Of a stretch of 60,544 nt of DNA, positions 1-60,544 are shown piece by piece. Position numbers and translations under genes: made by a program. Under the pieces are notes generated by a model. It searched no databases, had not been told where the DNA came from, and was given only the letters and a program-made list of their open reading frames with translations. This stretch comes from a candidate division WOR-3 bacterium (GTDB lineage Bacteria; Hydrothermota; Tepidihabitantia; Tepidihabitantales; Tepidihabitantaceae): NCBI GenBank assembly GCA_039801365.1, contig JBDRUN010000005.1:1-60544 (forward strand), written 5' to 3'. The stretch's first letter is position 1; the number at the start of each line of letters is the position of its first letter.

Positions 1-169
1 GGTCCAGAACCTGTTTCACCTGCAGCTCCATGGCTGTTATCAAGGGAAACACCGCCTGGACGCTGGCGTACATCGATGGCCGCAGGTCGGTGAGGGTTCC
101 GGTGACGCGGTCGAGGTTGTACTTCGCATTCCACTTGGCGATGCGCTTGGTTGGGTCAATCGGTGGCAT
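1..169 (-). CDS. Hypothetical protein, 3' end cut by the window edge
   Basis: Reading from ATG at 169 toward base 1 gives an open frame of 56 complete codons (begins MPPIDPTKRIAKWNAKYN) that runs off the window. A purine-rich AGAAGGTG lies 9 bases before the ATG, which supports this start. It is the last visible gene of a minus-strand series with the three genes to its right, from which it is separated by about 120 bases holding a strong hairpin. No family is recognised. The visible part is basic and mixed helical, without a signal peptide or membrane segment. Its likely regulation is with its upstream neighbours from the ECF-like promoter near 1470. Confidence 0.55.
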   Translation of the reverse strand, partial: MPPIDPTKRIAKWNAKYNLDRVTGTLTDLRPSMYASVQAVFPLITAMELQVKQVLD

Positions 170-197
170 GTCGTTTTCACCTTCTTTCTGCGGCAAT

Positions 198-223
198 GGC
201 CGGCCCGGCCGCACGGGCCGGCC
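198..223. terminator. GC-rich hairpin between small island genes
   Basis: A perfect 10-base inverted repeat (GGCCGGCCCG / CGGGCCGGCC, six-base loop) lies between the genes ending at 291 and starting at 169. No T-run follows in either direction, so it may be an attenuator, an RNA-stabilising element or a weak terminator rather than a classical terminator. Confidence 0.4.
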
Positions 224-290
224 GTCGCTACGACAGATTCTGCTGCCATCTCTGCCGTGGTGCACTCCAAGTTGTCAAAGAGCCGGATGC

Positions 291-650
291 TCAAAGCTCA
301 ATCTCGAATACCTTCCGGCAGATGTCCAAGAGCACTGCTCGCCGGGCTCCCAAGTACTCCGAGTGCTCCAAGGCATGGCGCAGCTCGTTTCGCAGGGTCT
401 CGCCCTCGTACCTTCGGGTCAATTTCGCAACCCGCAGGCCGAAGTTCAGGTAAGTCACCCGTTCACACAGCATCACGCCGGTTTCGTTCAGCACTTGGCG
501 CACCCGGGACTCAAGGCACCGGTTGCGCTGCAGAGCCTGGCGGAACTGCTCGACCTGGTCCTCGGCGTCCTGGTCCCGGCGCAGGGCCATTCGGCCCTGC
601 TTCAAGGCCCGTTCGTACTTCTGGCATATCCGCTCAATACTGGCAGCCAT
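291..650 (-). CDS. Hypothetical helical protein, 119 aa
   Basis: ATG at 650 is preceded by AGAGAGGTAAAGG, and the gene starts inside the last codons of its upstream neighbour (17-base overlap), so translation is probably coupled. The protein is charged and predicted almost fully helical by eye (repeated heptad-like Arg/Glu/Gln stretches, for example QDAEDQVEQFRQALQRN), with only a few cysteines and no membrane segment. I do not recognise a family. The tight spacing with the 99-aa and 131-aa genes suggests the three act together under control of the ECF-type promoter upstream. Confidence 0.6.
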   Translation of the reverse strand: MAASIERICQKYERALKQGRMALRRDQDAEDQVEQFRQALQRNRCLESRVRQVLNETGVMLCERVTYLNFGLRVAKLTRRYEGETLRNELRHALEHSEYLGARRAVLLDICRKVFEIEL

Positions 651-933
651 CCTTTACCTCTCTTACCCGGCCGAACCGGCGTTCGATTATCTCGAAGCCA
701 ATCCGACGCAGGAGCAGGCCGGATAGTCCGCGGTTATGCCACTTCACGACGATGCGCTTGGCGCGCCGGGTGAAGTCCGGGACCGGGGGCCGCCTCATCG
801 CGCAGAGCAGCTCCTGGCCGAAAGCAACGTAGCTTGGAACCTGGTGCTCAGGCGCACCGCAGGCCCGGACAATGGCCGGGACATCGGGCGCGTAGCGCCG
901 GCTTCCGTTCGTCTGACCGACTCGGGGTTTCAT
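634..933 (-). CDS. Hypothetical protein, 99 aa
   Basis: The open frame extends further upstream, but the ATG at 933 (MKPRVGQTNGSRRYAPDV) is chosen because it forms an ATGA overlap with the stop codon of the 131-aa gene, a typical coupled start. The protein is small and basic, with a C-terminal half rich in Arg and hydrophobic residues (RRIGFEIIERRFGRVREV) that could bind nucleic acid or a partner. No known domain is recognised. It is the middle gene of a coupled three-gene set. Confidence 0.55.
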   Translation of the reverse strand: MKPRVGQTNGSRRYAPDVPAIVRACGAPEHQVPSYVAFGQELLCAMRRPPVPDFTRRAKRIVVKWHNRGLSGLLLRRIGFEIIERRFGRVREVKDGCQY

Positions 934-1325
934 CCGGCACCTCGGTGCTTCTTGGTCGAAGCATTCTTCGCGGTACGCCTGCGGGCCTGAGGTGCGAGAC
1001 GCTCGAACAGCATGGTCACGAGCAACTGCATTGTTCTTGTCTCCAAGCCCAGTGACTGCCACTTGCGCAGGCAGGCCTCGACGTAGAAGGCCAGGTCGTT
1101 ACCCTCCAGGCTCCGAAACAGCCGGGCAAGCTCCTGTACGAACCAGCGGTATTCGTTCAGTATCGCCGGCCTCAGGCCGGCGCCTTCAAGCAATGGGTCG
1201 GCGATGTCGCGCAGTGCCCGTTCGCTTTGCAGCCGGCTGAGTCCGTGAACCGACAGTGGTTTCTTGCCGTGGCGCATACGGTCCAGCACTTCAGCAAACT
1301 CACGGTCAAGCGATTGTGGCTTCAT
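930..1325 (-). CDS. Hypothetical protein, 131 aa, first gene of small-gene operon
   Basis: ATG at 1325 has a strong AAGGAGAAGG ribosome-binding site. The protein (MKPQSLDREFAEVLDRMRHG...) is helical, with a very basic lysine/arginine tail (QARRRTAKNASTKKHRGAG) that suggests nucleic-acid binding. It has no signal peptide or membrane segment and no recognised family. It heads a coupled set of at least three genes. An ECF-like promoter (AGTTAC-N16-CGTATC) lies about 130 bases upstream, which leaves a leader of moderate length. This promoter ties the operon to the sigma factor encoded at 2897-3535. Confidence 0.6.
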   Translation of the reverse strand: MKPQSLDREFAEVLDRMRHGKKPLSVHGLSRLQSERALRDIADPLLEGAGLRPAILNEYRWFVQELARLFRSLEGNDLAFYVEACLRKWQSLGLETRTMQLLVTMLFERLAPQARRRTAKNASTKKHRGAG

Positions 1326-1464
1326 AGCCTTCTCCTTTCTGCCCGCCGCTTGGCAGGCGGTTAGAAACTATCTCTCTGTCTCTCTCGCTGGTTCGCGCCG
1401 GGCTGTTCGCGCTGCTGCCGGAAAGACACTCCAAATTGTCATAGAACATCCGATTGCACTCAAA

Positions 1465-1492
1465 GATACGGCGAGATGTGTCAAGGGTAACT
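1465..1492 (-). promoter_or_regulatory. ECF-like promoter P1 for the 131-aa operon
   Basis: On the minus strand: AGTTAC, 16-base spacer, CGTATC. It matches the layout of the other sites in the island (TGTYAC-N16/17-CGTATC). It points toward the gene starting at 1325. It lacks the TAG after CGTATC seen at five of the sites. Confidence 0.5.
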
Positions 1493-1612
1493 CAGACCAC
1501 GGGTAGAGTTCGGCCCTAGAGCGTGACTCGCCTGGAACTGCGGAATTACTTCTTCACAGGTTGACAAACTGGCGCTTTCTCTCCCGTGGGTCGTGTGCCA
1601 AGCAGGCCACCT

Positions 1613-1662
1613 GATTGCCAGGCCGGCCCCCTGCGGGGCCGGTCCGACCGGACCAGGCAATC
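1613..1662. repeat. Cloverleaf-like inverted repeat
   Basis: An outer seven-base stem (GATTGCC 1613-1619 / GGCAATC 1656-1662) encloses two inner hairpins, GGCCCC/GGGGCC and GGTCC/GGACC. A transcript would fold into a three-way junction. It lies about 165 bases downstream of the minus-strand promoter P2. It is not a recognisable tRNA: no anticodon or T-loop signature and no acceptor sequence. It could be a structured RNA, a terminator of the P2 transcript or a mobile-element end. Confidence 0.5.
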
Positions 1663-1827
1663 TTGTGCGCGAAAAGAAGGCTCGAGAATGTGGCGAAGAG
1701 AGCCGGCCGCGTTGCCTGGCAGGGCACGAGTTGTAAGGGAAGTCAGGGGCCGTCAGCGGCGGACTGCGGTCCCGAACGAAAATATGGTGAAGCAGGTAAG
1801 ACGCCATTTCACTGCTCGCGGAGACTA

Positions 1828-1855
1828 GATACGAAGCATCGGCAGAAAAGTGACG
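1828..1855 (-). promoter_or_regulatory. ECF-like promoter P2
   Basis: Minus strand: CGTCAC, 16-base spacer, CGTATC, followed by TAG. No plausible coding sequence begins directly downstream, so it may drive a non-coding RNA or a long leader toward the cloverleaf-like element. Confidence 0.5.
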
Positions 1856-1877
1856 TTGTGCGGCGCTCCTTTCGTTC

Positions 1878-1907
1878 GTCCGGGCGGAGACGCGCCTCAG
1901 CCCGGAC
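1878..1907. terminator. Hairpin downstream of promoter P3
   Basis: GTCCGGGC (1878-1885) pairs with GCCCGGAC (1900-1907), with an inner GAG/CTC extension. It lies about 35 bases after the expected P3 start, so P3 could give a short structured transcript. No T-run follows. Confidence 0.4.
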
Positions 1908-1949
1908 CGTCTGGTTGTGACTAGGACAGGAGGCTGCATCACAGCCCTA

Positions 1950-1977
1950 GATACGTCAAGAGGCCGGAGAAGTGACA
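1950..1977 (-). promoter_or_regulatory. ECF-like promoter P3
   Basis: Minus strand: TGTCAC, 16-base spacer, CGTATC, then TAG. This is close to the TGTCAC/CGT-type promoters known for some ECF groups. It faces the hairpin at 1878-1907. Confidence 0.55.
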
Positions 1978-2032
1978 CGAAAGGCGTTGTCCTCCTTGCA
2001 TCCGCCCCTTTACATTCGGCTCCTCGGAACAG

Positions 2033-2064
2033 CTGTGTTCATCCGTGTTTGTCCGTGGTTCCGT
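2033..2064 (-). repeat. Dispersed intergenic motif of the CCACGGA...ACACGGATGAACAC type
   Basis: The minus strand reads ACGGAACCACGGACAAACACGGATGAACACAG. It consists of imperfect copies of CACGGAT(G)AA. I recall such strings recurring between genes in many environmental bacteria; the function is not known. A weaker relative occurs near 8285-8310. Confidence 0.4.
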
Positions 2065-2321
2065 TTCTGCGCACTTCAGCCCGAAACAAAGGCTCCGCGA
2101 GAGCGGAGGCGAAACCGTGACGCGGAGCCTTGGGGTCGTCAGGCCTTGGGCAGGGACGGCAATCGGCCGTCCGTCAAGTGTCCCTCAGCACTAGATCGGG
2201 CTCAAAGGACTGCCTTCTGCCGTCTGGCCAGGCGACAGTGTCACTGCCCACGGCACCTCCGGTCGGTCGAATTCTCCGGAGTGTGTCCGGGCCTTGTCTT
2301 GGACTGCCGAGAGCAGTCGGG

Positions 2322-2681
2322 CTACTTACGCCGCTGGCGTTCGATCAGCGTATAGACCGGGCTGAACAGCGAGTCAGGGTGCCGGTAGGCGACATCTTCG
2401 CTCGATACGGTCTTTGTGCTACGTTTCTTCTCGGTGAACCTCACGGACTCAACCAGGCCGCGGACCACGACTTCGGTCTCAAACATCGCCCGCGCTTCTT
2501 TGACGAAACTCTCTTGGTCTTCGGGCGCTATGCCGTTTTCTTGGGCCCAACTGAGAAGCAACGCACCATCGTCGAACTCGACCGGGAGTTCCTTTTCCTG
2601 CTCTCGTGCTGCCCTAATTGCCTCGACCAGCTTAGATATGCAGAAGTCGCTGGCTGAGGTCACTTGGCTTTGCTCGTACAC
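2322..2681 (-). CDS. Small acidic hypothetical protein, 119-120 aa
   Basis: Two GTG codons at 2684 and 2681 are candidates. The AAGGAG box ends 3 bases before the first and 6 before the second, so 2681 is preferred. The protein is acidic and helical (EFDDGALLLSWAQENGIAPEDQESFVKEA), without a membrane segment or recognised domain. It follows the sigma gene in the same direction but has two ECF-like promoters (P4, P5) of its own in the 215-base gap. A small acidic partner next to an ECF factor could be an anti-sigma or co-regulator; this is only inference from size, charge and position. Confidence 0.6.
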   Translation of the reverse strand: MYEQSQVTSASDFCISKLVEAIRAAREQEKELPVEFDDGALLLSWAQENGIAPEDQESFVKEARAMFETEVVVRGLVESVRFTEKKRSTKTVSSEDVAYRHPDSLFSPVYTLIERQRRK

Positions 2682-2815
2682 CACATTCTCCTTTCATCGT
2701 TGGCGACTAGGAAGTAGCATGAAGCTGCCCAGGAAATAACAACCACGCAGCCGATGGGTTAGCCGTGCGGTAGACAGCCTTACCATACCACTCGCTCACG
2801 CTCACTCATGTCCTA

Positions 2816-2843
2816 GATACGAAGGCGGGGTGGACAAGTAACA
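2816..2843 (-). promoter_or_regulatory. ECF-like promoter P4
   Basis: Minus strand: TGTTAC, 16-base spacer, CGTATC, then TAG. It lies about 125 bases upstream of the acidic small-protein gene, whose likely promoter it is. Confidence 0.6.
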
Positions 2844-2846
2844 CTA

Positions 2847-2874
2847 GATACGACCGCGAAGACGAGAAGCAATA
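2847..2874 (-). promoter_or_regulatory. Degenerate ECF-like promoter P5
   Basis: CGTATC followed by TAG is exact, but the upstream element is TATTGC rather than TGTTAC (four of six bases). It lies 31 bases upstream of the equivalent site P4, about three helical turns, so it could also serve as an accessory binding site. Confidence 0.35.
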
Positions 2875-2896
2875 CAGCGCCTGGCGTTGTGAACGG

Positions 2897-3535
2897 CTAC
2901 TCTCCACGCAGTAGCGCGCCGAACATTGCCGGGTCATATCCCATGTCGGCAAGGTGCTTTCGCATCTCCTTCATTGTCCGGGACTTGCACTCCTTGGCCG
3001 CGTCCACGCTGACGTGATGGGTTATCTTCACAATTTCCTCGTACGACAGCTCTGGGAAAAGCGTGACTATCAGAAGCATTTCCCGCCTGGCAGGCGAAGA
3101 AAGCCTCGACATTGCCTCAATCAGGACTTCGTGCGCCTCCATCTGTCGGTGCATAGAACTAGGCGTCGGTGACACCGTATCGGCAGGCTCTGATGGTTCC
3201 CGCTCTTCCTTGTCCTGGTCACGGCTCTGCCTTGGTTCATCGAGCGACGCAATTGGTATCTTGTGCTGCCGGCAGTAGTCAATGATACGGTGGTCAACAA
3301 CGGTCATGAACCAGGCGAACGGATTGGCGGCTCTATCCTTATCATAAGAACAGAGCGCCCGGGCCAACTGCTGGAATACCTTCTCGGTGATGTCATCTTC
3401 CTCGATGGACTCGCCCTGCCGATACTCCCGGATGCGGTGGCGGATGAAAGCCTCAGTTAAGGTACGAATCCCCTCCAACGACTCCTGTGCCTGAACCAGC
3501 GCTGCTTTGAGTTGCTCGCCGTCTATCTGAGGCAT
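2897..3535 (-). CDS. ECF-type RNA polymerase sigma factor, 212 aa
   Basis: The protein has the two-part layout of sigma-70 family ECF factors. A region 2 helix set lies at about residues 40-90 (ANPFAWFMTVVDHRIIDYCRQ is the -10-binding helix). A charged Pro/Ser-rich linker follows at about 95-130. Region 4 lies at about 135-190 (LSSPARREMLLIV ... ELSYEEIVKITHHVSVDAAKE, a helix-turn-helix for the -35 element). ATG at 3535 has an AGGA box 9 bases upstream. It lies between the giant unknown gene and the acidic gene on the same strand. An ECF-like promoter stands about 35 bases upstream, so it probably activates itself. No membrane anti-sigma factor of the usual type is next to it. Confidence 0.85.
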   Translation of the reverse strand: MPQIDGEQLKAALVQAQESLEGIRTLTEAFIRHRIREYRQGESIEEDDITEKVFQQLARALCSYDKDRAANPFAWFMTVVDHRIIDYCRQHKIPIASLDEPRQSRDQDKEEREPSEPADTVSPTPSSMHRQMEAHEVLIEAMSRLSSPARREMLLIVTLFPELSYEEIVKITHHVSVDAAKECKSRTMKEMRKHLADMGYDPAMFGALLRGE

Positions 3536-3573
3536 CTGGCTGTGTCCTGGGTAGAGTTTACTGCTCGGACGAA

Positions 3574-3602
3574 GATACGCAACTGCGTTTGGTACGGTAA
3601 CA
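3574..3602 (-). promoter_or_regulatory. ECF-like promoter P6 of the sigma gene
   Basis: Minus strand: TGTTAC, 17-base spacer, CGTATC. It is positioned to start transcription about 30 bases before the sigma-factor ATG, which suggests autoregulation. Confidence 0.6.
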
Positions 3603-3625
3603 AGACCGTGGGACGCAAGCCAGGA

Positions 3626-6600
3626 CTAGGGCTCCTCGGCCGCGGCTCCTGCCGGTGCGGCAGGTTCGGCCTGCTCCTCGGGCAGCAGTCTTGGCTTCTC
3701 GCAGCAGTAGATGAGCTTCGCCTTCTCGGATATGTCGTACAGCGACATAATCAGGGCGCAGCGCCACATGAAGTACTTGCGCCTGAACTCCGGGTCGAAG
3801 GTCACGGTGCCGCCACGCTGGTCAAAGAGCAGACGGGCGTGAGTCTCGATTTTGTACTTACCCAAACTGCCGTCCGGCTCGCGTTTAGCCAGGTGGATTG
3901 GGCCGGCGTCTTTCTCGGACTCTTCTTTCAGGAGCGAAAGATAGGCCCGAAGAACGGCAACGGTTTCACAGAGGTCGAACCAGCGGTCAAGTTCGTAGGG
4001 GTAGGGCGACTTCTCGTTCTTTCTCCAATCGGACAGGGCGAATTCCCGAAGCATCGGCCGCATCCGGCCGGCAACCCAGGCTTCGCCCTTTCTCAGGACA
4101 TCCTTAGCATCCTTAAACCAGCGGTCCAAATCAGCACGCGCCCATTCGCTGTCATTCGGCCCGGGGATTGCGTCAAGCGCATACTCCCTGTGTCCGTTGT
4201 GCAGAAACGTCTCGAAGTCCTGCCTGTCTTTCCAGCAGTTGGCCAAGCCGAGCGGCTCGGTGGCCAGAACGTACGCATGGTCAAACCACCACGCGAGTGT
4301 CCCTCGACGCAGCCCCTGAGCTTCCACGCGAGCCTGGCCAATCGGGTCCTCGTCTCCAAGGCCGGCCTTCTGTAGTTCTTCCTTGGTGACAAAGCCCAGC
4401 TCCAGAAGCTGCTTCCAGTATTTCCTGACCGTTTGCTCGGCGTGGGTCCAGACCGTCTCGTCCTGCTTCGCAGATGGGGCCGCGCCCAAGACCAGGAACA
4501 TCCTGATAAGCATGTTGCGGAACACATCAGCACCTGCCTGGGTCGGTGTCTCCCAGACGTCCGGTTCGACCACAAAGCTAGCCAGCATCCAATAGCTGAA
4601 CAGTTCGCCGCCGTCCTTGTCTCCGCCGTATACTGTCTGGAAGTTACAGATGTCGGCGAAGACCTGGTCGAACAGCATCAGCTTGCCTTCGTTGAGGAAG
4701 CTCTCCAGTAGAGGCACCTTCAGACATTCCGCTCGTAGCGGCCTGGGAAGCGCCCCGGCCGCAGAGGGAGGTCTCAGCAAGTACTTACGGACAAACTCAG
4801 CCGCCTCATTGAGGGCACGCTCCAGCCCGGTCAGGTCCTGCTTGCAGGCTTCAACTTTCCGGTACTTCTTGAGGTTCAGTGCAAGCTGTTCAGCTTGTCG
4901 GGCAGTCTCACTTGTGGCATTCCTGCCATTCCGCACAGTCAGGCCGCTGCTGAGTGCTGTGGTGATGAGCTCCTCGGCGACGTGGTCTCCCTGGTCAAGG
5001 CTGGCCAGCAGCGCTTCAGGCGACAGGAACTTGGCGAGCAAATGTTTGAGTGCATCCCAGAGTGCCTTATCCACCGGGGCTTGGCCGATAAGCCTCCGAC
5101 CCTCACAGAAGAAGCCATGAAGAAAATTCTGCTTTTCTAACCGCGTCGCCGCCCGGAAATTGTCAACAGACTGGCCCTGCGGCCTCGCTAAGACGAACAG
5201 GAAGCCATCAAGTTGTTTGTACGCCTCTTGCATCGAGCGTTGCTCTTCCAGTATCCCGGCCACCGCCTCGGTCAGTTCGTTGAGCGAATCAGGTCCGGCG
5301 GCTTGCCTGTTGCCGATTGCCCAATCGAGCTTTGCCAGCCGGTCGCGCAGGTTGGCCGCAGTGCTTACCTTCATCTGTGGCCGATTCTGAGGAGAGACCC
5401 ATGCCAGCTGCTGGACAAATCTCCGGGAGCGGAGCCAGCCGTCGGGAGGAGTGATGGGTAGGTCGTCATCGGGCTTGGCGAGAAGAGCCTCGGACGATTC
5501 ATGTCCCACCCTCGCTGCGAAAAACTCGGGCTTGAAGATGTCAAAGAAGCTCATGTGCAGTACGCCATGTTGCACGGTGATTTTGGGGTCGCCCGTGACC
5601 GTAGCAAGAACCCTCGTGTCGTGAGTAAAGCACCAGCTCAGGCGCAGGTACGCGGCATGGATGGCGGACACAAGCTGCTGTACTCCCCCCTTGAACTCAA
5701 GGTTGAAGTCGGAAATCTCACCAAGTCTCCACCCTCCGTGGAACCGGTTGCGCCAACCGGTGTCAAAGCTGCTGACCATCTCATTGAGTTTGGCTACGGT
5801 GCCGGCGAGGTCCTCAAGCTTTCCCTGTCTGTGCTTGTCCGCCTGATCGCGGATGAAGTCAATGATACGTGTTAGGTAGGGCCGAAGTTCAAGAAAACAA
5901 CTGAACAGGAAGTTGTCGAGAATGCCGTCGTTGTACAAGGCGATCGCGTTCAGCACCCGCTCCATTACAACCTTGGGCACGCGTAACTCCTTGAGCTGGC
6001 GGTAGACGGTGTTGATGACGTAGAACCCGCAGGCGAACTCCTTGCGGATGTCGTCTGCGCTGCAGTGTCCAAGGGGGATTGTCTCCTCATCATTTGCCGG
6101 TTTCCATGCCATCGCAACCGTAGAGTTCGCGGCTAGGGCGCCAGCCGATTGCTCGCCTTTCTGTCCGCACCACCCAAGGCATTGTGGCTGTCCAACCTGC
6201 TTGCTCCAGCGGCGGAGATTGACAAAGTCTTCAATTGTGACCGCCACTATGTCCCACGAGCTACGTGCTTCGAATGTCAGATGTTCTGTTCCGTCGGGCG
6301 GTTCGCACGGATAGAAGAAATCAGCCCGGCCGGTGGCTACGACAAGTCGTTCCACCTTGTTCTTTCCGCACACGCCGGCTGCGGCGCTGGCCTTGTGTCC
6401 GGCCTTGGCGCTCCAGCGCCGGACCAGGAAAAGCCCCTCTTTCTTGCCGTCGTTGCCGTCATTCTTGTCCAGGACTAGGTCGCTGCACGAGGCAACGACT
6501 TCTTGAATGGCCGTCTCAGCGATGGAGGAACACGTCTCGTCAGGCTGGGCCAACGCCTGGGTAATCTTTTCATCGGTCAGTGCTTTCTTGAGGAATCCGG

Positions 6601-7714
6601 CCCAGAATCCGACATTCGTTGTCGTGTTGAAGAATATGTGCGTGCCGAACGGCGGGACTCCACGGCACGCACTCAACTTGGTACTGTCCTTGCCATCAGG
6701 ACTTAGCAGGAAGCTCTTCATAGCGTCGCTGAGTGCAGCGCCTTGGTACGGCTTCGCCATCTCAGGGTTCTCGAACCAGTCTCGCAGCCGGGCCACAGGC
6801 ACCTGTCCTTGTCTGGCCGCGTCGTGAAGTCCATACACGTTGCCATGCTCCAGGAGTGCAGTCCACTCATCTGCGTAGCACTTAGAGCTGCCCTTTTGGT
6901 CCTTCCACGTGCGGCAAAGAGCGACTCCAAGGTCAATCAACTGCATCCGGCGCACACGGGCAATGAAATCAATGATACGCCGGAACGAATTGGAGAACAC
7001 GAGCAGAGTCAGCTCGTGCCAGGTATAGCTGCCTGTGATTATCAGTTGGCTGGAGCTGTCTTCCTTGCTAGTTTTCCAATTTGCAAATTCCGAGTTGATG
7101 GCCTTGCTCAGCGCGCGGAGGTAGTCTGCTCCGCCGCCCACCAGAAAGCTGGTATTGACCTCAACCTGGCAGATGCCAATGAGCGGCTGTCTTGGCACGA
7201 AACCATCCTCGGTGCCGGCTGCACACGGTCGTTTCTCGCCTAGGAATGTCTCTTGTGCGAGCGTGAGCATGTCTTTCTTGCCACGAAAACCCGGGCCCAG
7301 AAGGACACGGTGGTCGAAATCCACTAGCGGCGCGTCGTGCAATTCCTTTATCTGCTTCCCGTTTTTGGGCCCCTCGGTATCACAGAGCGCCCCATCCGGC
7401 CACATTGGGTCAAATGGATTGAAAGTCTGGACTCCGAACTCGAAGTCGTCCGTCAACGCCAGAATTGCCAGGTCAAATGAACCTAGCAGCACGTAGGCGA
7501 CAGGTCTGTAGAACTTCTCGCTGAATTTGTCGGCAGATTGTATGACTTCCGCAGCGCGGTTGCGGTAGTTGTCGAAGAACTTCATCATCTTGTCGAGGAA
7601 CTCAGGTTCCTTGCCCAGTGGCATCGAGGTCATGCCGATGAAGATGGATGCATCCGCGGCCCGGCTGCGGAGCGGCTCAGGATTTGGTTGTCCGGATATA
7701 CTCTGCTCCTTCAC
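3626..7714 (-). CDS. Giant hypothetical protein, 1,362 aa, unknown family
   Basis: The open frame reaches 7744, but a consensus promoter (TTGACA-N16-TATAAT) overlaps that first ATG. A GTG at 7714 has an ideal GGAGG box 7 bases upstream, so the protein starts at VKEQSISGQP. I see no signal peptide, Walker motif or known catalytic motif. N-terminal landmarks are SFDLAILALTDDFEFGVQ (about residue 80) and clustered Cys/His/Trp stretches near 510-550. The middle and C-terminal thirds are helical with many Trp and Arg. The tail is an Ala/Glu/Pro-rich linker. It is followed on the same strand by the ECF sigma gene. Size and context would fit a cytoplasmic sensor or scaffold acting on the sigma factor, or a defence protein, but no function can be assigned from sequence. 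Confidence 0.75.
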   Translation of the reverse strand: MKEQSISGQPNPEPLRSRAADASIFIGMTSMPLGKEPEFLDKMMKFFDNYRNRAAEVIQSADKFSEKFYRPVAYVLLGSFDLAILALTDDFEFGVQTFNPFDPMWPDGALCDTEGPKNGKQIKELHDAPLVDFDHRVLLGPGFRGKKDMLTLAQETFLGEKRPCAAGTEDGFVPRQPLIGICQVEVNTSFLVGGGADYLRALSKAINSEFANWKTSKEDSSSQLIITGSYTWHELTLLVFSNSFRRIIDFIARVRRMQLIDLGVALCRTWKDQKGSSKCYADEWTALLEHGNVYGLHDAARQGQVPVARLRDWFENPEMAKPYQGAALSDAMKSFLLSPDGKDSTKLSACRGVPPFGTHIFFNTTTNVGFWAGFLKKALTDEKITQALAQPDETCSSIAETAIQEVVASCSDLVLDKNDGNDGKKEGLFLVRRWSAKAGHKASAAAGVCGKNKVERLVVATGRADFFYPCEPPDGTEHLTFEARSSWDIVAVTIEDFVNLRRWSKQVGQPQCLGWCGQKGEQSAGALAANSTVAMAWKPANDEETIPLGHCSADDIRKEFACGFYVINTVYRQLKELRVPKVVMERVLNAIALYNDGILDNFLFSCFLELRPYLTRIIDFIRDQADKHRQGKLEDLAGTVAKLNEMVSSFDTGWRNRFHGGWRLGEISDFNLEFKGGVQQLVSAIHAAYLRLSWCFTHDTRVLATVTGDPKITVQHGVLHMSFFDIFKPEFFAARVGHESSEALLAKPDDDLPITPPDGWLRSRRFVQQLAWVSPQNRPQMKVSTAANLRDRLAKLDWAIGNRQAAGPDSLNELTEAVAGILEEQRSMQEAYKQLDGFLFVLARPQGQSVDNFRAATRLEKQNFLHGFFCEGRRLIGQAPVDKALWDALKHLLAKFLSPEALLASLDQGDHVAEELITTALSSGLTVRNGRNATSETARQAEQLALNLKKYRKVEACKQDLTGLERALNEAAEFVRKYLLRPPSAAGALPRPLRAECLKVPLLESFLNEGKLMLFDQVFADICNFQTVYGGDKDGGELFSYWMLASFVVEPDVWETPTQAGADVFRNMLIRMFLVLGAAPSAKQDETVWTHAEQTVRKYWKQLLELGFVTKEELQKAGLGDEDPIGQARVEAQGLRRGTLAWWFDHAYVLATEPLGLANCWKDRQDFETFLHNGHREYALDAIPGPNDSEWARADLDRWFKDAKDVLRKGEAWVAGRMRPMLREFALSDWRKNEKSPYPYELDRWFDLCETVAVLRAYLSLLKEESEKDAGPIHLAKREPDGSLGKYKIETHARLLFDQRGGTVTFDPEFRRKYFMWRCALIMSLYDISEKAKLIYCCEKPRLLPEEQAEPAAPAGAAAEEP

Positions 7715-7742
7715 GGTTTCGCCTCCGTTCAGAAAACGGGGC

Positions 7743-7770
7743 ATTATAGAAGCAACACCATGCCTGTCAA
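7743..7770 (-). promoter_or_regulatory. Housekeeping promoter of the giant gene
   Basis: Minus strand TTGACA (7770-7765), 16-base spacer, TATAAT (7748-7743). All twelve consensus bases match. Transcription would start near 7736, about 20 bases before the GTG start. It differs in type from the ECF-like promoters of its neighbours. Confidence 0.7.
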
Positions 7771-8439
7771 CAACTTTGGCTTGTTCATTGGCACTCTTGG
7801 CATCCTTGGCGGTTCATTCTGGGGGCGGGCAGCCGGGTGAGCATGGGACTAGGCAGCCGGGCAGGGGACCCCGGGTCCGGCTCCGGGGCAGGCTGCGGGG
7901 AGGGCAGCGGGGCAGGCAGGGGGCTGGGCAGCCGGATGGGCAGCCCATCCCCTGGGGACTAGTCCATACCCGGGGCAGTCTCCGAAGTACTTGCCGAAAT
8001 ACAGACCAAGCAAGTTCTGAGACGACTTTCGACCTGACTCGCCACTCGACTCTTCCGCTGACCTTCGACCGAACCGGCCGAAGGACTCTTGACCGAACTG
8101 ACCGCAGAACTGGTCGCCGAACCGGCCGCTTGACTCGCAGCTGGACTTGCCGCCTGACTGGCGGCCGGACTTCTGGCCGAACTGGTCGAAGGACTTGTCA
8201 TTTGACTTCCCGACGCACTTTTCGTCGGACTCTTCCAAGTACTCTTGACCGCACTTCCCGAAACACTGCTCAACCGCGGGTGAAACGGTGGATGAACGCA
8301 GATACGGACACAAGAGGCCACCAAATCGCCAAACACATGAAACGGATGTCATTCCGGGTGAAACGAGGCATCTTGGTTGTGCAGCGGCTGGAAACATCTT
8401 TGCGAAAGCGACGTCCTTGCACCTCTGTGGCTGTTTCGG
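7771..8439. other. Divergent intergenic region with G-rich and 12-base repeats
   Basis: This lies between the divergent giant gene and the TPR gene. Bases about 7820-7950 are very G-rich on the plus strand, with many runs of three to five G (possible G-quadruplexes). Bases 8030-8269 are a degenerate 12-base tandem array. Long open frames exist on both strands (plus 7569-8531, minus 7849-8397) but their sequences simply mirror the repeats, so I do not call them genes. Confidence 0.5.
8030..8269. repeat. Degenerate 12-base tandem repeat, about 20 units
   Basis: Cutting the plus strand from 8030 into 12-base units gives about 20 units of the form YCGNNNGACTNN, for example CCGCCTGACTGG, CGGCCGGACTTC and TCGTCGGACTCT. 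The units differ at several positions but keep the phase throughout. Translation gives four-residue periods on both strands (xRxT on plus, S/F-G-x-x on minus). Confidence 0.6.
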
Positions 8440-8467
8440 TGTTACGCCTGCGAGTGATCTTCGTATC
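8440..8467 (+). promoter_or_regulatory. ECF-like promoter P7 of the TPR gene
   Basis: Plus strand TGTTAC (8440-8445), 16-base spacer, CGTATC (8462-8467), then TAG. This is the only site of the set on the plus strand and it points straight at the TPR gene, whose GTG start is 9 bases downstream of the -10 element. Confidence 0.6.
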
Positions 8468-8475
8468 TAGAAAAT

Positions 8476-10125
8476 GTGAGAACCTCGAGTATCATACGCA
8501 CCACTCCCAGACAGCTAGGCCGCGGACTTGAGTCTATTGCCAGCATGCTCGGAAACCGCCTGGGAATGCCTATCTTCTATCACGACGGGCTGTGTCTTCG
8601 CCGCAGTGTCCGCCAGCATACAGAAAGGGCAGTGAAAGCAATGCTGAGATACCGGTGGCAGGATGCAACGAAGGAGCTGAATGAGGCGGTTTCCCTGACA
8701 GTTGCGGACAACCTTGCCATGGTTTCAATACTCTCGCTTCTGGCCGTGTGCCATGAAACCACCGGCCGGATAGCGGAAGCGAGCCGGGTCCTGGCCGAAG
8801 CCCTTTTCTATGCCCAGGCCGAGAATTGCCCTCAGGCGATCTCGACCATCGCGAATTCCATTGGCTACCTGTGCCAGACTACCGGCCGATTTGACCTTGC
8901 CCGGGCCCACCACCAGGAAGCGCTCCGGGCAGCAGAGGCAGCCGGAAGCGAGCAGTTGTGCGCGTGGTCACATCACTACATGGGCAATGTCTTTCGCCAC
9001 AACGGCAACTTACTCGTCGCCGAGCAGGAACACGGCAAAGCGCTGACCATAAGCAAGACCTATGGCTACTGGCTCACCGAGGCCTGGGCGTACGGCGGGC
9101 TCGGTCTGGTGCACCGACGCCGGGGCCAGTCGCAGATGGCCCTGGACAACCTGACGAACGCATACCGGATGTTTGTCCGTCTGGAGAATCTGCGCGGGCA
9201 AGCCTGGGCACTACTCAACATCGCAGAAGTCTTCGTCAAGCAGGGCCAGTGGAGCCTGGCAGTGGAGCATATTGACCAGAGTCTTGACCGTAACCGGTTG
9301 GTCGGCCGCATCGAGGGCTCGGCCATGCGACGAAAAGCGCTGGTCTTGGTTCAGAAGGGAACAACACGTAATTTGGACGAGGCACTCGCGTGCCTGCGCA
9401 GCGCCTTGGAGACCGACCGTAAGACCGGTGACAAGCTGGGCGAGGGCCGTTCCTTGGCCGATTTGGGTTACACCTACTACCAGAAGCGTGACCTGGTCAA
9501 CGCCCGGAAGTACTGCGAGAAGGGCCTGACTATCCAGAATGCGGTCGGGACCCTTGCCGACCGGTCATGGACCCAGTGGCTCTTGGCCATTATCTGCTAT
9601 GCCGAGGGCAAGGTCGGAGACGCCAGGGTCTACCTCGACGAGGCGTTGGCGGCCGCGCGCCGGGCCGACGACCAGAAGGCAGTGGGTCGGCTGCTCGGCA
9701 GCCTGGGAGAGGCGGAACGTCTGGACGGCAAGCTTGACCGGGCCTTGAGCCTGTTTCAACAGGCTCTGGCCGCGTGCGAACAGAGCGACTATCGGACACG
9801 CCTGCCCTGGACCCTGCGCAAGACCGCTCAGACCCTGGTCCAGATGGGTCGCATCAAAGAGGCTGCCCAATACGCCGAAAGGGCGTTTCGGGCAGCGCAA
9901 GACGCAGGTTTGGACGAACAGCTATGGAAAGCGCTCGAGCTCCGTGCAAGACTCTACATCCTCAGCTGCGACTACGAAAAGGCCCGGGAATTACTGGAAC
10001 AGGCAATGCAGATTGCCTTCAACGTCGGCAGGCCCGAAGACCTTGCTGACCTGAGGCAGCTTCTGGCCGAGGTCAACAGGCCAAGTCATCTGCTGCAGAA
10101 AGGCGAAAAGCCAGAGGGAAAGTAG
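8476..10125 (+). CDS. TPR-repeat protein, 549 aa
   Basis: From about residue 45 to 535 the protein is a run of tetratricopeptide helix pairs (for example AWAYGGLGLVHRRRGQSQMA, ALLNIAEVFVKQGQWSLAVE and SLADLGYTYYQKRDLVNARK), similar to the TPR solenoids of MalT- and Rap-type regulators. No DNA-binding, kinase or nucleotide-binding domain is attached and there is no signal peptide, so it is probably a cytoplasmic protein-binding scaffold. GTG at 8476 lacks a ribosome-binding site but stands 9 bases after the ECF-like promoter, which fits a leaderless message. Alternative starts are ATG at 8545 or 8641. Its promoter suggests it belongs to the regulon of the neighbouring sigma factor. Confidence 0.85.
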   Translation: MRTSSIIRTTPRQLGRGLESIASMLGNRLGMPIFYHDGLCLRRSVRQHTERAVKAMLRYRWQDATKELNEAVSLTVADNLAMVSILSLLAVCHETTGRIAEASRVLAEALFYAQAENCPQAISTIANSIGYLCQTTGRFDLARAHHQEALRAAEAAGSEQLCAWSHHYMGNVFRHNGNLLVAEQEHGKALTISKTYGYWLTEAWAYGGLGLVHRRRGQSQMALDNLTNAYRMFVRLENLRGQAWALLNIAEVFVKQGQWSLAVEHIDQSLDRNRLVGRIEGSAMRRKALVLVQKGTTRNLDEALACLRSALETDRKTGDKLGEGRSLADLGYTYYQKRDLVNARKYCEKGLTIQNAVGTLADRSWTQWLLAIICYAEGKVGDARVYLDEALAAARRADDQKAVGRLLGSLGEAERLDGKLDRALSLFQQALAACEQSDYRTRLPWTLRKTAQTLVQMGRIKEAAQYAERAFRAAQDAGLDEQLWKALELRARLYILSCDYEKARELLEQAMQIAFNVGRPEDLADLRQLLAEVNRPSHLLQKGEKPEGK

Positions 10126-10259
10126 CTCGCTCGGTTACGCACGTGTAAGCCCTCTGCGGCTGCGATGGTAAAGCTCCAGAAACCAGGTCTGGCTTTCTGT
10201 CCCCGGGTTACAGTCTGGCCCACTGGGCCGCTTGACCACTTGACCACCAGTTCTCTGCC

Positions 10260-10288
10260 TTGACTTCAGCCCTGATTTCTGCGAGAAT
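10260..10288 (+). promoter_or_regulatory. Promoter of the 43-aa gene
   Basis: TTGACT (10260-10265), 17-base spacer, GAGAAT (10283-10288). A GTG start lies 7 bases after the -10 element, giving a probable leaderless message that may continue into the restriction genes. Confidence 0.45.
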
Positions 10289-10294
10289 CGCCGC

Positions 10295-10426
10295 GTGGAG
10301 AAAGTCAAGAATGCGCGGGGTCGGAAACACCTCGCCGACATTACCTGGGAGACCGAAGTCTGGGTGGCCGAATCGCCCAGCCACCTAATCCACTTCAACG
10401 GCGAACGCTTCCTCGGGCTGTACTGA
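10295..10426 (+). CDS. Small protein of 43 aa ahead of the restriction system
   Basis: GTG at 10295 opens a 43-codon frame (begins [16 protein letters not shown], ends [14 protein letters not shown]). Its balanced amino-acid composition and codon use look coding, unlike the surrounding chance frames. A promoter lies immediately upstream and the start would be leaderless. I do not recognise the family. It could be a controller or modulator of the restriction-modification genes that follow, or the surviving C-terminal remnant of a longer protein. The frame is open upstream only to 10244, without a better start. Confidence 0.5.
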
Positions 10427-10432
10427 CTAACG

Positions 10433-10495
10433 ATGCCACAGCACAGAAGCAAGCCAGCCGCCTGCCTGCTGCCGGACAGGGAGCGCAAGACGTGA
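10433..10495 (+). CDS. Possible 20-codon leader peptide before the endonuclease
   Basis: ATG at 10433 starts a 20-residue frame (MPQHRSKPAACLLPDRERKT) whose TGA overlaps the GTG start of the endonuclease as GTGA. Such an arrangement could couple or limit endonuclease translation. It has no clear ribosome-binding site, so it may be chance. Confidence 0.25.
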   Translation: MPQHRSKPAACLLPDRERKT

Positions 10496-11481
10496 GCAGA
10501 GTCCCCGGCAATTCTGTGGCCAGAGCTGAGGGAGATTTCAAGCCACTGTTGGAGCGTTACTTTGCCGACTTCTTCCGTGTCGTCGAGACGCGTGAGCACA
10601 CCTGGACGGTCAAAGGCTTCATTGACGTATACCGCAACATCTACACCATCAGCTTGGACACCAAGGTAGTCTCCAAGGTCATCGAACTAATGGTCTTTCC
10701 GGTCATCGTCCGGTTCTGCCATGAACACGGATATGACATGGTTCTGAGTGCACATCAGAATCACTACCCGGACATCTCGTTCGTACACCGCAAGAGCAAG
10801 ACCCGCCTGGCACTGGACCTGAAGAGTACCTATCGCATCGGGCCGGACCGGGTCAACGGCATGACCTTGGGTGCGTTCACCGGTTACTTCCGCAACCGCC
10901 AATCGGCCAAGAACGTGACCTTTCCTTACGGTTCGTACGCGCGGCACTTCGTTCTGGGTGTTATCTATACCAGAGCCGACGCCCATAACGCCGGTCTACG
11001 CCTGGAAGAACTGGGTTACACACTGTCCGGCAGTGCGCACTCTGCGCTGATGAGGTTCGTCTCCGGCCCAAGCGAGGAAACGTTCGGCCGGCTCGCGCGC
11101 GTCCTGCACATCCCTGAACGCAAGTTCCCTGCGGTGCGCCGCGCGGTCGAGTCGGTGCTGATTGACGAACGAAAGAAGTACCGTCTGAGCGCGCTGAAGC
11201 GGATACCCTCGGTCGTGCGCGACTTCGACTTCTTCCTGCAGGAGAAATGGCGTGTCGCGACCGACCGGCCGGGCAGCGGCAACACCAAGAACATCGGCTC
11301 AACTACATCGGTGGCCGAACTCAAGAACGGAACCGGACCGTTCACCAAATATCCGAAGGGCGACAAACTCTTCGACGACTACTGGACCTACTACCTGGCC
11401 AGGGATATGGCCCGGGCCGCGGAGCTGAAGAAACCGCCGTACCACAACCTCAAGACCTACTTCGAGTACAAGAAGAGCTGA
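10492..11481 (+). CDS. EcoRV-family type II restriction endonuclease, 329 aa
   Basis: Homology to R.EcoRV is visible along the chain. DTKVVSKVIEL and EHGYDMV are followed by NHYPDISF and LALDLKSTY, which supply the PD-(D/E)XK metal-binding residues (Asp of PD, then Asp and Lys of DLK). GSGNTKNIGS near residue 260 matches the EcoRV recognition loop, so the target is probably GATATC with blunt cutting (inferred). It is longer than R.EcoRV (245 aa), with about 30 extra N-terminal residues and an insertion of roughly 50 residues between the core and the recognition loop. GTG at 10492 has a GGGAG box 9 bases upstream. The methyltransferase gene follows 4 bases after its stop, so the two are co-transcribed. 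Confidence 0.9.
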   Translation: MSRVPGNSVARAEGDFKPLLERYFADFFRVVETREHTWTVKGFIDVYRNIYTISLDTKVVSKVIELMVFPVIVRFCHEHGYDMVLSAHQNHYPDISFVHRKSKTRLALDLKSTYRIGPDRVNGMTLGAFTGYFRNRQSAKNVTFPYGSYARHFVLGVIYTRADAHNAGLRLEELGYTLSGSAHSALMRFVSGPSEETFGRLARVLHIPERKFPAVRRAVESVLIDERKKYRLSALKRIPSVVRDFDFFLQEKWRVATDRPGSGNTKNIGSTTSVAELKNGTGPFTKYPKGDKLFDDYWTYYLARDMARAAELKKPPYHNLKTYFEYKKS

Positions 11482-11485
11482 CCGA

Positions 11486-12562
11486 ATGAAGGGACTCCTG
11501 CCCAAGTCACTGCCGCGCGTCTGGGCTCCGCCGGTCAAATGCCAGGGCATAAAGACCAAACTCGTGGACTTCATTGCCCGAAGCATCGTCTGGGACGGCG
11601 TGGGCAGATGGATTGAGCCGTTTCTGGGTTCCGGGGTGGTGCTGTTCAACCTCCTGCCCGAACGCTGCCTTGCCTCTGACACCAACGCCCACATCATCAG
11701 GCTGTATCAGGACATTCAGACCGGAGCGGTCACCCCCAAGGCCGTACGCGACTACCTGACCCAGGCCGGAGCGGAACTGGCGAAACACGGCGGCGATTAC
11801 TACTATGCTGTCCGGCGTCAGTTCAACGAAGAAGGCGGCTCGCTCCGGCTCCTGTTCCTCAATCGTTCCTGTTTCAACGGCGTCATGCGCTTCAACAGCA
11901 GAGGGGACTTCAACGTACCGTTCGGGCACAAGCCGGCCCGGTTCAGTAAGGCATACGTCACGAAGATTGCGAACCAAGTGGCGAAAGCTGCCAGCGCGAT
12001 GGCAGGCCGGGACTGGGTCTTTAGGACGCAGGACTGGAGGACCACGCTGAAGCAGGCAAGTCCAGAGGACTTCGTGTACCTCGACCCGCCTTACATTGGT
12101 CGCCATACAGACTACTACAACCAGTGGACCGAGGAAGACGCACAGGCTCTGGCCAGAGTGGCGCACGACCTTCCCTGCGGCGTGGCGCTGTCCATGTGGA
12201 AGGAAAACCGCTACCGGGAGAACGGGCATCTAGCAGCGTCGTGGGCCGACTACGTATGGCGCGAATTCAGCCACTTCTACCACGTCGGCCCGACCGAGAA
12301 CCTGCGCAACCAGATGACCGAAGTCCTGGCCATCAAACCAGGCTGGCAGGCAGACTCAGAATCACAACCTGTCCTGCGCAAAGCTACGCCCGCCACCGGG
12401 CGCCGGGTCGCTGTATTGCTGAATCCCGCGCAACTCGGCTTCGCCCTGCGCGATAGAGCCCGAACCGCTCGTCCCGCGCTTGCCGCCGAACCCGAGCTCG
12501 CCATTGTGCGCGACCGACCGGCATACGCCCGCCGCCGAACAAGGAGCAGAAAACGTGGGTAG
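11486..12562 (+). CDS. EcoRV-type adenine-N6 DNA methyltransferase, 358 aa
   Basis: A D12-class (Dam-like) methyltransferase that would protect the endonuclease target by methylating adenine. Visible motifs are the N-terminal CQGIKTKLVDFI, SAM-binding motif I EPFLGSGVVLFNL (about residue 45), LFLNRSCFNGVMRFNS (about 120) and catalytic motif IV DPPYIGRHTDYYNQW (about 195). The order and wording closely follow M.EcoRV. M.EcoRV-like homology ends near residue 280 (TEVLAIKPGW). The remaining 75 or so residues are a basic, low-complexity tail (ending RRRTRSRKRG) not expected in the family, which may be an acquired extension or read-through. Its end overlaps a possible 100-aa gene. Confidence 0.92.
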   Translation: MKGLLPKSLPRVWAPPVKCQGIKTKLVDFIARSIVWDGVGRWIEPFLGSGVVLFNLLPERCLASDTNAHIIRLYQDIQTGAVTPKAVRDYLTQAGAELAKHGGDYYYAVRRQFNEEGGSLRLLFLNRSCFNGVMRFNSRGDFNVPFGHKPARFSKAYVTKIANQVAKAASAMAGRDWVFRTQDWRTTLKQASPEDFVYLDPPYIGRHTDYYNQWTEEDAQALARVAHDLPCGVALSMWKENRYRENGHLAASWADYVWREFSHFYHVGPTENLRNQMTEVLAIKPGWQADSESQPVLRKATPATGRRVAVLLNPAQLGFALRDRARTARPALAAEPELAIVRDRPAYARRRTRSRKRG

Positions 12563-12857
12563 CGACCACGGCGGTCCTGGAGTCGGCAGTCCCGGAGAAC
12601 CGGAGATGGTAGTCGTTGGGAAGCCCGGCACCGAACCGTTCGTAGTACGCCGACAAGCCAGTCCCCTTGGTCCCTGCGAATGCCACATTACTCTGGTTGC
12701 CACCCCGGTGCGGATGGTCTGTCTGACCTACGCCGTGCGGCACCTGCAACCGGTACAAGACGCGCCGGACATTCTACTGCCAGTTCCCTACTACACCTAC
12801 AGACCGGTTACCGTACTTGGCATCCCTGTACCTCTAGCCTCTCACGGAGGGCCGTAG
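12555..12857 (+). CDS. Possible 100-aa protein downstream of the methyltransferase
   Basis: GTG at 12555 overlaps the methyltransferase stop by 8 bases and opens a 100-codon frame (MGSDHGGPGVGSPGEPEMVV ... VPYYTYRPVTVLGIPVPL). The codon pattern is reasonable, but the composition is Pro/Gly-rich. A minus-strand frame over 12384-12758 looks almost equally protein-like, so coding status is uncertain. No family is recognised. If real, it would be translationally coupled to the methyltransferase. Confidence 0.35.
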   Translation: MGSDHGGPGVGSPGEPEMVVVGKPGTEPFVVRRQASPLGPCECHITLVATPVRMVCLTYAVRHLQPVQDAPDILLPVPYYTYRPVTVLGIPVPLASHGGP

Positions 12858-12872
12858 GAGCTTGAAGTACGA

Positions 12873-13280
12873 GTGATCGTGCAAGACATCGTGCAGGAGT
12901 ACTTCGGAGTGTCGGACTTCACTGTGGCGTTCATGCACCCCATCGGGCTCGCGGTGAGCAACTTCGCAGTTGATGCCGTCATCAGGTTCGGATTCCTGGC
13001 ACGCTCATTCATGGGCAGGGCGAGCATCTATTCGACCGCCTCCGGCCACAGGAAGGCAAGGGTTCCACTTACTACCTTCATCCCTGCCGGACAGACGCTG
13101 AAGGCGACCTTGGCAAGCGCGAGTCTTGACCGGGATGAGGAACTCGACATGACTTTCCGCGGCTCCAGGCTGCCAGGATGGCTGGTTTTCAGGCTTGGCG
13201 AACTGCTGCTCATCCTGCTCTTCCTCTTTGCCATTGCGGTCGTGGCTGCGCCTCTGATTTCACTAGTGGGCGACAGGTGA
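12873..13280 (+). CDS. Hypothetical membrane-anchored protein, 135 aa
   Basis: GTG at 12873 follows a TAGGAG box at a rather long distance. The first 105 residues form a soluble domain (begins MIVQDIVQEYFGVSDFTVAF). One strong transmembrane helix closes the protein (LGELLLILLFLFAIAVVAAP, about residues 107-127) with a very short tail. This tail-anchored layout would place the domain in the cytoplasm. No family is recognised. It is the last gene of the restriction-modification cluster and may or may not belong to it functionally. Confidence 0.6.
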   Translation: MIVQDIVQEYFGVSDFTVAFMHPIGLAVSNFAVDAVIRFGFLARSFMGRASIYSTASGHRKARVPLTTFIPAGQTLKATLASASLDRDEELDMTFRGSRLPGWLVFRLGELLLILLFLFAIAVVAAPLISLVGDR

Positions 13281-13689
13281 AACGACGAGTCGCGGGAGAC
13301 TCGGAGACACGATGTGGGACTCGGCCTCCGCTTGACACGCGGGCGGATTCGGAGTAAGAGTTGAGCGTGAAGAATGGCAGCGGGGCGACATGTACACCCG
13401 CCCGGCCCGGAGTGGACTAGGATTGTTTTATGTCCCCGGAATTTCCCTGTGCATGTCCAGTCCTACGTGTAGGATTGCCTGTCTCCTTTCTTTGGCTTGA
13501 AGGTTCTACTATCACGCGACTGAGTAGACCTTCACTCGGGAAACGGGACTTTTCATTAGTATCTACCCGGAGTTTCCGGTCTGTTCCACCGGACCCCTGC
13601 AGTCTGCGAAAGTCCGGCGCCATGGAGCGCTGGACTTTGACTGGTCAAACCGGCAGTGTAGAATAACTTCAGTCCCCAAGGAGAGCATT
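13281..13689. other. Intergenic region before the kelch gene
   Basis: No gene seen. It contains a small dyad TCCTAC-GT-GTAGGA at 13461-13474 and, near its right end, the promoter of the kelch-protein gene. The rest shows nothing I can interpret. Confidence 0.5.
13637..13664 (+). promoter_or_regulatory. Promoter of the kelch gene
   Basis: TTGACT (13637-13642), 16-base spacer, TAGAAT (13659-13664). The start would be near 13671, leaving a short leader with an AAGGAG box before the GTG at 13690. Confidence 0.55.
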
Positions 13690-14853
13690 GTGAGCAAGAA
13701 GCGTCTACTATTCGTCTGCGCGGTATTTGCAATCGTCGCCAGCCTCTGCCCGGCTCAGCTCGCCTGGACCAGAGCAATTGAAACAGCACCCTGGAGTGCC
13801 CGTACCAATGTCGGCGGAGCCGTGTTCAAAGGCGAGTTGTGGCTCTTGGGCGGGGTCTCGGGCGTGAACCATCTTGCTGATGTATGGCGCTCCGCAGACG
13901 GCGCGACTTGGACCAAGGTCGCAGACTCCATATGGCCCGGTCGCCAGGAGTTCGGCTGTGAGGTTTACAACGATCGCCTCTGGGTAATCGGCGGCTGGGC
14001 CAATACCGCCCGTCAGGACATCTGGTACTCTACGAACGGCTCAGACTGGCAACTGGCAACCTCCTCTCCGGCCTGGAGTGCGCGTTCCGGGTTTTCTACT
14101 GTGGTGTTCAACAACCGGCTTCACATCATAGGCGGCTTCGACGCACGGAACGTATATCTTGACGAAATCTGGCATAGCGATGACGGAATCGCCTGGACCA
14201 AAGTAACCACGCCTACACCTTGGCGCGGCCGACACCGTCACGCCTCAGTCGTGTACGACGGCAAACTCTGGGTCATTGGTGGCCTGGCCGATGACAGAAA
14301 CCTGGGCGACGTATGGTACTGCGATGCCGACTACAACTGGGTGAAAGCAACCGACTCTGCACCCTGGCCCCACCGCTGGAGCAGTCGCGCAGTTGTATTC
14401 GACAACCACATCTGGCTTGTGGGCGGGTATTCCCAGTCTGCCGGCCACTGCAAGGACGTGTGGCGTACATCCAATGGCACAGACTGGACAAGGATTGAGC
14501 CCGCTGCGCCCTGGGTGGCGAGAGACGGACACGTCGCCGTGGTCCTGAACAATCGGGTCTGGGTCTACTCCGGCCGAAGCCAGCGCGATGTCTGGTATAC
14601 CTCGGGCGCCGCGGTGGCCGAACCGTATCTGCCGTCTTCGTCCGCCCGGCCGTTTTCTCTGCCCGCGGTGGTCAGGGGTACGCTGAGAATCACTCAGGCC
14701 GCCGGCGAACTGCTCGATGCGTCCGGCCGAACAGTACTGCGCCTCGCTCAAGGCGAGAACAATGTCCGCGGCATCCCAGCCGGAATCTATTTTGTCCGGC
14801 TGAGCGGCGGGGCGTGCGGGACGCAGACGCACAAGGTTCTGGTTCAGAACTGA
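13690..14853 (+). CDS. Secreted kelch-repeat beta-propeller protein, 387 aa
   Basis: GTG at 13690 follows AAGGAG at 6 bases. Residues 1-22 are a signal peptide (KKRLLFVCAVFAIVASLCPA). Six to seven kelch-type repeats follow (about 30-310), each with a GG dipeptide after hydrophobic residues (LWLLGG, LWVIGG, LHIIGG, IWLVGG) and a W-S-A-R or W-x-x-R element. The last about 70 residues (PAVVRGTLRI ... GIPAGIYFVRL) are the beta-strand sorting-like tail shared with the secreted proteins at 45-60 kb. It is probably exported and held at the cell surface. The ligand is unknown. It is monocistronic, with its own promoter. Confidence 0.88.
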   Translation: MSKKRLLFVCAVFAIVASLCPAQLAWTRAIETAPWSARTNVGGAVFKGELWLLGGVSGVNHLADVWRSADGATWTKVADSIWPGRQEFGCEVYNDRLWVIGGWANTARQDIWYSTNGSDWQLATSSPAWSARSGFSTVVFNNRLHIIGGFDARNVYLDEIWHSDDGIAWTKVTTPTPWRGRHRHASVVYDGKLWVIGGLADDRNLGDVWYCDADYNWVKATDSAPWPHRWSSRAVVFDNHIWLVGGYSQSAGHCKDVWRTSNGTDWTRIEPAAPWVARDGHVAVVLNNRVWVYSGRSQRDVWYTSGAAVAEPYLPSSSARPFSLPAVVRGTLRITQAAGELLDASGRTVLRLAQGENNVRGIPAGIYFVRLSGGACGTQTHKVLVQN

Positions 14854-14966
14854 CCGTTTTGGCTGCGTGCAATAGCTGAGAAGAATATCCAGAGGAGAAG
14901 CTGCTCTCGTGTTCGGGAACAGGTATGACAGCGTCCGAACCTTCTCCAAGACGGCAGGCCGCAGGC

Positions 14967-14994
14967 TTGACAGGACGGGCAGTCAGGCTAGCAT
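14967..14994 (+). promoter_or_regulatory. Promoter of the tail-fibre-like gene
   Basis: TTGACA (14967-14972), 16-base spacer, TAGCAT (14989-14994). It lies about 60 bases before the ATG at 15056. Confidence 0.5.
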
Positions 14995-15055
14995 TGCGGC
15001 CGTGGCCACGGTGTTCCGGCCACGATATGAATCTACAAGTTCCACGGAGGCGTGT

Positions 15056-15976
15056 ATGACGCGTTTTTTGCTGCGTGCGGTCTGTCTTGTGTTGGTCGCG
15101 CTGTTCTTTGGATTTGCACCGGCCGAGCCGACAAGCTTGTCACTTGATGGGACGGTCTCGATTCCCCGGGCGATTAACTATCAGGGCCGGCTGACCGATG
15201 AGGCCGGTAAACCGGTTAGTGGTACCAGAGACATGGTATTCCGGTTTTATGCCGAGAGGGTTGGCGGGACGCCGGTGTGGGAGGAGGGGCAGGCTGGTGT
15301 GACGGTAGCTGACGGGTTGTTCAACGTCATTCTGGGTAGCGCCAATCCGATTGCCAGCTTGCCTGCGGGTCCGGAGTGCTGGCTAGAGGTGGTGGTCCAG
15401 GGCCAGGTCATTAGTCCGCGGGTGCGGCTGGTGAGTGTGCCGTACGCGTTCGGAGCCGACGATGCCGCGAATCTCGGCAGCGTGCCAGCGGCCAGTTACG
15501 TTCGCTCCGGTACGCCGGCCGGCGGAGACCTTGCTGGAACTTATCCTGCGCCCCAGCTTGCCGCCGGAACGATCGTTGACGCGGATGTGTCGGCTTCGGC
15601 CGGCATCAGCGATACGAAACTGGCCGGGACAGGCACGTTGGTCACAAACTTCAATGCCGACAAGCTCGACGGGTTTCATGCAGCAGAGCTGACAGCCGGT
15701 GCAGGCATCAGTAAGGTTGTCCGAGGCACGGTTGATGGTGACATGTCTTCCACGGTTACCGCTAATCTGTCGTCGCCGGTGGACCCTACGAAGAGTGTGG
15801 TTCTGCTCAGGGCGGCCTGGATTACTTCGGGAGCGGCTAACATGGGTTGTGACCCGCAGGTCTATCTTGCCAACCTGACCGATACCCAGATTACAATTGG
15901 ATTTGGGTATAACTGGAATGGCAACGTTGGCAACGTTCGGACTAGGGTTAGCTACCAAGTTATTGAGTATCGTTAG
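15056..15976 (+). CDS. Secreted tail-fibre-like protein, 306 aa
   Basis: The frame is open from 14909, but ATG at 15056 is chosen. It has GGAGG 6 bases upstream and begins a clear signal peptide (MTRFLLRAVCLVLVALFFGF). After cleavage comes a domain beginning INYQGRLTDEAGKPVSGT (about residues 35-125), common in secreted proteins of Bacteroidota and candidate phyla. A glycine/alanine-rich fibre segment follows (GGDLAGTYPAPQLAAGTI, about 165) of the type seen in phage tail fibres and surface proteins, then a small C-terminal beta domain. It lacks the VYFVR-type sorting tail. It is probably a surface or extracellular structural protein; the role is unknown. Confidence 0.75.
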   Translation: MTRFLLRAVCLVLVALFFGFAPAEPTSLSLDGTVSIPRAINYQGRLTDEAGKPVSGTRDMVFRFYAERVGGTPVWEEGQAGVTVADGLFNVILGSANPIASLPAGPECWLEVVVQGQVISPRVRLVSVPYAFGADDAANLGSVPAASYVRSGTPAGGDLAGTYPAPQLAAGTIVDADVSASAGISDTKLAGTGTLVTNFNADKLDGFHAAELTAGAGISKVVRGTVDGDMSSTVTANLSSPVDPTKSVVLLRAAWITSGAANMGCDPQVYLANLTDTQITIGFGYNWNGNVGNVRTRVSYQVIEYR

Positions 15977-16137
15977 GCGACACGGTTCGGTCTTCAGCCG
16001 GGGCCAGTACGAGCGGGCATTACCGGCAGGATAGTAGCGGCGGGGCACGACAGTATCAGCGAGCAGGATTGAGTCTGTCCAGGTAACCAGGATAGAGGAT
16101 TGCGGGCTGGTTTCGCGATGTGGTTCTGTTCCTACTC

Positions 16138-17385
16138 CTACCGGTTCCAGCCGTCTGGTAGCCGGACTTCGTAGGCGTCGGTGTAGTCCGGTTTGTACAA
16201 GCCCCAGTTTGAGCCATAGATAATCCGCGTGCCAGCTTGGTTGATGCTGGCATAGGCTTCCGCAAAGTAGTTTGAAACTGGGTGCTTTCCGGTGTAGCAA
16301 TGGGTACCGGCCACCTTGACGATTCTCGGGTTATCTTTGAGTTCGAGCATGAATAAAAGGTTGTCCATCCAGGAGTGGGTCTGGCCGGCCGGCGGGTTTT
16401 CCGCACCGTAGGTGGAGACAAGGACCCAGCCTGGTACTTGAGAGCAGTTGCCGGAGAAGTGTAAGCCGATGTCGGTGTTAGTGCTGAATGGTATCTCGAT
16501 CAGAGGCGTTTCTGCGCCGGTTTCAAGGTCGGCCATTGCAATCCAGTCCGTGGCGTTGTTTTGGTACACCATGACGTCCCGACCGTCGGCGGTCTGGGCC
16601 AGGTCCATGTGGCCGTTGGCTCCGGCCGGCAAGTCCAGGGCTGTGCTGAAGTCCGGGCTGAATATCTGGGCCGGTCTTGATTCGTAGCCGATGACGCAGT
16701 GCCGGCCAGACATGTCCATGCTGACCCAGTTCAATGTTTCAGGGAAGCTGGTCTTGGATCCAATGATGCAGTCGAGTTGCCGGTCATAGACGACCACGGC
16801 CAGGACGTTGTCCAGGGAATCTTCAATGATGAAACACCAGAACCGGCGATCAAGGGATGCGTCGCCTTCGGTCTTGGTCGTGATGGCTTGGCAGCCAGGG
16901 TATTCGGTGCGGAAGTCGTGCACCAGATTTGAGCTTGCCGTTGCTATGTCGTAGCGGCGCAGCTCGGTCGCATGCAGGTAGTAGAACGCATTGGAATCGG
17001 CCGGATCCCAGCGGGGCTCTGGTTCTTCGATACTGCCAAGGTTCTCAAGATGGCTGATGGTTGCGAGGGCGACCCGGTCGTAAAGGTACCATTCGCCGTC
17101 GTTGCTCCTTAGTACGAGATAGCGTCCGCTTGAGTTTTCCGCATCAGCTCTTGCGTATTCGTTCTGGATGCCCGGGCCCGAGTAGCCGTCTATGTTCTTG
17201 TCGGTCAGGCGTATCACCGTTGAGCCGTAGAGCGAGGCAGTGAATGGCACGCCCCTGGCTGGTAGGGATAATTTCTGGTTCTGGCATCCGGTGAATGCGA
17301 GTAGGGTCGCGAGCACTAAGGGTTGGCAGATGCGGGTCACGGTTTTCACGTTTCTTTCGTTGGTTGTCGAGCGTCTTGTGGTCAT
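16138..17385 (-). CDS. Lipoprotein with WD40-like propeller, 415 aa
   Basis: The N-terminus has a signal sequence ending in a lipobox-like LLAFTGC (Cys at about residue 34), so the protein is probably a lipoprotein. The remainder looks like an open beta-propeller with repeated short strands and D-rich turns (for example YLVLRSNDGEWYLYD and FYYLHATELRRYDIA), resembling TolB/WD40-like proteins. No catalytic motif is visible. The ATG at 17385 stands 8 bases after a -10-like CATAGT (with TTGACT 16 bases further up), so it could be leaderless; ATG further in has no better support. It diverges from the DUF559 gene. Confidence 0.75.
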   Translation of the reverse strand: MTTRRSTTNERNVKTVTRICQPLVLATLLAFTGCQNQKLSLPARGVPFTASLYGSTVIRLTDKNIDGYSGPGIQNEYARADAENSSGRYLVLRSNDGEWYLYDRVALATISHLENLGSIEEPEPRWDPADSNAFYYLHATELRRYDIATASSNLVHDFRTEYPGCQAITTKTEGDASLDRRFWCFIIEDSLDNVLAVVVYDRQLDCIIGSKTSFPETLNWVSMDMSGRHCVIGYESRPAQIFSPDFSTALDLPAGANGHMDLAQTADGRDVMVYQNNATDWIAMADLETGAETPLIEIPFSTNTDIGLHFSGNCSQVPGWVLVSTYGAENPPAGQTHSWMDNLLFMLELKDNPRIVKVAGTHCYTGKHPVSNYFAEAYASINQAGTRIIYGSNWGLYKPDYTDAYEVRLPDGWNR

Positions 17386-17392
17386 GACTGCA

Positions 17393-17420
17393 ACTATGCC
17401 GTAATCGGGGTCAAAGTCAA
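17393..17420 (-). promoter_or_regulatory. Promoter of the lipoprotein gene
   Basis: Minus strand TTGACT (17420-17415), 16-base spacer, CATAGT (17398-17393). Transcription would start almost at the ATG at 17385. Confidence 0.4.
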
Positions 17421-17449
17421 CGTCCGCGGACGGGCCAAGGACTGCTGTC

Positions 17450-17479
17450 TTGACTCTTGTAGCTGCACGGAGTTAGAAT
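17450..17479 (+). promoter_or_regulatory. Promoter of the DUF559 gene
   Basis: TTGACT (17450-17455), 18-base spacer, TAGAAT (17474-17479). The ATG at 17485 is 6 bases after the -10 element, so the message is probably leaderless. Confidence 0.5.
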
Positions 17480-17484
17480 GAACC

Positions 17485-18237
17485 ATGTCGCGGCGTCAAT
17501 CCTGGGGAAGGTTCCGCGTGCCTGAGAAGGAGACACTGGCCTTGGTTGCAGTTATCACCCGTCGCAAGGACTGGGAGATACTCAAACGCCAGCACTGGTA
17601 CCGGATTCCGGTGCAGAGTGCGCCGGAAGGTGTTGAGGATATCAGGTTCATCGCCTGGTATCAGACCGCGGCGTTCGGACCAGACCGTTGGCAGGTCAAG
17701 TGGTACGCCAAGGTGCGCGGTGTGCACCGGGCCCGGCGCATTGCTCTTCTGCCGGACGAGCCGTTGAGTCCCCGGGCTCAGGATGAGTACTACCGGGTCA
17801 GTGTTGATGACCTTCTGCTTCTGCCGCATCCGATACCGAGCCGGAGGATGCGCAGAATCGTGTTCATCCCGACTAGTCTGGAACGGTTGTTTATGGCCGA
17901 GGAAATCAATGACCTTTTTCGGACCAGTCCGATTGAGGACCGGCTTTACTTCCGGCTGCGTGAACTCGGATATGAGCCGGAGCGGCAGTTTCTCGTGCGA
18001 GAGTCAGGCAGGGGTTACTTGCTTGACATGGCACTTCTTACGGCCGACTCAAAGCTGGCCATTGAGTGCGATGGTGAGCGGTATCATGCCGGCCGCGAGA
18101 AGGCAGCCTGCGACCGGCAGAAGGACAACGCGCTGGCTGCGGCAGGCTGGCGCATCGTGCGTTTTTCTGGGTCGGAGATTGTTGGTAATACTGCTGAGTG
18201 CGTCCGGGTTGTGAGGCGCGCGGCAAGGTCGGTCTGA
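17485..18237 (+). CDS. DUF559 / Vsr-like endonuclease-fold protein, 250 aa
   Basis: The C-terminal 100 residues match the DUF559 family, related to the very-short-patch repair nuclease fold. LDMALLTADSKLAIECDGERYH (about residues 175-196) gives the D...ExD/E motif, and DNALAAAGWRIVRFSGSEI (about 210-230) is the typical ending. The N-terminal 130 residues are a basic domain I do not recognise. It is likely a DNA-acting nuclease or a nuclease-fold protein; activity is not proven by the motif. There is no ribosome-binding site before the ATG, which fits the leaderless promoter immediately upstream. Confidence 0.8.
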   Translation: MSRRQSWGRFRVPEKETLALVAVITRRKDWEILKRQHWYRIPVQSAPEGVEDIRFIAWYQTAAFGPDRWQVKWYAKVRGVHRARRIALLPDEPLSPRAQDEYYRVSVDDLLLLPHPIPSRRMRRIVFIPTSLERLFMAEEINDLFRTSPIEDRLYFRLRELGYEPERQFLVRESGRGYLLDMALLTADSKLAIECDGERYHAGREKAACDRQKDNALAAAGWRIVRFSGSEIVGNTAECVRVVRRAARSV

Positions 18238-18243
18238 GAACGG

Positions 18244-18645
18244 TCAGTTGCTGTTGCTGGGCTGTTTTCTGCCAGCCCCGGGCTGGGCCGGGTTGGTCTT
18301 GTTCCCGGCCGGCTCCAAGCAGCGTCGTGCGGCAAAGGCGAAGGCAAGGAAGTAATTTCGCCATAGCTGGTCGGACGAGCCGAATCGGTTGTCCGAATAG
18401 AAGTAGTCAGTAAGTGCTTCTTTCAGCCGCGCAAGTTCGCGAAGGCGGCTCTTGTTCTTGGGGTCGGCGATGGTGAGGTACATGAGCTCGAGCACCCGTT
18501 CGATTGCTTTTGTCGCGTATTCCGGGTTCTTCTTTTCTTTCCAGAGGATGGCCCTTTCGACCTCGCTGCCGATGTTCGCCAGTTGCTCTACCAGGTCTAG
18601 TTCCTGCCAGCGGCCGGCAGCCAGTTCTTTATGCTGAAAGTTCAT
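18244..18645 (-). CDS. Hypothetical helical protein, 133 aa
   Basis: The ATG at 18645 overlaps the stop of the DUF5674 gene as ATGA, so the two are coupled. The protein is helical (WQELDLVEQLANIGSEVERA, LKEALTDYFYSDNRFGSSDQ) with a Pro/Gly/Asn-rich tail. I recall very similar small proteins in many candidate-phylum genomes without an assigned function. No membrane segment is present. It lies convergent with the DUF559 gene. Confidence 0.7.
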   Translation of the reverse strand: MNFQHKELAAGRWQELDLVEQLANIGSEVERAILWKEKKNPEYATKAIERVLELMYLTIADPKNKSRLRELARLKEALTDYFYSDNRFGSSDQLWRNYFLAFAFAARRCLEPAGNKTNPAQPGAGRKQPSNSN

Positions 18646-18983
18646 CCTTTTAGGAGGTCTCTGACTATCTGGATAATGGCTTGGCGCGTCTGCGGGTCGT
18701 CCACGTTCCGGGTGTAATTGCCCTGCCAGGGTCTGATGTTGATGAGCGAGTCGAACTCGATTAGTTCATCCGGCGCGGCTTGCGGGTAGATGTTGATGCC
18801 CCAGAGGTTCTCTTGTCTGGAGCCGTCCGACAGGAGAAGCGCTTCTTCGTCGGAGTGCAGTTCTCCGTTCACTGCCATTATCCGTCGCTCGACGTCAACA
18901 ACGGCTTTGACCAGATTGCCAAAGGTGCGCTTGGCCATTTCTTGAAGTTGAGCAGGCGTTATGCGGTCTCTTACGATCAGCAT
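18642..18983 (-). CDS. DUF5674 family protein, 113 aa
   Basis: The open frame continues far upstream inside valS, but the family-like N-terminus starts at ATG 18983 (MLIVRDRITPAQLQEMAKR). Family-like segments are LVKAVVDVERRIMAVNGELH, SDEEALLLSDGSRQENLWGIN and IEFDSLINIRPWQGN, consistent with DUF5674. It is a small cytoplasmic protein whose function is not known. There is no obvious ribosome-binding site. It is followed in an ATGA overlap by the 133-aa gene and is divergent from valS. Confidence 0.8.
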   Translation of the reverse strand: MLIVRDRITPAQLQEMAKRTFGNLVKAVVDVERRIMAVNGELHSDEEALLLSDGSRQENLWGINIYPQAAPDELIEFDSLINIRPWQGNYTRNVDDPQTRQAIIQIVRDLLKG

Positions 18984-19060
18984 CAGGTTCAGAATAGAGC
19001 GAACCGGTGCCGGGTCAAGGGTAGCCCCGAGTGCTAAGCGCCGGGTGTCATGACCCCGAA

Positions 19061-19088
19061 TTGACAGGGTAGGGCATGGTTTTATAAT
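19061..19088 (+). promoter_or_regulatory. Promoter of valS
   Basis: TTGACA (19061-19066), 16-base spacer, TATAAT (19083-19088), a full consensus. The valS ATG is only 8 bases after the -10 box. Confidence 0.65.
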
Positions 19089-19095
19089 TCCCCGC

Positions 19096-21747
19096 ATGTC
19101 GGACAGTGCTCTTTCTGACTTTCCATCCAGGTACGACCCCAAGCCGGTTGAGGAGAAGTGGTACCGATTCTGGGAGGAGCAGGGTTTCTTTACCGCTGAT
19201 GCGAAGTCGCCCAAGCCAAAGTATTCAATCGTTATTCCGCCACCGAATGTGACCGGTTCTCTGCACATGGGGCACGCACTGGATAATGCGCTGCCCGACA
19301 TGCTTATCCGGCAGAAGAAGATGCAGGGGTTTGAGACTTTGTGGCTGCCCGGGACCGACCATGCGGGCATCGGCACTCAGGTGAAGGTGGAGCGGATGCT
19401 GGCTGAGGAAGGTTTGACCCGGTTTGACCTGGGCCGGGAGGGATTTCTGAAGCGAGCCTGGGAATGGAAGGAGCGTTACGGCGGCGAAATCATCAAACAA
19501 CTAAGGCGGCTGGGCTGCTGTCTGGACTGGACCAGGCTTCGGTTCACGATGGATGAGATGCTGTCGCGCGCAGTGCGTGAGGCGTTTGTGCGGTATTACG
19601 AGAAGGGGCTTATCTACCGGGGATTGAGGATCGTGAACTGGTGTCCGAGATGCGGCACCGCGGTGTCGGACCTGGAGGTGAAGTTCAGGGAGGAAACGTC
19701 GTCTTTGTGGTACATCAGGTACCCGGTTGTCGAGCACGAACGGACCGGTTGCAGGTGGGTGGTGGTGGCGACAACAAGGCCGGAGACGATGCTTGGGGAT
19801 ACCGCGGTCGCGGTGAACCCGAAGGACAAGCGGTATCAGGACCTGGTCGGCCAGATGCTCGAGCTGCCTTTGACCGGTCGCAAGGTCCCGGTCATTGCGG
19901 ATGCGGCGGTCGAAATGGAGTTAGGGACCGGCGCAGTTAAGGTTACGCCGGCCCATGACCCGGTTGACTTTGACATCGGCGAGCGGCACAGACTGGAGCG
20001 CATCAATGTCATTGGCGAGGACGCCAGGATGACAGATAGGGTGCCAGAGAAGTATCGCGGTCTATCGCGCGAGGAGTGCCGCACGCGGGTGGTTGAAGAC
20101 CTCAATGCCCAGGGGCTTTTGGAGAAGATTGAGCCGCACTTGCATTCGGTTGGAACATGCGACCGATGTGAGACAGTCATCGAGCCGCTGGCTTCAATGC
20201 AATGGTGGGTGAAGATGAAACCACTGGCCGGGCCGGCAATCGAAGTGGTGCGGGACGGCAGGGTGAAGTTCTTTCCGGAGCGTTGGACTAAGGTGTATTT
20301 GGACTGGATGGAGAACATCCGCGACTGGTGCATCTCGCGGCAGTTGTGGTGGGGACATCGGATTCCGGTATGGTACTGCGGCTGCGGGGAGACAATCGTC
20401 AGCCGCCAGGACCCGAGTGTGTGTCCGAAGTGTGGCAGCAAGGACCTGCGGCAGGATGAGGACGTACTTGATACGTGGTTCTCGTCGGCACTCTGGCCGT
20501 TCTCGACCATGGGCTGGCCAGAAGAAACACCGGACCTGGCTAAGTTCTATCCGACTGATTTTCTCACTACTGACCCGGACATCATTTTCCGCTGGGAAGC
20601 GAGGATGATATTCTCGGCCCTCGAGTTCACTGGCAAGATTCCGTTCGAGGACGTGTACATTCATTCGACCGTACTGGACAAGACTGGTGCCAGGATGAGC
20701 CGTTCCAAGGGCATCGGTGTTGACCCATTGGTGATATTCGACAAGTACGGAACCGATGCCGCACGGTTCACGATTGCCTATCTTGAGACTCAGTCACAGA
20801 GCTACCGGCTGTGGGACGAGCGGTTTGAGCTGGGCCGCAATTTTGCGAACAAGGTGTGGAACGCGTGCCGGCTGGTTGCGCCGTTTATTGGCAGGGGGGG
20901 AGACTTGCAGTTGGAGCGACGAACCGCGGTGGACAACTGGATAAGGGCGAAGTTCAATGCCGCCCTGGCCAGGTTCAACGAAAGTATGGCGCGCTACACA
21001 TTTTCGGTCGCAGCCCAGACCATGTACGATTTCTTCTGGCACGAGTTGTGTGACTGGTATCTTGAGTTTGCAAAGGTAAGAATGAAGTCCGGCGACGGAG
21101 CAGTGAGGCAGACTCTGCGCGACGTGTTCCGGGGTACACTGCAGCTCTTGCACCCGATAATGCCGTTCATCACCGAGGAGCTGTGGCAGAGACTGGGATT
21201 CGGCGGTCAAGCGACAGAGTCTCGAGGCCGTTCCATTCTGCAGTCAAAGTGGCCGGAGCCGCTGGCAGTGGATGAGACCGAGACCGGTCTGGTCGAGGCG
21301 ATGCGGGAATTGGTGGCGGCGGTGCGTAACATCCGCTCGGAAATGGCGGTGCCGGCCAAGGTGCCGGTGCGGTGTATTGTGAACACGGCAGATACCAGGC
21401 TGGCCCGGTTTCTGGAGGAGAATGTCGGGCTGGTGCGACAGCTTGTCCTAGTTTCCGATTTGGAGTTTTCTGCCGAACGGCCGAGGCAGTCGTCGCTTGC
21501 GGTCATACCGGGCGGCGAAGTGTATGTGCCGCTTGCCGGCGTGGTTGATTTTGAGCGCGAGTTGGACCGAATCGAGAAAGAGGCCGCGAAACTGAGGCAG
21601 GCAATAGCGGCAATTGATGCCAAGTTCGCAAATCCGAACTTCGAACAGCGGGCCAGACCAGAAGTGGTTGAGGGCGAGCGGCTGCGCCGGCAGGAGTTGG
21701 CCGACAAGCTGGGCCGGCTGGAGCGGCAGCTTGAGGCACTGAGATGA
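19096..21747 (+). CDS. valS: Valyl-tRNA synthetase, 883 aa
   Basis: A class I aminoacyl-tRNA synthetase that charges tRNA-Val. It has IPPPNVTGSLHMGHAL with the HIGH-type signature at residues 57-60. The editing (CP1) domain contains TTRPETMLGDTAV and paired CxxC zinc-like motifs (CPRCG, CPKCG). The KMSKS-type loop is ARMSRSKG near residue 535. The anticodon-binding domain is followed by a C-terminal coiled coil (VVDFERELDRIEKEAAKLRQ) typical of ValS. Length is normal. The ATG at 19096 has no ribosome-binding site but stands 8 bases after a consensus TATAAT, so the message is probably leaderless. The next three genes may be co-transcribed up to the terminator at 23658. Confidence 0.97.
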   Translation: MSDSALSDFPSRYDPKPVEEKWYRFWEEQGFFTADAKSPKPKYSIVIPPPNVTGSLHMGHALDNALPDMLIRQKKMQGFETLWLPGTDHAGIGTQVKVERMLAEEGLTRFDLGREGFLKRAWEWKERYGGEIIKQLRRLGCCLDWTRLRFTMDEMLSRAVREAFVRYYEKGLIYRGLRIVNWCPRCGTAVSDLEVKFREETSSLWYIRYPVVEHERTGCRWVVVATTRPETMLGDTAVAVNPKDKRYQDLVGQMLELPLTGRKVPVIADAAVEMELGTGAVKVTPAHDPVDFDIGERHRLERINVIGEDARMTDRVPEKYRGLSREECRTRVVEDLNAQGLLEKIEPHLHSVGTCDRCETVIEPLASMQWWVKMKPLAGPAIEVVRDGRVKFFPERWTKVYLDWMENIRDWCISRQLWWGHRIPVWYCGCGETIVSRQDPSVCPKCGSKDLRQDEDVLDTWFSSALWPFSTMGWPEETPDLAKFYPTDFLTTDPDIIFRWEARMIFSALEFTGKIPFEDVYIHSTVLDKTGARMSRSKGIGVDPLVIFDKYGTDAARFTIAYLETQSQSYRLWDERFELGRNFANKVWNACRLVAPFIGRGGDLQLERRTAVDNWIRAKFNAALARFNESMARYTFSVAAQTMYDFFWHELCDWYLEFAKVRMKSGDGAVRQTLRDVFRGTLQLLHPIMPFITEELWQRLGFGGQATESRGRSILQSKWPEPLAVDETETGLVEAMRELVAAVRNIRSEMAVPAKVPVRCIVNTADTRLARFLEENVGLVRQLVLVSDLEFSAERPRQSSLAVIPGGEVYVPLAGVVDFERELDRIEKEAAKLRQAIAAIDAKFANPNFEQRARPEVVEGERLRRQELADKLGRLERQLEALR

Positions 21748-21815
21748 TACGTTTGGCCGCAGCCATCACTATCCTTGCTGCTTCAGAGGTCAGAAAGTGA
21801 TGATTGGAGACTAGT

Positions 21816-22376
21816 ATGAAGGGCTTTGCAAGCTGGCTGGGCTGGGTGTTCTTCCTGGTTGCAATCGGCGCCGGGCTGGTGTTCTATAACCTGGCATATG
21901 TGCCCCAGCGTCAGCGGTTACTCAGGCAGGAGCAGGAAATCAGAATGTGGACCAACGAGGTACAAACCCTCGCAGCAAAGGTCAAAGAGCTTGAGACTCA
22001 GCCTGACGTTCCATATTTTACAGTGTTCACGTTTGACGAACTTTTCTTGGGGCCAGAGAGCTTCACGATTACCAAGCAGGGCGAGACTGCACTCCAGCAG
22101 TGCGTTGCCAGATTACAGGAGGTGAAGGGTACGATTGAGGTGACCGGCCATACCGATAACACACCGGTGCCGGCCGCGCTCCGGAATCAGTTTGTCTCGA
22201 ACTGGGAGTACGGAGCAGCACGGGCTGCGGCAGTGGTGAAGTTGCTTGTCGGCTGGGGTGTTGCGGCCGAGCGATTCGTAGTACGGAGTTGCGGCGCAAC
22301 CCGACCTCGGGATGATAACAGTACGGCCGAAGGCAGGCAGCGCAACCGCCGGGTCGAGATTGTGGTCCGGAAGTGA
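21816..22376 (+). CDS. OmpA/MotB-like peptidoglycan-binding protein, 186 aa
   Basis: ATG at 21816 follows GGAG at 6 bases. Residues 7-27 form one transmembrane helix (WLGWVFFLVAIGAGLVFYNL). A short coiled coil follows (about 30-65), then an OmpA-C domain (about 75-186) with VTGHTDNTPVP, the NWEYGAARAAAVVKLL helix and GRQRNRRVEIVV at the end, the residues that hold peptidoglycan diaminopimelate in this family. It is anchored in the inner membrane with the domain in the periplasm, like MotB or a gliding/cell-envelope factor, but no partner MotA/ExbB is nearby. It ends in a GTGA overlap with the next gene. Confidence 0.88.
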   Translation: MKGFASWLGWVFFLVAIGAGLVFYNLAYVPQRQRLLRQEQEIRMWTNEVQTLAAKVKELETQPDVPYFTVFTFDELFLGPESFTITKQGETALQQCVARLQEVKGTIEVTGHTDNTPVPAALRNQFVSNWEYGAARAAAVVKLLVGWGVAAERFVVRSCGATRPRDDNSTAEGRQRNRRVEIVVRK

Positions 22377-22948
22377 ACAGTAGACCCCGGGCTGGACATA
22401 ATACCGAGGCAGAGAGCAAGCGAAGGTCTACGGATGTGAGATACAGGGACACAGAGCGTACGGTTGTTGGTCTAGTAGCGTTCAGTCTACTCTTGGTCGG
22501 TGCGCCGACCGGAGTTACGTACGGTGAACTGCTCGGGACAGAAAAATCGGATGCGCCAGTTGTGGAATCAGTGTCAGTTACGGTCAAACCGGCACCAGCT
22601 CCTGAGAAGTCGCCCGGCACGGCGGTGCTGCTTTCGGCCGTGTTTCCGGGTGGTGGCCAGGTGTATACCGGCAACTGGTGGAAGGCGTGCCTAATTGCTC
22701 CGGCTGAAGTCACGCTGGCCGCGCTTACGGTCCGCGACCACATTGATGCAACGCAGGCGCTTGCGGCCGGGAACGAGGCAGAGTATGTCAGGCTCCGCAA
22801 CCGACGAAATGCGTTCGGGTGGTGGACCGGTGCGGTGCTGGCTTTCTCGATGGCCGACGCTTATGTGTCGGCCCAGATGTACGGTTTTGACCAACAGATG
22901 AAGTTCACTCTTGGCCCGATGCGTGTCGGCATCGTCGCCGGTTTCTAG
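22373..22948 (+). CDS. DUF5683 domain membrane protein, 191 aa
   Basis: GTG at 22373 overlaps the stop of the OmpA-like gene (GTGA). After an N-terminal hydrophobic stretch (VVGLVAFSLLLVGAPTGV), which may be a signal or anchor, and a Pro/Val linker, residues about 80-185 match the DUF5683 pattern: SPGTAVLLSAVFPGGGQVYTG, then two hydrophobic helices and FGWWTGAVLAFSMADAYVSA. Members occur widely as small envelope proteins of unknown function. Coupling to the OmpA-like gene suggests a joint role in the cell envelope. Confidence 0.75.
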   Translation: MNSRPRAGHNTEAESKRRSTDVRYRDTERTVVGLVAFSLLLVGAPTGVTYGELLGTEKSDAPVVESVSVTVKPAPAPEKSPGTAVLLSAVFPGGGQVYTGNWWKACLIAPAEVTLAALTVRDHIDATQALAAGNEAEYVRLRNRRNAFGWWTGAVLAFSMADAYVSAQMYGFDQQMKFTLGPMRVGIVAGF

Positions 22949-22977
22949 AATGGTTATGAGCCGTAAAGGCTCGATAG

Positions 22978-23649
22978 ATGGTACCACGGACTAACATGAC
23001 TTGTGCGATTGCGGGACGGTTCAATGGTGACGTTCTGGCTGCAGTCTGTAAGGAGCTTGCCGCCAATCTGGACCAGTCAGGCCCGGAGAGTTGCGGTGTG
23101 GCGTACTGCTACGGAAACCGGCTGGAGGCAGTGCAGGCAGGCCGGACCCATGGTGGTGGGCTTGACCTTGCGATTCTGGCTGAGCTCAAGACTGACATGG
23201 CAACTCTCTCGTTGAACCGGTCCGGCGTGGTGCAGCCGTGGATTCGGCGGGAACAAGGCCGGGCATGGGGGTTTGCGTGTGAGGGTGAGATTCCAGAGCC
23301 GGACAAGCTGAGTATCGGCGACCGGTTGCCGAGTCTGTACCGACCAGAGGAGAAGCTGTTTCTGCACCTTGTTAGTAAGCTCAACCCAGACGACCCGGTC
23401 GGTTCAGTTGAAGCCAGCCTGCCTTTTGGTCTTGTCCAGCCACGATTCTATCTTATTAACTCCGAGATGCTCGTGGTTGGCAGCGGTGCACTGGCGTCCG
23501 GGTCTGATTCAGGGCTTTGGTTCGGACGTGCCCAGCTAGTTCGGGCTATCTCGCCAGTCCGGTTCAGCTCGATAACTGGAATGCAATGGGAGCGTATCCA
23601 AGAGCGGTCAGTTGTTGCACTCACCAGGGTCAGACGTGCCCTGTCTTAG
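22978..23649 (+). CDS. Putative class II glutamine-amidotransferase-like protein, 223 aa
   Basis: The N-terminus (MTCAIAGRFNGDV from ATG at 22996, or six residues longer from 22978) resembles class II amidotransferase-like domains, which begin with a catalytic Cys followed by a short beta strand and Gly. ESCGVAYCYGNRLEAVQAG and WGFACEGEIPEPDKL are compatible with that fold. In active enzymes the Cys directly follows Met, whereas here a Thr intervenes, so activity is doubtful. No synthase domain is attached. It is the last gene before a strong terminator and may be in the valS transcript. Confidence 0.5.
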   Translation: MVPRTNMTCAIAGRFNGDVLAAVCKELAANLDQSGPESCGVAYCYGNRLEAVQAGRTHGGGLDLAILAELKTDMATLSLNRSGVVQPWIRREQGRAWGFACEGEIPEPDKLSIGDRLPSLYRPEEKLFLHLVSKLNPDDPVGSVEASLPFGLVQPRFYLINSEMLVVGSGALASGSDSGLWFGRAQLVRAISPVRFSSITGMQWERIQERSVVALTRVRRALS

Positions 23650-23657
23650 CGAAAATG

Positions 23658-23695
23658 ACCCTCGAGCCGCCGGGGGAGCCAGCTCGAGGGTTTTT
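23658..23695. terminator. Rho-independent terminator
   Basis: ACCCTCGAGC (23658-23667) pairs with GCTCGAGGGT (23682-23691), followed by TTTTT on the plus strand. It terminates the plus-strand gene ending at 23649. The stem starts with A-rich sequence, so it may also act on the opposite strand. Confidence 0.85.
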
Positions 23696-24011
23696 CTCCA
23701 CCCCCTGCCTATTCCGTAGTCTGACCGGGCGGTCAGACTAGGCCCCTCAATGCCTAGAGCTGTGGCGGACGGACGGTTCGGCCCGCACGAGCCGCTCCCC
23801 GGTAGCTTAGGGTTGGCAGGAAGGTGCATGTCCGTGCTGTTGCATGGTATGTGCCGGCTGCGGAAAGTGTAGATGGTGTGTCTTGGATGTTGAACAACCG
23901 GCAGTTAGACCGACCGACGACAAAGAGGCAGCTTGCGCGGTCGTGTGCGACCGAGTCAGGTGGCTGGTGATTACCTAGGCTAACTTATTGAACTACTGAC
24001 AAGAAACTGAG
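23696..24011. other. Convergent intergenic region
   Basis: This lies between the plus-strand gene and pilT (minus). It holds a perfect 10-base inverted repeat TAGTCTGACC-GGGC-GGTCAGACTA at 23717-23740. No gene or tRNA could be recognised in the rest. Confidence 0.5.
23717..23740. repeat. Perfect inverted repeat
   Basis: Ten-base arms with a GGGC loop directly after the terminator. It is possibly a second terminator hairpin (no T-run) or a protein-binding site. Confidence 0.6.
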
Positions 24012-25124
24012 CTAGCGATGACCTTTGCCTGTCTTGGCACCGAACTCGATGAGCTCGCGGAAGCCCTTGGGGTCAAATGCCGAGGCGATAGCGGTCTCGT
24101 AGGTCACTTTACCGGCCCGGTACAGGTCTGCCATATAGGCGTCGAACGTGATGCTGCCTTCGGCACTGCCGGTCTGGATAGCAGAAGGCAGGTGTTCTAT
24201 CTTTCTTTCTCTGATGAGGTTGCGCACGGCAGGGGTAGCGACCATTATTTCGTATGCGCCAACTCGGCCCTTTCCACCGGCTCGAAGCACAAGGCGCTGG
24301 CAGAATATGGCCAAGAGCGAGATGGAGAACTGGATTCTAATCTGGTCACGGATTTCAGGGGGAAAGATGTCAATGAACCGGGTAACTGTCTCTGGTGCGG
24401 TGGTGGTGTGAAGGGTGCCGATAACAAGGTGGCCGGACTCTGCGGCCCATATCGTAGCCTCAGCCGTGGCCAAGTCGCGGATTTCAGCTACGAGGATTAC
24501 GTTCGGGTTGGAACGCAGGCCCTTCATGATTGCCTCGCGGAAGCTTGACACGTCCACGCCAACTTCACGTTGAGTTACCAGTCCGTTCTTGTGGTCGTGC
24601 ATGAATTCGATGGGGTCTTCGATGGTGAGGACGTGTCGTGGGCTTTCCAATATGTAGTCCACAAATGTCGCCTGGGTCGTGGTCTTACCCATGCCGGTCG
24701 GGCCAGTGACCAGAATCAAACCGTGCGGCCGGTCGAGCAAGCCCTTGATGCGTGGTATGAGATGCGAAGAAACAAAAAGTTCCTCAAAGGACAGGATGCG
24801 TCTCGGGATGAGCCGTAGCGCCAGGCCGAAGTAACCCTTCTGTTTATACACCGCAACCCGGAATCGGGCCATGTTGCGGAATGTCAGCGCAAAGTCCCCC
24901 CCTCCACCGTTGTCAATCTGGGCCCGGAGATGTTTTACGTCCTTGGTTGCAATGTCCTTGAAACTCTCGGTCATTTCCGGATTCAGAACCGGGCAGCCCT
25001 CAACTGGCTTCAGGAAGCCATCAATGCGAAGGGTCGGTGGCCGACCCACAGTAAGATGAAGGTCCGAGGCATTCTTCTTGATGCACTCGGCCAGGAGCGA
25101 GTCGAAGAATTCCTCGTCAGTCAC
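24012..25124 (-). CDS. pilT: Type IV pilus retraction ATPase PilT, 370 aa
   Basis: A hexameric cytoplasmic ATPase that retracts type IV pili. Walker A GPTGMGKTTT is at residues 141-150, the Asp/His boxes include LTIEDPIEFMHDH, and Walker B is in NPNVILVAEIRD. The PilT-type C-terminus has ISLLAIFCQRL and IRERKIEHLPSAIQTG, which separate it from assembly ATPases (PilB). Length is normal. The GTG at 25124 has no ribosome-binding site and is 9 bases after a consensus TATAAT, so it is probably leaderless. No other pilus gene is in the window. Confidence 0.95.
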   Translation of the reverse strand: MTDEEFFDSLLAECIKKNASDLHLTVGRPPTLRIDGFLKPVEGCPVLNPEMTESFKDIATKDVKHLRAQIDNGGGGDFALTFRNMARFRVAVYKQKGYFGLALRLIPRRILSFEELFVSSHLIPRIKGLLDRPHGLILVTGPTGMGKTTTQATFVDYILESPRHVLTIEDPIEFMHDHKNGLVTQREVGVDVSSFREAIMKGLRSNPNVILVAEIRDLATAEATIWAAESGHLVIGTLHTTTAPETVTRFIDIFPPEIRDQIRIQFSISLLAIFCQRLVLRAGGKGRVGAYEIMVATPAVRNLIRERKIEHLPSAIQTGSAEGSITFDAYMADLYRAGKVTYETAIASAFDPKGFRELIEFGAKTGKGHR

Positions 25125-25132
25125 GCGACCAG

Positions 25133-25160
25133 ATTATAGGGTGTGCCTCCTCCCTGTCAA
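25133..25160 (-). promoter_or_regulatory. Promoter of pilT
   Basis: Minus strand TTGACA (25160-25155), 16-base spacer, TATAAT (25138-25133), a full consensus. It leads directly to the GTG start. Confidence 0.65.
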
Positions 25161-25258
25161 GAATACTGCCAAGCCACCTGGGGAACCCAGGACCTCAGGC
25201 AAGGTGGCCGACAGCCGATACGGCTTCAGTAAGCGCGTCCATGATTTCCGGCACCGAG

Positions 25259-26101
25259 CTAGTAGTCCGGGGGCAGGGTGAGTAGTTCCTGGTAGCTGAA
25301 CACCGGACCATCGCGGCAGACGTACTTGGGGCCAATGTTGCACCGACCGCACTTGCCGATGCCGCACTTCATCCGGTTCTCAAGGGACAGAAACACCTGT
25401 TCCGGCCGGAATCCGAGCGCAGCCAGCACCGGATGAGTAAACTTGAGCATTATCGGCGGTCCACACACAAGCGCAATGGCGTTCTCGGCTGAAGGTGCGA
25501 CCTGTTTGAGGACGTTGGGTACGAGCCCCTCGGTCTTGGGCCAAGTGTCGTTGCCAAGTCTGTCCACGCAGAGGTGAAGTGAGATGTCAGGGCTCTTTTC
25601 CCAGTTTCTAATTTCGTCCTTGTAGAGGAGTTCGCCAGCAGTCCGTGCGCCGTATATGCAGGTAATCTTGCCGTAGCTGGGACGGATTTCGGGCCGGAGC
25701 AGATGGGCGATAGTCGAACGCAGGGTGGTGAAGGAGAAGCCACCGGATACGATAACAAGGTCTTTGCCCTTGGCTATGTCCAGCGGGTAGGAGTTGCCGA
25801 GCGGACCACGCATGCCGATTATCGCACCAGGTTCGAGCTCATGTAAGGCAGTTGTGACTGAGCCGACACGTTTGACCGTGTAACGGACCACCGGCTCATG
25901 CGGAGCCGAGGCAATGCCGAAAGGCGCCTCGCCAACGCCCGGTATCGAGAGAAATGCAAACTGGCCGGGCGTGTAGACAAATCCAGTTCGGTCTGATTCT
26001 TGGCAGAATGAGAGGTCGAATGTCTTGAGGTCTCGGGCTTCATTCTCGACTGTGACCTTCTCGACCCTCATCGGCATTGGCAAGTACGGATTTGCCGTCA
26101 T
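25259..26101 (-). CDS. FAD/NAD(P)-binding oxidoreductase, FlxA/AsrB/HydG-like, 280 aa
   Basis: A ferredoxin-reductase-type flavoprotein. The FAD domain (about residues 5-105) has YTPGQFAFLSIPG and FGIASAPHEPVV, and the nucleotide domain follows. The C-terminus carries the four-Cys [2Fe-2S] motif typical of AsrB, HydG and PyrK (KCGIGKCGRCNIG ... YVCRDGP). In the FlxABCD module the equivalent subunit oxidises NADH. The nucleotide-binding loop reads VSGGFSFTTLRS instead of the usual GGxGxAPL(R), an unusual change that could alter NAD(P) preference. It is the last of four overlapping or abutting genes in the minus-strand operon and starts next to the stop of the upstream gene. Confidence 0.85.
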   Translation of the reverse strand: MTANPYLPMPMRVEKVTVENEARDLKTFDLSFCQESDRTGFVYTPGQFAFLSIPGVGEAPFGIASAPHEPVVRYTVKRVGSVTTALHELEPGAIIGMRGPLGNSYPLDIAKGKDLVIVSGGFSFTTLRSTIAHLLRPEIRPSYGKITCIYGARTAGELLYKDEIRNWEKSPDISLHLCVDRLGNDTWPKTEGLVPNVLKQVAPSAENAIALVCGPPIMLKFTHPVLAALGFRPEQVFLSLENRMKCGIGKCGRCNIGPKYVCRDGPVFSYQELLTLPPDY

Positions 26102-27115
26102 CTATTCCTCCGGGAGCGCCTGAACAAGTGCGGTCACGGTCTCGCGGATATCAATTGCCGATGGACACTCAATAATGCAGCGGCCGCAACCGACGCAGGA
26201 AACCTTGCCGACCATATCAACCGTGTAGGAGAACTTGTCCATCACCCGGTTGCGGTACCTGGAGCGGGGCGTGACGCGTGGATTGTGACCTGAGGCGTGC
26301 CGGGAATAAAGGCAGAACTGGCATGAGTCCCAGACTCGAATGCGCGCAGTCTGGCCTCTGCGCGTCTCGTCAGTGACGTCAAAGCAGTGGCAGGTTGGGC
26401 ACAGGAACGTACACGCGCCGCAGTTGACGCAGGGCAGGCACAGGGTTTCCCAGGTGGGATGCTCAAAGCTGCGGTCCAGCTTCTTCTTGAGTGTGGCAGT
26501 GTCAATGCGCAATGTTATCGCGGCCGCCGCCTTTTCGGCGAGTTTCCTCTTGGTTGCGATATCGGCTGGCGAGGCTTCGGGCAGGTCCTTCACCAGTGTC
26601 TCACCCTTCCCGGTCACCGGCTCGGCCAGGTAGCGTCCGTCAAGGTCGGTGACAAGAAGGTCAGTACCCCTGGTGCCAGTCGGACTACCGCCAACTGCAA
26701 GACAGAAACATGTTGCGGCTGGTTCGTTGCAGGCCAGGCTGATGACTGTGGTATGGCTGCGCCGGGCTTGGACGTACGGGTCAGCCGGGCTGTTGCCAGA
26801 AAAGAATTTTTCAAGGAATGCCAGTCCGGCGGCATCGCATGGACGGACTCCGAACCAGACCTGTTCGGTCGGCGGCTTGGTACTAGCGTCGGTGCTGTTG
26901 CCAGCAAAGCGTAGTAGTGGTTCGGTTTGCGGGAACAGGGCGGCCTTGGCTGGTTGTTTCGTGTTGACTCGGGTCAGGTCAATTTCCCGATAAGAATGAA
27001 CCCGGCGGAATTCGGTCCAGTTTCTCACACGGGCCGGTGCGTACAGGGCGGCGGTACCGGCCAGCCGGTCAAGCAGGGCGTCGAGTTGCTGCTTTGTCGC
27101 CGCACGCGGGTTCAC
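26102..27115 (-). CDS. 4Fe-4S dicluster protein, AsrA/HydB (FlxB)-like, 337 aa
   Basis: It matches the sulfhydrogenase beta / anaerobic sulfite reductase A type: an N-terminal domain with FGVRPCDAAGLAFLEKFF (about residue 90) and Cys/Pro-rich strands, then two [4Fe-4S] sites near the C-terminus, CVNCGACTFLCPTCHCFD (about 230) and CVGCGRCIIECPSAIDI (about 310), with Cys pairs between them. Such subunits relay electrons between the NAD(P)H-oxidising subunit and the rest of the complex. The start ATG overlaps the stop of the upstream FrhB-like gene by 4 bases, and the downstream flavoprotein begins directly at its stop. It is probably part of an Flx-type module feeding the Hdr proteins encoded divergently. 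Confidence 0.85.
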   Translation of the reverse strand: MNPRAATKQQLDALLDRLAGTAALYAPARVRNWTEFRRVHSYREIDLTRVNTKQPAKAALFPQTEPLLRFAGNSTDASTKPPTEQVWFGVRPCDAAGLAFLEKFFSGNSPADPYVQARRSHTTVISLACNEPAATCFCLAVGGSPTGTRGTDLLVTDLDGRYLAEPVTGKGETLVKDLPEASPADIATKRKLAEKAAAAITLRIDTATLKKKLDRSFEHPTWETLCLPCVNCGACTFLCPTCHCFDVTDETRRGQTARIRVWDSCQFCLYSRHASGHNPRVTPRSRYRNRVMDKFSYTVDMVGKVSCVGCGRCIIECPSAIDIRETVTALVQALPEE

Positions 27116-27957
27116 CGGATGAACTCCTGGGGGTCTTCGGGTCTGAACGCAGCGAGCGCTGGCGGCTCGGCAGGGTCCATTCCCGCAGTTGCGCCGAAGC
27201 GTTCCTTGACGATGCGGGCGACCTTGCAGTTGAATCGCATCAGGTCAATTCCGACTGGGCATGCACGGGCACATGCTCCGCATTCGACGCAGCGGCCGGC
27301 CATGTGCAGTGCGCGCACGATGTGGAAGATGATATTGTCAGAGAGACCGGTGGTTCGGCCTACCCATTGCGGCATGTTGTTGTCTACAAAACAGACCGGG
27401 CAATAGCAGTTGGGGCAGACCTGACGGCAGGCATAGCAGCGGATGCAGCGTGCAAGGTCAGAAGTGAGCTCCTGCCAGCGCTCGTCCGGTGACAGCGATT
27501 CAAACTGAACCAGCCTGTCTTGTGCGTCTTTTCGGCCCGAGGTCTCGGCAACAGGTTCACCGACCATCTCGTCAAACACGACCGGGTTATGCTGAACACA
27601 GGTTGTGCAGGAGTCGCTCAGGTTTTCATCTTCGATTACGCCTGGACACCCGACACCGAGGATATGGATGTTCTTGCGCTCGAGCTGTCCTTCCTTCAGC
27701 AGGACCAGAAGCGAGCGGGAGTCGCAGCCCTTAGCCACAACTGCGATCCGGCCTAGGTGTCTGACCCTGAGTAAGTAGTTTGCAAGGTTCGGGCCACATG
27801 TTTCATCGAATATGAGTATGTCCGAGTTATCGGGACTTGTGATGAACGCGGGCTTGGCCGGACCGGTGATGCTCCTGCGATAGCCTACAACTACCGCTAC
27901 TTCCTTGGCGACCAGCAGTTCGCGCGAGCGCCGGCGGAGTGCTTCGGTGCGAGTCAT
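27112..27957 (-). CDS. FrhB/FdhB-like 4Fe-4S protein (FlxC-like), 281 aa
   Basis: The N-terminal 165 residues resemble the FrhB/FdhB fold (AKGCDSRSLLVLLKEGQL, ILGVGCPGVI). A dicluster follows with CIRCYACRQVCPNCYCPVC (about residues 180-198) and CVECGACARACPVGIDLMRF (about 232-251). It transfers electrons within an Hdr/Flx-type complex. Its closest relative in the window is the protein at 36020-37156, which has the same layout with a longer N-terminus. Both ends overlap neighbouring genes by ATGA, indicating tight translational coupling. Confidence 0.82.
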   Translation of the reverse strand: MTRTEALRRRSRELLVAKEVAVVVGYRRSITGPAKPAFITSPDNSDILIFDETCGPNLANYLLRVRHLGRIAVVAKGCDSRSLLVLLKEGQLERKNIHILGVGCPGVIEDENLSDSCTTCVQHNPVVFDEMVGEPVAETSGRKDAQDRLVQFESLSPDERWQELTSDLARCIRCYACRQVCPNCYCPVCFVDNNMPQWVGRTTGLSDNIIFHIVRALHMAGRCVECGACARACPVGIDLMRFNCKVARIVKERFGATAGMDPAEPPALAAFRPEDPQEFIR

Positions 27958-28397
27958 ATCGGTTCTTTCACTAGTTTCCGATTCGGGCCGAGTGCCCGTA
28001 CCTTTTCGGTCACCTCACGCACAACTGCGGCAAATCGCTCGCCCTCGGCAGCCGAAACCCAGGAAAAACTTACCCGACCCGGGTCAATCCCGACGAACTC
28101 AAGCAGGTCGTGAAGAACCGCGAAGCGACGCCGGGCCACGTAGTTACCGGTAAGATAATGACAGTCCCCGGGATGGCAACCGGATACCAGAACGCCGTCG
28201 GCACCGGACTGCAATGCTTTGAGGATGAAGAAAGGGTCCACCCGGCCTGAGCAGGGCACGCGGATGACACGAATAGACGGAGGGTATTGGATGCGGGAAA
28301 TGCCGGCCAGGTCTGCGCCGGCGTAGGAACACCAGTTGCAGAGGAACGTCACAATCCGCGGCTGGAAGTCAGAAGGTGGTAAGGGTTCGTCAGGCAT
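27954..28397 (-). CDS. mvhD: MvhD/FlxD-like [2Fe-2S] subunit, 147 aa
   Basis: The MvhD family links hydrogenase or Flx modules to HdrA. Visible are FLCNWCSYAGADLAGISRIQ (about residues 18-37), CSGRVDPFFILKAL and GCHPGDCHYLTGNYVARRR (about 75-93), carrying the conserved cysteines of the family. The frame is open to 28466, but ATG at 28397 (MPDEPLPPSDFQPRIV) is chosen because the promoter TATAAT lies at 28424-28419. It is the first gene of the minus-strand Flx-like operon, overlaps the next gene by 4 bases, and has a paralogue at 35587. Confidence 0.88.
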   Translation of the reverse strand: MPDEPLPPSDFQPRIVTFLCNWCSYAGADLAGISRIQYPPSIRVIRVPCSGRVDPFFILKALQSGADGVLVSGCHPGDCHYLTGNYVARRRFAVLHDLLEFVGIDPGRVSFSWVSAAEGERFAAVVREVTEKVRALGPNRKLVKEPI

Positions 28398-28418
28398 AAG
28401 GCGAGTGTAAGAATGAGG

Positions 28419-28446
28419 ATTATAGCCCAAGTGTGGCAGATGTCCA
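28419..28446 (-). promoter_or_regulatory. Promoter of the Flx-like operon
   Basis: Minus strand TGGACA (28446-28441), 16-base spacer, TATAAT (28424-28419), about 22 bases before the ATG at 28397. Confidence 0.5.
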
Positions 28447-28836
28447 CCACTGCAGCCGGCGGGCATGCATGTTGATAGTCGGACGTCACGTCATTGCCAA
28501 GTCATTTTGCCTTGCTGAAACCCCGAGCCAACTGCAGTGCGTGGGGAACCTGATGGCATCGGAGTTCAACAAGCCGTCGAATACGATGGGAAGTTAACCA
28601 TGACCCGCATCTGCTTTTCTTGGTAGAGCCCATCATGGGAGCTGGCTACGACCGTAGCTGTCTTGGCAGGGAGGTCGTGCTGGGCGGTGCTGGAGCCGGG
28701 GCGTTGGTACAGTAGGCAAACCTAACCCAGTGGCTGTCTTGTGGAGGGACCGGAAACAGAACAGAGCAGCGAACAGACAGGTAGTTGGCGGTTTCGGCAC
28801 GCCTTGCAGCGAACGATGAGTGGTATGCTGAATAGT
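28447..28836. other. Divergent intergenic region of the Hdr/Flx locus
   Basis: About 400 bases between the two divergent electron-transfer operons, with no gene seen. A dyad GCTACG-AC-CGTAGC at 28645-28658 near the middle could bind a regulator of both operons. Confidence 0.45.
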
Positions 28837-28865
28837 TTGACTGAAGCCGCAGTCGAAGCTATCAT
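28837..28865 (+). promoter_or_regulatory. Promoter of the hdr operon
   Basis: TTGACT (28837-28842), 17-base spacer, TATCAT (28860-28865). The hdrC ATG is 12 bases after the -10 box, so the leader is very short. Confidence 0.55.
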
Positions 28866-28876
28866 ACTTTCTTAGC

Positions 28877-29272
28877 ATGTCCAATACACATCCTGATGAG
28901 GAACTGGTGCGCCAGATTGAGCTTCTGAGCGGACAGAAGGTCACGGACTGTTATCAATGCGGTGCCTGCACCAGTGGGTGTCCGGTAGCAGAGATGATGG
29001 ATGTGCCACCGTCCAAGGCGATGAGACTTCTGCAGTTGAACAGGGCAGGTGAGCTGCTGGCGTCCAGCGGCATCTGGATGTGTGCCAGCTGTCTGGTGTG
29101 CGGCACGCGGTGTCCACGTGGAGTGGACTATGCGAGAGTGGCAGAGGCGTGTCGGGCGATACTGTTGCGGGCTAGAAGTTCCAAGCTGGACCCGGATATG
29201 GTATCAGCGGAAGAATGCGAGGATATACCGCAGCAGGCATTTATTGCCGCATTCCGCAAGTTTGCCGGATAG
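28877..29272 (+). CDS. hdrC: Heterodisulfide reductase subunit C, 131 aa
   Basis: A classical small HdrC with two intact [4Fe-4S] motifs: CYQCGACTSGCPVAEMM (about residues 25-41) and WMCASCLVCGTRCPRGVDY (about 65-83), both CX2CX2CX3CP. HdrC shuttles electrons between HdrA and HdrB in the usual HdrABC complex. Here no HdrB gene accompanies it. It heads the plus-strand operon, with a promoter just upstream and no clear ribosome-binding site. It differs from the second, tandem HdrC-like protein at 37160, in which one Cys of each second motif is replaced. Confidence 0.92.
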   Translation: MSNTHPDEELVRQIELLSGQKVTDCYQCGACTSGCPVAEMMDVPPSKAMRLLQLNRAGELLASSGIWMCASCLVCGTRCPRGVDYARVAEACRAILLRARSSKLDPDMVSAEECEDIPQQAFIAAFRKFAG

Positions 29273-29277
29273 CCATG

Positions 29278-29350
29278 GGAAGCAGTCGAAGAGGGAGTGG
29301 CCGGAAAGGGAGTAGTCAGAACTATTTTTCACTCGCTACTTCCTGCTTCC
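29278..29350. repeat. Inverted repeat between hdrC and hdrA
   Basis: GGAAGCAG (29278-29285) pairs with CTGCTTCC (29343-29350), with an inner GAGTAG/CTACTTC pairing. The string CGGATAGCCATG occurs at both flanks of the gap (at the hdrC stop and at the hdrA start), a short direct repeat that may record an insertion or duplication. Confidence 0.4.
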
Positions 29351-29378
29351 AGTTTCGAGAGGGAGCGGACGGATAGCC

Positions 29379-31094
29379 ATGAAAAGACCAAGGGTGGGGG
29401 TTTTTGTCTGCCACTGCGGCATCAATATCGCCGGCGTGGTGAAAGTCTCGGAGCTGGTAGAGCGGGCAAAGAAGATGCCAGGGGTGGTAGTAGCCCTGGA
29501 TTACCAGTATTGCTGCTCAGACCCGGGGCAGAATCTTATTCGCGAGACAATCCTGAAGCAGAATTTGAACCGGGTGGTGGTGGCATGTTGTTCACCTACT
29601 CTGCATGAGAAGACGTTCCGCAAGGCATGCGCCGCCGCTGGTCTGAATCCGTACCTGTGCGAAATAGCAAATATCCGGGAGCATTGCTCCTGGGTAACCA
29701 AGGATAGAGACCAGGCTACGGATAAGGCCGAGGGTATCGTGGCTATGACCGTAGCCCGAGCATTATGGGACGAGTCTTTGGTGCCGGTGGGAGTGCCGGT
29801 TACAAGAAGAGCTCTGGTGGTGGGCGCAGGTATTGCCGGAATTCAGGCTGCCTTGGACATTGCCAATGCTGGTTACGAAGTAGTACTGGTTGAGCGGCAG
29901 CCACGCATCGGCGGGCATATCAGTGCTCTGACGCGGACCTTTCCTTACCTTGAGCGGGCGGAGTCGGTGTTTGCGCCCAAGCTAGCTGAGTGTGCTTCTC
30001 ATCCGCACATTAGACTGCTTACTTCTGCTGAAGTGGCTGAGGTGTCGGGCAATGTGGGCGATTTCAGAGTGAAGATACAGCGTAGAGCACAGACAGAGAC
30101 GGAGCAGGAAATAGAAGAGACAGTGGGGGCGATTGTTTTTGCCACCGGTTATGAGCTTTTCGATATTGCTAAGCTGGCACCGTATGGGGCAGGGCAGGTT
30201 GCGGATTTGGTTGATAGCCTTGAGTTTGAGAGACTTTTGGCCGTAGCAATGACCACTGGAGAGTTGAGAAGGCCATCAGATGGCGGGGTGCCAAAGCGAG
30301 TGGTGTTTGTGCAGTGTGCAGGTTCCCGGGATCAGGAGCACGGTGTGCCTTATTGCTCCAAGGTGTGTTGTATGTACACGGCGAAGAACGCCCTGGCATA
30401 CAGGGAACTGGTACCGGATGGAGAGGCGATAGTCTGCTATATTGACGTGCGGACTCCGGGCAAGGGGTTTGAGGAGTTCTACCAGCGGGTAACAGATGCC
30501 GGTGTGAAATACTATCGAGGCAAGGTGGCCAGGGTTTTCCGCAACGGTGACAAGGTCAAGGTTCTGACTGCAGACACTCTGGCAGCAGCAAAACTGGAGT
30601 TAGATGCCGACCTGGTGGTTCTGGCTACAGCCATGGTTGCAGACCCGTATGGGGTGGAACTTGCCCGCAAGTTGAAAGTGCAGGTAGGCGCTTCCGGGTT
30701 TCTGAGTGAGGCACATCCCAAGTTGAGACCGGTAGAAACGTTAGCCGGCGGCTTCTTTCTTGCCGGTACCTGTCAAGGCCCCAAAGACGTATTCGAAACT
30801 GTGGTGCAGGCTTCTGCAGCCGCAGCCAAGGTGCTGGCTCTTTTCAGTCAGGACAAGCTGTATCACGAACCGACTATCGCTCAGGTGGACGAAGCGGTTT
30901 GCGTGGGATGCGGATATTGTGAGAAGACGTGTGCCTATTCTGCGGTGAAGGTGGACGAACGACGACGAATTGCAGTGGTGAACCCGGCCTTGTGCGAAGG
31001 ATGCGGTGCGTGTGCGGTGGCGTGTCCTTCCGGCGCAATGACGCACCGCAACTTTTCCAAGCGTAGTATTGTGGAAATGGCAGAACAGGTGTAG
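29379..31094 (+). CDS. hdrA: HdrA-like flavoprotein, 571 aa
   Basis: A single HdrA unit. The N-terminal Cys domain has VFVCHCGINIAGVV (about residues 8-21), CCSDPGQNLI and VVACCSPTLH. The FAD-binding Rossmann motif is VVGAGIAGIQAALD (about 146-159). The middle has CAGSRDQEHGVPYCSKVCC, and two C-terminal [4Fe-4S] sites are CVGCGYCEKTCAY (about 507) and CEGCGACAVACPSG (about 538). The ferredoxin insertion that follows the FAD motif in methanogen HdrA (CTxC type) is absent. HdrA is the flavin subunit where electron bifurcation occurs. The next gene starts 3 bases after its stop. Confidence 0.92.
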   Translation: MKRPRVGVFVCHCGINIAGVVKVSELVERAKKMPGVVVALDYQYCCSDPGQNLIRETILKQNLNRVVVACCSPTLHEKTFRKACAAAGLNPYLCEIANIREHCSWVTKDRDQATDKAEGIVAMTVARALWDESLVPVGVPVTRRALVVGAGIAGIQAALDIANAGYEVVLVERQPRIGGHISALTRTFPYLERAESVFAPKLAECASHPHIRLLTSAEVAEVSGNVGDFRVKIQRRAQTETEQEIEETVGAIVFATGYELFDIAKLAPYGAGQVADLVDSLEFERLLAVAMTTGELRRPSDGGVPKRVVFVQCAGSRDQEHGVPYCSKVCCMYTAKNALAYRELVPDGEAIVCYIDVRTPGKGFEEFYQRVTDAGVKYYRGKVARVFRNGDKVKVLTADTLAAAKLELDADLVVLATAMVADPYGVELARKLKVQVGASGFLSEAHPKLRPVETLAGGFFLAGTCQGPKDVFETVVQASAAAAKVLALFSQDKLYHEPTIAQVDEAVCVGCGYCEKTCAYSAVKVDERRRIAVVNPALCEGCGACAVACPSGAMTHRNFSKRSIVEMAEQV

Positions 31095-31097
31095 CAA

Positions 31098-34000
31098 ATG
31101 AGTTCTGATATCAGGCCACAGGTCGACAAGCCGGCGAGCCCGGAGAAACCGGTTGGTGCGGTGCTGGTGGTAGGTTCTGGTATCGGCGGTATTCAGGCGT
31201 CACTGGAGCTGGCTGATGCCGGGTTCAAGGTGTATCTTCTGGATGAAGCGACTGCCATCGGCGGTGTGATGGCTGGTCTGGATAAGACTTTTCCCACCAA
31301 TGACTGCTCGATGTGCATTCTGGCGCCAAAGCTTGTGAGCACGGGAAGACATCAGAATATTCAGCTTCTGAATTACTCGGAGCTTGTTGCGCTGGAGGGT
31401 GAGCCAGGCCGGTTTCGTGCGCGCATCAGACACCGGCCCCGTTACGTGTTACTGGACAAATGTACCGGCTGTATGGATTGCACCAAGGTGTGTCCGGTGC
31501 ACGTGGTGGATGAGTACAATCAGAAGCTATCTGAGCGCCGCGCCACCTACAAGCTTTACCCGCAGGCGATTCCGAACGCGGTGGCGATAGAAAAGAATGA
31601 GAAACGGGCACCGTGTCGGCTTGCCTGTCCCGCAGGGGTGAACGCCCAGGGGTATGTGGCACTCATTGCCGAACGCAAGTTCAAGGAAGCTTACGACCTG
31701 GTGCGGGAACGGCTGCCGTTTCCAGGTATCTGCGGACGGGTGTGTCATCATCCGTGCGAAACAGAGTGCAACCGCAAGGAGTTTGAAGGCCCGGTGGCTA
31801 TCAGGACGCTTAAGCGGTTTGTTGCCGACCGGGCAATGGCAGAGAGGTCTGAAAGGTCGGCCAGACCAGACAAACCCGAGGAGCGCGCGGAGAGGGTGGC
31901 GGTTGTCGGCGCAGGGCCGGCTGGCTTGACCTGCGCTTTAGACCTGCGGAACAAGGGGTACAAGGTCACAGTGTTTGAAGCGGCAGACAAGCCGGGCGGA
32001 ATGATGCGGTACGGGATTCCAGCGTACCGTCTGCCGCGGGAGATTATTGATGCCGAGATTGCTGATATTCTGGATACAGGCGTGGAGCTCAGAACTAATT
32101 CACCCATACGAACTCGGCAGGAACTGGACGGACTGCTGAGTGATGGATACAAAGCGGTATTTCTGAGCCTGGGTTGTCAGAAAAGCCGAACTCTCAAGAT
32201 ACCGGGGATGGAGCTGGAAGGAGTTCATCTGGGCGTAGAGTATCTGCGGGCGGCGAGCGAAGGCCGGCCGTTGCCTACCGGGAAGAAAGTGGTAGTAATT
32301 GGTGGCGGTAATGTGGCGGTGGATGTGGCGATGACGGCGCGGCGGTGCGGAGCCGAAGATGTGACAATGGTATGTCTGGAGTGCCGCGAAGAGATGCCGG
32401 CATTTGAGTATGAGATTGAGGAAGCTCTGGCTGAGGGTATCAAGATAAACCCTTCTTGGGGACCGCAGGCAATTCTGGGCAGGGAGGGTAAGGTTACAGG
32501 CCTGGAAACAGTGGAGTGCACGCGCGTATTTGATGATGCAGGCAGGTTCAATCCGGAGTTCAATACCTGCAACACCGGGTTTGTGGCAGCGGATACAGTG
32601 ATACTGGCCATCGGTCAGGCTGTTGATGCGGATGGGTTCGACGGGTTTGAAAAGGGAGCAGGCGGTGTCTTCAAGGCTGACAAACTGACGCTTGCTACCA
32701 ATGTGCCGGGAGTGTTTGCCGGCGGAGATATGGTATCCGGTCCCGCATCGGTGATTGAAGCCGTGGCTGCCGGGCACGAAGCGGCGATTTCCATTGACCG
32801 GTATATCAGAGGAGAAGACTTGTCCGCGGGGAGGGAGAAACCAAGGTACGAGTCAGCCTCGGCAGAGGAATCTGCGGCCGTGCGGGCAAAAATTCTTCGC
32901 CAGGAGAGGGCCAAGGAACCGGTGATTCCTATTGACAGGCGTCAGGACTTTGTCCAGGAGATTGCACTGGGCTTTGATGAGGAAACCGCGGTGGCTGAGG
33001 CAAAGCGTTGTCTTGCCTGCGGAGTCTGTTCGGAATGTATGCAGTGTGTAGCCGCGTGTGAAGCCAAGGCAATTGACCATACGATGAAGCCGACGGAAAG
33101 CGAGCTTGAAGTTGGAGCTGTGGTGCTTGCCACCGGTTTCAAGGAATACAAGCCGACGGGTGAATTCGGTTACGGCTACGGCCGTTATCCGAACGTTGTC
33201 ACCAGCCTTGAGTTCGAGCGTATTTTGTCTGCGTCCGGGCCTTACGAGGGGCACGTGAAACGACCCTCGGACGGGAAACAACCCAGGAAGATAGCTTGGA
33301 TTCAGTGCGTGGGTTCGCGCAATCAGGAACACTACTACTGTTCTTCAGTCTGCTGTATGTTTGCGACCAAGGAAGCAGTGATTGCCCGGGAACACTGTGG
33401 CGGTAACTTGGAATGTCATATCTACTTCATGGATATGCGCTGTTTCGGCAAGGATTTCGAGAAGTATTACGAGCGGGCACATCAGGAGTACGGAGTGCAG
33501 TTCCGGCGGTGCAAAGTGAGCGCGGTGGAAAGAAAGGGCTCAAAGGGTGGCGAGAACGAGAACCTGCTCATCAGCTACGAAGATGAGAATGGCTTATTGA
33601 AACAGGAAGAATATGATATGGTTGTGGTATCCAGCGCGCTGATGCCAAACCCTAGGTCGGTGGAACTTTGCCGGAAATTGGGGGTTAGCCTAGACGAGCA
33701 GGGCTTTGTCCGCACCGACCCGTTCCGGCCGATGATGACGGACCGGGAAGGGGTCTTTGCTTGTGGAGCGATGACCGAGCCCAAGGATATTCCCGAAACT
33801 GTTACCGAAGCGACTGGCGTAGCGGCCGCGGTAGGTTCGATGTTGGCCCGTAGCCGCAATACACTGGTCTCGGCTAGAGTTTATCCACCCCAGCGCGACG
33901 TATCAGCCGAAGAGCCGCGTATCGGAGTGTTTGTCTGCAACTGCGGTATCAATATCGGTGGCGTAGTCAAGGTAGGGAGTGTGGTTGAGTATGCCCGGAC

Positions 34001-35585
34001 TTTGCCGAATGTGGTGTATGCAGAAGAGAATCTGTTCACCTGCTCGCAAGACACCCAGCAGAAGATTCGCAAGGCAATTGAGGAATATAGACTCAACCGG
34101 GTGGTAGTAGCGTCATGCACTCCGCGGACCCATGAGCCGTTGTTCCAAGAGACACTGGCTGAGGCTGGTCTGAATCCGTATTTGTTCACAATGGCGAATA
34201 TCCGGGACCAGTGCTCCTGGGTGCATATGCAACAGCCGGAGGAAGCGACGCGAAAATCGCAGGAACTGGTAAGGATGGCAGTGGCTAATGCGCGGCTGTT
34301 GCGACCACTGGAATCTTACCCGCAGCCGATAACCCAGAGAGGACTAGTTATCGGTGGTGGGCTTGCGGGTATGACTGCGGCGCTGGCTATCGCTGAGCAG
34401 GGGTTTGAGGTATATCTGGTTGAGCGCGAGGAAAGACTGGGCGGCAAGTTGCGGCGGATGCGCTACAACGAAACCGGCGAGGATATAACTGACTTTCTTG
34501 CTCGGCTGGATAAGCAGGTGCGGGATAATCCACGCATAAAGCTTTTCACTTGGGCAGAGCTGGTGTCGGTGTCGGGTTATGTCGGGAACTACAAGACCAG
34601 AATCAAGCATCCGGGCGGCGAGACAGAGTTGGAACATGGCATATTCCTGGTAGCCACCGGTGCAGAAGAATACAAGCCCACTGAGTATCTGTACGGCAGG
34701 GATGCACGAGTGAAGACGCAGACCGAGCTGGAGGATATGGTGGCCGGGTCGAGCGATGAGTTACGTAATGCCGAATACATAGTGATGATACAGTGTGTGG
34801 GTTCGCGTGAGCCGGACCGTCCCTGGTGTTCACGCGTCTGTTGCACTGAGGCGGTGAAGAATGCGCTGCGTATCAAGCAGCTCAACCCCAAGGCTAACGT
34901 ATATATCCTCTACCGTGACATGCGCACCTATGGTTTCAAGGAGGCGCTGTATCGGGACGCACGGGCATCGGGCGTGATGTTTGTCAGGTTTGACCCGGAA
35001 AGCAAGCCGGAAGTGACGCAACAGGATGGCAACCTGCATGTCTCGGTATATGACCCGGTGCTTCAGCGCCGGTTGGGTATCAATGCCGACCTGCTTGTGC
35101 TTTCGACCGGGGTAGTACCGCCGAAGACGAATTCGGCTCTAGCGCAACTGCTCAAGGTGCCGTTGAATGAAGACGGGTTTTTCCTTGAGGCACATATGAA
35201 ACTGAGACCGGTGGATTTCACCACCCGGGGCGTGTTTATGGCCGGAATGTGCCACAGTCCGCGCCGGATTCCTGAGACAGTGGCGCAGGCGTATGCGGCT
35301 GCGGCCCGGGCGTGTACGATTCTTTCTCACAAGGAGCTTTCCACTGAGGCAGTGGTGGCGCAGGTGAATCCGCGCTGGTGCGTGGGCTGCGGTGTATGCG
35401 AGGAGACTTGTCAGTATGAGGCGGTGCGGGTGAATCCGGAGACCGGTAAGTCAGAGGTAACGGCAGTTCTATGCCAAGGCTGTGGCGCGTGCGCGGCGGC
35501 CTGCCCATCGGAAGCAATCAAGCTCAAGGGATTTGAAGCAAAGAACGTGATTTCGATGGTGGACGCGGCGTTACAGGAGGTCTGA
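31098..35585 (+). CDS. HdrA / NfnB-GltD-like / HdrA fusion, 1,495 aa
   Basis: Three flavoprotein units sit in one chain. (1) A HdrA unit starts directly with the FAD motif VVGSGIGGIQASLE (about residue 23) and a ferredoxin motif CTGCMDCTKVCPVHV (about 120). (2) Before the second cluster of that insertion, a glutamate-synthase-small-subunit/NfnB-like module enters (about 173-625): CRLACPAGV, FPGICGRVCHHPCETECNR, FAD motif VVGAGPAGLTCALD and NADPH motif VIGGGNVAVDVAMTA. The HdrA unit then resumes with CLACGVCSECMQCVAAC (about 638). (3) A second HdrA starts near 940 (VFVCNCGINIGG), has GGGLAGMTAALA (about 1085) and ends with two [4Fe-4S] sites (CVGCGVCEETC, CQGCGACAAACP). It could take electrons from NADPH into an HdrA pair. 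Confidence 0.9.
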   Translation: MSSDIRPQVDKPASPEKPVGAVLVVGSGIGGIQASLELADAGFKVYLLDEATAIGGVMAGLDKTFPTNDCSMCILAPKLVSTGRHQNIQLLNYSELVALEGEPGRFRARIRHRPRYVLLDKCTGCMDCTKVCPVHVVDEYNQKLSERRATYKLYPQAIPNAVAIEKNEKRAPCRLACPAGVNAQGYVALIAERKFKEAYDLVRERLPFPGICGRVCHHPCETECNRKEFEGPVAIRTLKRFVADRAMAERSERSARPDKPEERAERVAVVGAGPAGLTCALDLRNKGYKVTVFEAADKPGGMMRYGIPAYRLPREIIDAEIADILDTGVELRTNSPIRTRQELDGLLSDGYKAVFLSLGCQKSRTLKIPGMELEGVHLGVEYLRAASEGRPLPTGKKVVVIGGGNVAVDVAMTARRCGAEDVTMVCLECREEMPAFEYEIEEALAEGIKINPSWGPQAILGREGKVTGLETVECTRVFDDAGRFNPEFNTCNTGFVAADTVILAIGQAVDADGFDGFEKGAGGVFKADKLTLATNVPGVFAGGDMVSGPASVIEAVAAGHEAAISIDRYIRGEDLSAGREKPRYESASAEESAAVRAKILRQERAKEPVIPIDRRQDFVQEIALGFDEETAVAEAKRCLACGVCSECMQCVAACEAKAIDHTMKPTESELEVGAVVLATGFKEYKPTGEFGYGYGRYPNVVTSLEFERILSASGPYEGHVKRPSDGKQPRKIAWIQCVGSRNQEHYYCSSVCCMFATKEAVIAREHCGGNLECHIYFMDMRCFGKDFEKYYERAHQEYGVQFRRCKVSAVERKGSKGGENENLLISYEDENGLLKQEEYDMVVVSSALMPNPRSVELCRKLGVSLDEQGFVRTDPFRPMMTDREGVFACGAMTEPKDIPETVTEATGVAAAVGSMLARSRNTLVSARVYPPQRDVSAEEPRIGVFVCNCGINIGGVVKVGSVVEYARTLPNVVYAEENLFTCSQDTQQKIRKAIEEYRLNRVVVASCTPRTHEPLFQETLAEAGLNPYLFTMANIRDQCSWVHMQQPEEATRKSQELVRMAVANARLLRPLESYPQPITQRGLVIGGGLAGMTAALAIAEQGFEVYLVEREERLGGKLRRMRYNETGEDITDFLARLDKQVRDNPRIKLFTWAELVSVSGYVGNYKTRIKHPGGETELEHGIFLVATGAEEYKPTEYLYGRDARVKTQTELEDMVAGSSDELRNAEYIVMIQCVGSREPDRPWCSRVCCTEAVKNALRIKQLNPKANVYILYRDMRTYGFKEALYRDARASGVMFVRFDPESKPEVTQQDGNLHVSVYDPVLQRRLGINADLLVLSTGVVPPKTNSALAQLLKVPLNEDGFFLEAHMKLRPVDFTTRGVFMAGMCHSPRRIPETVAQAYAAAARACTILSHKELSTEAVVAQVNPRWCVGCGVCEETCQYEAVRVNPETGKSEVTAVLCQGCGACAAACPSEAIKLKGFEAKNVISMVDAALQEV

Positions 35586-35586
35586 C

Positions 35587-36018
35587 ATGTCTGATCAGTC
35601 TGACTTCGAACCAAAGATAGTAGGGTTCCTGTGCAACTGGTGTACTTATGCCGGAGCAGACCTGGCTGGCACTTCGCGCATGCAGTATCCGCCGAATATG
35701 AGGCCCATAAGGGTGATGTGTTCAGGTTCGGTTGATTCGGTGTATATCCTGCGTGCGCTCCTTGCTGGTGCAGACGGCGTTTTCCTCGGCGGCTGTCATC
35801 CGGGAGACTGTCACTATGTCTCGGGCAACTATAAAGCACGGAGACGGATGGTGCTGTTTCGGTCTATTATGCGGTCACTTGGTCTGGATGAAGACCGGGT
35901 TTGGCTACGTTGGATTTCTGCGGCCGAGGGCAGAAAGTTCGCCGATACGATGACCGAGATAACCGAGTATCTGAAGAAGAAGGGGCCGAGTCCGTTCCGC
36001 GGTCAGTGGGATGTGTAG
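35587..36018 (+). CDS. mvhD: MvhD-like [2Fe-2S] subunit, 143 aa
   Basis: The second MvhD of the locus: FLCNWCTYAGADLAGTSRMQ (about residues 15-34), CSGSVDSVYILRALLAGADG and GCHPGDCHYVSGNYKARRR (about 72-90). MvhD subunits dock electron-input modules onto HdrA. ATG at 35587 follows AGGAGGT at 5 bases. It sits between the giant HdrA fusion and the FrhB-like gene, a different order from the minus-strand copy. No MvhA/MvhG hydrogenase genes are nearby, so the donor must be something else. Confidence 0.9.
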   Translation: MSDQSDFEPKIVGFLCNWCTYAGADLAGTSRMQYPPNMRPIRVMCSGSVDSVYILRALLAGADGVFLGGCHPGDCHYVSGNYKARRRMVLFRSIMRSLGLDEDRVWLRWISAAEGRKFADTMTEITEYLKKKGPSPFRGQWDV

Positions 36019-36019
36019 C

Positions 36020-37156
36020 ATGGCGATGAATAATCATCAGAGCGGTTTTCTGAAGGTCCAGAACCAGAATCCAGAGGAGACTCTACGCCAGGTGTTCGCC
36101 GGATGGCTGCGGGAGCACAAGCTGACGGCGATTCTGGCCCCGGCGCTTTCCTCTGCTGGCAGTGCGACACTGGCACTTGTGTCCGAACCAGAAAGACTTG
36201 CGAGCGTGCTGCCCTTGCTGCCGGCGATGGCGGTGAACGCTGCTTCGGTGGTGCACGAGATTGCCGGAGGTTCAGGGGCCGGCGAGACGGTGGGACTATT
36301 GTTGCGTCCGTGCGAGTTGCGGGCGGTGGTGGAGTTGGTGAAGCTCAGGCAGATACTGACTGACAGCCTGGTACTCATTGGTATTGACTGTCCAGGCACT
36401 TACCGGGCAGCAGGTTTTCGGGAACTGCGCCGGGACGACGCAGACTTTGATAATAAACACGTCCGCAACCAGCAGGAATATGTGTCCAATGTGAACTTCC
36501 GCACCGCTTGCCAGATGTGCGAATTTGCCAAGCCTCTGACCTTTGATCTGTGTATTGGCTGGCTGGGTATGGACCCGGACAAAGAGTTGTTCCTGGAGGC
36601 TGCAACCGAGAAGGGCAAGGGGTTACTTGAGAATTTGGAATTGAGCGTGGCAGCAGAGCCTGAAACAAGAAAGCAGTATCTGACCGAGCACGCAAGAAAG
36701 CGGCAGGAGCAGACAAGGGAACGTATCGAGCAGATGGACAAGCAGATAATGGGCGTGGAAAACCTTGTCCGCTATTTTGCCGACTGCCTGAATTGCCACA
36801 ACTGCATGAAGGTATGCCCGGTGTGCTACTGTCATGAATGCTTCTTTGATTCTGATACTTTCAAGCGTGACCTGGACGAACACGTGCGGGCTTCCAGGCG
36901 CAAAGGGTTGAGCCGAATGCCCTCTGAGACGATGCTGTTCCATTTGACCAGGATGAATCATATGATGACTTCCTGCGTTGCCTGTGGGATATGCGAGGAT
37001 TCTTGCCCGGTGACTATCGGGCTGGCAACCCTATTCAAGAAGGTATCCCAGAATGCGCAGCAGGAGTTCGACTATTTGGCAGGCCGGAGTCTGGAAGAAC
37101 CGCTACCGCTGACTACGTTCCGGGAAGATGAGTTCAAGAAGGTAGGAGAAGAGTAA
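36020..37156 (+). CDS. FrhB/FdhB-like 4Fe-4S protein, about 378 aa
   Basis: The N-terminal 170 residues include LLLRPCELRAVVELVKLRQI (a FrhB/FdhB-type signature) and LIGIDCPGTY. A helical insertion at about residues 200-240 is rich in Arg, Glu and Gln. Two clusters follow: CLNCHNCMKVCPVCYCHEC (about 254-272) and CVACGICEDSCPVTIGLA (about 319-336). ATG at 36020 is preferred, because the frame from 36011 overlaps the upstream gene and has no better box; ATG at 36026 is also possible. It is a paralogue of the 281-aa subunit on the minus strand. The presumed role is electron transfer next to MvhD. Confidence 0.83.
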   Translation: MAMNNHQSGFLKVQNQNPEETLRQVFAGWLREHKLTAILAPALSSAGSATLALVSEPERLASVLPLLPAMAVNAASVVHEIAGGSGAGETVGLLLRPCELRAVVELVKLRQILTDSLVLIGIDCPGTYRAAGFRELRRDDADFDNKHVRNQQEYVSNVNFRTACQMCEFAKPLTFDLCIGWLGMDPDKELFLEAATEKGKGLLENLELSVAAEPETRKQYLTEHARKRQEQTRERIEQMDKQIMGVENLVRYFADCLNCHNCMKVCPVCYCHECFFDSDTFKRDLDEHVRASRRKGLSRMPSETMLFHLTRMNHMMTSCVACGICEDSCPVTIGLATLFKKVSQNAQQEFDYLAGRSLEEPLPLTTFREDEFKKVGEE

Positions 37157-37159
37157 GAG

Positions 37160-37942
37160 ATGAAGTCAGAAGCCAGCGGTGAAGGGCCAGCAGCCGAAGT
37201 CTCTGCTCAAACAAGGGTAGTTGAGGAACTGCTGGTCAATAACCTGGATATGGATTTCCGGGACAGGCTGGTGGCAAAGGCAGGGGATGCGGGGTTCATG
37301 CATTGCTTGGCGTGCGGTTCCTGTTCTGCTTCTTGTCCGGTGCGCAGGCTGGAGGAGAAATACAATCCTCGGCGTATCATCCGGATGGCGATAATGGGGA
37401 TGAAGGAAGAGGTGTATGCTTCTGAGTTCGTCTGGATATGTTCTTACCACTCAACCTGTCTGCGTCGGTGTCCGCAGGGTGTGAGCATCGGCGCAATCGC
37501 AGACGCCGTGGTGCGCATGGCCGAGGAAGGACGTAGGGGCCTGGTTACAGGCTCGGAACATACCACGTCCACTGGCCAGGTGGTTACGCCAGATGAATCT
37601 GGTCGTACGTTCAAGAGGAAGGTGATGAAGAACGTTCCTGAATTGGGCCGTTGCTTTGTCTGCGGTTCCTGCACCGCGGTATGTCCGGAGACATTGATGG
37701 ACCCTATGAAAGACCCTCGGGCATTTATCCGCAAGGTGAACCTTGGCCTTGCTCGTGAGGCGATGGCCGATGAGTTCAAGGACATTTGCGCCACTCATTT
37801 CCGTTGTCTTTCTCGCTGTCCGCAGGGCGTGAACATAGCGAAGATAATGAACGCCATACGGGAATTGGCAGTTGAGGACGGCTATGCATACCCAGAGACG
37901 CTTGCGGCACTCGAACGCACAGAAAAGAATGTAATGATTTGA
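37160..37942 (+). CDS. Tandem HdrC-like iron-sulfur protein, 260 aa
   Basis: Two HdrC-type units in one chain. Each begins with an intact CX2CX2CX3CP motif: CLACGSCSASCPVRRLEE (about residues 49-66) and CFVCGSCTAVCPETLMD (about 165-181). Each second motif has His in place of the second Cys: ICSYHSTCLRRCPQGV (about 93-108) and ICATHFRCLSRCPQGV (about 213-228). The clusters there may have a His ligand or be three-iron. No membrane segment is present, unlike QmoC. It follows the FrhB-like gene by 3 bases and precedes the tandem HdrA by 6, so the two duplicated subunits probably work together. Confidence 0.88.
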   Translation: MKSEASGEGPAAEVSAQTRVVEELLVNNLDMDFRDRLVAKAGDAGFMHCLACGSCSASCPVRRLEEKYNPRRIIRMAIMGMKEEVYASEFVWICSYHSTCLRRCPQGVSIGAIADAVVRMAEEGRRGLVTGSEHTTSTGQVVTPDESGRTFKRKVMKNVPELGRCFVCGSCTAVCPETLMDPMKDPRAFIRKVNLGLAREAMADEFKDICATHFRCLSRCPQGVNIAKIMNAIRELAVEDGYAYPETLAALERTEKNVMI

Positions 37943-37948
37943 ACTCAG

Positions 37949-40900
37949 ATGTTTGATTCGTTGAATCCGGGACAGAAAAGGACGGGTGCAGTTCTGGTTA
38001 TCGGCGGCGGCATCGGCGGCGTGCAGACAGCGCTGGATTTGGCAGATTCCGGTTTCCGGGTGTATTTGACTGAGCGCCTGCCGGCTATCGGCGGCGTGAT
38101 GGCGATGCTGGACAAGACCTTCCCAACGAACGACTGTTCGATGTGTATTCTGTCGCCCAAGCTGGTGGCCGCGGCCAGGCATCCCAACATCGTGCTGTTC
38201 ACCCTGACCGAGGTTCTTGGCATCGAGGGTCAACCGGGCAATTTTGCAGTGCGGCTCCTGAAGCGCGCCCGTTTTGTCAACCTGGACAAGTGTACCGGTT
38301 GCGGTGATTGTCTGGCCAAGTGTCCGGTGAAGCTGCCCAACGAGTTTGAGGGCAGGTTGTCAGAGCGACGTGCCATTTATCGGCTGTATGCGCAGGCCGT
38401 ACCCAATGCCCCTATGATAGACCGGGAGTACTGCCTGAAGCTGACTAAGGACCGCTGCGGTGCGTGTGCGAAGAATTGCAGGGCCGGAGCGATTGATTAT
38501 GCCCAGCACGACACAGAGGTAACTATTCGGGTTGGTTCGGTCGTGGTTGCTGCCGGGTCGGAAATTGCGCCGACCGCGCTGCGGCCGGAATACGGCCACG
38601 GGCGATACAAAAATGTGGTCACAAGTCTGGAGTTTGAACGCATTCTTTCAGCCTCCGGCCCTTATGGGGGCCACATTCGACGTCCGGCCGATGGCAGAGA
38701 ACCCAAGAAAATTGCCTGGCTGCAATGCGTGGGCTCGCGCGACGAGTCGGCAGAGAAAGGTTACTGCTCCGCGATGTGCTGTATGTACGCGGTCAAGGAA
38801 GCAGTTATCGCCAAGGAGCACATGGCATCAATAGAGCCGACGATCTTCTATATGGATATGCGTTCCTACGGTAAGGATTTCGATAGGTACGTGGAGCGGG
38901 CCGAGCAGCAGTACGGGGTGAGGCCAGTCCGGGCGCGAGTCCCAGAAGTCCGTGAGGACCCAAGAACCAAAGACTTGTTTGTGCGCTTTGCCGGGGACAA
39001 TGGCCAGCAGTCGGAACGATTCGATATGGTGGTTCTTTCCTGCGGGCTGGTGCCGCCGTCCCGACTCCTGGAGCTTTCCCGAAAGCTGGACATAGAGCTT
39101 GACCGTTTCGGGTTCGCTTCCGGTTCTCTGTGGGAGCCGGTGGGAACGACGCGGTCTGGTATCAGCGTAGCCGGCACATTTTCTCAGCCGATGGCGATAC
39201 CGGAGACAGTCACCGAAGCCTCGGCCTCGGCCGCAACCGCAGAAGGACTATTGGCTGATGTGCGGGGTGCACTGGTGGAAGCACAGCCTTCGCCGGTTGA
39301 ACTGGATGTCAGGGGTGAGCCACCGCGCATTGGTGCTTTTATCTGTCATTGTGGCATCAATATTGGTGGGATTGTCAATGTGCCGTCGGTGGTGGAATAT
39401 GCCAAGACCCTACCGTTTGTCGTGTATGCCGAGGAGAACCTGTATTCCTGTTCCGGCGATACTCAGGAGAAGATAAAGGAACGCATCAAGGAGCACCGGC
39501 TGAACCGCGTAGTTGTAGCATCGTGTTCTCCGCGCACGCACGAGCCGTTATTCCAGGCCACTTGCGTCGAGGCGGGCCTGAATCCGCACCTTTTCACGAT
39601 GGCAAATATTCGGGATCAGTGTTCCTGGGTGCATATGAAGGAACCGGAAAGGGCGACCGAGAAGGCGAAGGAGTTGGTTCGGATGGCCGTGGCCCGGGCG
39701 GTGCGGCTGAGTCCGTTACCGCGGGTCAAGCTTCCGGTCACCAAGTCAGCGCTGGTCGTAGGTGGTGGCATCGCCGGTATGGCTGCGGCGCTGGCAATTG
39801 CGGACGAGGGATTCGATGTGTGCCTGGTTGAAAGAGAAGCAGAACTTGGTGGTAATGCGCGGCAGATTCACAAGTCGGTTGGCGGCGAAGACGTACAGGC
39901 TGAGCTCGGGGAAATGAAGGGGCGAGTAGGCAAGCATCCGCGTATCAAGGTGCTTATTGGAGCACAGATCAAGAGTATCGAAGGTTTTGTGGGAAACTAC
40001 AAGACAACGATAGAGCTCGCCGATAAGTCTGAATTCTGCTACAGTCACGGCGTTGTGGTCGTTGCTACCGGTGCGCAGTATCGTACTCCGAGTGAGTACC
40101 GCTACGGGGAAACTCCAAACATCATCACTCAGCGAGAACTGGAAAGACAACTGGCAGTTCAGCGTACGAGTTCTTCCTCCGGACGTGTGAGGCTCTGGTC
40201 AGCTGGTAACTCTGTGGTAATGATTCAGTGCGTTGGTTCCCGCGAGCCTGGGCGTCCCTATTGTTCGCGTGTATGCTGTGCGGAAGCGGTCAAGAATGCA
40301 ATCGAGCTGAAGGAGTTGAGTCCGGATACGGATGTGTATGTCCTTTACCGCGACATCAGAACTTACGGAATGCGTGAGGAATACTATCGCCAGGCACGCG
40401 AGCTGGGTGTGGTGTTCATTCGCTATACACCAGAGAATAAACCTGAGGTCAAGCTTGTTGAGGGTAAGCCGATTGTGCTGACGTATGATCCGATCCTGGG
40501 TCGAAGGCTTGAACTCAGACCTGACTGGCTGGTACTGAGCACGGGTGTCGTGGCGCAAACCGGCTCAGAGGAACTGGCCAAGATGCTCAAGGTGCCGCTG
40601 AATGCCGACGGGTTCTTCCTTGAGGCGCATATGAAGCTGAGACCGGTAGATTTCGCGACTGAAGGCGTGTTCATGGCCGGGATGTGCCACTTCCCGAAGT
40701 TTATTGACGAATCCATTGCCCAAGCCAGGGCTGCTGCGGCCAGGGCGGCTACGGTATTGGCGCGCGAGTTTATTGAGTCTGAGGCAACGGTGGCACATGT
40801 TGACCAGACCCGTTGTACTGCCTGCCACATGTGCGAGACGCTCTGTGCGTACCGCGCCATCGAGGTTAAGACTGTGAATGAGACATTCGGCATCCAGGCC

Positions 40901-41032
40901 GCGGTAGTCAACGAGGCGCTGTGCAAAGGATGCGGCGCGTGCGTGGCCAGTTGTCGGTGCTCGGCCATAGACCTCAGGGGATTTACCAACGAGAACATCA
41001 GCCGCGAAATTGAGGCACTGCTCAACGTGTAG
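37949..41032 (+). CDS. Tandem HdrA-HdrA flavoprotein, 1,027 aa
   Basis: The first unit lacks the N-terminal Cys domain and begins with the FAD motif VIGGGIGGVQTALD (about residue 15). It then has a complete ferredoxin insertion: CTGCGDCLAKCPVKL (about 114) and CGACAKNCRAGAI (about 170). The second unit begins near 460 (AFICHCGINIGGIV) and has FAD motif VVGGGIAGMAAALA (about 604) but no insertion. It closes with two cluster motifs, CTACHMCETLCAYRAI (about 955) and CKGCGACVASCRCSAI (about 991), in which the usual Pro after the last Cys is replaced. It is similar to the outer parts of the 1,495-aa fusion, without the NfnB-like insert. Last gene of the operon. Confidence 0.9.
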   Translation: MFDSLNPGQKRTGAVLVIGGGIGGVQTALDLADSGFRVYLTERLPAIGGVMAMLDKTFPTNDCSMCILSPKLVAAARHPNIVLFTLTEVLGIEGQPGNFAVRLLKRARFVNLDKCTGCGDCLAKCPVKLPNEFEGRLSERRAIYRLYAQAVPNAPMIDREYCLKLTKDRCGACAKNCRAGAIDYAQHDTEVTIRVGSVVVAAGSEIAPTALRPEYGHGRYKNVVTSLEFERILSASGPYGGHIRRPADGREPKKIAWLQCVGSRDESAEKGYCSAMCCMYAVKEAVIAKEHMASIEPTIFYMDMRSYGKDFDRYVERAEQQYGVRPVRARVPEVREDPRTKDLFVRFAGDNGQQSERFDMVVLSCGLVPPSRLLELSRKLDIELDRFGFASGSLWEPVGTTRSGISVAGTFSQPMAIPETVTEASASAATAEGLLADVRGALVEAQPSPVELDVRGEPPRIGAFICHCGINIGGIVNVPSVVEYAKTLPFVVYAEENLYSCSGDTQEKIKERIKEHRLNRVVVASCSPRTHEPLFQATCVEAGLNPHLFTMANIRDQCSWVHMKEPERATEKAKELVRMAVARAVRLSPLPRVKLPVTKSALVVGGGIAGMAAALAIADEGFDVCLVEREAELGGNARQIHKSVGGEDVQAELGEMKGRVGKHPRIKVLIGAQIKSIEGFVGNYKTTIELADKSEFCYSHGVVVVATGAQYRTPSEYRYGETPNIITQRELERQLAVQRTSSSSGRVRLWSAGNSVVMIQCVGSREPGRPYCSRVCCAEAVKNAIELKELSPDTDVYVLYRDIRTYGMREEYYRQARELGVVFIRYTPENKPEVKLVEGKPIVLTYDPILGRRLELRPDWLVLSTGVVAQTGSEELAKMLKVPLNADGFFLEAHMKLRPVDFATEGVFMAGMCHFPKFIDESIAQARAAAARAATVLAREFIESEATVAHVDQTRCTACHMCETLCAYRAIEVKTVNETFGIQAAVVNEALCKGCGACVASCRCSAIDLRGFTNENISREIEALLNV

Positions 41033-41069
41033 TCCTCACCACCCGTTGACCGGTAATGTCAGCCGGCAT

Positions 41070-41098
41070 TTGCTTACGCCAAGTCAGTCGCCTATAAT
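41070..41098 (+). promoter_or_regulatory. Promoter of the DUF4438 gene
   Basis: TTGCTT (41070-41075), 17-base spacer, TATAAT (41093-41098). The second in-frame ATG (41105) lies 7 bases after the -10 box. Confidence 0.5.
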
Positions 41099-41104
41099 AT
41101 GGAA

Positions 41105-42013
41105 ATGAGAACCATCAGATTGAGAACTAACATCGACAAGGTCGTGATGCTTTCGGTGCAGGGTAAGGTGAGCTATCCTTCGGGAAGCCGTGGCCACGGA
41201 GTGGATGCGGACGGCAGGCCGTTTCTATTGCCGTCCATTGGCGGCATTTCCTATAACGTGAAGGTCGGAGACCCGGCGTTCGGCTGGGCCGGAGACCACA
41301 TCGAGCCGGGGGTTTCCTGCATTGCGGACTGGGAGAAGCGGATGGACCATCCGAATACCTCCTTCCACTTCTACTCATGCATCGGAAACGAATGCCGGGT
41401 GGTGACCGGTGAAGCCAAGGGCGCAAAGGGGGTCGTTACCGGACATCATGGTGGAGCCGAGCATGTACTAGTTGACTTTGCTGACGCGGTTCTTGAGAAG
41501 CTTCAGATGGAGGATAAGTTCCTTGTGCGCGGATATGGTCAGGGGTTCAAACTTCTTGACTACCCGGAAGTGCAGGTGACGAACCTTGACCCCGGGCTGT
41601 TCTTCAAGATGGGCGTGCGCGATACTGGCGGCAAGCTTGAGGTCCGGGTCGCCGCGGTCGTGCCCGGATACCTGATGGGTTCGGGTGTGGGTTCACGTTC
41701 GATGGGTACCGGCGACTACGATGTGATGACCACCGACCGCAAGGAAATCGCACGGCTCGGTCTGGACCGGCTGCGGTTCGGCGACATCGTCGCAATTACC
41801 GACCATGACAACGTTTACGGCCGATCTTGGCGCAAGGGGGCGGTTACGATTGGCGTCGTGGTTCACTCAGACTGCGTCGTGGCCGGACATGGGCCTGGTG
41901 TCACGACGGTTCTGTCGGCAGCAAGGCCGCTGATTGCTCCGAAGCTAGACCCGCACGCGAATATTGCCGAGATTCTGAAAATCGGCCGGTTCCGGCCAAA
42001 GCGCGGAAAGTAA
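41105..42013 (+). CDS. DUF4438 family protein, 302 aa
   Basis: The frame can begin at ATG 41099, but that codon touches TATAAT. ATG 41105 (MRTIRLRTNIDKVV) sits where transcription should start and is preferred, as a leaderless start. Family-like segments are GKVSYPSGSRGHGVDADG, HFYSCIGNECRVVTG, KGVVTGHHGGAEHV and GSRSMGTGDYDVMT. Members are cytoplasmic and of unknown biochemistry. A protease gene follows 20 bases after its stop and is probably co-transcribed. Confidence 0.82.
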   Translation: MRTIRLRTNIDKVVMLSVQGKVSYPSGSRGHGVDADGRPFLLPSIGGISYNVKVGDPAFGWAGDHIEPGVSCIADWEKRMDHPNTSFHFYSCIGNECRVVTGEAKGAKGVVTGHHGGAEHVLVDFADAVLEKLQMEDKFLVRGYGQGFKLLDYPEVQVTNLDPGLFFKMGVRDTGGKLEVRVAAVVPGYLMGSGVGSRSMGTGDYDVMTTDRKEIARLGLDRLRFGDIVAITDHDNVYGRSWRKGAVTIGVVVHSDCVVAGHGPGVTTVLSAARPLIAPKLDPHANIAEILKIGRFRPKRGK

Positions 42014-42032
42014 GACGACAACAGGAGGAAGT

Positions 42033-44753
42033 GTGAAGTACGTCTGTGCAATTGCCGTATTGTTTACGGTCATGACAGGCCCGGTTCTTGCCCGGCCTGG
42101 CCACCACTACAACATGGGTCCGGTGCACCGGTTCTCGCCTGTGCCAACCGAGGAGGCGAATCTGGTCACTTTTGCCAACGGCTGGGTGATTGATACCCAA
42201 CAGGGCGAACCGAATTTGCCAGAGGACCTGTGCATCGAAGCGAACTCGGCCGATGAACTCTACCATATTGTTCAGTTCACTGGCCCGATAGACCAGCAGT
42301 GGTTCAGGACGCTTGCATCAGCCGGCATCCGCTCGTTCGGTTACTTGCCCCAGTACGCAGTGCTGGCCCAGCTCAATGCGGGACAGCGTGAGTTCGTGGC
42401 AGGCCTGCCGTTTGTCAACTGGGTCGGCCTGTTTCAACCGGTGTATAAACTTGAACTCGACCTGCTCGGTAAAACTGGTGTGCGTCGGTTCTCGGTTGTG
42501 CTCATGCCTGATGCGGATGCAACCGCAGCTACCCGACTGGTCGAGGATTGCGGCGGCGAAGTTCTGCTGGTTGACACGTCCTGCCCAAGCACGACGATGG
42601 AGGTAGTGCTGGACACTCGCCATATACCAGAACTGGCCAGGCTGAACGATGTGTTGTGGATTCAGGCATGGTCTGAGCCTACAACGTGTAACAATTCGGC
42701 TCAGTGGGTGGTTCAGGCCGGCTGGCTTGCAACCGCACCACCTGATACAAGCCTGACCGCACGCAAAGTCTGGGCCAACGGTGTGCGGGGCCAGGGCGTG
42801 ATTCTGTCAGTGCATGACACCGGGCTCAATACCGGTCACAACATGTTCAAGGACCCGGCACTATCTATTACTCCACCCGGAATCTGGCCCACCCACCGCA
42901 AGGTTGTTGCCTATAAGCGGTACGGAACCGCAGATGCGAGCGAAGGCCAGTATCACGGCAGCCACGTAAACGGCACGGTCGCAGGCAACGATTCAGTCAT
43001 GGGAGGAACGAGTTACTACGACGGTATGGCCAAGGATGCCCGGCTGTATTTTGTGGACTTGACCAACGGTACGAGCTTTGTGGTCAGCTCCAACCTGTAC
43101 ACTGTGTGGGACACGGTCCATGCCGGTCGGGGGTTGCCAGATTCGCTGCGACCTATCTGGCAGGCGTCCGGTTCGTGGCGATACTCGAACTCACAGGGAA
43201 CCTACCTGCTGCAGGATGCATCGACCGACCAGTTCGGCTGGGAGCACAAGGACTTTCTGAATATCTTTGCCGCGGGCAACGAGGGTTCGACTGCGCGTAC
43301 TGTCGGCAACCCGTCTCTTGCCAAGAGTGTTCTTACCATCGGCGCGGACAGTAATGGTACGAAATCCAACAAGATAGCGTCGTTCTCAAGCCGGGGTCCA
43401 AGCCAGGACAACCGATACAAGCCTAACATCATGGCGACTGGTGTGAACCTTTACTCGGCCCAGGCTGCGCCTTCGACCAACGGCTACAGCTCGATGTCCG
43501 GTACCTCGATGGCGACGCCGACCGCGAATGGAGCGGTCGGACTCATGCGCTGCTACCTGCAGGAGGGCTTTTACCCGACGGGCGTGTCAGAACCCGGGAA
43601 CCGGTTGGTCTATAACTCGGCCGCGCTCCTGCGATCGATGGCGATTGCTTCGGCTGACCCAAATGTCGGCTCCTATACTGTTCCGGACTACAACATCGGT
43701 TGGGGCCGGGTCAACGCCGAATCGGTGCTGTACTTCGCCGGTGACCTGCGCGAGCTCTTGCTCTGCGACGATACCTTTGGTCTTGCAACCGGCGAATACA
43801 AGGAGCAGACTTTCCGGGTGGCTTCTTCGATTCCGCTACGGGTCTGTCTTGCCTGGACCGACACCGCGGCCGCACCTAATGCCAATCCGACGCTCGTGAA
43901 CGATCTGAATCTCGAACTCACTTCACCGGGCGGCACCAAGTACCGGGGCAACCAGTACACATCAGGTCAGTCAACGCCCAACCCGACAAGCTGGGACAAC
44001 CGCAACGTTGAGGAGTGCTGTCGGGTCAATTCTCCAGATGCCGGGCTTTGGACGATCAGGGTCTATGGCCAGAACGTCCGAACCGCTCAGAAACAGTGGT
44101 TTGCTTGGACCATTACCGGTGATTTGAGTACGCAGGTTGTGCCGGGTAAAGACGTGGGCGTGCGGACGATAGTTCGACCGGTGGGCCAGGTGGACTCTGG
44201 CAGCGTGGTGGTGCCATCAGCCGAGATCGAGAACTATGGCAGTACCGATGAAACGGTTCTTACCGAGTTCCGTATCGGTACAGATTATACCGATACACTG
44301 ACGGTTCTGGTGCTGGCCGGTCAACGGAGCACGGTTTCATACAAGGCCTGGACCGCAGGAACGGTCGGAACGTTCCCGGTCCGCTGCTCTACGGCGCTTG
44401 CTGGCGACACATTCCCGGCAAACAACTTCCTAGTGGATACAGTGACGGTCGTGCCCCTGTCTGGTATTGCCGGGCCGTCTGAGCTGCCTAGGGTTTACAG
44501 CCTTGCCAACCCGGTTCCGAATCCAGTGAAGTGGACAGCCCGGATTCGCTTCGGGCTGCCAAGGCCGGGACATGTTAGGGTTTCGGTATATTCAGTACTC
44601 GGAACGCTCATCGAGACACTGGCTGATGAACCGTTACCTGCCGGCTATCACGAATTAGTCTGGGACGTCTGCCAGGTCCCTGGCGGCATCTATTTGCTGC
44701 GCCTTGAGGCCGGGGATTACACGGCGACACGCAAGTTCGTGCTTGACCGTTAG
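42033..44753 (+). CDS. Secreted subtilisin-like serine protease with sorting tail, 906 aa
   Basis: GTG at 42033 follows AGGAGGA at 5 bases. Residues 1-20 are a signal peptide (KYVCAIAVLFTVMTGPVLA). A propeptide-like region reaches about residue 225. The S8 peptidase domain has Asp in LSVHDTGLNTGHN (about 262), His in YHGSHVNGTVAG (about 310) and Ser in SGTSMATPTANGAV (about 491), a full catalytic triad. A CUB/pro-protein-convertase-like beta domain follows (CLAWTDTAAAPNANPTLVND), then an interdomain beta sandwich. The C-terminus has a FlgD-type sorting domain (PNPVKWTARIRFGLPRPGHV ... GGIYLLRLEAG). It is probably exported, matured and surface-attached or released. Confidence 0.93.
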   Translation: MKYVCAIAVLFTVMTGPVLARPGHHYNMGPVHRFSPVPTEEANLVTFANGWVIDTQQGEPNLPEDLCIEANSADELYHIVQFTGPIDQQWFRTLASAGIRSFGYLPQYAVLAQLNAGQREFVAGLPFVNWVGLFQPVYKLELDLLGKTGVRRFSVVLMPDADATAATRLVEDCGGEVLLVDTSCPSTTMEVVLDTRHIPELARLNDVLWIQAWSEPTTCNNSAQWVVQAGWLATAPPDTSLTARKVWANGVRGQGVILSVHDTGLNTGHNMFKDPALSITPPGIWPTHRKVVAYKRYGTADASEGQYHGSHVNGTVAGNDSVMGGTSYYDGMAKDARLYFVDLTNGTSFVVSSNLYTVWDTVHAGRGLPDSLRPIWQASGSWRYSNSQGTYLLQDASTDQFGWEHKDFLNIFAAGNEGSTARTVGNPSLAKSVLTIGADSNGTKSNKIASFSSRGPSQDNRYKPNIMATGVNLYSAQAAPSTNGYSSMSGTSMATPTANGAVGLMRCYLQEGFYPTGVSEPGNRLVYNSAALLRSMAIASADPNVGSYTVPDYNIGWGRVNAESVLYFAGDLRELLLCDDTFGLATGEYKEQTFRVASSIPLRVCLAWTDTAAAPNANPTLVNDLNLELTSPGGTKYRGNQYTSGQSTPNPTSWDNRNVEECCRVNSPDAGLWTIRVYGQNVRTAQKQWFAWTITGDLSTQVVPGKDVGVRTIVRPVGQVDSGSVVVPSAEIENYGSTDETVLTEFRIGTDYTDTLTVLVLAGQRSTVSYKAWTAGTVGTFPVRCSTALAGDTFPANNFLVDTVTVVPLSGIAGPSELPRVYSLANPVPNPVKWTARIRFGLPRPGHVRVSVYSVLGTLIETLADEPLPAGYHELVWDVCQVPGGIYLLRLEAGDYTATRKFVLDR

Positions 44754-44772
44754 TGCTGAAGGGATTTCCTAG

Positions 44773-44800
44773 CTGCGGCCGGGCTTCTCCCCGGCCGCAG
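44773..44800. terminator. Terminator-like hairpin after the protease gene
   Basis: CTGCGGCCGGG (44773-44783) pairs perfectly with CCCGGCCGCAG (44790-44800). Only a weak T-rich tract follows (GTTCTTCGTC). It lies 20 bases after the stop at 44753. Confidence 0.65.
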
Positions 44801-45426
44801 GTTCTTCGTCGGTTTCGATCGTCGGGAAGTAGTGGGTCGGAGGTCCGGCGCTAAGCGGACGACGTTGTCCGGGTTCAGAACGATATTCCACGCAACTAGC
44901 TCGATCTAATGCCGCGTTCGCCCAGTAGTCGTCCTGCTCAGTGTCTCCGACTGCGCCTGCGTCGCCTTTCGCTCATCAGCGGTTTTGTTCTTGTCGCAGA
45001 CTTCATCGTTCTCGGCAGGGTCCGGTTCGACGTGCTATAAAGCAGTTAGGCAGAGGTTCGGAGAGGCGTCCTAACAACCGCTTCGGCAAGCATACAAAGA
45101 ACCGTTCTGTATGGTCTTTCGTGAACTGCTTCGGAACCTGTTCCGCTTGTCCTGCGACCTAGCGTGTCGGCAAAGAGGCCGAGTAAGGCACCGAAAAAAC
45201 CGGTGACAAATATGCAGAGAACCACCATGACAATAACTGCCTGGAGAACGGCCTCTGGGCAGCTCACTCACCTGATGGCTTCGGATGCATTGTCTTGAGC
45301 ACAATCACCGGTGTGACAGAGAGTTGACACCGGAAACAAGCTGCAGGCGGCTTGCAGCCCCCTATCATGGTCAAGTTGTCAGTGTTGCTATTCCGAGTTG
45401 GGCCCTGAGGTCGTCTGACTGCCGCG
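44801..45426. other. Convergent intergenic region
   Basis: About 630 bases between the protease terminator and the end of the seven-gene secreted operon. It contains one possible small membrane-protein frame (45046-45267). No other feature is recognised. Confidence 0.4.
45046..45267 (-). CDS. Possible small membrane protein, 73 aa
   Basis: The frame starts with GTG and has a hydrophobic segment AVIVMVVLCIFVTGFFGALLG near its N-terminus, which would be one transmembrane helix, followed by a polar tail. There is no convincing ribosome-binding site or promoter. It could equally be a chance frame. Confidence 0.25.
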   Translation of the reverse strand: MSCPEAVLQAVIVMVVLCIFVTGFFGALLGLFADTLGRRTSGTGSEAVHERPYRTVLCMLAEAVVRTPLRTSA

Positions 45427-47859
45427 TTAGCGCAGAACGACAATCCGGCGAACAACCGTCGGCTCAAGGCCGAGGGTTCGGACAAAGTAGACCCCGGACG
45501 CCAGGTGTCGGATGTCATTCTCGCCCGGCTGAAGGTCCATCGCCTTGCGGCCGTCAGTGGTTACCAGTGAGTAGTGAGCGGTAAGTAGTGAGCAGGGCGT
45601 AGGGAGTGGTGTAGATGGCAGCAGCAGGCTGCCGCGGACGACGGTCGGCCCGAGCATTTGGCACTGGGCGTGCGGTGGACGGGGTTGCTCGGCGCCGCCG
45701 GTCGGCTCGCGCAGGACGATCAGCGCCGAGCCGCTGGCGCACGCGCCGTAGAGCCGGTTCTTGCCCGGTACCGGGGTGAAGGCACTTGCCGCTTCTGGTA
45801 GCCCAGAGAGGTATCCGACCACCGTATCCTGCTGGCAGTCATATGCCAGGATGCCGCCGCCGGCCGGGACCTCGCTCGTACCGCAATAGACCAATCCGCT
45901 CACTGGGGAGCACCAGGCGGTCCGCGCTACGGGGGCGTAGCCGAGAAGCGACAGGCTACGCCAGACTGTGTCCGCCTCAGCGTCTATCGAAACCAGCCGG
46001 GTGTCTTCGGGTGGGTTTGCGACTAGGTACACGCGCCTGACCGGGGCTGCCCAGGTGAGACTCCAGGGTTCAGCACCTGGGTCAATCGTCTTGGTCAAGG
46101 AGTCCGAGTCGCACGACACGACACAGACGATGTCCGGTTCTTCTATTCCGCAGTAGAGTTTGTTGCCCTTGTCCACGTAGAGCAGCTCCGAGACCGGCAA
46201 GGCTTCGGGCGCATTCACCCGGCTGACAATTGAGTCGGTCCGGCAGTCTATCGCAGCAACTAACCACGGTGCGGCGTTGCGGAACCCGCAGTAAACCCGG
46301 CCCCGAGCCGGGCACCAGGTCAGAGCCGAAGGCACTGCGGCCACATCGAGGGTCGTTCGGACCGAGTCCGAGACACAGTCGATAATGGTCACGGTGAAGC
46401 CTGGGTACTCGTCGGTGCCGCCGTTGGCACAATACATTTTGTTCGCTTCTGGGCACCAGAGCAGCGCGGTCGGGTCATTAGGCGTCGGGATTTCGGCCAG
46501 CACGATGCCACTGGCTGCGTCTAGTACGGTCACGCCGGAAGGCACGGGCGTTGCGGCATCGTGAGCGCAGTAGAGTTTCCCGTGGATGGTGTCAGCGACC
46601 AGCAATCTGGGAATGGTCGGCGTCGGCGCGAACGATATCAGTGTGTCGCCGGTCGCGTCAATGGTCATGATTCCGTAACGCGCCCAGTCCGCGGCGAAGA
46701 GCCGGTCTTCCGAAGGAAAGTAGCACAGGCTGTGTGGACGGCACGCGAGCTCGACCGTACTTACAATCGTGGCTGAGCGCGCGTCAATGACTCTTGCCTC
46801 TTGACTGTTGCGCGCAACACAGGCGACGAGTTCGCCCGCGCCTTGGGTCAGCGCCCAGACAGTGCGACCTGCAGGCAACGTGCCGATTACGGTGTCGGGT
46901 CCCGTGTTGATAATTGATACATCATCCGACATGCGGTTGGCGACGGCCACGCGGCCGACGACGGTCGCCAACCGATGTGGGCGCAATCCGACGATAATCG
47001 AGCCAATGACTTGGCGTGTTGGGCCGTCAATTACGTAGACGACCGAGTCAGGATAGACCCCGCCGTATGAGGCACAGTAGATGCGGTTGAGAGACGAGTC
47101 GCAGCATATCGCGCGGTGCCCGTCGCCAGGCAGGTGGACGAAGCCGAGGAGGGAATCGTTCGCACAGTTGATCGGTTCGGCCCATCCGGCGCCCGCGACC
47201 CAGACCGTGTTGTCCGCGGCGTTCCAGGCGATTGCGCGCGGTACCCCCGCAAGCGGAAGCAGCGCAAGCAGGGAGTCAGTTGAACAGTCAATCGCGGCAA
47301 GGGTTCCGCCTGAGCCCCGGCCGGTGCAGTACACCTTGTTGCTCGCCGGGCTGGCACAGAGCAGTTCCGGCCTGACGCCGACCGGAATTGCGCCGAGCCG
47401 GGTTCGGGTCGAGCAGTCGAACACCGTGACGTTGCTGCCTGAGCGATTGGCACAATACAGTTTTTGCCCAGAAGGGGAGATGCAGAGCGAGGTCGGTTCG
47501 GCGCCGGACGGCATCACTGCAACCACCGTGTTGGCCCGACAGTCAATGACCACAATGCTGTCAGCCTCGGTGCAGGCGCCGTACAGGAAGTCACCCGTCT
47601 GGTCTGGGCAAAGCGCGGTCACGGGTGCCGGTGTGCGCACCCGGCAGACGCGACGGCCAGCGGCCGGCTCGAAACCGACGACGAACGCGTCGTGTTCGCC
47701 GCCCGCGTAGAACAGATCGGTTGCCTCGCCCCAAGCTAAGCATACAGGCCGGCCCGCACCCACCAGCGTGTCGGGCAGCCAGATGACTTTTTCCAGCTCC
47801 TGACAGTGCAGGGCCGACAGCAGACAGCTCACGGCCAACAGCCCGAGTAGCAACTTCAT
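45427..47859 (-). CDS. Secreted beta-propeller protein with sorting tail, 810 aa
   Basis: It has a signal peptide (MKLLLGLLAVSCLLSALHC), then about 15 short repeats of about 42 residues of the YVTN/NHL type (for example NKLYCGIEEPDIVCVVSCDS and GQKLYCANRSGSNVTVFDCS). These carry a recurring LYCA or VYCG strand and V-x-D-C turn, consistent with one or two seven-bladed propellers. The C-terminal 75 residues are the shared tail (GPTVVRGSLLL ... DIRHLASGVYFVR). ATG at 47859 follows TAGGAGG, whose TAG is the stop of the upstream gene. It is the last gene of the seven-gene operon. It is likely extracellular; the ligand is unknown. Confidence 0.88.
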   Translation of the reverse strand: MKLLLGLLAVSCLLSALHCQELEKVIWLPDTLVGAGRPVCLAWGEATDLFYAGGEHDAFVVGFEPAAGRRVCRVRTPAPVTALCPDQTGDFLYGACTEADSIVVIDCRANTVVAVMPSGAEPTSLCISPSGQKLYCANRSGSNVTVFDCSTRTRLGAIPVGVRPELLCASPASNKVYCTGRGSGGTLAAIDCSTDSLLALLPLAGVPRAIAWNAADNTVWVAGAGWAEPINCANDSLLGFVHLPGDGHRAICCDSSLNRIYCASYGGVYPDSVVYVIDGPTRQVIGSIIVGLRPHRLATVVGRVAVANRMSDDVSIINTGPDTVIGTLPAGRTVWALTQGAGELVACVARNSQEARVIDARSATIVSTVELACRPHSLCYFPSEDRLFAADWARYGIMTIDATGDTLISFAPTPTIPRLLVADTIHGKLYCAHDAATPVPSGVTVLDAASGIVLAEIPTPNDPTALLWCPEANKMYCANGGTDEYPGFTVTIIDCVSDSVRTTLDVAAVPSALTWCPARGRVYCGFRNAAPWLVAAIDCRTDSIVSRVNAPEALPVSELLYVDKGNKLYCGIEEPDIVCVVSCDSDSLTKTIDPGAEPWSLTWAAPVRRVYLVANPPEDTRLVSIDAEADTVWRSLSLLGYAPVARTAWCSPVSGLVYCGTSEVPAGGGILAYDCQQDTVVGYLSGLPEAASAFTPVPGKNRLYGACASGSALIVLREPTGGAEQPRPPHAQCQMLGPTVVRGSLLLPSTPLPTPCSLLTAHYSLVTTDGRKAMDLQPGENDIRHLASGVYFVRTLGLEPTVVRRIVVLR

Positions 47860-47868
47860 TGCTTCCTC

Positions 47869-49743
47869 CTATCTTGTCACAACTACCCTTGTCACCAATG
47901 TCGAGTGCCGGGCGTCGAACGTCGAATGCACGAAATAGACGCCGGGGCAGAGATGCCGTACGTCGTTCGGGCCGGGCTTGAGTTCGGCGACCCTCCGCCC
48001 CGCCGCATCCTGCAGCCAGCTTAGGCTTGCGCCTGGACTGCCTGTTAACAGCAGGTTCCTTCGTACGACGGTCGGGCCGGGCGTGTGGCGTTGAGCGTAC
48101 GGCGTAGAGCGTTCTTTCCCGAACCCGGTCACCGGGCTGAACGAGATGTCGTCCCAGTAGTCCGAGCCGCCGCGGCCTTCAAGCCACAGCACGAGCCGGG
48201 CGAATATTGTGCCGGTTGGTGCCGGGACGCTGCCCGTGGTCAGATACCGCCAGCCCGCGCTATCTGTGGTCAACGTCGCTGATGCAGCAGTGCTGATTAC
48301 ATTGTGCGCGGAGTCGTGCCATTGAATCAGCAGCCTTACCCGATTACCCTGGCCGTCGTTCTTGTACGACCAGCCGGAGAACTCATAGTTTGTACCGGGC
48401 AGGGCGGCCACGTCCTGGAACAGCTTTGACTCAACCGGCCAGGTATACCCGAGCGAGTCCGGGATATGACGGATGCTTGACACTCCTGAACGGACGGTGA
48501 CTGTCTCGCGCCGGTACCGTGCCTTTCGTCCTTCATACCAGCCGGCCGGGTTCGGACTGGTGTCACTCGGCACCGCCAGGGTGTCGAGTCGCCATGTTTC
48601 GCAGTCGCCGTTGGTGAATTCCAGTCGGGGCCGGTTGAAGCTTTCGCGCAAAGCGGCCCACAATTCCGGCCGGGCACCGTCGTAGCCAAGCGCCCACATT
48701 CCAGCTCCAAGCATGTTGTGCTTGTGAACTTCGCGATACCGGAGCAGCAGACTCGTATCGTCGTCGAACCAGCACTGATACCAGCCGCCGCTGTTGAACG
48801 CATACCACGGCGACTGGCCTTCGGCATTCCAGCGGTAGCCATGGGCCTGGGCGTTGGCGGGCGCGTCGCGGTAATAGACCGCGGTTCCCGGACCGGTTGT
48901 GCGCGAACGCACCGTATCCGCGTATGTCGGCCACTGGTACCCGTAGTAGGGCAGGCCGAACCAGACATCGCGCATATGGCCAATCTGTCCCAGATAGTGG
49001 TTGATTGCCATCTGCAGGTTGCCGTAGAATGTCCAGCCGGAGAGCGGTGCGACCGGCCCGGCCTCAGGGCAGCCGCGCCAATGAAAGTCATAGCCCATCA
49101 GAAACAGGCCATCGCTTGTGTCGGCCAGTGCGGCAAGGTTGTAGGCATTCTCCTGGTTCAATGGCGGCGTGGCAAGGGTCAGGTCCAGCCCCGCGGCCCG
49201 GCAGGCGGCTGACATCCGACGGACAAACAGCGTGAACGTGTCGCGGTCTCCGTACCACAGGCCCTCGAAATCGAGGTTGATACCGTCAACACCCGACGAT
49301 TCAGCCAGCGCGATGAGGTTGGGAATCGAACCAGGAGCTCGAATGGCTCCGTGGATGTTGGGCCAGTCAAAACATGTTGCCACCATCTCGACTTTGACGC
49401 CGTTGCGGTGAGCCCGGTCAATGACTGCGGCCCAGTGCTGCGGGAAGTTGCTGTTGTTGGAGATTGAGCCGTCAGGGTTGAGGGTCACATCGAACAGCCC
49501 GATGCGGTCAAGCAGGTCGTAGTGCAGCCAGCGCTGGTCAACCCAGTACGGCGAGTAGCCGTAGATTGAGCGGGTAACGGTTGGCTCGTCACGGGCAATG
49601 AGCGGGCTCGGCGTGCCGCGGAACACCGGGCCCGGCTTGGCACCGGTTTCGCGGTGCTGCTCGGACTCCAGCCAGTGGATGCTCTGCGCCGCTGCGTGGA
49701 ACACGACGCCGCACAATAGACCAGTGAGCAGGATTTTCCTCAA
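47869..49743 (-). CDS. Secreted GH18-family glycoside hydrolase with sorting tail, 624 aa
   Basis: After a signal peptide (MRKILLTGLLCGVVFHAAAQ) comes a GH18-type TIM barrel (about residues 55-370) with the hallmark DGINLDFEGL (residues 153-162, catalytic Glu160). The middle Asp of the usual DxxDxDxE is Asn here. Other barrel strands are LFLMGYDFHW and VWFGLPYYGYQWPTY. A carbohydrate-binding-like beta sandwich follows (about 390-545, ending DYWDDISF), then the sorting tail (PGPTVVRRNLLLTG ... HLCPGVYFVHS). It may hydrolyse beta-1,4-linked N-acetylglucosamine polymers or related glycans. The start is TTG at 49743 after a TAGGAGG box. Confidence 0.87.
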   Translation of the reverse strand: MRKILLTGLLCGVVFHAAAQSIHWLESEQHRETGAKPGPVFRGTPSPLIARDEPTVTRSIYGYSPYWVDQRWLHYDLLDRIGLFDVTLNPDGSISNNSNFPQHWAAVIDRAHRNGVKVEMVATCFDWPNIHGAIRAPGSIPNLIALAESSGVDGINLDFEGLWYGDRDTFTLFVRRMSAACRAAGLDLTLATPPLNQENAYNLAALADTSDGLFLMGYDFHWRGCPEAGPVAPLSGWTFYGNLQMAINHYLGQIGHMRDVWFGLPYYGYQWPTYADTVRSRTTGPGTAVYYRDAPANAQAHGYRWNAEGQSPWYAFNSGGWYQCWFDDDTSLLLRYREVHKHNMLGAGMWALGYDGARPELWAALRESFNRPRLEFTNGDCETWRLDTLAVPSDTSPNPAGWYEGRKARYRRETVTVRSGVSSIRHIPDSLGYTWPVESKLFQDVAALPGTNYEFSGWSYKNDGQGNRVRLLIQWHDSAHNVISTAASATLTTDSAGWRYLTTGSVPAPTGTIFARLVLWLEGRGGSDYWDDISFSPVTGFGKERSTPYAQRHTPGPTVVRRNLLLTGSPGASLSWLQDAAGRRVAELKPGPNDVRHLCPGVYFVHSTFDARHSTLVTRVVVTR

Positions 49744-49752
49744 CGAGACCTC

Positions 49753-51369
49753 CTAGTCCGCTACGACAACTTTGCGAATTGCTGAATCCCCGACGTTTTG
49801 ACCCCTCGAACCTTCCTCTCTAACAAAATACACCCCAGGCGCAAGATTACGGAGGTCGTTCTTACCCGGCTGGAGCTCCATCACCTTGCGGCCGTCGGGA
49901 GTGAGTAGGGAGTAGCGAGTAGAGAGTAGAGCGGACGGCAGAAACAGGCTGCCGCGCACGATGGTCGGGCCGGGCGTATTGCGTACAGCGTACTGCGCGT
50001 AGCGTTCTTCTGCCACCGCCCCGGCCGTAATCGGCACGTGCTGGACAACCAAGGGGTTCCTAGTAACCGGCCCTTCGCCATATACGAAGAATCCAGCTAC
50101 AATGTCCACAAGGTACAGGACACGCAACGTGTCCTCATTCATCCGGTCAATCACGCATGGGAAGCGCTTCGAGGTCGTGTTCGGCTCGGTGAGCCGCACC
50201 GGCTGTTGCCAGCTTGCCCCACGGTCAAGGTTGTCCCGGCACCACCAGATGTCGGCCCGAAGCCGGGCAGGCGGGCCCGGCTCGACATTGGCGGTGTCGA
50301 ATTGCTCCCAGCAAACATGCAGACCACCGTTCCTATCCTCACCCATGCTGGGCCGACATGCAAGCAGTGCGTTGAACCCAACCGGCGCAGATAGATTGAG
50401 AGGGTCTGCCTGTGCCCGCGCAATGCGCGTCCACTGCGGCAAGTTTTCCCGGTCCCAGTGCCACAGCTCGGTCGGCGCGACGAAGCATTGCCCGCGGATG
50501 CAGGGCATCACCGCGCAGACGATATGAAACCGGCCCTCGCGGTCGTAGAACGGGAACAGACCGGAAAGGTGATAGGAGGGCAGTGTCTCACCTGAGAACG
50601 CCGGCGGCCAGCCAAGCTCCTGCGGCTCAGGCCAGGTGCAGCCGCCGTCGGTGGTCTCGCGGTAATATCCCGGCGACGGCACACTCTCGGTGTACACCCA
50701 GGTCAGAGCCACGCGGTGGTTGACGCGGGATGCTGCGATGTGGTGACAGGGGAACCCCGGGTCGGGTTCAGGCGCGGCGATGGCGCGGGCAGAGTCCCAC
50801 TGTTCCCATATCCGACTGCGGACGTGGTAGACCTTGCCACCCGTGTCGTCAAACAGGGCGGCCTGAATCCAGCCTGCGGTATCAACTACCGTTACGGGTC
50901 GGGAAAAACCCTCAAGCTTCGGCGAGCCGCCGGCGTACTCAAAGACAAAGGATCCGTGGCCGACTTCGCGGCCCAGTACCGGCCGAAGCGGTATGCCGGT
51001 GTGGGCTGAGATGACCGCCTGCCAGCTGCGGGGGTCAACGTCGAGCGTGCCAAACCCGGCACGGGTTGCGAATGCGTCAGTTCCCGAGTTCATGAAGTCG
51101 AGCGTATCATTGCCGAGCCATCTTCGAGTTGCGTAGTCGTAATAGTTGTAGCCGGTATTGCGGTCAGGAAAAGCCGAGAGGGTATCGCGGGAACGTATCC
51201 AGCAGACCGGAATGCCGTAACCCGGAGCGTCCACGAGCCAGCGATATGCCGGCCCGCCCATCTGCCAGTCATAGGTGGTGCCGCCGACCGTATCCACGCG
51301 GCCGACCTGGGCCGCAGCGCCGGCACCGGCCCATAGCCAGTAGCCCACCAGCAGCACGCGGATTCCCAT
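49753..51369 (-). CDS. Secreted sialidase-like/BNR-type protein with sorting tail, 538 aa
   Basis: Signal peptide (MGIRVLLVGYWLWAGAGAAA), then a domain with features of sialidase-fold exo-glycosidase-like propellers: YYRETTDGGCTWPEPQEL is an Asp-box-like (S/TxDxGxxW) element, and DIWWCRDNLDRGASWQQPV is another. A complete set of sialidase catalytic residues (Arg triad, Tyr/Glu) cannot be assigned, so activity is uncertain. The shared sorting tail ends the protein (PGPTIVRGSLFLPSALLSTR ... NLAPGVYFVRE). Two degenerate seven-base repeats lie in the tail-coding DNA. ATG at 51369 is preceded by TAGGAGG overlapping the upstream stop. Confidence 0.8.
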   Translation of the reverse strand: MGIRVLLVGYWLWAGAGAAAQVGRVDTVGGTTYDWQMGGPAYRWLVDAPGYGIPVCWIRSRDTLSAFPDRNTGYNYYDYATRRWLGNDTLDFMNSGTDAFATRAGFGTLDVDPRSWQAVISAHTGIPLRPVLGREVGHGSFVFEYAGGSPKLEGFSRPVTVVDTAGWIQAALFDDTGGKVYHVRSRIWEQWDSARAIAAPEPDPGFPCHHIAASRVNHRVALTWVYTESVPSPGYYRETTDGGCTWPEPQELGWPPAFSGETLPSYHLSGLFPFYDREGRFHIVCAVMPCIRGQCFVAPTELWHWDRENLPQWTRIARAQADPLNLSAPVGFNALLACRPSMGEDRNGGLHVCWEQFDTANVEPGPPARLRADIWWCRDNLDRGASWQQPVRLTEPNTTSKRFPCVIDRMNEDTLRVLYLVDIVAGFFVYGEGPVTRNPLVVQHVPITAGAVAEERYAQYAVRNTPGPTIVRGSLFLPSALLSTRYSLLTPDGRKVMELQPGKNDLRNLAPGVYFVREEGSRGQNVGDSAIRKVVVAD

Positions 51370-51378
51370 CTTTGCCTC

Positions 51379-53466
51379 CTACTTGGCTACGACCACCTTC
51401 TGACAGCTCACGGCCGACGACTCACGGCCGACAGCCCGCACGAAGTAGATGCCGGGCACGAGGTGTCGGACGTCGTTCTCGCCCGGCGCGAGGTCCAGCA
51501 CCTTTCGCCCCGCGGCATCAAGAAGTACACCCACCGCTGACCGCTTACCGCTAACCGCCTCGGTCAGCACGAGACTGCCCCGCACAATGGTCGCTTCGGC
51601 CTTGTACCTAGTGCCTTGTGTTTTGTCGCCTTCCTCAACCCCTGCGCCGTAGAACTCGATGATGCGCAAGCCAGCAGTCCAGTCCGCCACATAGGCATAG
51701 CTGCCCAAGACCACAACGCCATAGGCCCTGTCCGGTGTATCATAGAACCCAGCCTCAGACGGGTGCTGCGGGTCTGAGACATTGATGACACGCAGTCCGG
51801 CATCATCTGCCACATAGGCATGGCTGCCAAGAACGGCAACGCCATAGGCCCACCCCGGTGTATCGCAGTATCCGACCTCAAATGGATGCTGCGGGTCCGA
51901 GACATCAATGATGCGCAGGCCGGCATCCCAATCTGCCACATAGGCATAGCTGCCCAAGACCGCAACGCCATAGGCCCACCCCGGTGTATCGCAGTATCCG
52001 GCTTCAAATGGGTGCTGCGGGTCTGAGACATCAATGATGCGCAGGCCGGCATCCCGGTCTGCCACATAGGCATAGCTGCCCAAGACCGCAACGCCATAGG
52101 CCTCGTCCGGCGTGTTACAGCAGCCGGCCTGAAATGGGTTGTGGGGGTCTGAGACATCAATGATGCGCAAGCCGGCATCCCTGTCCGTCACATAGGCATA
52201 GCTGCCAGAGACCACAACATTACGGGCCCGGCAGTCCAGCGTGTCATAGTATCCGGCCTCAGATGGGTGCTGCGGGTTTGAGACATCAATGATGCGCAAG
52301 CCGGCCCAGTTATCCGCCACATAGGCATAGCTGCCAAGAACCGCCACGCCAAAGGCCTCGCCTGGTGTGTCATAGTAGCCGGCCTGAAATGGGTTGTGGG
52401 GGTCTGAGACATCAATAATGCGCAGGCCGGTCATCCAGTAGTCGGCCAGATAGGCATAGCTCTCAAGAACGGCAACGGCATAGACCCACCCCGGTGTGTC
52501 ACAGTATCCAACCTCAGATGGATGCTGCGGGTCTGAGACATAAACGATACGCAAGCCGGCATCGTAGTCCGCGACATAAGCATAGCTCCCGGATACCGCA
52601 ACGCCAAGGGCCAACCTCGGTGTGCTATAGTATCCGGCCTCAGATGGGTGCTGCGGGTCTGTGACATCAATGATGCGCAAGCCGGCATCCCTGTCCGTCA
52701 CATAGGCATAGCTGCCCAAGACCGCAACGCCAAGGGCATAGCCCGGTGTGTCACAGTATCCGGCCTCAGATGGGTGCTGCGGGTTTGAGACATCAATGAT
52801 GCGCAAGCCGGCATCGTAGTCCGCGACGTAAGCATAGCTCCCGGATACCGCAACGCCGCGGGCCTCGCCCGGTGTGTCACAGTATCCGGCCTCAGATGGG
52901 TGCTGCGGGTCCGAGACATCAATGATGCGCAGGCCGGCATCGTAGTCCGCGACGTAAGCATAGCTCCCAGAGACCGCAACGCCGCGGGCCTCGCCCGGTG
53001 TATCACAGTATCCGACCTCAGATGGGTGGTGTGGGTCTGAGACATCTATGATGCGCAGACCAGAGTGATCCGCCACATAGGCATGGCTGCCAAGAACCGC
53101 GACGCCCCGGGCCCATCCTGGTGTATCGTAACGACCCAGGAAGGCCGGGGCTGCGGGGTTCACAACATCCCAGATTTCGAAACCGGCCCCTCCTGCGGCA
53201 ACAAGCAGTCGACTGGACTGGAAGCATAGGCCCAAGACAAGTCCGCGGGTGTGGATCGCCTCAGAGAGCTTCGTTGGCTGAGCCGGGTTTGAGACATCAA
53301 GGATATAGACTCCACCACCAGAACCCATGAATGCGAGGTTCCGGCCCGGATCAGCCGCAACCGCCTGAGAAGTGCCAAAAGGCCAGGTTCCAAGCTCACG
53401 GCAGTTGAGCGAGTCGGCCCAGACACTGGCAAATACTAGATAGAGAACTACAATCAGCCTTGTCAT
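51379..53466 (-). CDS. Secreted LVIVD-repeat protein with sorting tail, 695 aa
   Basis: Signal peptide, then 12 well-conserved repeats of about 43 residues of the LVIVD type, pattern AGLRIIDVSDPQHPSEAGYC followed by DTPGEARGVAVSGSYAYVAD, plus two diverged N-terminal units. Such repeats form beta-propellers in surface proteins. Repeat units are close to identical at DNA level over 51,640-53,130, suggesting recent duplication or ongoing homogenisation. The tail (EATIVRGSLVLTEAVSGKRS ... HLVPGIYFVRA) matches the other operon members. ATG at 53466 follows a GGAGG box that overlaps the corrected stop of the upstream frameshifted gene. Confidence 0.9.
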   Translation of the reverse strand: MTRLIVVLYLVFASVWADSLNCRELGTWPFGTSQAVAADPGRNLAFMGSGGGVYILDVSNPAQPTKLSEAIHTRGLVLGLCFQSSRLLVAAGGAGFEIWDVVNPAAPAFLGRYDTPGWARGVAVLGSHAYVADHSGLRIIDVSDPHHPSEVGYCDTPGEARGVAVSGSYAYVADYDAGLRIIDVSDPQHPSEAGYCDTPGEARGVAVSGSYAYVADYDAGLRIIDVSNPQHPSEAGYCDTPGYALGVAVLGSYAYVTDRDAGLRIIDVTDPQHPSEAGYYSTPRLALGVAVSGSYAYVADYDAGLRIVYVSDPQHPSEVGYCDTPGWVYAVAVLESYAYLADYWMTGLRIIDVSDPHNPFQAGYYDTPGEAFGVAVLGSYAYVADNWAGLRIIDVSNPQHPSEAGYYDTLDCRARNVVVSGSYAYVTDRDAGLRIIDVSDPHNPFQAGCCNTPDEAYGVAVLGSYAYVADRDAGLRIIDVSDPQHPFEAGYCDTPGWAYGVAVLGSYAYVADWDAGLRIIDVSDPQHPFEVGYCDTPGWAYGVAVLGSHAYVADDAGLRVINVSDPQHPSEAGFYDTPDRAYGVVVLGSYAYVADWTAGLRIIEFYGAGVEEGDKTQGTRYKAEATIVRGSLVLTEAVSGKRSAVGVLLDAAGRKVLDLAPGENDVRHLVPGIYFVRAVGRESSAVSCQKVVVAK

Positions 53467-53483
53467 CCTATCCTCCTATCTTG

Positions 53484-54797
53484 TCACAACGACCCTGGTG
53501 ACGCTCGACGCAGGACGTTCCACGCCTGACGCCTGATGCACGAAATAGACCCCGGGGCGAGATGCGAGACGTCGTTGTCACCCGGCGCGAGGTCCATGAG
53601 CTTCCTACCGGTGATGTCCAGCAATTGGCTTGTGACGTGTCGCTTGCTACTTGTGCTCTGCGGCAGCATCAGCACACCGCGGACGATGGTGGGCCAGATC
53701 GCCGTGCGCGTCTCGCCAGTCGTCACTTCCTCAACTCCCAACAAGGAATCCCGCAGCACAGCCACACCAGAGCCCGCCGTGCCGCCGAACGGTGCGTACA
53801 CGCGGTTGTGGACCGGGTTCCAGGCCATCGTGCCGTAGCTCCCGTCGGGCACCTGGATTTCCTTGAGAAGAGTATCCCCGACTCCGTCTATGACCGCAAT
53901 CCAGCCATAGCTCCACGTTGCGCAATATACCTTGTTGTTCATCGGGTTGTAAAGCAGGCTTGTGCCATAGACCGGAACCGAACTCAGCACCGTGTCCGCC
54001 GCTGCGTCAATAATCGCTACTCTCTGACGGCCGCCCGCATACACCTTGTTGGAAGCAGCGTCATAGCACAGGGTGTACGCCGGCACCGGCAGAGACGCAA
54101 CCACGGTATCATCGGTTCCGCTGATTACCAGAAGGTTGCCGCGTTCCGCAGCGCAATACACCTTGTCATTGACCGAGTTGTAGCAGAGAGCCGAAGCTCG
54201 GTTACTGAAATAGATGTTGCCGAGGACGGTATCACCGGCTCCACAGACGACCGCGATGCTGGCATCAGAGTGGCTCACATATGCCTTGTTTCTGGTCGGG
54301 TTGTAGCAGAGAATCTCCGGACTGTCTCCCACCGGAATCTGCTTCACAACCTCATCCGAGCTACAGTCAACGACGATCACCTCGCTGGTGTGTTTGCTCG
54401 TGCAGTACAGCTTGTCACCCGCGGTGTTGTAGCACATTCCAGCAGTGTAGCTGGCCGGTAGCCGGATTCGCTTGACCACGCTGTCCAGCGGACAGGCAAT
54501 GACGTCGAGTTGCTCAAACCGATTCAACCGATACAGCTTGTCGGCGCCCGGATGGTAAAAGAACCCCTCGCAGATCTCACCGACATGCAGACGGGCAACA
54601 ACCAGGTTGGTTGCGCCGTCAATTACGTAGGTGGAGTCATCATCCCCGCCGGTATAGACACGATTACTTGCAGGAGAATACGCGACGTGAGAAGGCCAGT
54701 GCGCTTCCGTGAAGGGAATCGTTGTCTCCAGCCACTGGGCGCTAGCGACAGACGAACTCAGAACGCAGACCGCAGAAAGCAGAACGCAGAACCGCAT
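53484..54797 (-). CDS. Secreted YVTN propeller protein, sorting tail frameshifted, 437 aa
   Basis: Signal peptide (MRFCVLLSAVCVLSSSVASA), then about eight YVTN-type repeats (for example SNRVYTGGDDDSTYVIDGAT and NKVYCATWSYGWIAVIDGVG). The tail starts normally (PTIVRGVLMLPQ ... DNDVSHLAPG) but then reads SISCIRRQAWNVLRRASPGS instead of the expected VYFV sequence. One base appears lost in the run GCCCCGGGG near 53560. In the other frame the gene reads GVYFVHQASGVERPASSVTR and ends RVVVTR at TAG 53476-53478. That TAG forms the same TAGGAGG stop/ribosome-site overlap as all other junctions, so the frameshift is recent or a sequencing error. Confidence 0.85.
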   Translation of the reverse strand: MRFCVLLSAVCVLSSSVASAQWLETTIPFTEAHWPSHVAYSPASNRVYTGGDDDSTYVIDGATNLVVARLHVGEICEGFFYHPGADKLYRLNRFEQLDVIACPLDSVVKRIRLPASYTAGMCYNTAGDKLYCTSKHTSEVIVVDCSSDEVVKQIPVGDSPEILCYNPTRNKAYVSHSDASIAVVCGAGDTVLGNIYFSNRASALCYNSVNDKVYCAAERGNLLVISGTDDTVVASLPVPAYTLCYDAASNKVYAGGRQRVAIIDAAADTVLSSVPVYGTSLLYNPMNNKVYCATWSYGWIAVIDGVGDTLLKEIQVPDGSYGTMAWNPVHNRVYAPFGGTAGSGVAVLRDSLLGVEEVTTGETRTAIWPTIVRGVLMLPQSTSSKRHVTSQLLDITGRKLMDLAPGDNDVSHLAPGSISCIRRQAWNVLRRASPGSL

Positions 54798-54806
54798 CTC
54801 ATCCTC

Positions 54807-57509
54807 CTATCTGGTCACGACTACTTTGCGGACAGCGGACAACTCTGACTGCTGAGCGCTGAATGCTGAATACTCCCGTACGAAGTAGACCCCGGGCGCG
54901 AGATGCCGGATGTCATTGTTACCCGGCTGAAGATCCATCACCTTGCGGCCGTCGGGAGTGAGTAGGGAGTAGCGAGTAGAGAGTAGAGCGGACGGCAGAA
55001 ACAGACTGCCCCGCACAATGGTCGGCAGCTTCGGCATCTGACACTGATGGTCCTCTGCCGCCTTGATTCCTGTTGTTGGGCCGAGTCGATACACCGGGTG
55101 AACATCGAGATTTCCCGCGAAGGGTGTGCCGAATCCGAAGTTGCAGGTCGTTGTAGCATTGTCTTCTAGAGATAGCGCGCACAGGAAGTTCTCTCCCATC
55201 GCCAGCGAATCTGAATCCCATACCCATTGCCAATGTACTGAATCAGTTCCGGCACCAGACGTTATCTGGGCCCAACTCCACGGAAGCTGAGCAGTGCCGA
55301 CCCGATTCAGAACGCCCATGATTGGAGTACGGTTTGGTGTCCACCGGTTCACGGCCTTGCCCACTAGCTCGGGCCGCGCAAGACTGGTCGTGCAGCCGGG
55401 CAGTGGCTCAATCTCAACCCGCAAACGGGTGTCGCCCCAAGGTGCCTCTTCGATGACCGTGACGTTGTTGCTGACCTGATTCGACACGTACACCTTGCCC
55501 GTGACCGGGTTCAGGTCAATGAACCAGGGCTTGGAGCCGGCCGGAAGGGTAGTCGTGGCATTCGTCGTGCCGTCGATGACGGTGACGCTGTGACTGTCCT
55601 CATTGCTGATGTATATCTTGTTCGTGACCGGATTCACAACCGCATCGTGCGGTCTCGCACCAACCCTGACCGTGGTCGTGTCGTTTGTCTCGCCCTCGAT
55701 GACCGTGACGATGCCGTCGCGCTGACTCACGATATACATCCGGTTGGTCAATGGATTCACCCCGACGTCGTGGGGCCAGCCACCGGCCGGTACGGTGGCA
55801 ATGATGCTGTCGCTACTTCCGTCTATGACAACAACGCCGGGCGCAACATCGTTACCGAAGACGGTCACGTAGATCAGATTGGTCCTTGGATTGATACCCA
55901 CAGCGAAAGGACCGGGAGGAACTCTCAGAATTGACGTGTCATTCGTCGCACCGTCGATGATCGTCACGATTGTGTCCGGCCAGTTGGTCACGTAGACCCG
56001 ATCCGTCAAAGGATTCACCGCCAACTGACGAGGGTTGTTGCCGGCCGGGACGTCTCTAGTGGCATGGGTTACGCCGTCTATGACCGTCACGCTACGGCCG
56101 GCCTCGTTCGCCGTGTAGATGCGGTTTGTTCTGAGGTTCACATCAACAGACCATGGCCCGCCGCCCACTGGTATCGTGGCAATGACCGTGTCGGTCGAAC
56201 CCTCAATGACGCTTACACTATTGCTGCCCCAATTAGCGCAGTATGCCCGGTTCGTGATTGGGTTGACGCCTATCGCCCGCGGTTTGTTGCCAACCGGAAT
56301 AGACGCGGTGTCATTTGTCGCACCATAGATGACGGTGACCTTGTTACCGCTTTCATCCGCCACGTAGACTTTGTTTGTCACCCGGTTTACCGCAACATGG
56401 TGCGCCATCAACCCGGCGCGCACTGTTGCCAGCGAGTTCGTGGAACCGTCGATGACCGTCATATCGTGACTGAGTGAGTTGCCGGTGTAGACCTTGTTCG
56501 TGATGGGATTGACCACAACCGCCCAGGGACCGTCGCCGACAGCGATGTTAGTCGCCGCGTTGGTGACGCCGTCGACGACGGTGATGTTGTCGCCGTATTC
56601 GTTGCACACGTAGATTTTGTTCGTGACAGGGTTGACTGCGACCGAATGCGGGTGGGTACCGGTCACAACTGTTGCTGTGCCATTCGTCGCACCGTCGATT
56701 ACGGTCAGGGTGTTTCCTTCCATGTTGGGTACATATATCTTGTTGGTAACCGGGTTCACCGCCACCCCGTGAGGACCGCTTCCGGCGGACACGGTTGCCA
56801 CTATCGAGTCAGTCACACCGTCAATGACCGAGACATTGCCTGCACCGTAGTTCGCAATGTATATCTTGTTGGTTACAGGATTCACTGCGGGGTATGAGGC
56901 ATGATACCCGGCTACAACAGTCCTGGCCACCGTATCCGCCTGCCCGTCGATGATTGTCACGTCACCGCTTCCGTAGTTCGCAACGTATATCTTGTTGGTG
57001 ATCGTGTTGACCGCCATGCCGCGGGGCGCATCTCCAGCAGCAATCGTCTTGATGACAGAGTTTGTGCTGCCGTCAACGACCGTGAGATCATCGCTGCCGT
57101 CGTTGCCCACATATATCTTGTTCGTTATTGGGTTGACGGTCATCTCCCAAGGGTTTGTCCCCACAGTCAGGATCGTGTCGACCGCGTTGGTGCCGCCATC
57201 GACTATCGCGAGCTTGTTCTCGTCCCACAGCGTCGCGTAGACCTTGTTCGTACTTGGATTCACGGCGACCGCGCTCGCTTCCCGTCCCAGAGGAACAGTG
57301 GCAAGGACAGTGTTGGACGACCCATCAACCACAGCCAAGTCACCGCTGTATTCGTGCACTACATAGATTCGGTTCGTCACCGGGTTGAGGCAGATCCTCG
57401 CGGGGCGGATACCGGTATGTATCGTAGCTGTTACCCAGTCAGCAAGTGCCGGCACACACAACACCAACAGGGCTACGCAGGCGATGAGTATCTCTCTACT
57501 GCGCCTCAC
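54807..57509 (-). CDS. Secreted YVTN beta-propeller protein with sorting tail, 900 aa
   Basis: GTG at 57509 is 6 bases after TAGGAGG. After the signal peptide (about residues 1-23), about 15 repeats of about 42 residues of the YVTN type follow (pattern VAVNPVTNKIYVANYGSG, then VTVIDGATNxxxTV), probably two seven-bladed propellers. A beta domain is next (about 690-815, beginning WGDTRLRVEIEPLPGC), and the shared tail closes the chain (PTIVRGSLFLPSALLSTRYS ... HLAPGVYFVRE). Repeats occur in the expected Asn-Pro-x-Thr-Asn phasing, known from surface-layer and archaeal YVTN proteins. Its last about 200 bases are almost identical in DNA to those of the upstream gene. Confidence 0.9.
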   Translation of the reverse strand: MRRSREILIACVALLVLCVPALADWVTATIHTGIRPARICLNPVTNRIYVVHEYSGDLAVVDGSSNTVLATVPLGREASAVAVNPSTNKVYATLWDENKLAIVDGGTNAVDTILTVGTNPWEMTVNPITNKIYVGNDGSDDLTVVDGSTNSVIKTIAAGDAPRGMAVNTITNKIYVANYGSGDVTIIDGQADTVARTVVAGYHASYPAVNPVTNKIYIANYGAGNVSVIDGVTDSIVATVSAGSGPHGVAVNPVTNKIYVPNMEGNTLTVIDGATNGTATVVTGTHPHSVAVNPVTNKIYVCNEYGDNITVVDGVTNAATNIAVGDGPWAVVVNPITNKVYTGNSLSHDMTVIDGSTNSLATVRAGLMAHHVAVNRVTNKVYVADESGNKVTVIYGATNDTASIPVGNKPRAIGVNPITNRAYCANWGSNSVSVIEGSTDTVIATIPVGGGPWSVDVNLRTNRIYTANEAGRSVTVIDGVTHATRDVPAGNNPRQLAVNPLTDRVYVTNWPDTIVTIIDGATNDTSILRVPPGPFAVGINPRTNLIYVTVFGNDVAPGVVVIDGSSDSIIATVPAGGWPHDVGVNPLTNRMYIVSQRDGIVTVIEGETNDTTTVRVGARPHDAVVNPVTNKIYISNEDSHSVTVIDGTTNATTTLPAGSKPWFIDLNPVTGKVYVSNQVSNNVTVIEEAPWGDTRLRVEIEPLPGCTTSLARPELVGKAVNRWTPNRTPIMGVLNRVGTAQLPWSWAQITSGAGTDSVHWQWVWDSDSLAMGENFLCALSLEDNATTTCNFGFGTPFAGNLDVHPVYRLGPTTGIKAAEDHQCQMPKLPTIVRGSLFLPSALLSTRYSLLTPDGRKVMDLQPGNNDIRHLAPGVYFVREYSAFSAQQSELSAVRKVVVTR
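54811..55020 (-). repeat. Near-identical tail-coding repeat, copy A
   Basis: This stretch matches 57523-57732 with only a few differences (for example CACC versus CGCC in the GRK(V/A)MD codons and the synonymous end of the tail). It encodes the sorting tail of the 900-aa protein. A shorter match lies at about 49,890-49,970. Confidence 0.75.
54841..54872 (-). repeat. Degenerate seven-base tandem repeat in a tail gene (example)
   Basis: The plus strand reads CTGACTG, CTGAGCG, CTGAATG, CTGAATA in succession. A second block at 54,956-54,984 reads GAGTAGG, GAGTAGC, GAGTAGA, GAGTAGA. Analogous seven-base blocks occur in the tails (and one signal-peptide region) of the other operon members; see findings. 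Confidence 0.65.
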
Positions 57510-57518
57510 ATCATCCTC

Positions 57519-60062
57519 CTATCTTGTTACGACCACTTTGCGGACAGCGGACAACTCTGACTGCTGAGCGCTGAATGCTGAATACTCCCGTACGAAGTAG
57601 ACCCCGGGCGCGAGATGCCGGATGTCATTGTTACCCGGCTGAAGATCCATCGCCTTGCGGCCGTCGGGAGTGAGTAGGGAGTAGCGAGTAGAGAGTAGAG
57701 CGGACGGCAGAAACAGGCTGCCGCGCACGATGGTTGGCCCAACGTCCAGCACTCTCCCTCCGGCGTTCGGCGCTTCTTCGGTTCCGGGCAACGGCGACAG
57801 TTTACCCCAGACGCGCACGGCATTGCACGTTGTCCAGCCTTCGTACGCGAGCAACATCTGACTTCCGCTTCCATGCGCGAGTGATGGACAGGTCTGCCGG
57901 TCTGGCTGCCGGACGATCGGGAAAGAATCTAGTACTGCACCCTGTCCGGTTACACGCGCTCCGTAGATGTCGGCCTGCGTCTCGCCGCTCCGTTCGTCGG
58001 CCCAGACGACAAGGAAGTCGTTTCCGTCCCAGCCGACCGCGACGTTCGTCTTCGTCGTTGTGCCACCCGCGATGCAGAATCCATTTGGATCAAGCACAGT
58101 GCCGTCTGTGGTGACACGAGCACCGTAGACATGGTAGGTGCCATTGCGCGGGTCCTCCCAGACGACCAGGTAGCGCGTGCCATCAAAGGCCACTTGTGGT
58201 GACCATTGCGACTGCGGGGCGGTGCAGATGGGGATACCGTCAGGATCAAGTATGGTGCCGCTCTGCGCGACCCGCGCGGCGTAGATGTCGTACTGTCCGC
58301 TGCGGCTGTCCTGCCACACAGCGAGCCAGTTCGTGCCGTCGAACGCTATGTCCGGCCGCCACTGGAGACCGGTCATGGTCGAGATCGGAATGCCGTCCGG
58401 GTCAAGTACGGTGCCGTCTGGTGCAACTCGCGCTCCATAGACGTCTCTTGAGTCGTTCCGGTTGTCTTCCCATACAACCAGACAGTTCGTACCACCTCGG
58501 GTAAGAGCTGGTCCTTCCTCGTCATCGCTCCAGGCGGAAACCGCGAGACCGCCAGAGTCGAGGACTGCGCCCCGCGGGGTTACACGGCAGGCATAGACAT
58601 CATCGTTGCTGACCTGGCGTTCGTCCTCCCAGACGACAAGGTAGTTTGTACCGTCGAATGCCACTGCAACTCTGTTCTGGTCTTCAGGATCGGCAACGAG
58701 CAGGAGCGGTAGTGCGTCAAGGACTGTGCCGGTCGGCGAGATGCGAGCCGCATAGATGTCAGCGTACTCGCCGCTTCGGTAGTCTTCCCAGGCGACAAGG
58801 TAGTTTGTGCCGTCGAATGCAGCCGCTGGGTTCCACTGCTCGTTCGCCACGGCCGCAACCACAAGCCCGGCGGTGTCGAGCACTTGACCCTGCGGCGTCA
58901 CCCGGGCGCCAAAGATGTCTTCCTGTTCGTTACGTTCATCCTGCCAGACCACAAGAAGACTACTGTTACCATATGCGATGTTTTCGTACCACTGTTCGTT
59001 GTGTGCGTCCGACACGACGAACCCAGCCGGGTCGAGAACGGTGCCCTGCGGAGTAACGCGGCCGGCCCAGATGTCGAAGTCGTCCTGGGGCCGGCCGGTC
59101 CATTGTGACCAGGCAACCAGGTAGTTCGTGCCGTCGAAAGCAGCCGTCGGTTCAAACTGCCAGCCCGGGCCGGAAGAGATTTTGATTCCGGCCGGGTCAA
59201 GAACCGTACCCTGCGCAGTCACGCGGCTGCCGTAGATATCCACTGAGTCGGTACGGTTGTCCTGCCAGACAACGAGTGCATTGGAGCCGTCCCAGGCGGC
59301 GTTTGGTACATCCTGGGAACGGGCCGCGGTCGTAATCGCGATGCCGGCCGGGTCGAGCACGACACCGGCCGAGGAGACGCGTGCGGCATAGATGTCATCG
59401 TTTCCATTGCGCTTGTCGAGCCAGACTACCAGGAATCCTGTGCCTAGCCTGGTCACCCGAGGCCGCACTTCGCGCTCTGGTCCGGCCGAAACAGTGATTC
59501 CTCCCGGGTCGAGTACCGTGCCCTGCGGGGTCACTCGAGCAGCATACACGTCGTAGGCGTACTGGCCTGAGGAATCGTCCTGCCAGACAACAAGATAGTT
59601 GGTGCCATCGAATGCGACAGCCGGGTCGGACTGGTTTCGCTGCCGGGTTGATACCGGAATACCGTCCGGGTCGAGGACGGTGCCCTGCGGTGTCACGCGA
59701 GCGGCATAGATGTCATAGAAACCGTTGTTCGCGCAGGTGAAGACAACCAGGTAATTCGTGCCATCAAAGGCGACGTCCGGTTGGACCTCGCTTTCGGCAC
59801 CGTTTGACACCTGGATGCCACCAGGGTCCAGAGTCCTGCCTTCGGGGGAGAAGCGCGTTGCGTAGATGTGGTCATCCCACCGACTGTCGGCCCAGACAAC
59901 AAGGTAGTTCGTACCGTCGAAAGCTACCTTTGGATATTCCTCAGGCCAGGAAGCCGGTGCATAGACAACGGCAGTGTCAATCGGAAATTCGCCTACTGGC
60001 AGCGACTGACCGCGGGCAGCAGCCAGCAGACAGACTGAAGCAGCCAGAACATGAAACCGCAT
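57519..60062 (-). CDS. Secreted repeat protein with sorting tail, 847 aa
   Basis: First gene of the seven-gene operon; ATG at 60062 follows AGGAGGAAGAG. Signal peptide (MRFHVLAASVCLLAAARG), then 12-13 repeats of about 58 residues with the pattern VAFDGTNYLVVWADxR, then D(I/V)YAARVTPQGTVLDP and DGIPVS. Each contributes a strand with VVW and a YAARV strand, a layout probably forming beta-propeller blades. The repeat DNA is also quite similar between units. The shared tail ends it (PTIVRGSLFLPSALLSTRYS ... GVYFVRE). No catalytic signature is visible. It is probably an extracellular binding or adhesion protein. Confidence 0.88.
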   Translation of the reverse strand: MRFHVLAASVCLLAAARGQSLPVGEFPIDTAVVYAPASWPEEYPKVAFDGTNYLVVWADSRWDDHIYATRFSPEGRTLDPGGIQVSNGAESEVQPDVAFDGTNYLVVFTCANNGFYDIYAARVTPQGTVLDPDGIPVSTRQRNQSDPAVAFDGTNYLVVWQDDSSGQYAYDVYAARVTPQGTVLDPGGITVSAGPEREVRPRVTRLGTGFLVVWLDKRNGNDDIYAARVSSAGVVLDPAGIAITTAARSQDVPNAAWDGSNALVVWQDNRTDSVDIYGSRVTAQGTVLDPAGIKISSGPGWQFEPTAAFDGTNYLVAWSQWTGRPQDDFDIWAGRVTPQGTVLDPAGFVVSDAHNEQWYENIAYGNSSLLVVWQDERNEQEDIFGARVTPQGQVLDTAGLVVAAVANEQWNPAAAFDGTNYLVAWEDYRSGEYADIYAARISPTGTVLDALPLLLVADPEDQNRVAVAFDGTNYLVVWEDERQVSNDDVYACRVTPRGAVLDSGGLAVSAWSDDEEGPALTRGGTNCLVVWEDNRNDSRDVYGARVAPDGTVLDPDGIPISTMTGLQWRPDIAFDGTNWLAVWQDSRSGQYDIYAARVAQSGTILDPDGIPICTAPQSQWSPQVAFDGTRYLVVWEDPRNGTYHVYGARVTTDGTVLDPNGFCIAGGTTTKTNVAVGWDGNDFLVVWADERSGETQADIYGARVTGQGAVLDSFPIVRQPDRQTCPSLAHGSGSQMLLAYEGWTTCNAVRVWGKLSPLPGTEEAPNAGGRVLDVGPTIVRGSLFLPSALLSTRYSLLTPDGRKAMDLQPGNNDIRHLAPGVYFVREYSAFSAQQSELSAVRKVVVTR
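57523..57732 (-). repeat. Near-identical tail-coding repeat, copy B
   Basis: Partner of 54811-55020. It encodes the sorting tail of the 847-aa protein. The identity includes synonymous positions and the embedded seven-base repeats. Confidence 0.75.
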
Positions 60063-60544
60063 CTCTTCCTCCTGTTATCTTATGGTGATTGTCTTGCGGA
60101 CTGGCGGCGGTCCTGTAGGGGCCTTGATAAGGCTGACTGCGGGCTTGCCTTTCGGTTGCGGGATTCTGGCCGGTCACGGAGAGGGTGCGGACTTCTCTCC
60201 AGGAGGCCGGTCGAAATTCGGGCGCGAACCGCCACAACATTCACTGTCTTCTGCACCCCTTCGCAGCCTCAGGCCGCTTTCGGTTCCTACCCGTAATCGG
60301 TCGTGCGGAGCGTGACGGGTCTTAGAGACCCCGGCCGCGTCCCCTCGGGCGGCGCGGTCTTACGCCCAGCGTCAACCGCTTGAGTGCGGACGTACTGATA
60401 CTATGTCCGTCTTGTCGGGTGTCAAGAACTCGCGTTGCCTCACCAAAAATGTACTCGAAGCTACCCCGTTGCCTCACGTAAGAAAAGTACTCGAAACAGG
60501 AGGCATAATCTGACCAGCCCTTACCATGAAAGGAGTTGGTCAGA
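60063..60544. other. Upstream region of the secreted operon, right window edge
   Basis: About 480 bases without a recognised gene. It must hold the promoter of the seven-gene operon, but I cannot identify it with confidence. A two-copy direct repeat lies at 60433-60497, and an inverted repeat TCTGACCA/TGGTCAGA (60509-60516 / 60537-60544) stands at the very end. A possible ATG start (60525) on the plus strand runs off the window after six codons and has no well-placed ribosome site. Confidence 0.45.
60433..60497 (+). repeat. Two-copy direct repeat
   Basis: CGTTGCCTCACC...GTACTCGAA (60433-60459) recurs as CGTTGCCTCACG...GTACTCGAA (60468-60497), units about 35-37 bases apart. Two copies are too few to call a CRISPR or iteron array; the array could continue beyond the window. 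Confidence 0.5.

Follow-up and report, generated by a model that had tools for sequence, protein, structure and literature searches.

A tandem HdrC with a conserved histidine at a predicted cluster-ligand position in each half, encoded between an AsrA-like gene and an HdrA gene

The window (the whole stretch of DNA that was analysed, 60,544 nucleotides) carries a set of Hdr genes in which the ordinary single HdrC is accompanied by a second, duplicated one, referred to here as tandem HdrC (tHdrC). The genes of the set and the cluster motifs of the two HdrC proteins are located as follows.

25259..28466, minus strand: divergent set, consisting of an FlxA-like gene (25259-26101), an FlxB-like gene (26102-27115), a 4Fe-4S dicluster protein (27112-27957) and a second MvhD (27954-28466)
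28877..29272, plus strand: HdrC1, canonical and single-domain, CASCLVCGTRCP; it has no HdrB neighbour in this genome
29379..31094, plus strand: HdrA, 571 aa
31098..35585, plus strand: HdrA with an inserted GltD (NAD(P)H-type) domain, 1495 aa
35587..36018, plus strand: MvhD/FlpD (PF02662)
36011..37156, plus strand: AsrA-like 4Fe-4S dicluster protein, directly upstream of tHdrC
37160..37942, plus strand: tHdrC, 260 aa, composed of two HdrC domains; matched by TIGR03290 and PF13183 in two stretches
37238..37546, plus strand: N-terminal HdrC half of tHdrC (AlphaFold2 pLDDT 89.5; Foldseek TM 0.78 to 8rvu_c)
37304..37339, plus strand: N half, motif 1, CLACGSCSASCP, canonical, Cys49-59; all Cys invariant in 16 orthologues
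37439..37474, plus strand: N half, motif 2, CSYHSTCLRRCP, residues 94-104; His97 codon at 37448-37450
37586..37894, plus strand: C-terminal HdrC half of tHdrC, 34% identical to the N half
37652..37687, plus strand: C half, motif 1, CFVCGSCTAVCP, canonical, residues 165-175
37787..37822, plus strand: C half, motif 2, CATHFRCLSRCP, residues 210-220; His213 codon at 37796-37798
37949..41032, plus strand: HdrA2-type double HdrA, 1027 aa (NF040770), directly downstream of tHdrC

The product of 31098-35585 is an HdrA-GltD-HdrA fusion, near Moorella HdrA in size and domain order and with a predicted NAD(P)H site.

In both halves of tHdrC the second cluster motif reads CxxHxxCxxxCP, as against CxxCxxCxxxCP in HdrC1 of the same gene set; the initial annotation, which described the same Cys-to-His change in both second motifs next to an all-Cys HdrC1, was exact on this point. 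Profile search matches two stretches of tHdrC to TIGR03290 (overall E 4e-33), and a solved HdrC is matched with a profile at E 5e-24. The AlphaFold2 model of the N half superposes in Foldseek on the solved HdrC 8rvu_c with an rmsd of 2.1 Å, and kinship with HdrC is thus found in the sequence of each half and in the fold of the N half, while the full-length AlphaFold2 model (pLDDT 74) is too poor to give the arrangement of the halves. The pair of CxxCxxCxxxCP motifs that marks each HdrC domain is, on the other hand, found in no copy of tHdrC, and the TIGR03290 score of 114.4 bits lies below the curated equivalog cut-off of 160 bits. Because of these two departures tHdrC is set apart from the HdrC proper of CoB-CoM heterodisulfide reductase and is, as judged from its sequence, a variant of HdrC. 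A scan of genome contigs with the tHdrC sequence as single query returned one distant, uninformative locus. Selenocysteine or another form of recoding at the motifs was considered and rejected: the TGA and TAA codons seen close to some copies precede the start and do not fall within the motifs.

The tHdrC His aligns with a Cys of the solved HdrC, and the cluster concerned can be named by comparison with EtfD, an HdrC/HdrB-like protein whose cryo-EM structure shows cluster D3 bound by Cys311, Cys412, Cys415 and Cys418, cluster D4 bound by Cys301, Cys304, Cys307 and Cys422, and a distance of ~8 Å between D3 and cluster D2 of the HdrB-like CCG domain (PMC13083937). Expressed as motif positions, the ligands of D3 are Cys IV of motif 1 and Cys I-III of motif 2. 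By homology the altered residue corresponds to EtfD Cys415, which would make the His cluster the one facing HdrB, with a predicted ligand set of three Cys and one His. tHdrC thus has a conserved His at a cluster-ligand position, the position being given by homology and the conservation by alignment. The initial annotation had named a 3Cys:1His cluster or a three-iron cluster, and these are the right candidates, given a predicted ligand position that comes from homology to a solved relative.

That the change is conserved follows from a search for tHdrC in 120 relatives and then in 147 genomes of the home phylum, where the full tandem is confined to the home family and present in 17 of its 18 genomes (one with two copies, another with the gene divided between two contigs). 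In the 16 aligned orthologues, which are 61-70% identical to the window protein, His97, His213 and all 14 cluster Cys are kept. Two genomes of one other phylum (G320 and G395, among 17 genomes of that phylum covered) also have tHdrC, at 41-46% identity, with His again in the second motifs of the N and C halves (CSSHYTC/CSTHYRC and CSAHFTC/CSTHYRC); no tandem was found in the 1 and 4 genomes of two further phyla, and the searches as a whole spanned the home phylum, the one other phylum and a few hundred genomes from other lineages. In sum His occupies both sites in 20 of 20 copies from 19 genomes of two phyla. The alignment of homologues called for by the initial annotation therefore gave an invariant His and none of the random residues that it had named as refutation, and its claim of a conserved change rather than a random loss is borne out; sequencing error and random loss of Cys are rejected, the same His recurring in every copy. 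One home-family genome, G006, is without tandem HdrC; its assembly is 92% complete, and loss of the gene and missing sequence are both possible.

Within the genomes searched the His is a property of the tandem only. A scan of 390 genomes for the codon pattern CxxHxxC..RCP[QE] gave tandem HdrCs as its only real matches, with two sites per gene; two spurious matches proved to be a frame interrupted by a stop (G002) and a spurious ORF (G294), and the reversed control pattern gave 0 matches. Cys stands at the His position in all canonical HdrC-type double motifs from relatives (130 distinct stretches, some of them not HdrC) and in every single-domain HdrC collected. Among 37 aligned halves 17 of 112 alignment columns are invariant, the His column included, over a tree length of ~10.6 changes per column, and the His codons are mixed at both sites (CAT:CAC 10:8 and 11:8), so the sites change silently while the protein sequence stays unchanged. 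Since both His are kept in every copy and in two bacterial phyla, the unusual metal site very probably has a function and is not a product of decay.

A tree of HdrC halves and canonical HdrCs, built with the trait column masked, places the N halves (support 99/88) and the C halves (99/99) each in one group covering both phyla, and makes the two groups sisters among the canonical HdrCs with moderate support (86/84; in a first tree that lacked the second phylum, 68/68). Independent origin of the two His is disfavoured by this grouping. A single Cys-to-His change probably preceded the tandem duplication, in which case the two His are not independent events; the simplest history, proposed with moderate confidence, would comprise one Cys-to-His change, one duplication and then presence in two phyla through descent or transfer. 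The halves of the window protein both still have His at only 34% identity. The argument of the initial annotation that the same His in both halves is itself evidence of conservation holds in part: the residue is conserved, but the halves probably inherited one change.

The neighbours of tHdrC are fixed. The AsrA-like gene lies immediately 5' of tHdrC at every tandem locus with a mapped upstream gene, and in both phyla tHdrC has this gene on one side and an HdrA gene on the other, the order being HdrA-GltD, MvhD, AsrA-like, tHdrC, HdrA2, MvhD, dicluster protein, FlxB-like in G320 and MvhD, AsrA-like, tHdrC, HdrA-GltD, MvhD, dicluster protein, FlxB-like, FlxA-like in G395. The Flx-like set, divergent in the window, is co-directional with and near tHdrC in the other phylum. 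HdrB (identified by BLAST) is absent from beside the tandem, a loss that the initial annotation does not mention. Among loci with enough flank it adjoins 57 of 68 single canonical HdrCs versus none of 18 tandems (Fisher p 2e-11, for sequences that are related and not independent), and the adjacent HdrB of an HdrBC module is accordingly found with none of these tandems. In the related genome G398 a single Cys-HdrC and HdrB come after the same series of HdrA-GltD, MvhD and AsrA-like genes, so the tandem occupies the place of HdrC-HdrB. The 11 of 68 single HdrCs that have no adjacent HdrB (two HdrC1 copies, in the window and in G002, and nine of one clade) all keep the Cys, which makes HdrB loss and the His separate things. 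This genome does encode an HdrB on another contig, C83 (L145:1418-2326), beside another HdrA.

Two further observations concern single HdrCs. The HdrC1 region of the window (28877-29379) has no HdrB, whereas the relatives L043 and L044 carry HdrB between HdrC1 and HdrA. The nine-member clade (L049, L078, L079, L081, L086, L088-L090 and L102), single Cys-HdrCs with no adjacent HdrB, has the motif CxxCYxCYAxCP and lies beside Flx-like genes at mapped loci, an Hdr output with no obvious HdrB.

Each half of tHdrC has the paired-cluster layout of the HdrC of methanogen HdrABC (5odc, 8rvu, 7bkb), whose fold is also that of the N half as modelled; tHdrC differs from this HdrC in having two domains per chain, His for the second Cys of motif 2 and no adjacent HdrB. 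EtfD/HdrD-type proteins have the same dicluster ligand pattern, in EtfD as part of a linear electron wire, but the HdrC-like site of EtfD has only Cys ligands and comes joined to CCG domains and a membrane anchor (PMC13083937). The HdrA part of the gene set is already known, as GltD-inserted and double HdrAs occur in Moorella (PMC9430772), in ANME HdrA9-11 (PMC9012536) and as type III HdrA in a survey of HdrA types (PMC12054007). The complexes described there resemble the present set in their GltD/NfnB-like insert, double HdrA chains, MvhD and several HdrA per cluster, and the partners mentioned are HdrBC or HdrD, as against a tandem HdrC with His motifs here. A literature search that covered few subscription papers found no description of an HdrC with CxxHxxCxxxCP or of a tandem HdrC.

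These features suggest that tHdrC could be an electron-relay subunit of an HdrA-based electron-bifurcation (or -confurcation) complex, in which it has taken the place of the usual HdrC and HdrB. In each half the side turned to HdrA in an ordinary HdrC would carry an all-Cys [4Fe-4S] cluster, and the side turned to HdrB a 3Cys:1His cluster; without HdrB the two His-ligated clusters would come to lie at the junction of the halves, where the His would tune electron exchange, and tHdrC would wire the upstream HdrA-GltD/MvhD/AsrA-like module to the downstream HdrA2 module and the Flx-like set. This model, in which a pair of 3Cys:1His [4Fe-4S] clusters sits in the middle of tHdrC and the protein links two HdrA flavin modules, has in our estimate about an even chance of being correct. 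It is weakened by the 11 single Cys-HdrCs that also lack HdrB, as loss of HdrB alone requires no His, by the HdrB of C83, which could join the complex, and by the fact that gene order does not prove a complex. More tentative, and in our judgement somewhat doubtful, is the fuller proposal of a single complex whose two flavin-based bifurcation modules are connected through back-to-back 3Cys:1His [4Fe-4S] clusters of the duplicated HdrC; were such wiring real, bifurcation could be coupled or run in two steps with no HdrB site of the heterodisulfide type.

Few protein types are known to have His-ligated [4Fe-4S] clusters, and a His site in the widespread HdrC relay, present twice per chain and with no adjacent HdrB, would provide a natural test of His ligation in a bifurcating complex. 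Coupled bifurcating flavins of the kind proposed from HdrA clusters have, to our knowledge, not yet been seen. If true, the bridge would show how cells could couple two bifurcating flavins. Such coupling has been proposed from archaeal HdrA gene clusters (PMC12054007).

The predicted ligand set of the tHdrC relay cluster is like that of 3Cys:1His [4Fe-4S] clusters in hydrogenases (the distal cluster of [NiFe]-hydrogenases and FS4C of the [FeFe]-hydrogenase CaI), which differ in protein and motifs; tHdrC has two such putative sites in one chain. In CaI the His controls electron exchange with the partner (PMC9019909), and changing it to Cys at the distal cluster moves the potential by a modest ~65 mV, yet electron transfer and the reaction with ferredoxin are strongly affected (PMC9019909, PMC12645427). 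His ligation therefore need not imply a large change in potential, and a His bound to iron in tHdrC might tune exchange or shift the potential.

If the His were not bound to iron, each half might instead carry an SdhB-like [3Fe-4S] cluster at the altered site, its high potential pulling electrons to an acceptor. SdhB and FrdB rank next after HdrC in sequence and fold comparisons and have a related dicluster fold; we take them to have a non-Cys residue at the same second-cluster position as the tHdrC His, and the [3Fe-4S] centre S3 of succinate dehydrogenase subunit B presumably has no Cys at the matching position. They differ from tHdrC in that the residue is not His, the cluster is [3Fe-4S] and an extra [2Fe-2S] domain is present. 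We nevertheless think a three-iron cluster unlikely, as His is a competent ligand and its strict retention over ~10.6 changes per column exceeds what mere absence of Cys would need. It is likewise improbable that tHdrC is an ordinary HdrC relay serving the HdrB encoded elsewhere (C83), with a His that is neutral or mildly tuning: an HdrB does exist elsewhere in the genome, and some relatives have one beside HdrC1 in their gene sets, but HdrB never adjoins the tandem, the relatives' HdrB of this gene set follows HdrC1, and strict conservation of the His speaks against neutrality. A degenerate site, with one cluster lost per half and the His structural or serving another metal, has no direct support and is very improbable, for the seven Cys that remain in each half show no variation, and one of them, motif-1 Cys IV, is a ligand of the cluster in EtfD that is homologous to the altered one.

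Beyond the Hdr genes, a DUF4438 protein (PF14505, PF20999) is encoded directly after the set at 41099-42013, and a subtilase-family protein (PF00082), 906 aa in length and with an extended C-terminal region, at 42033-44753.
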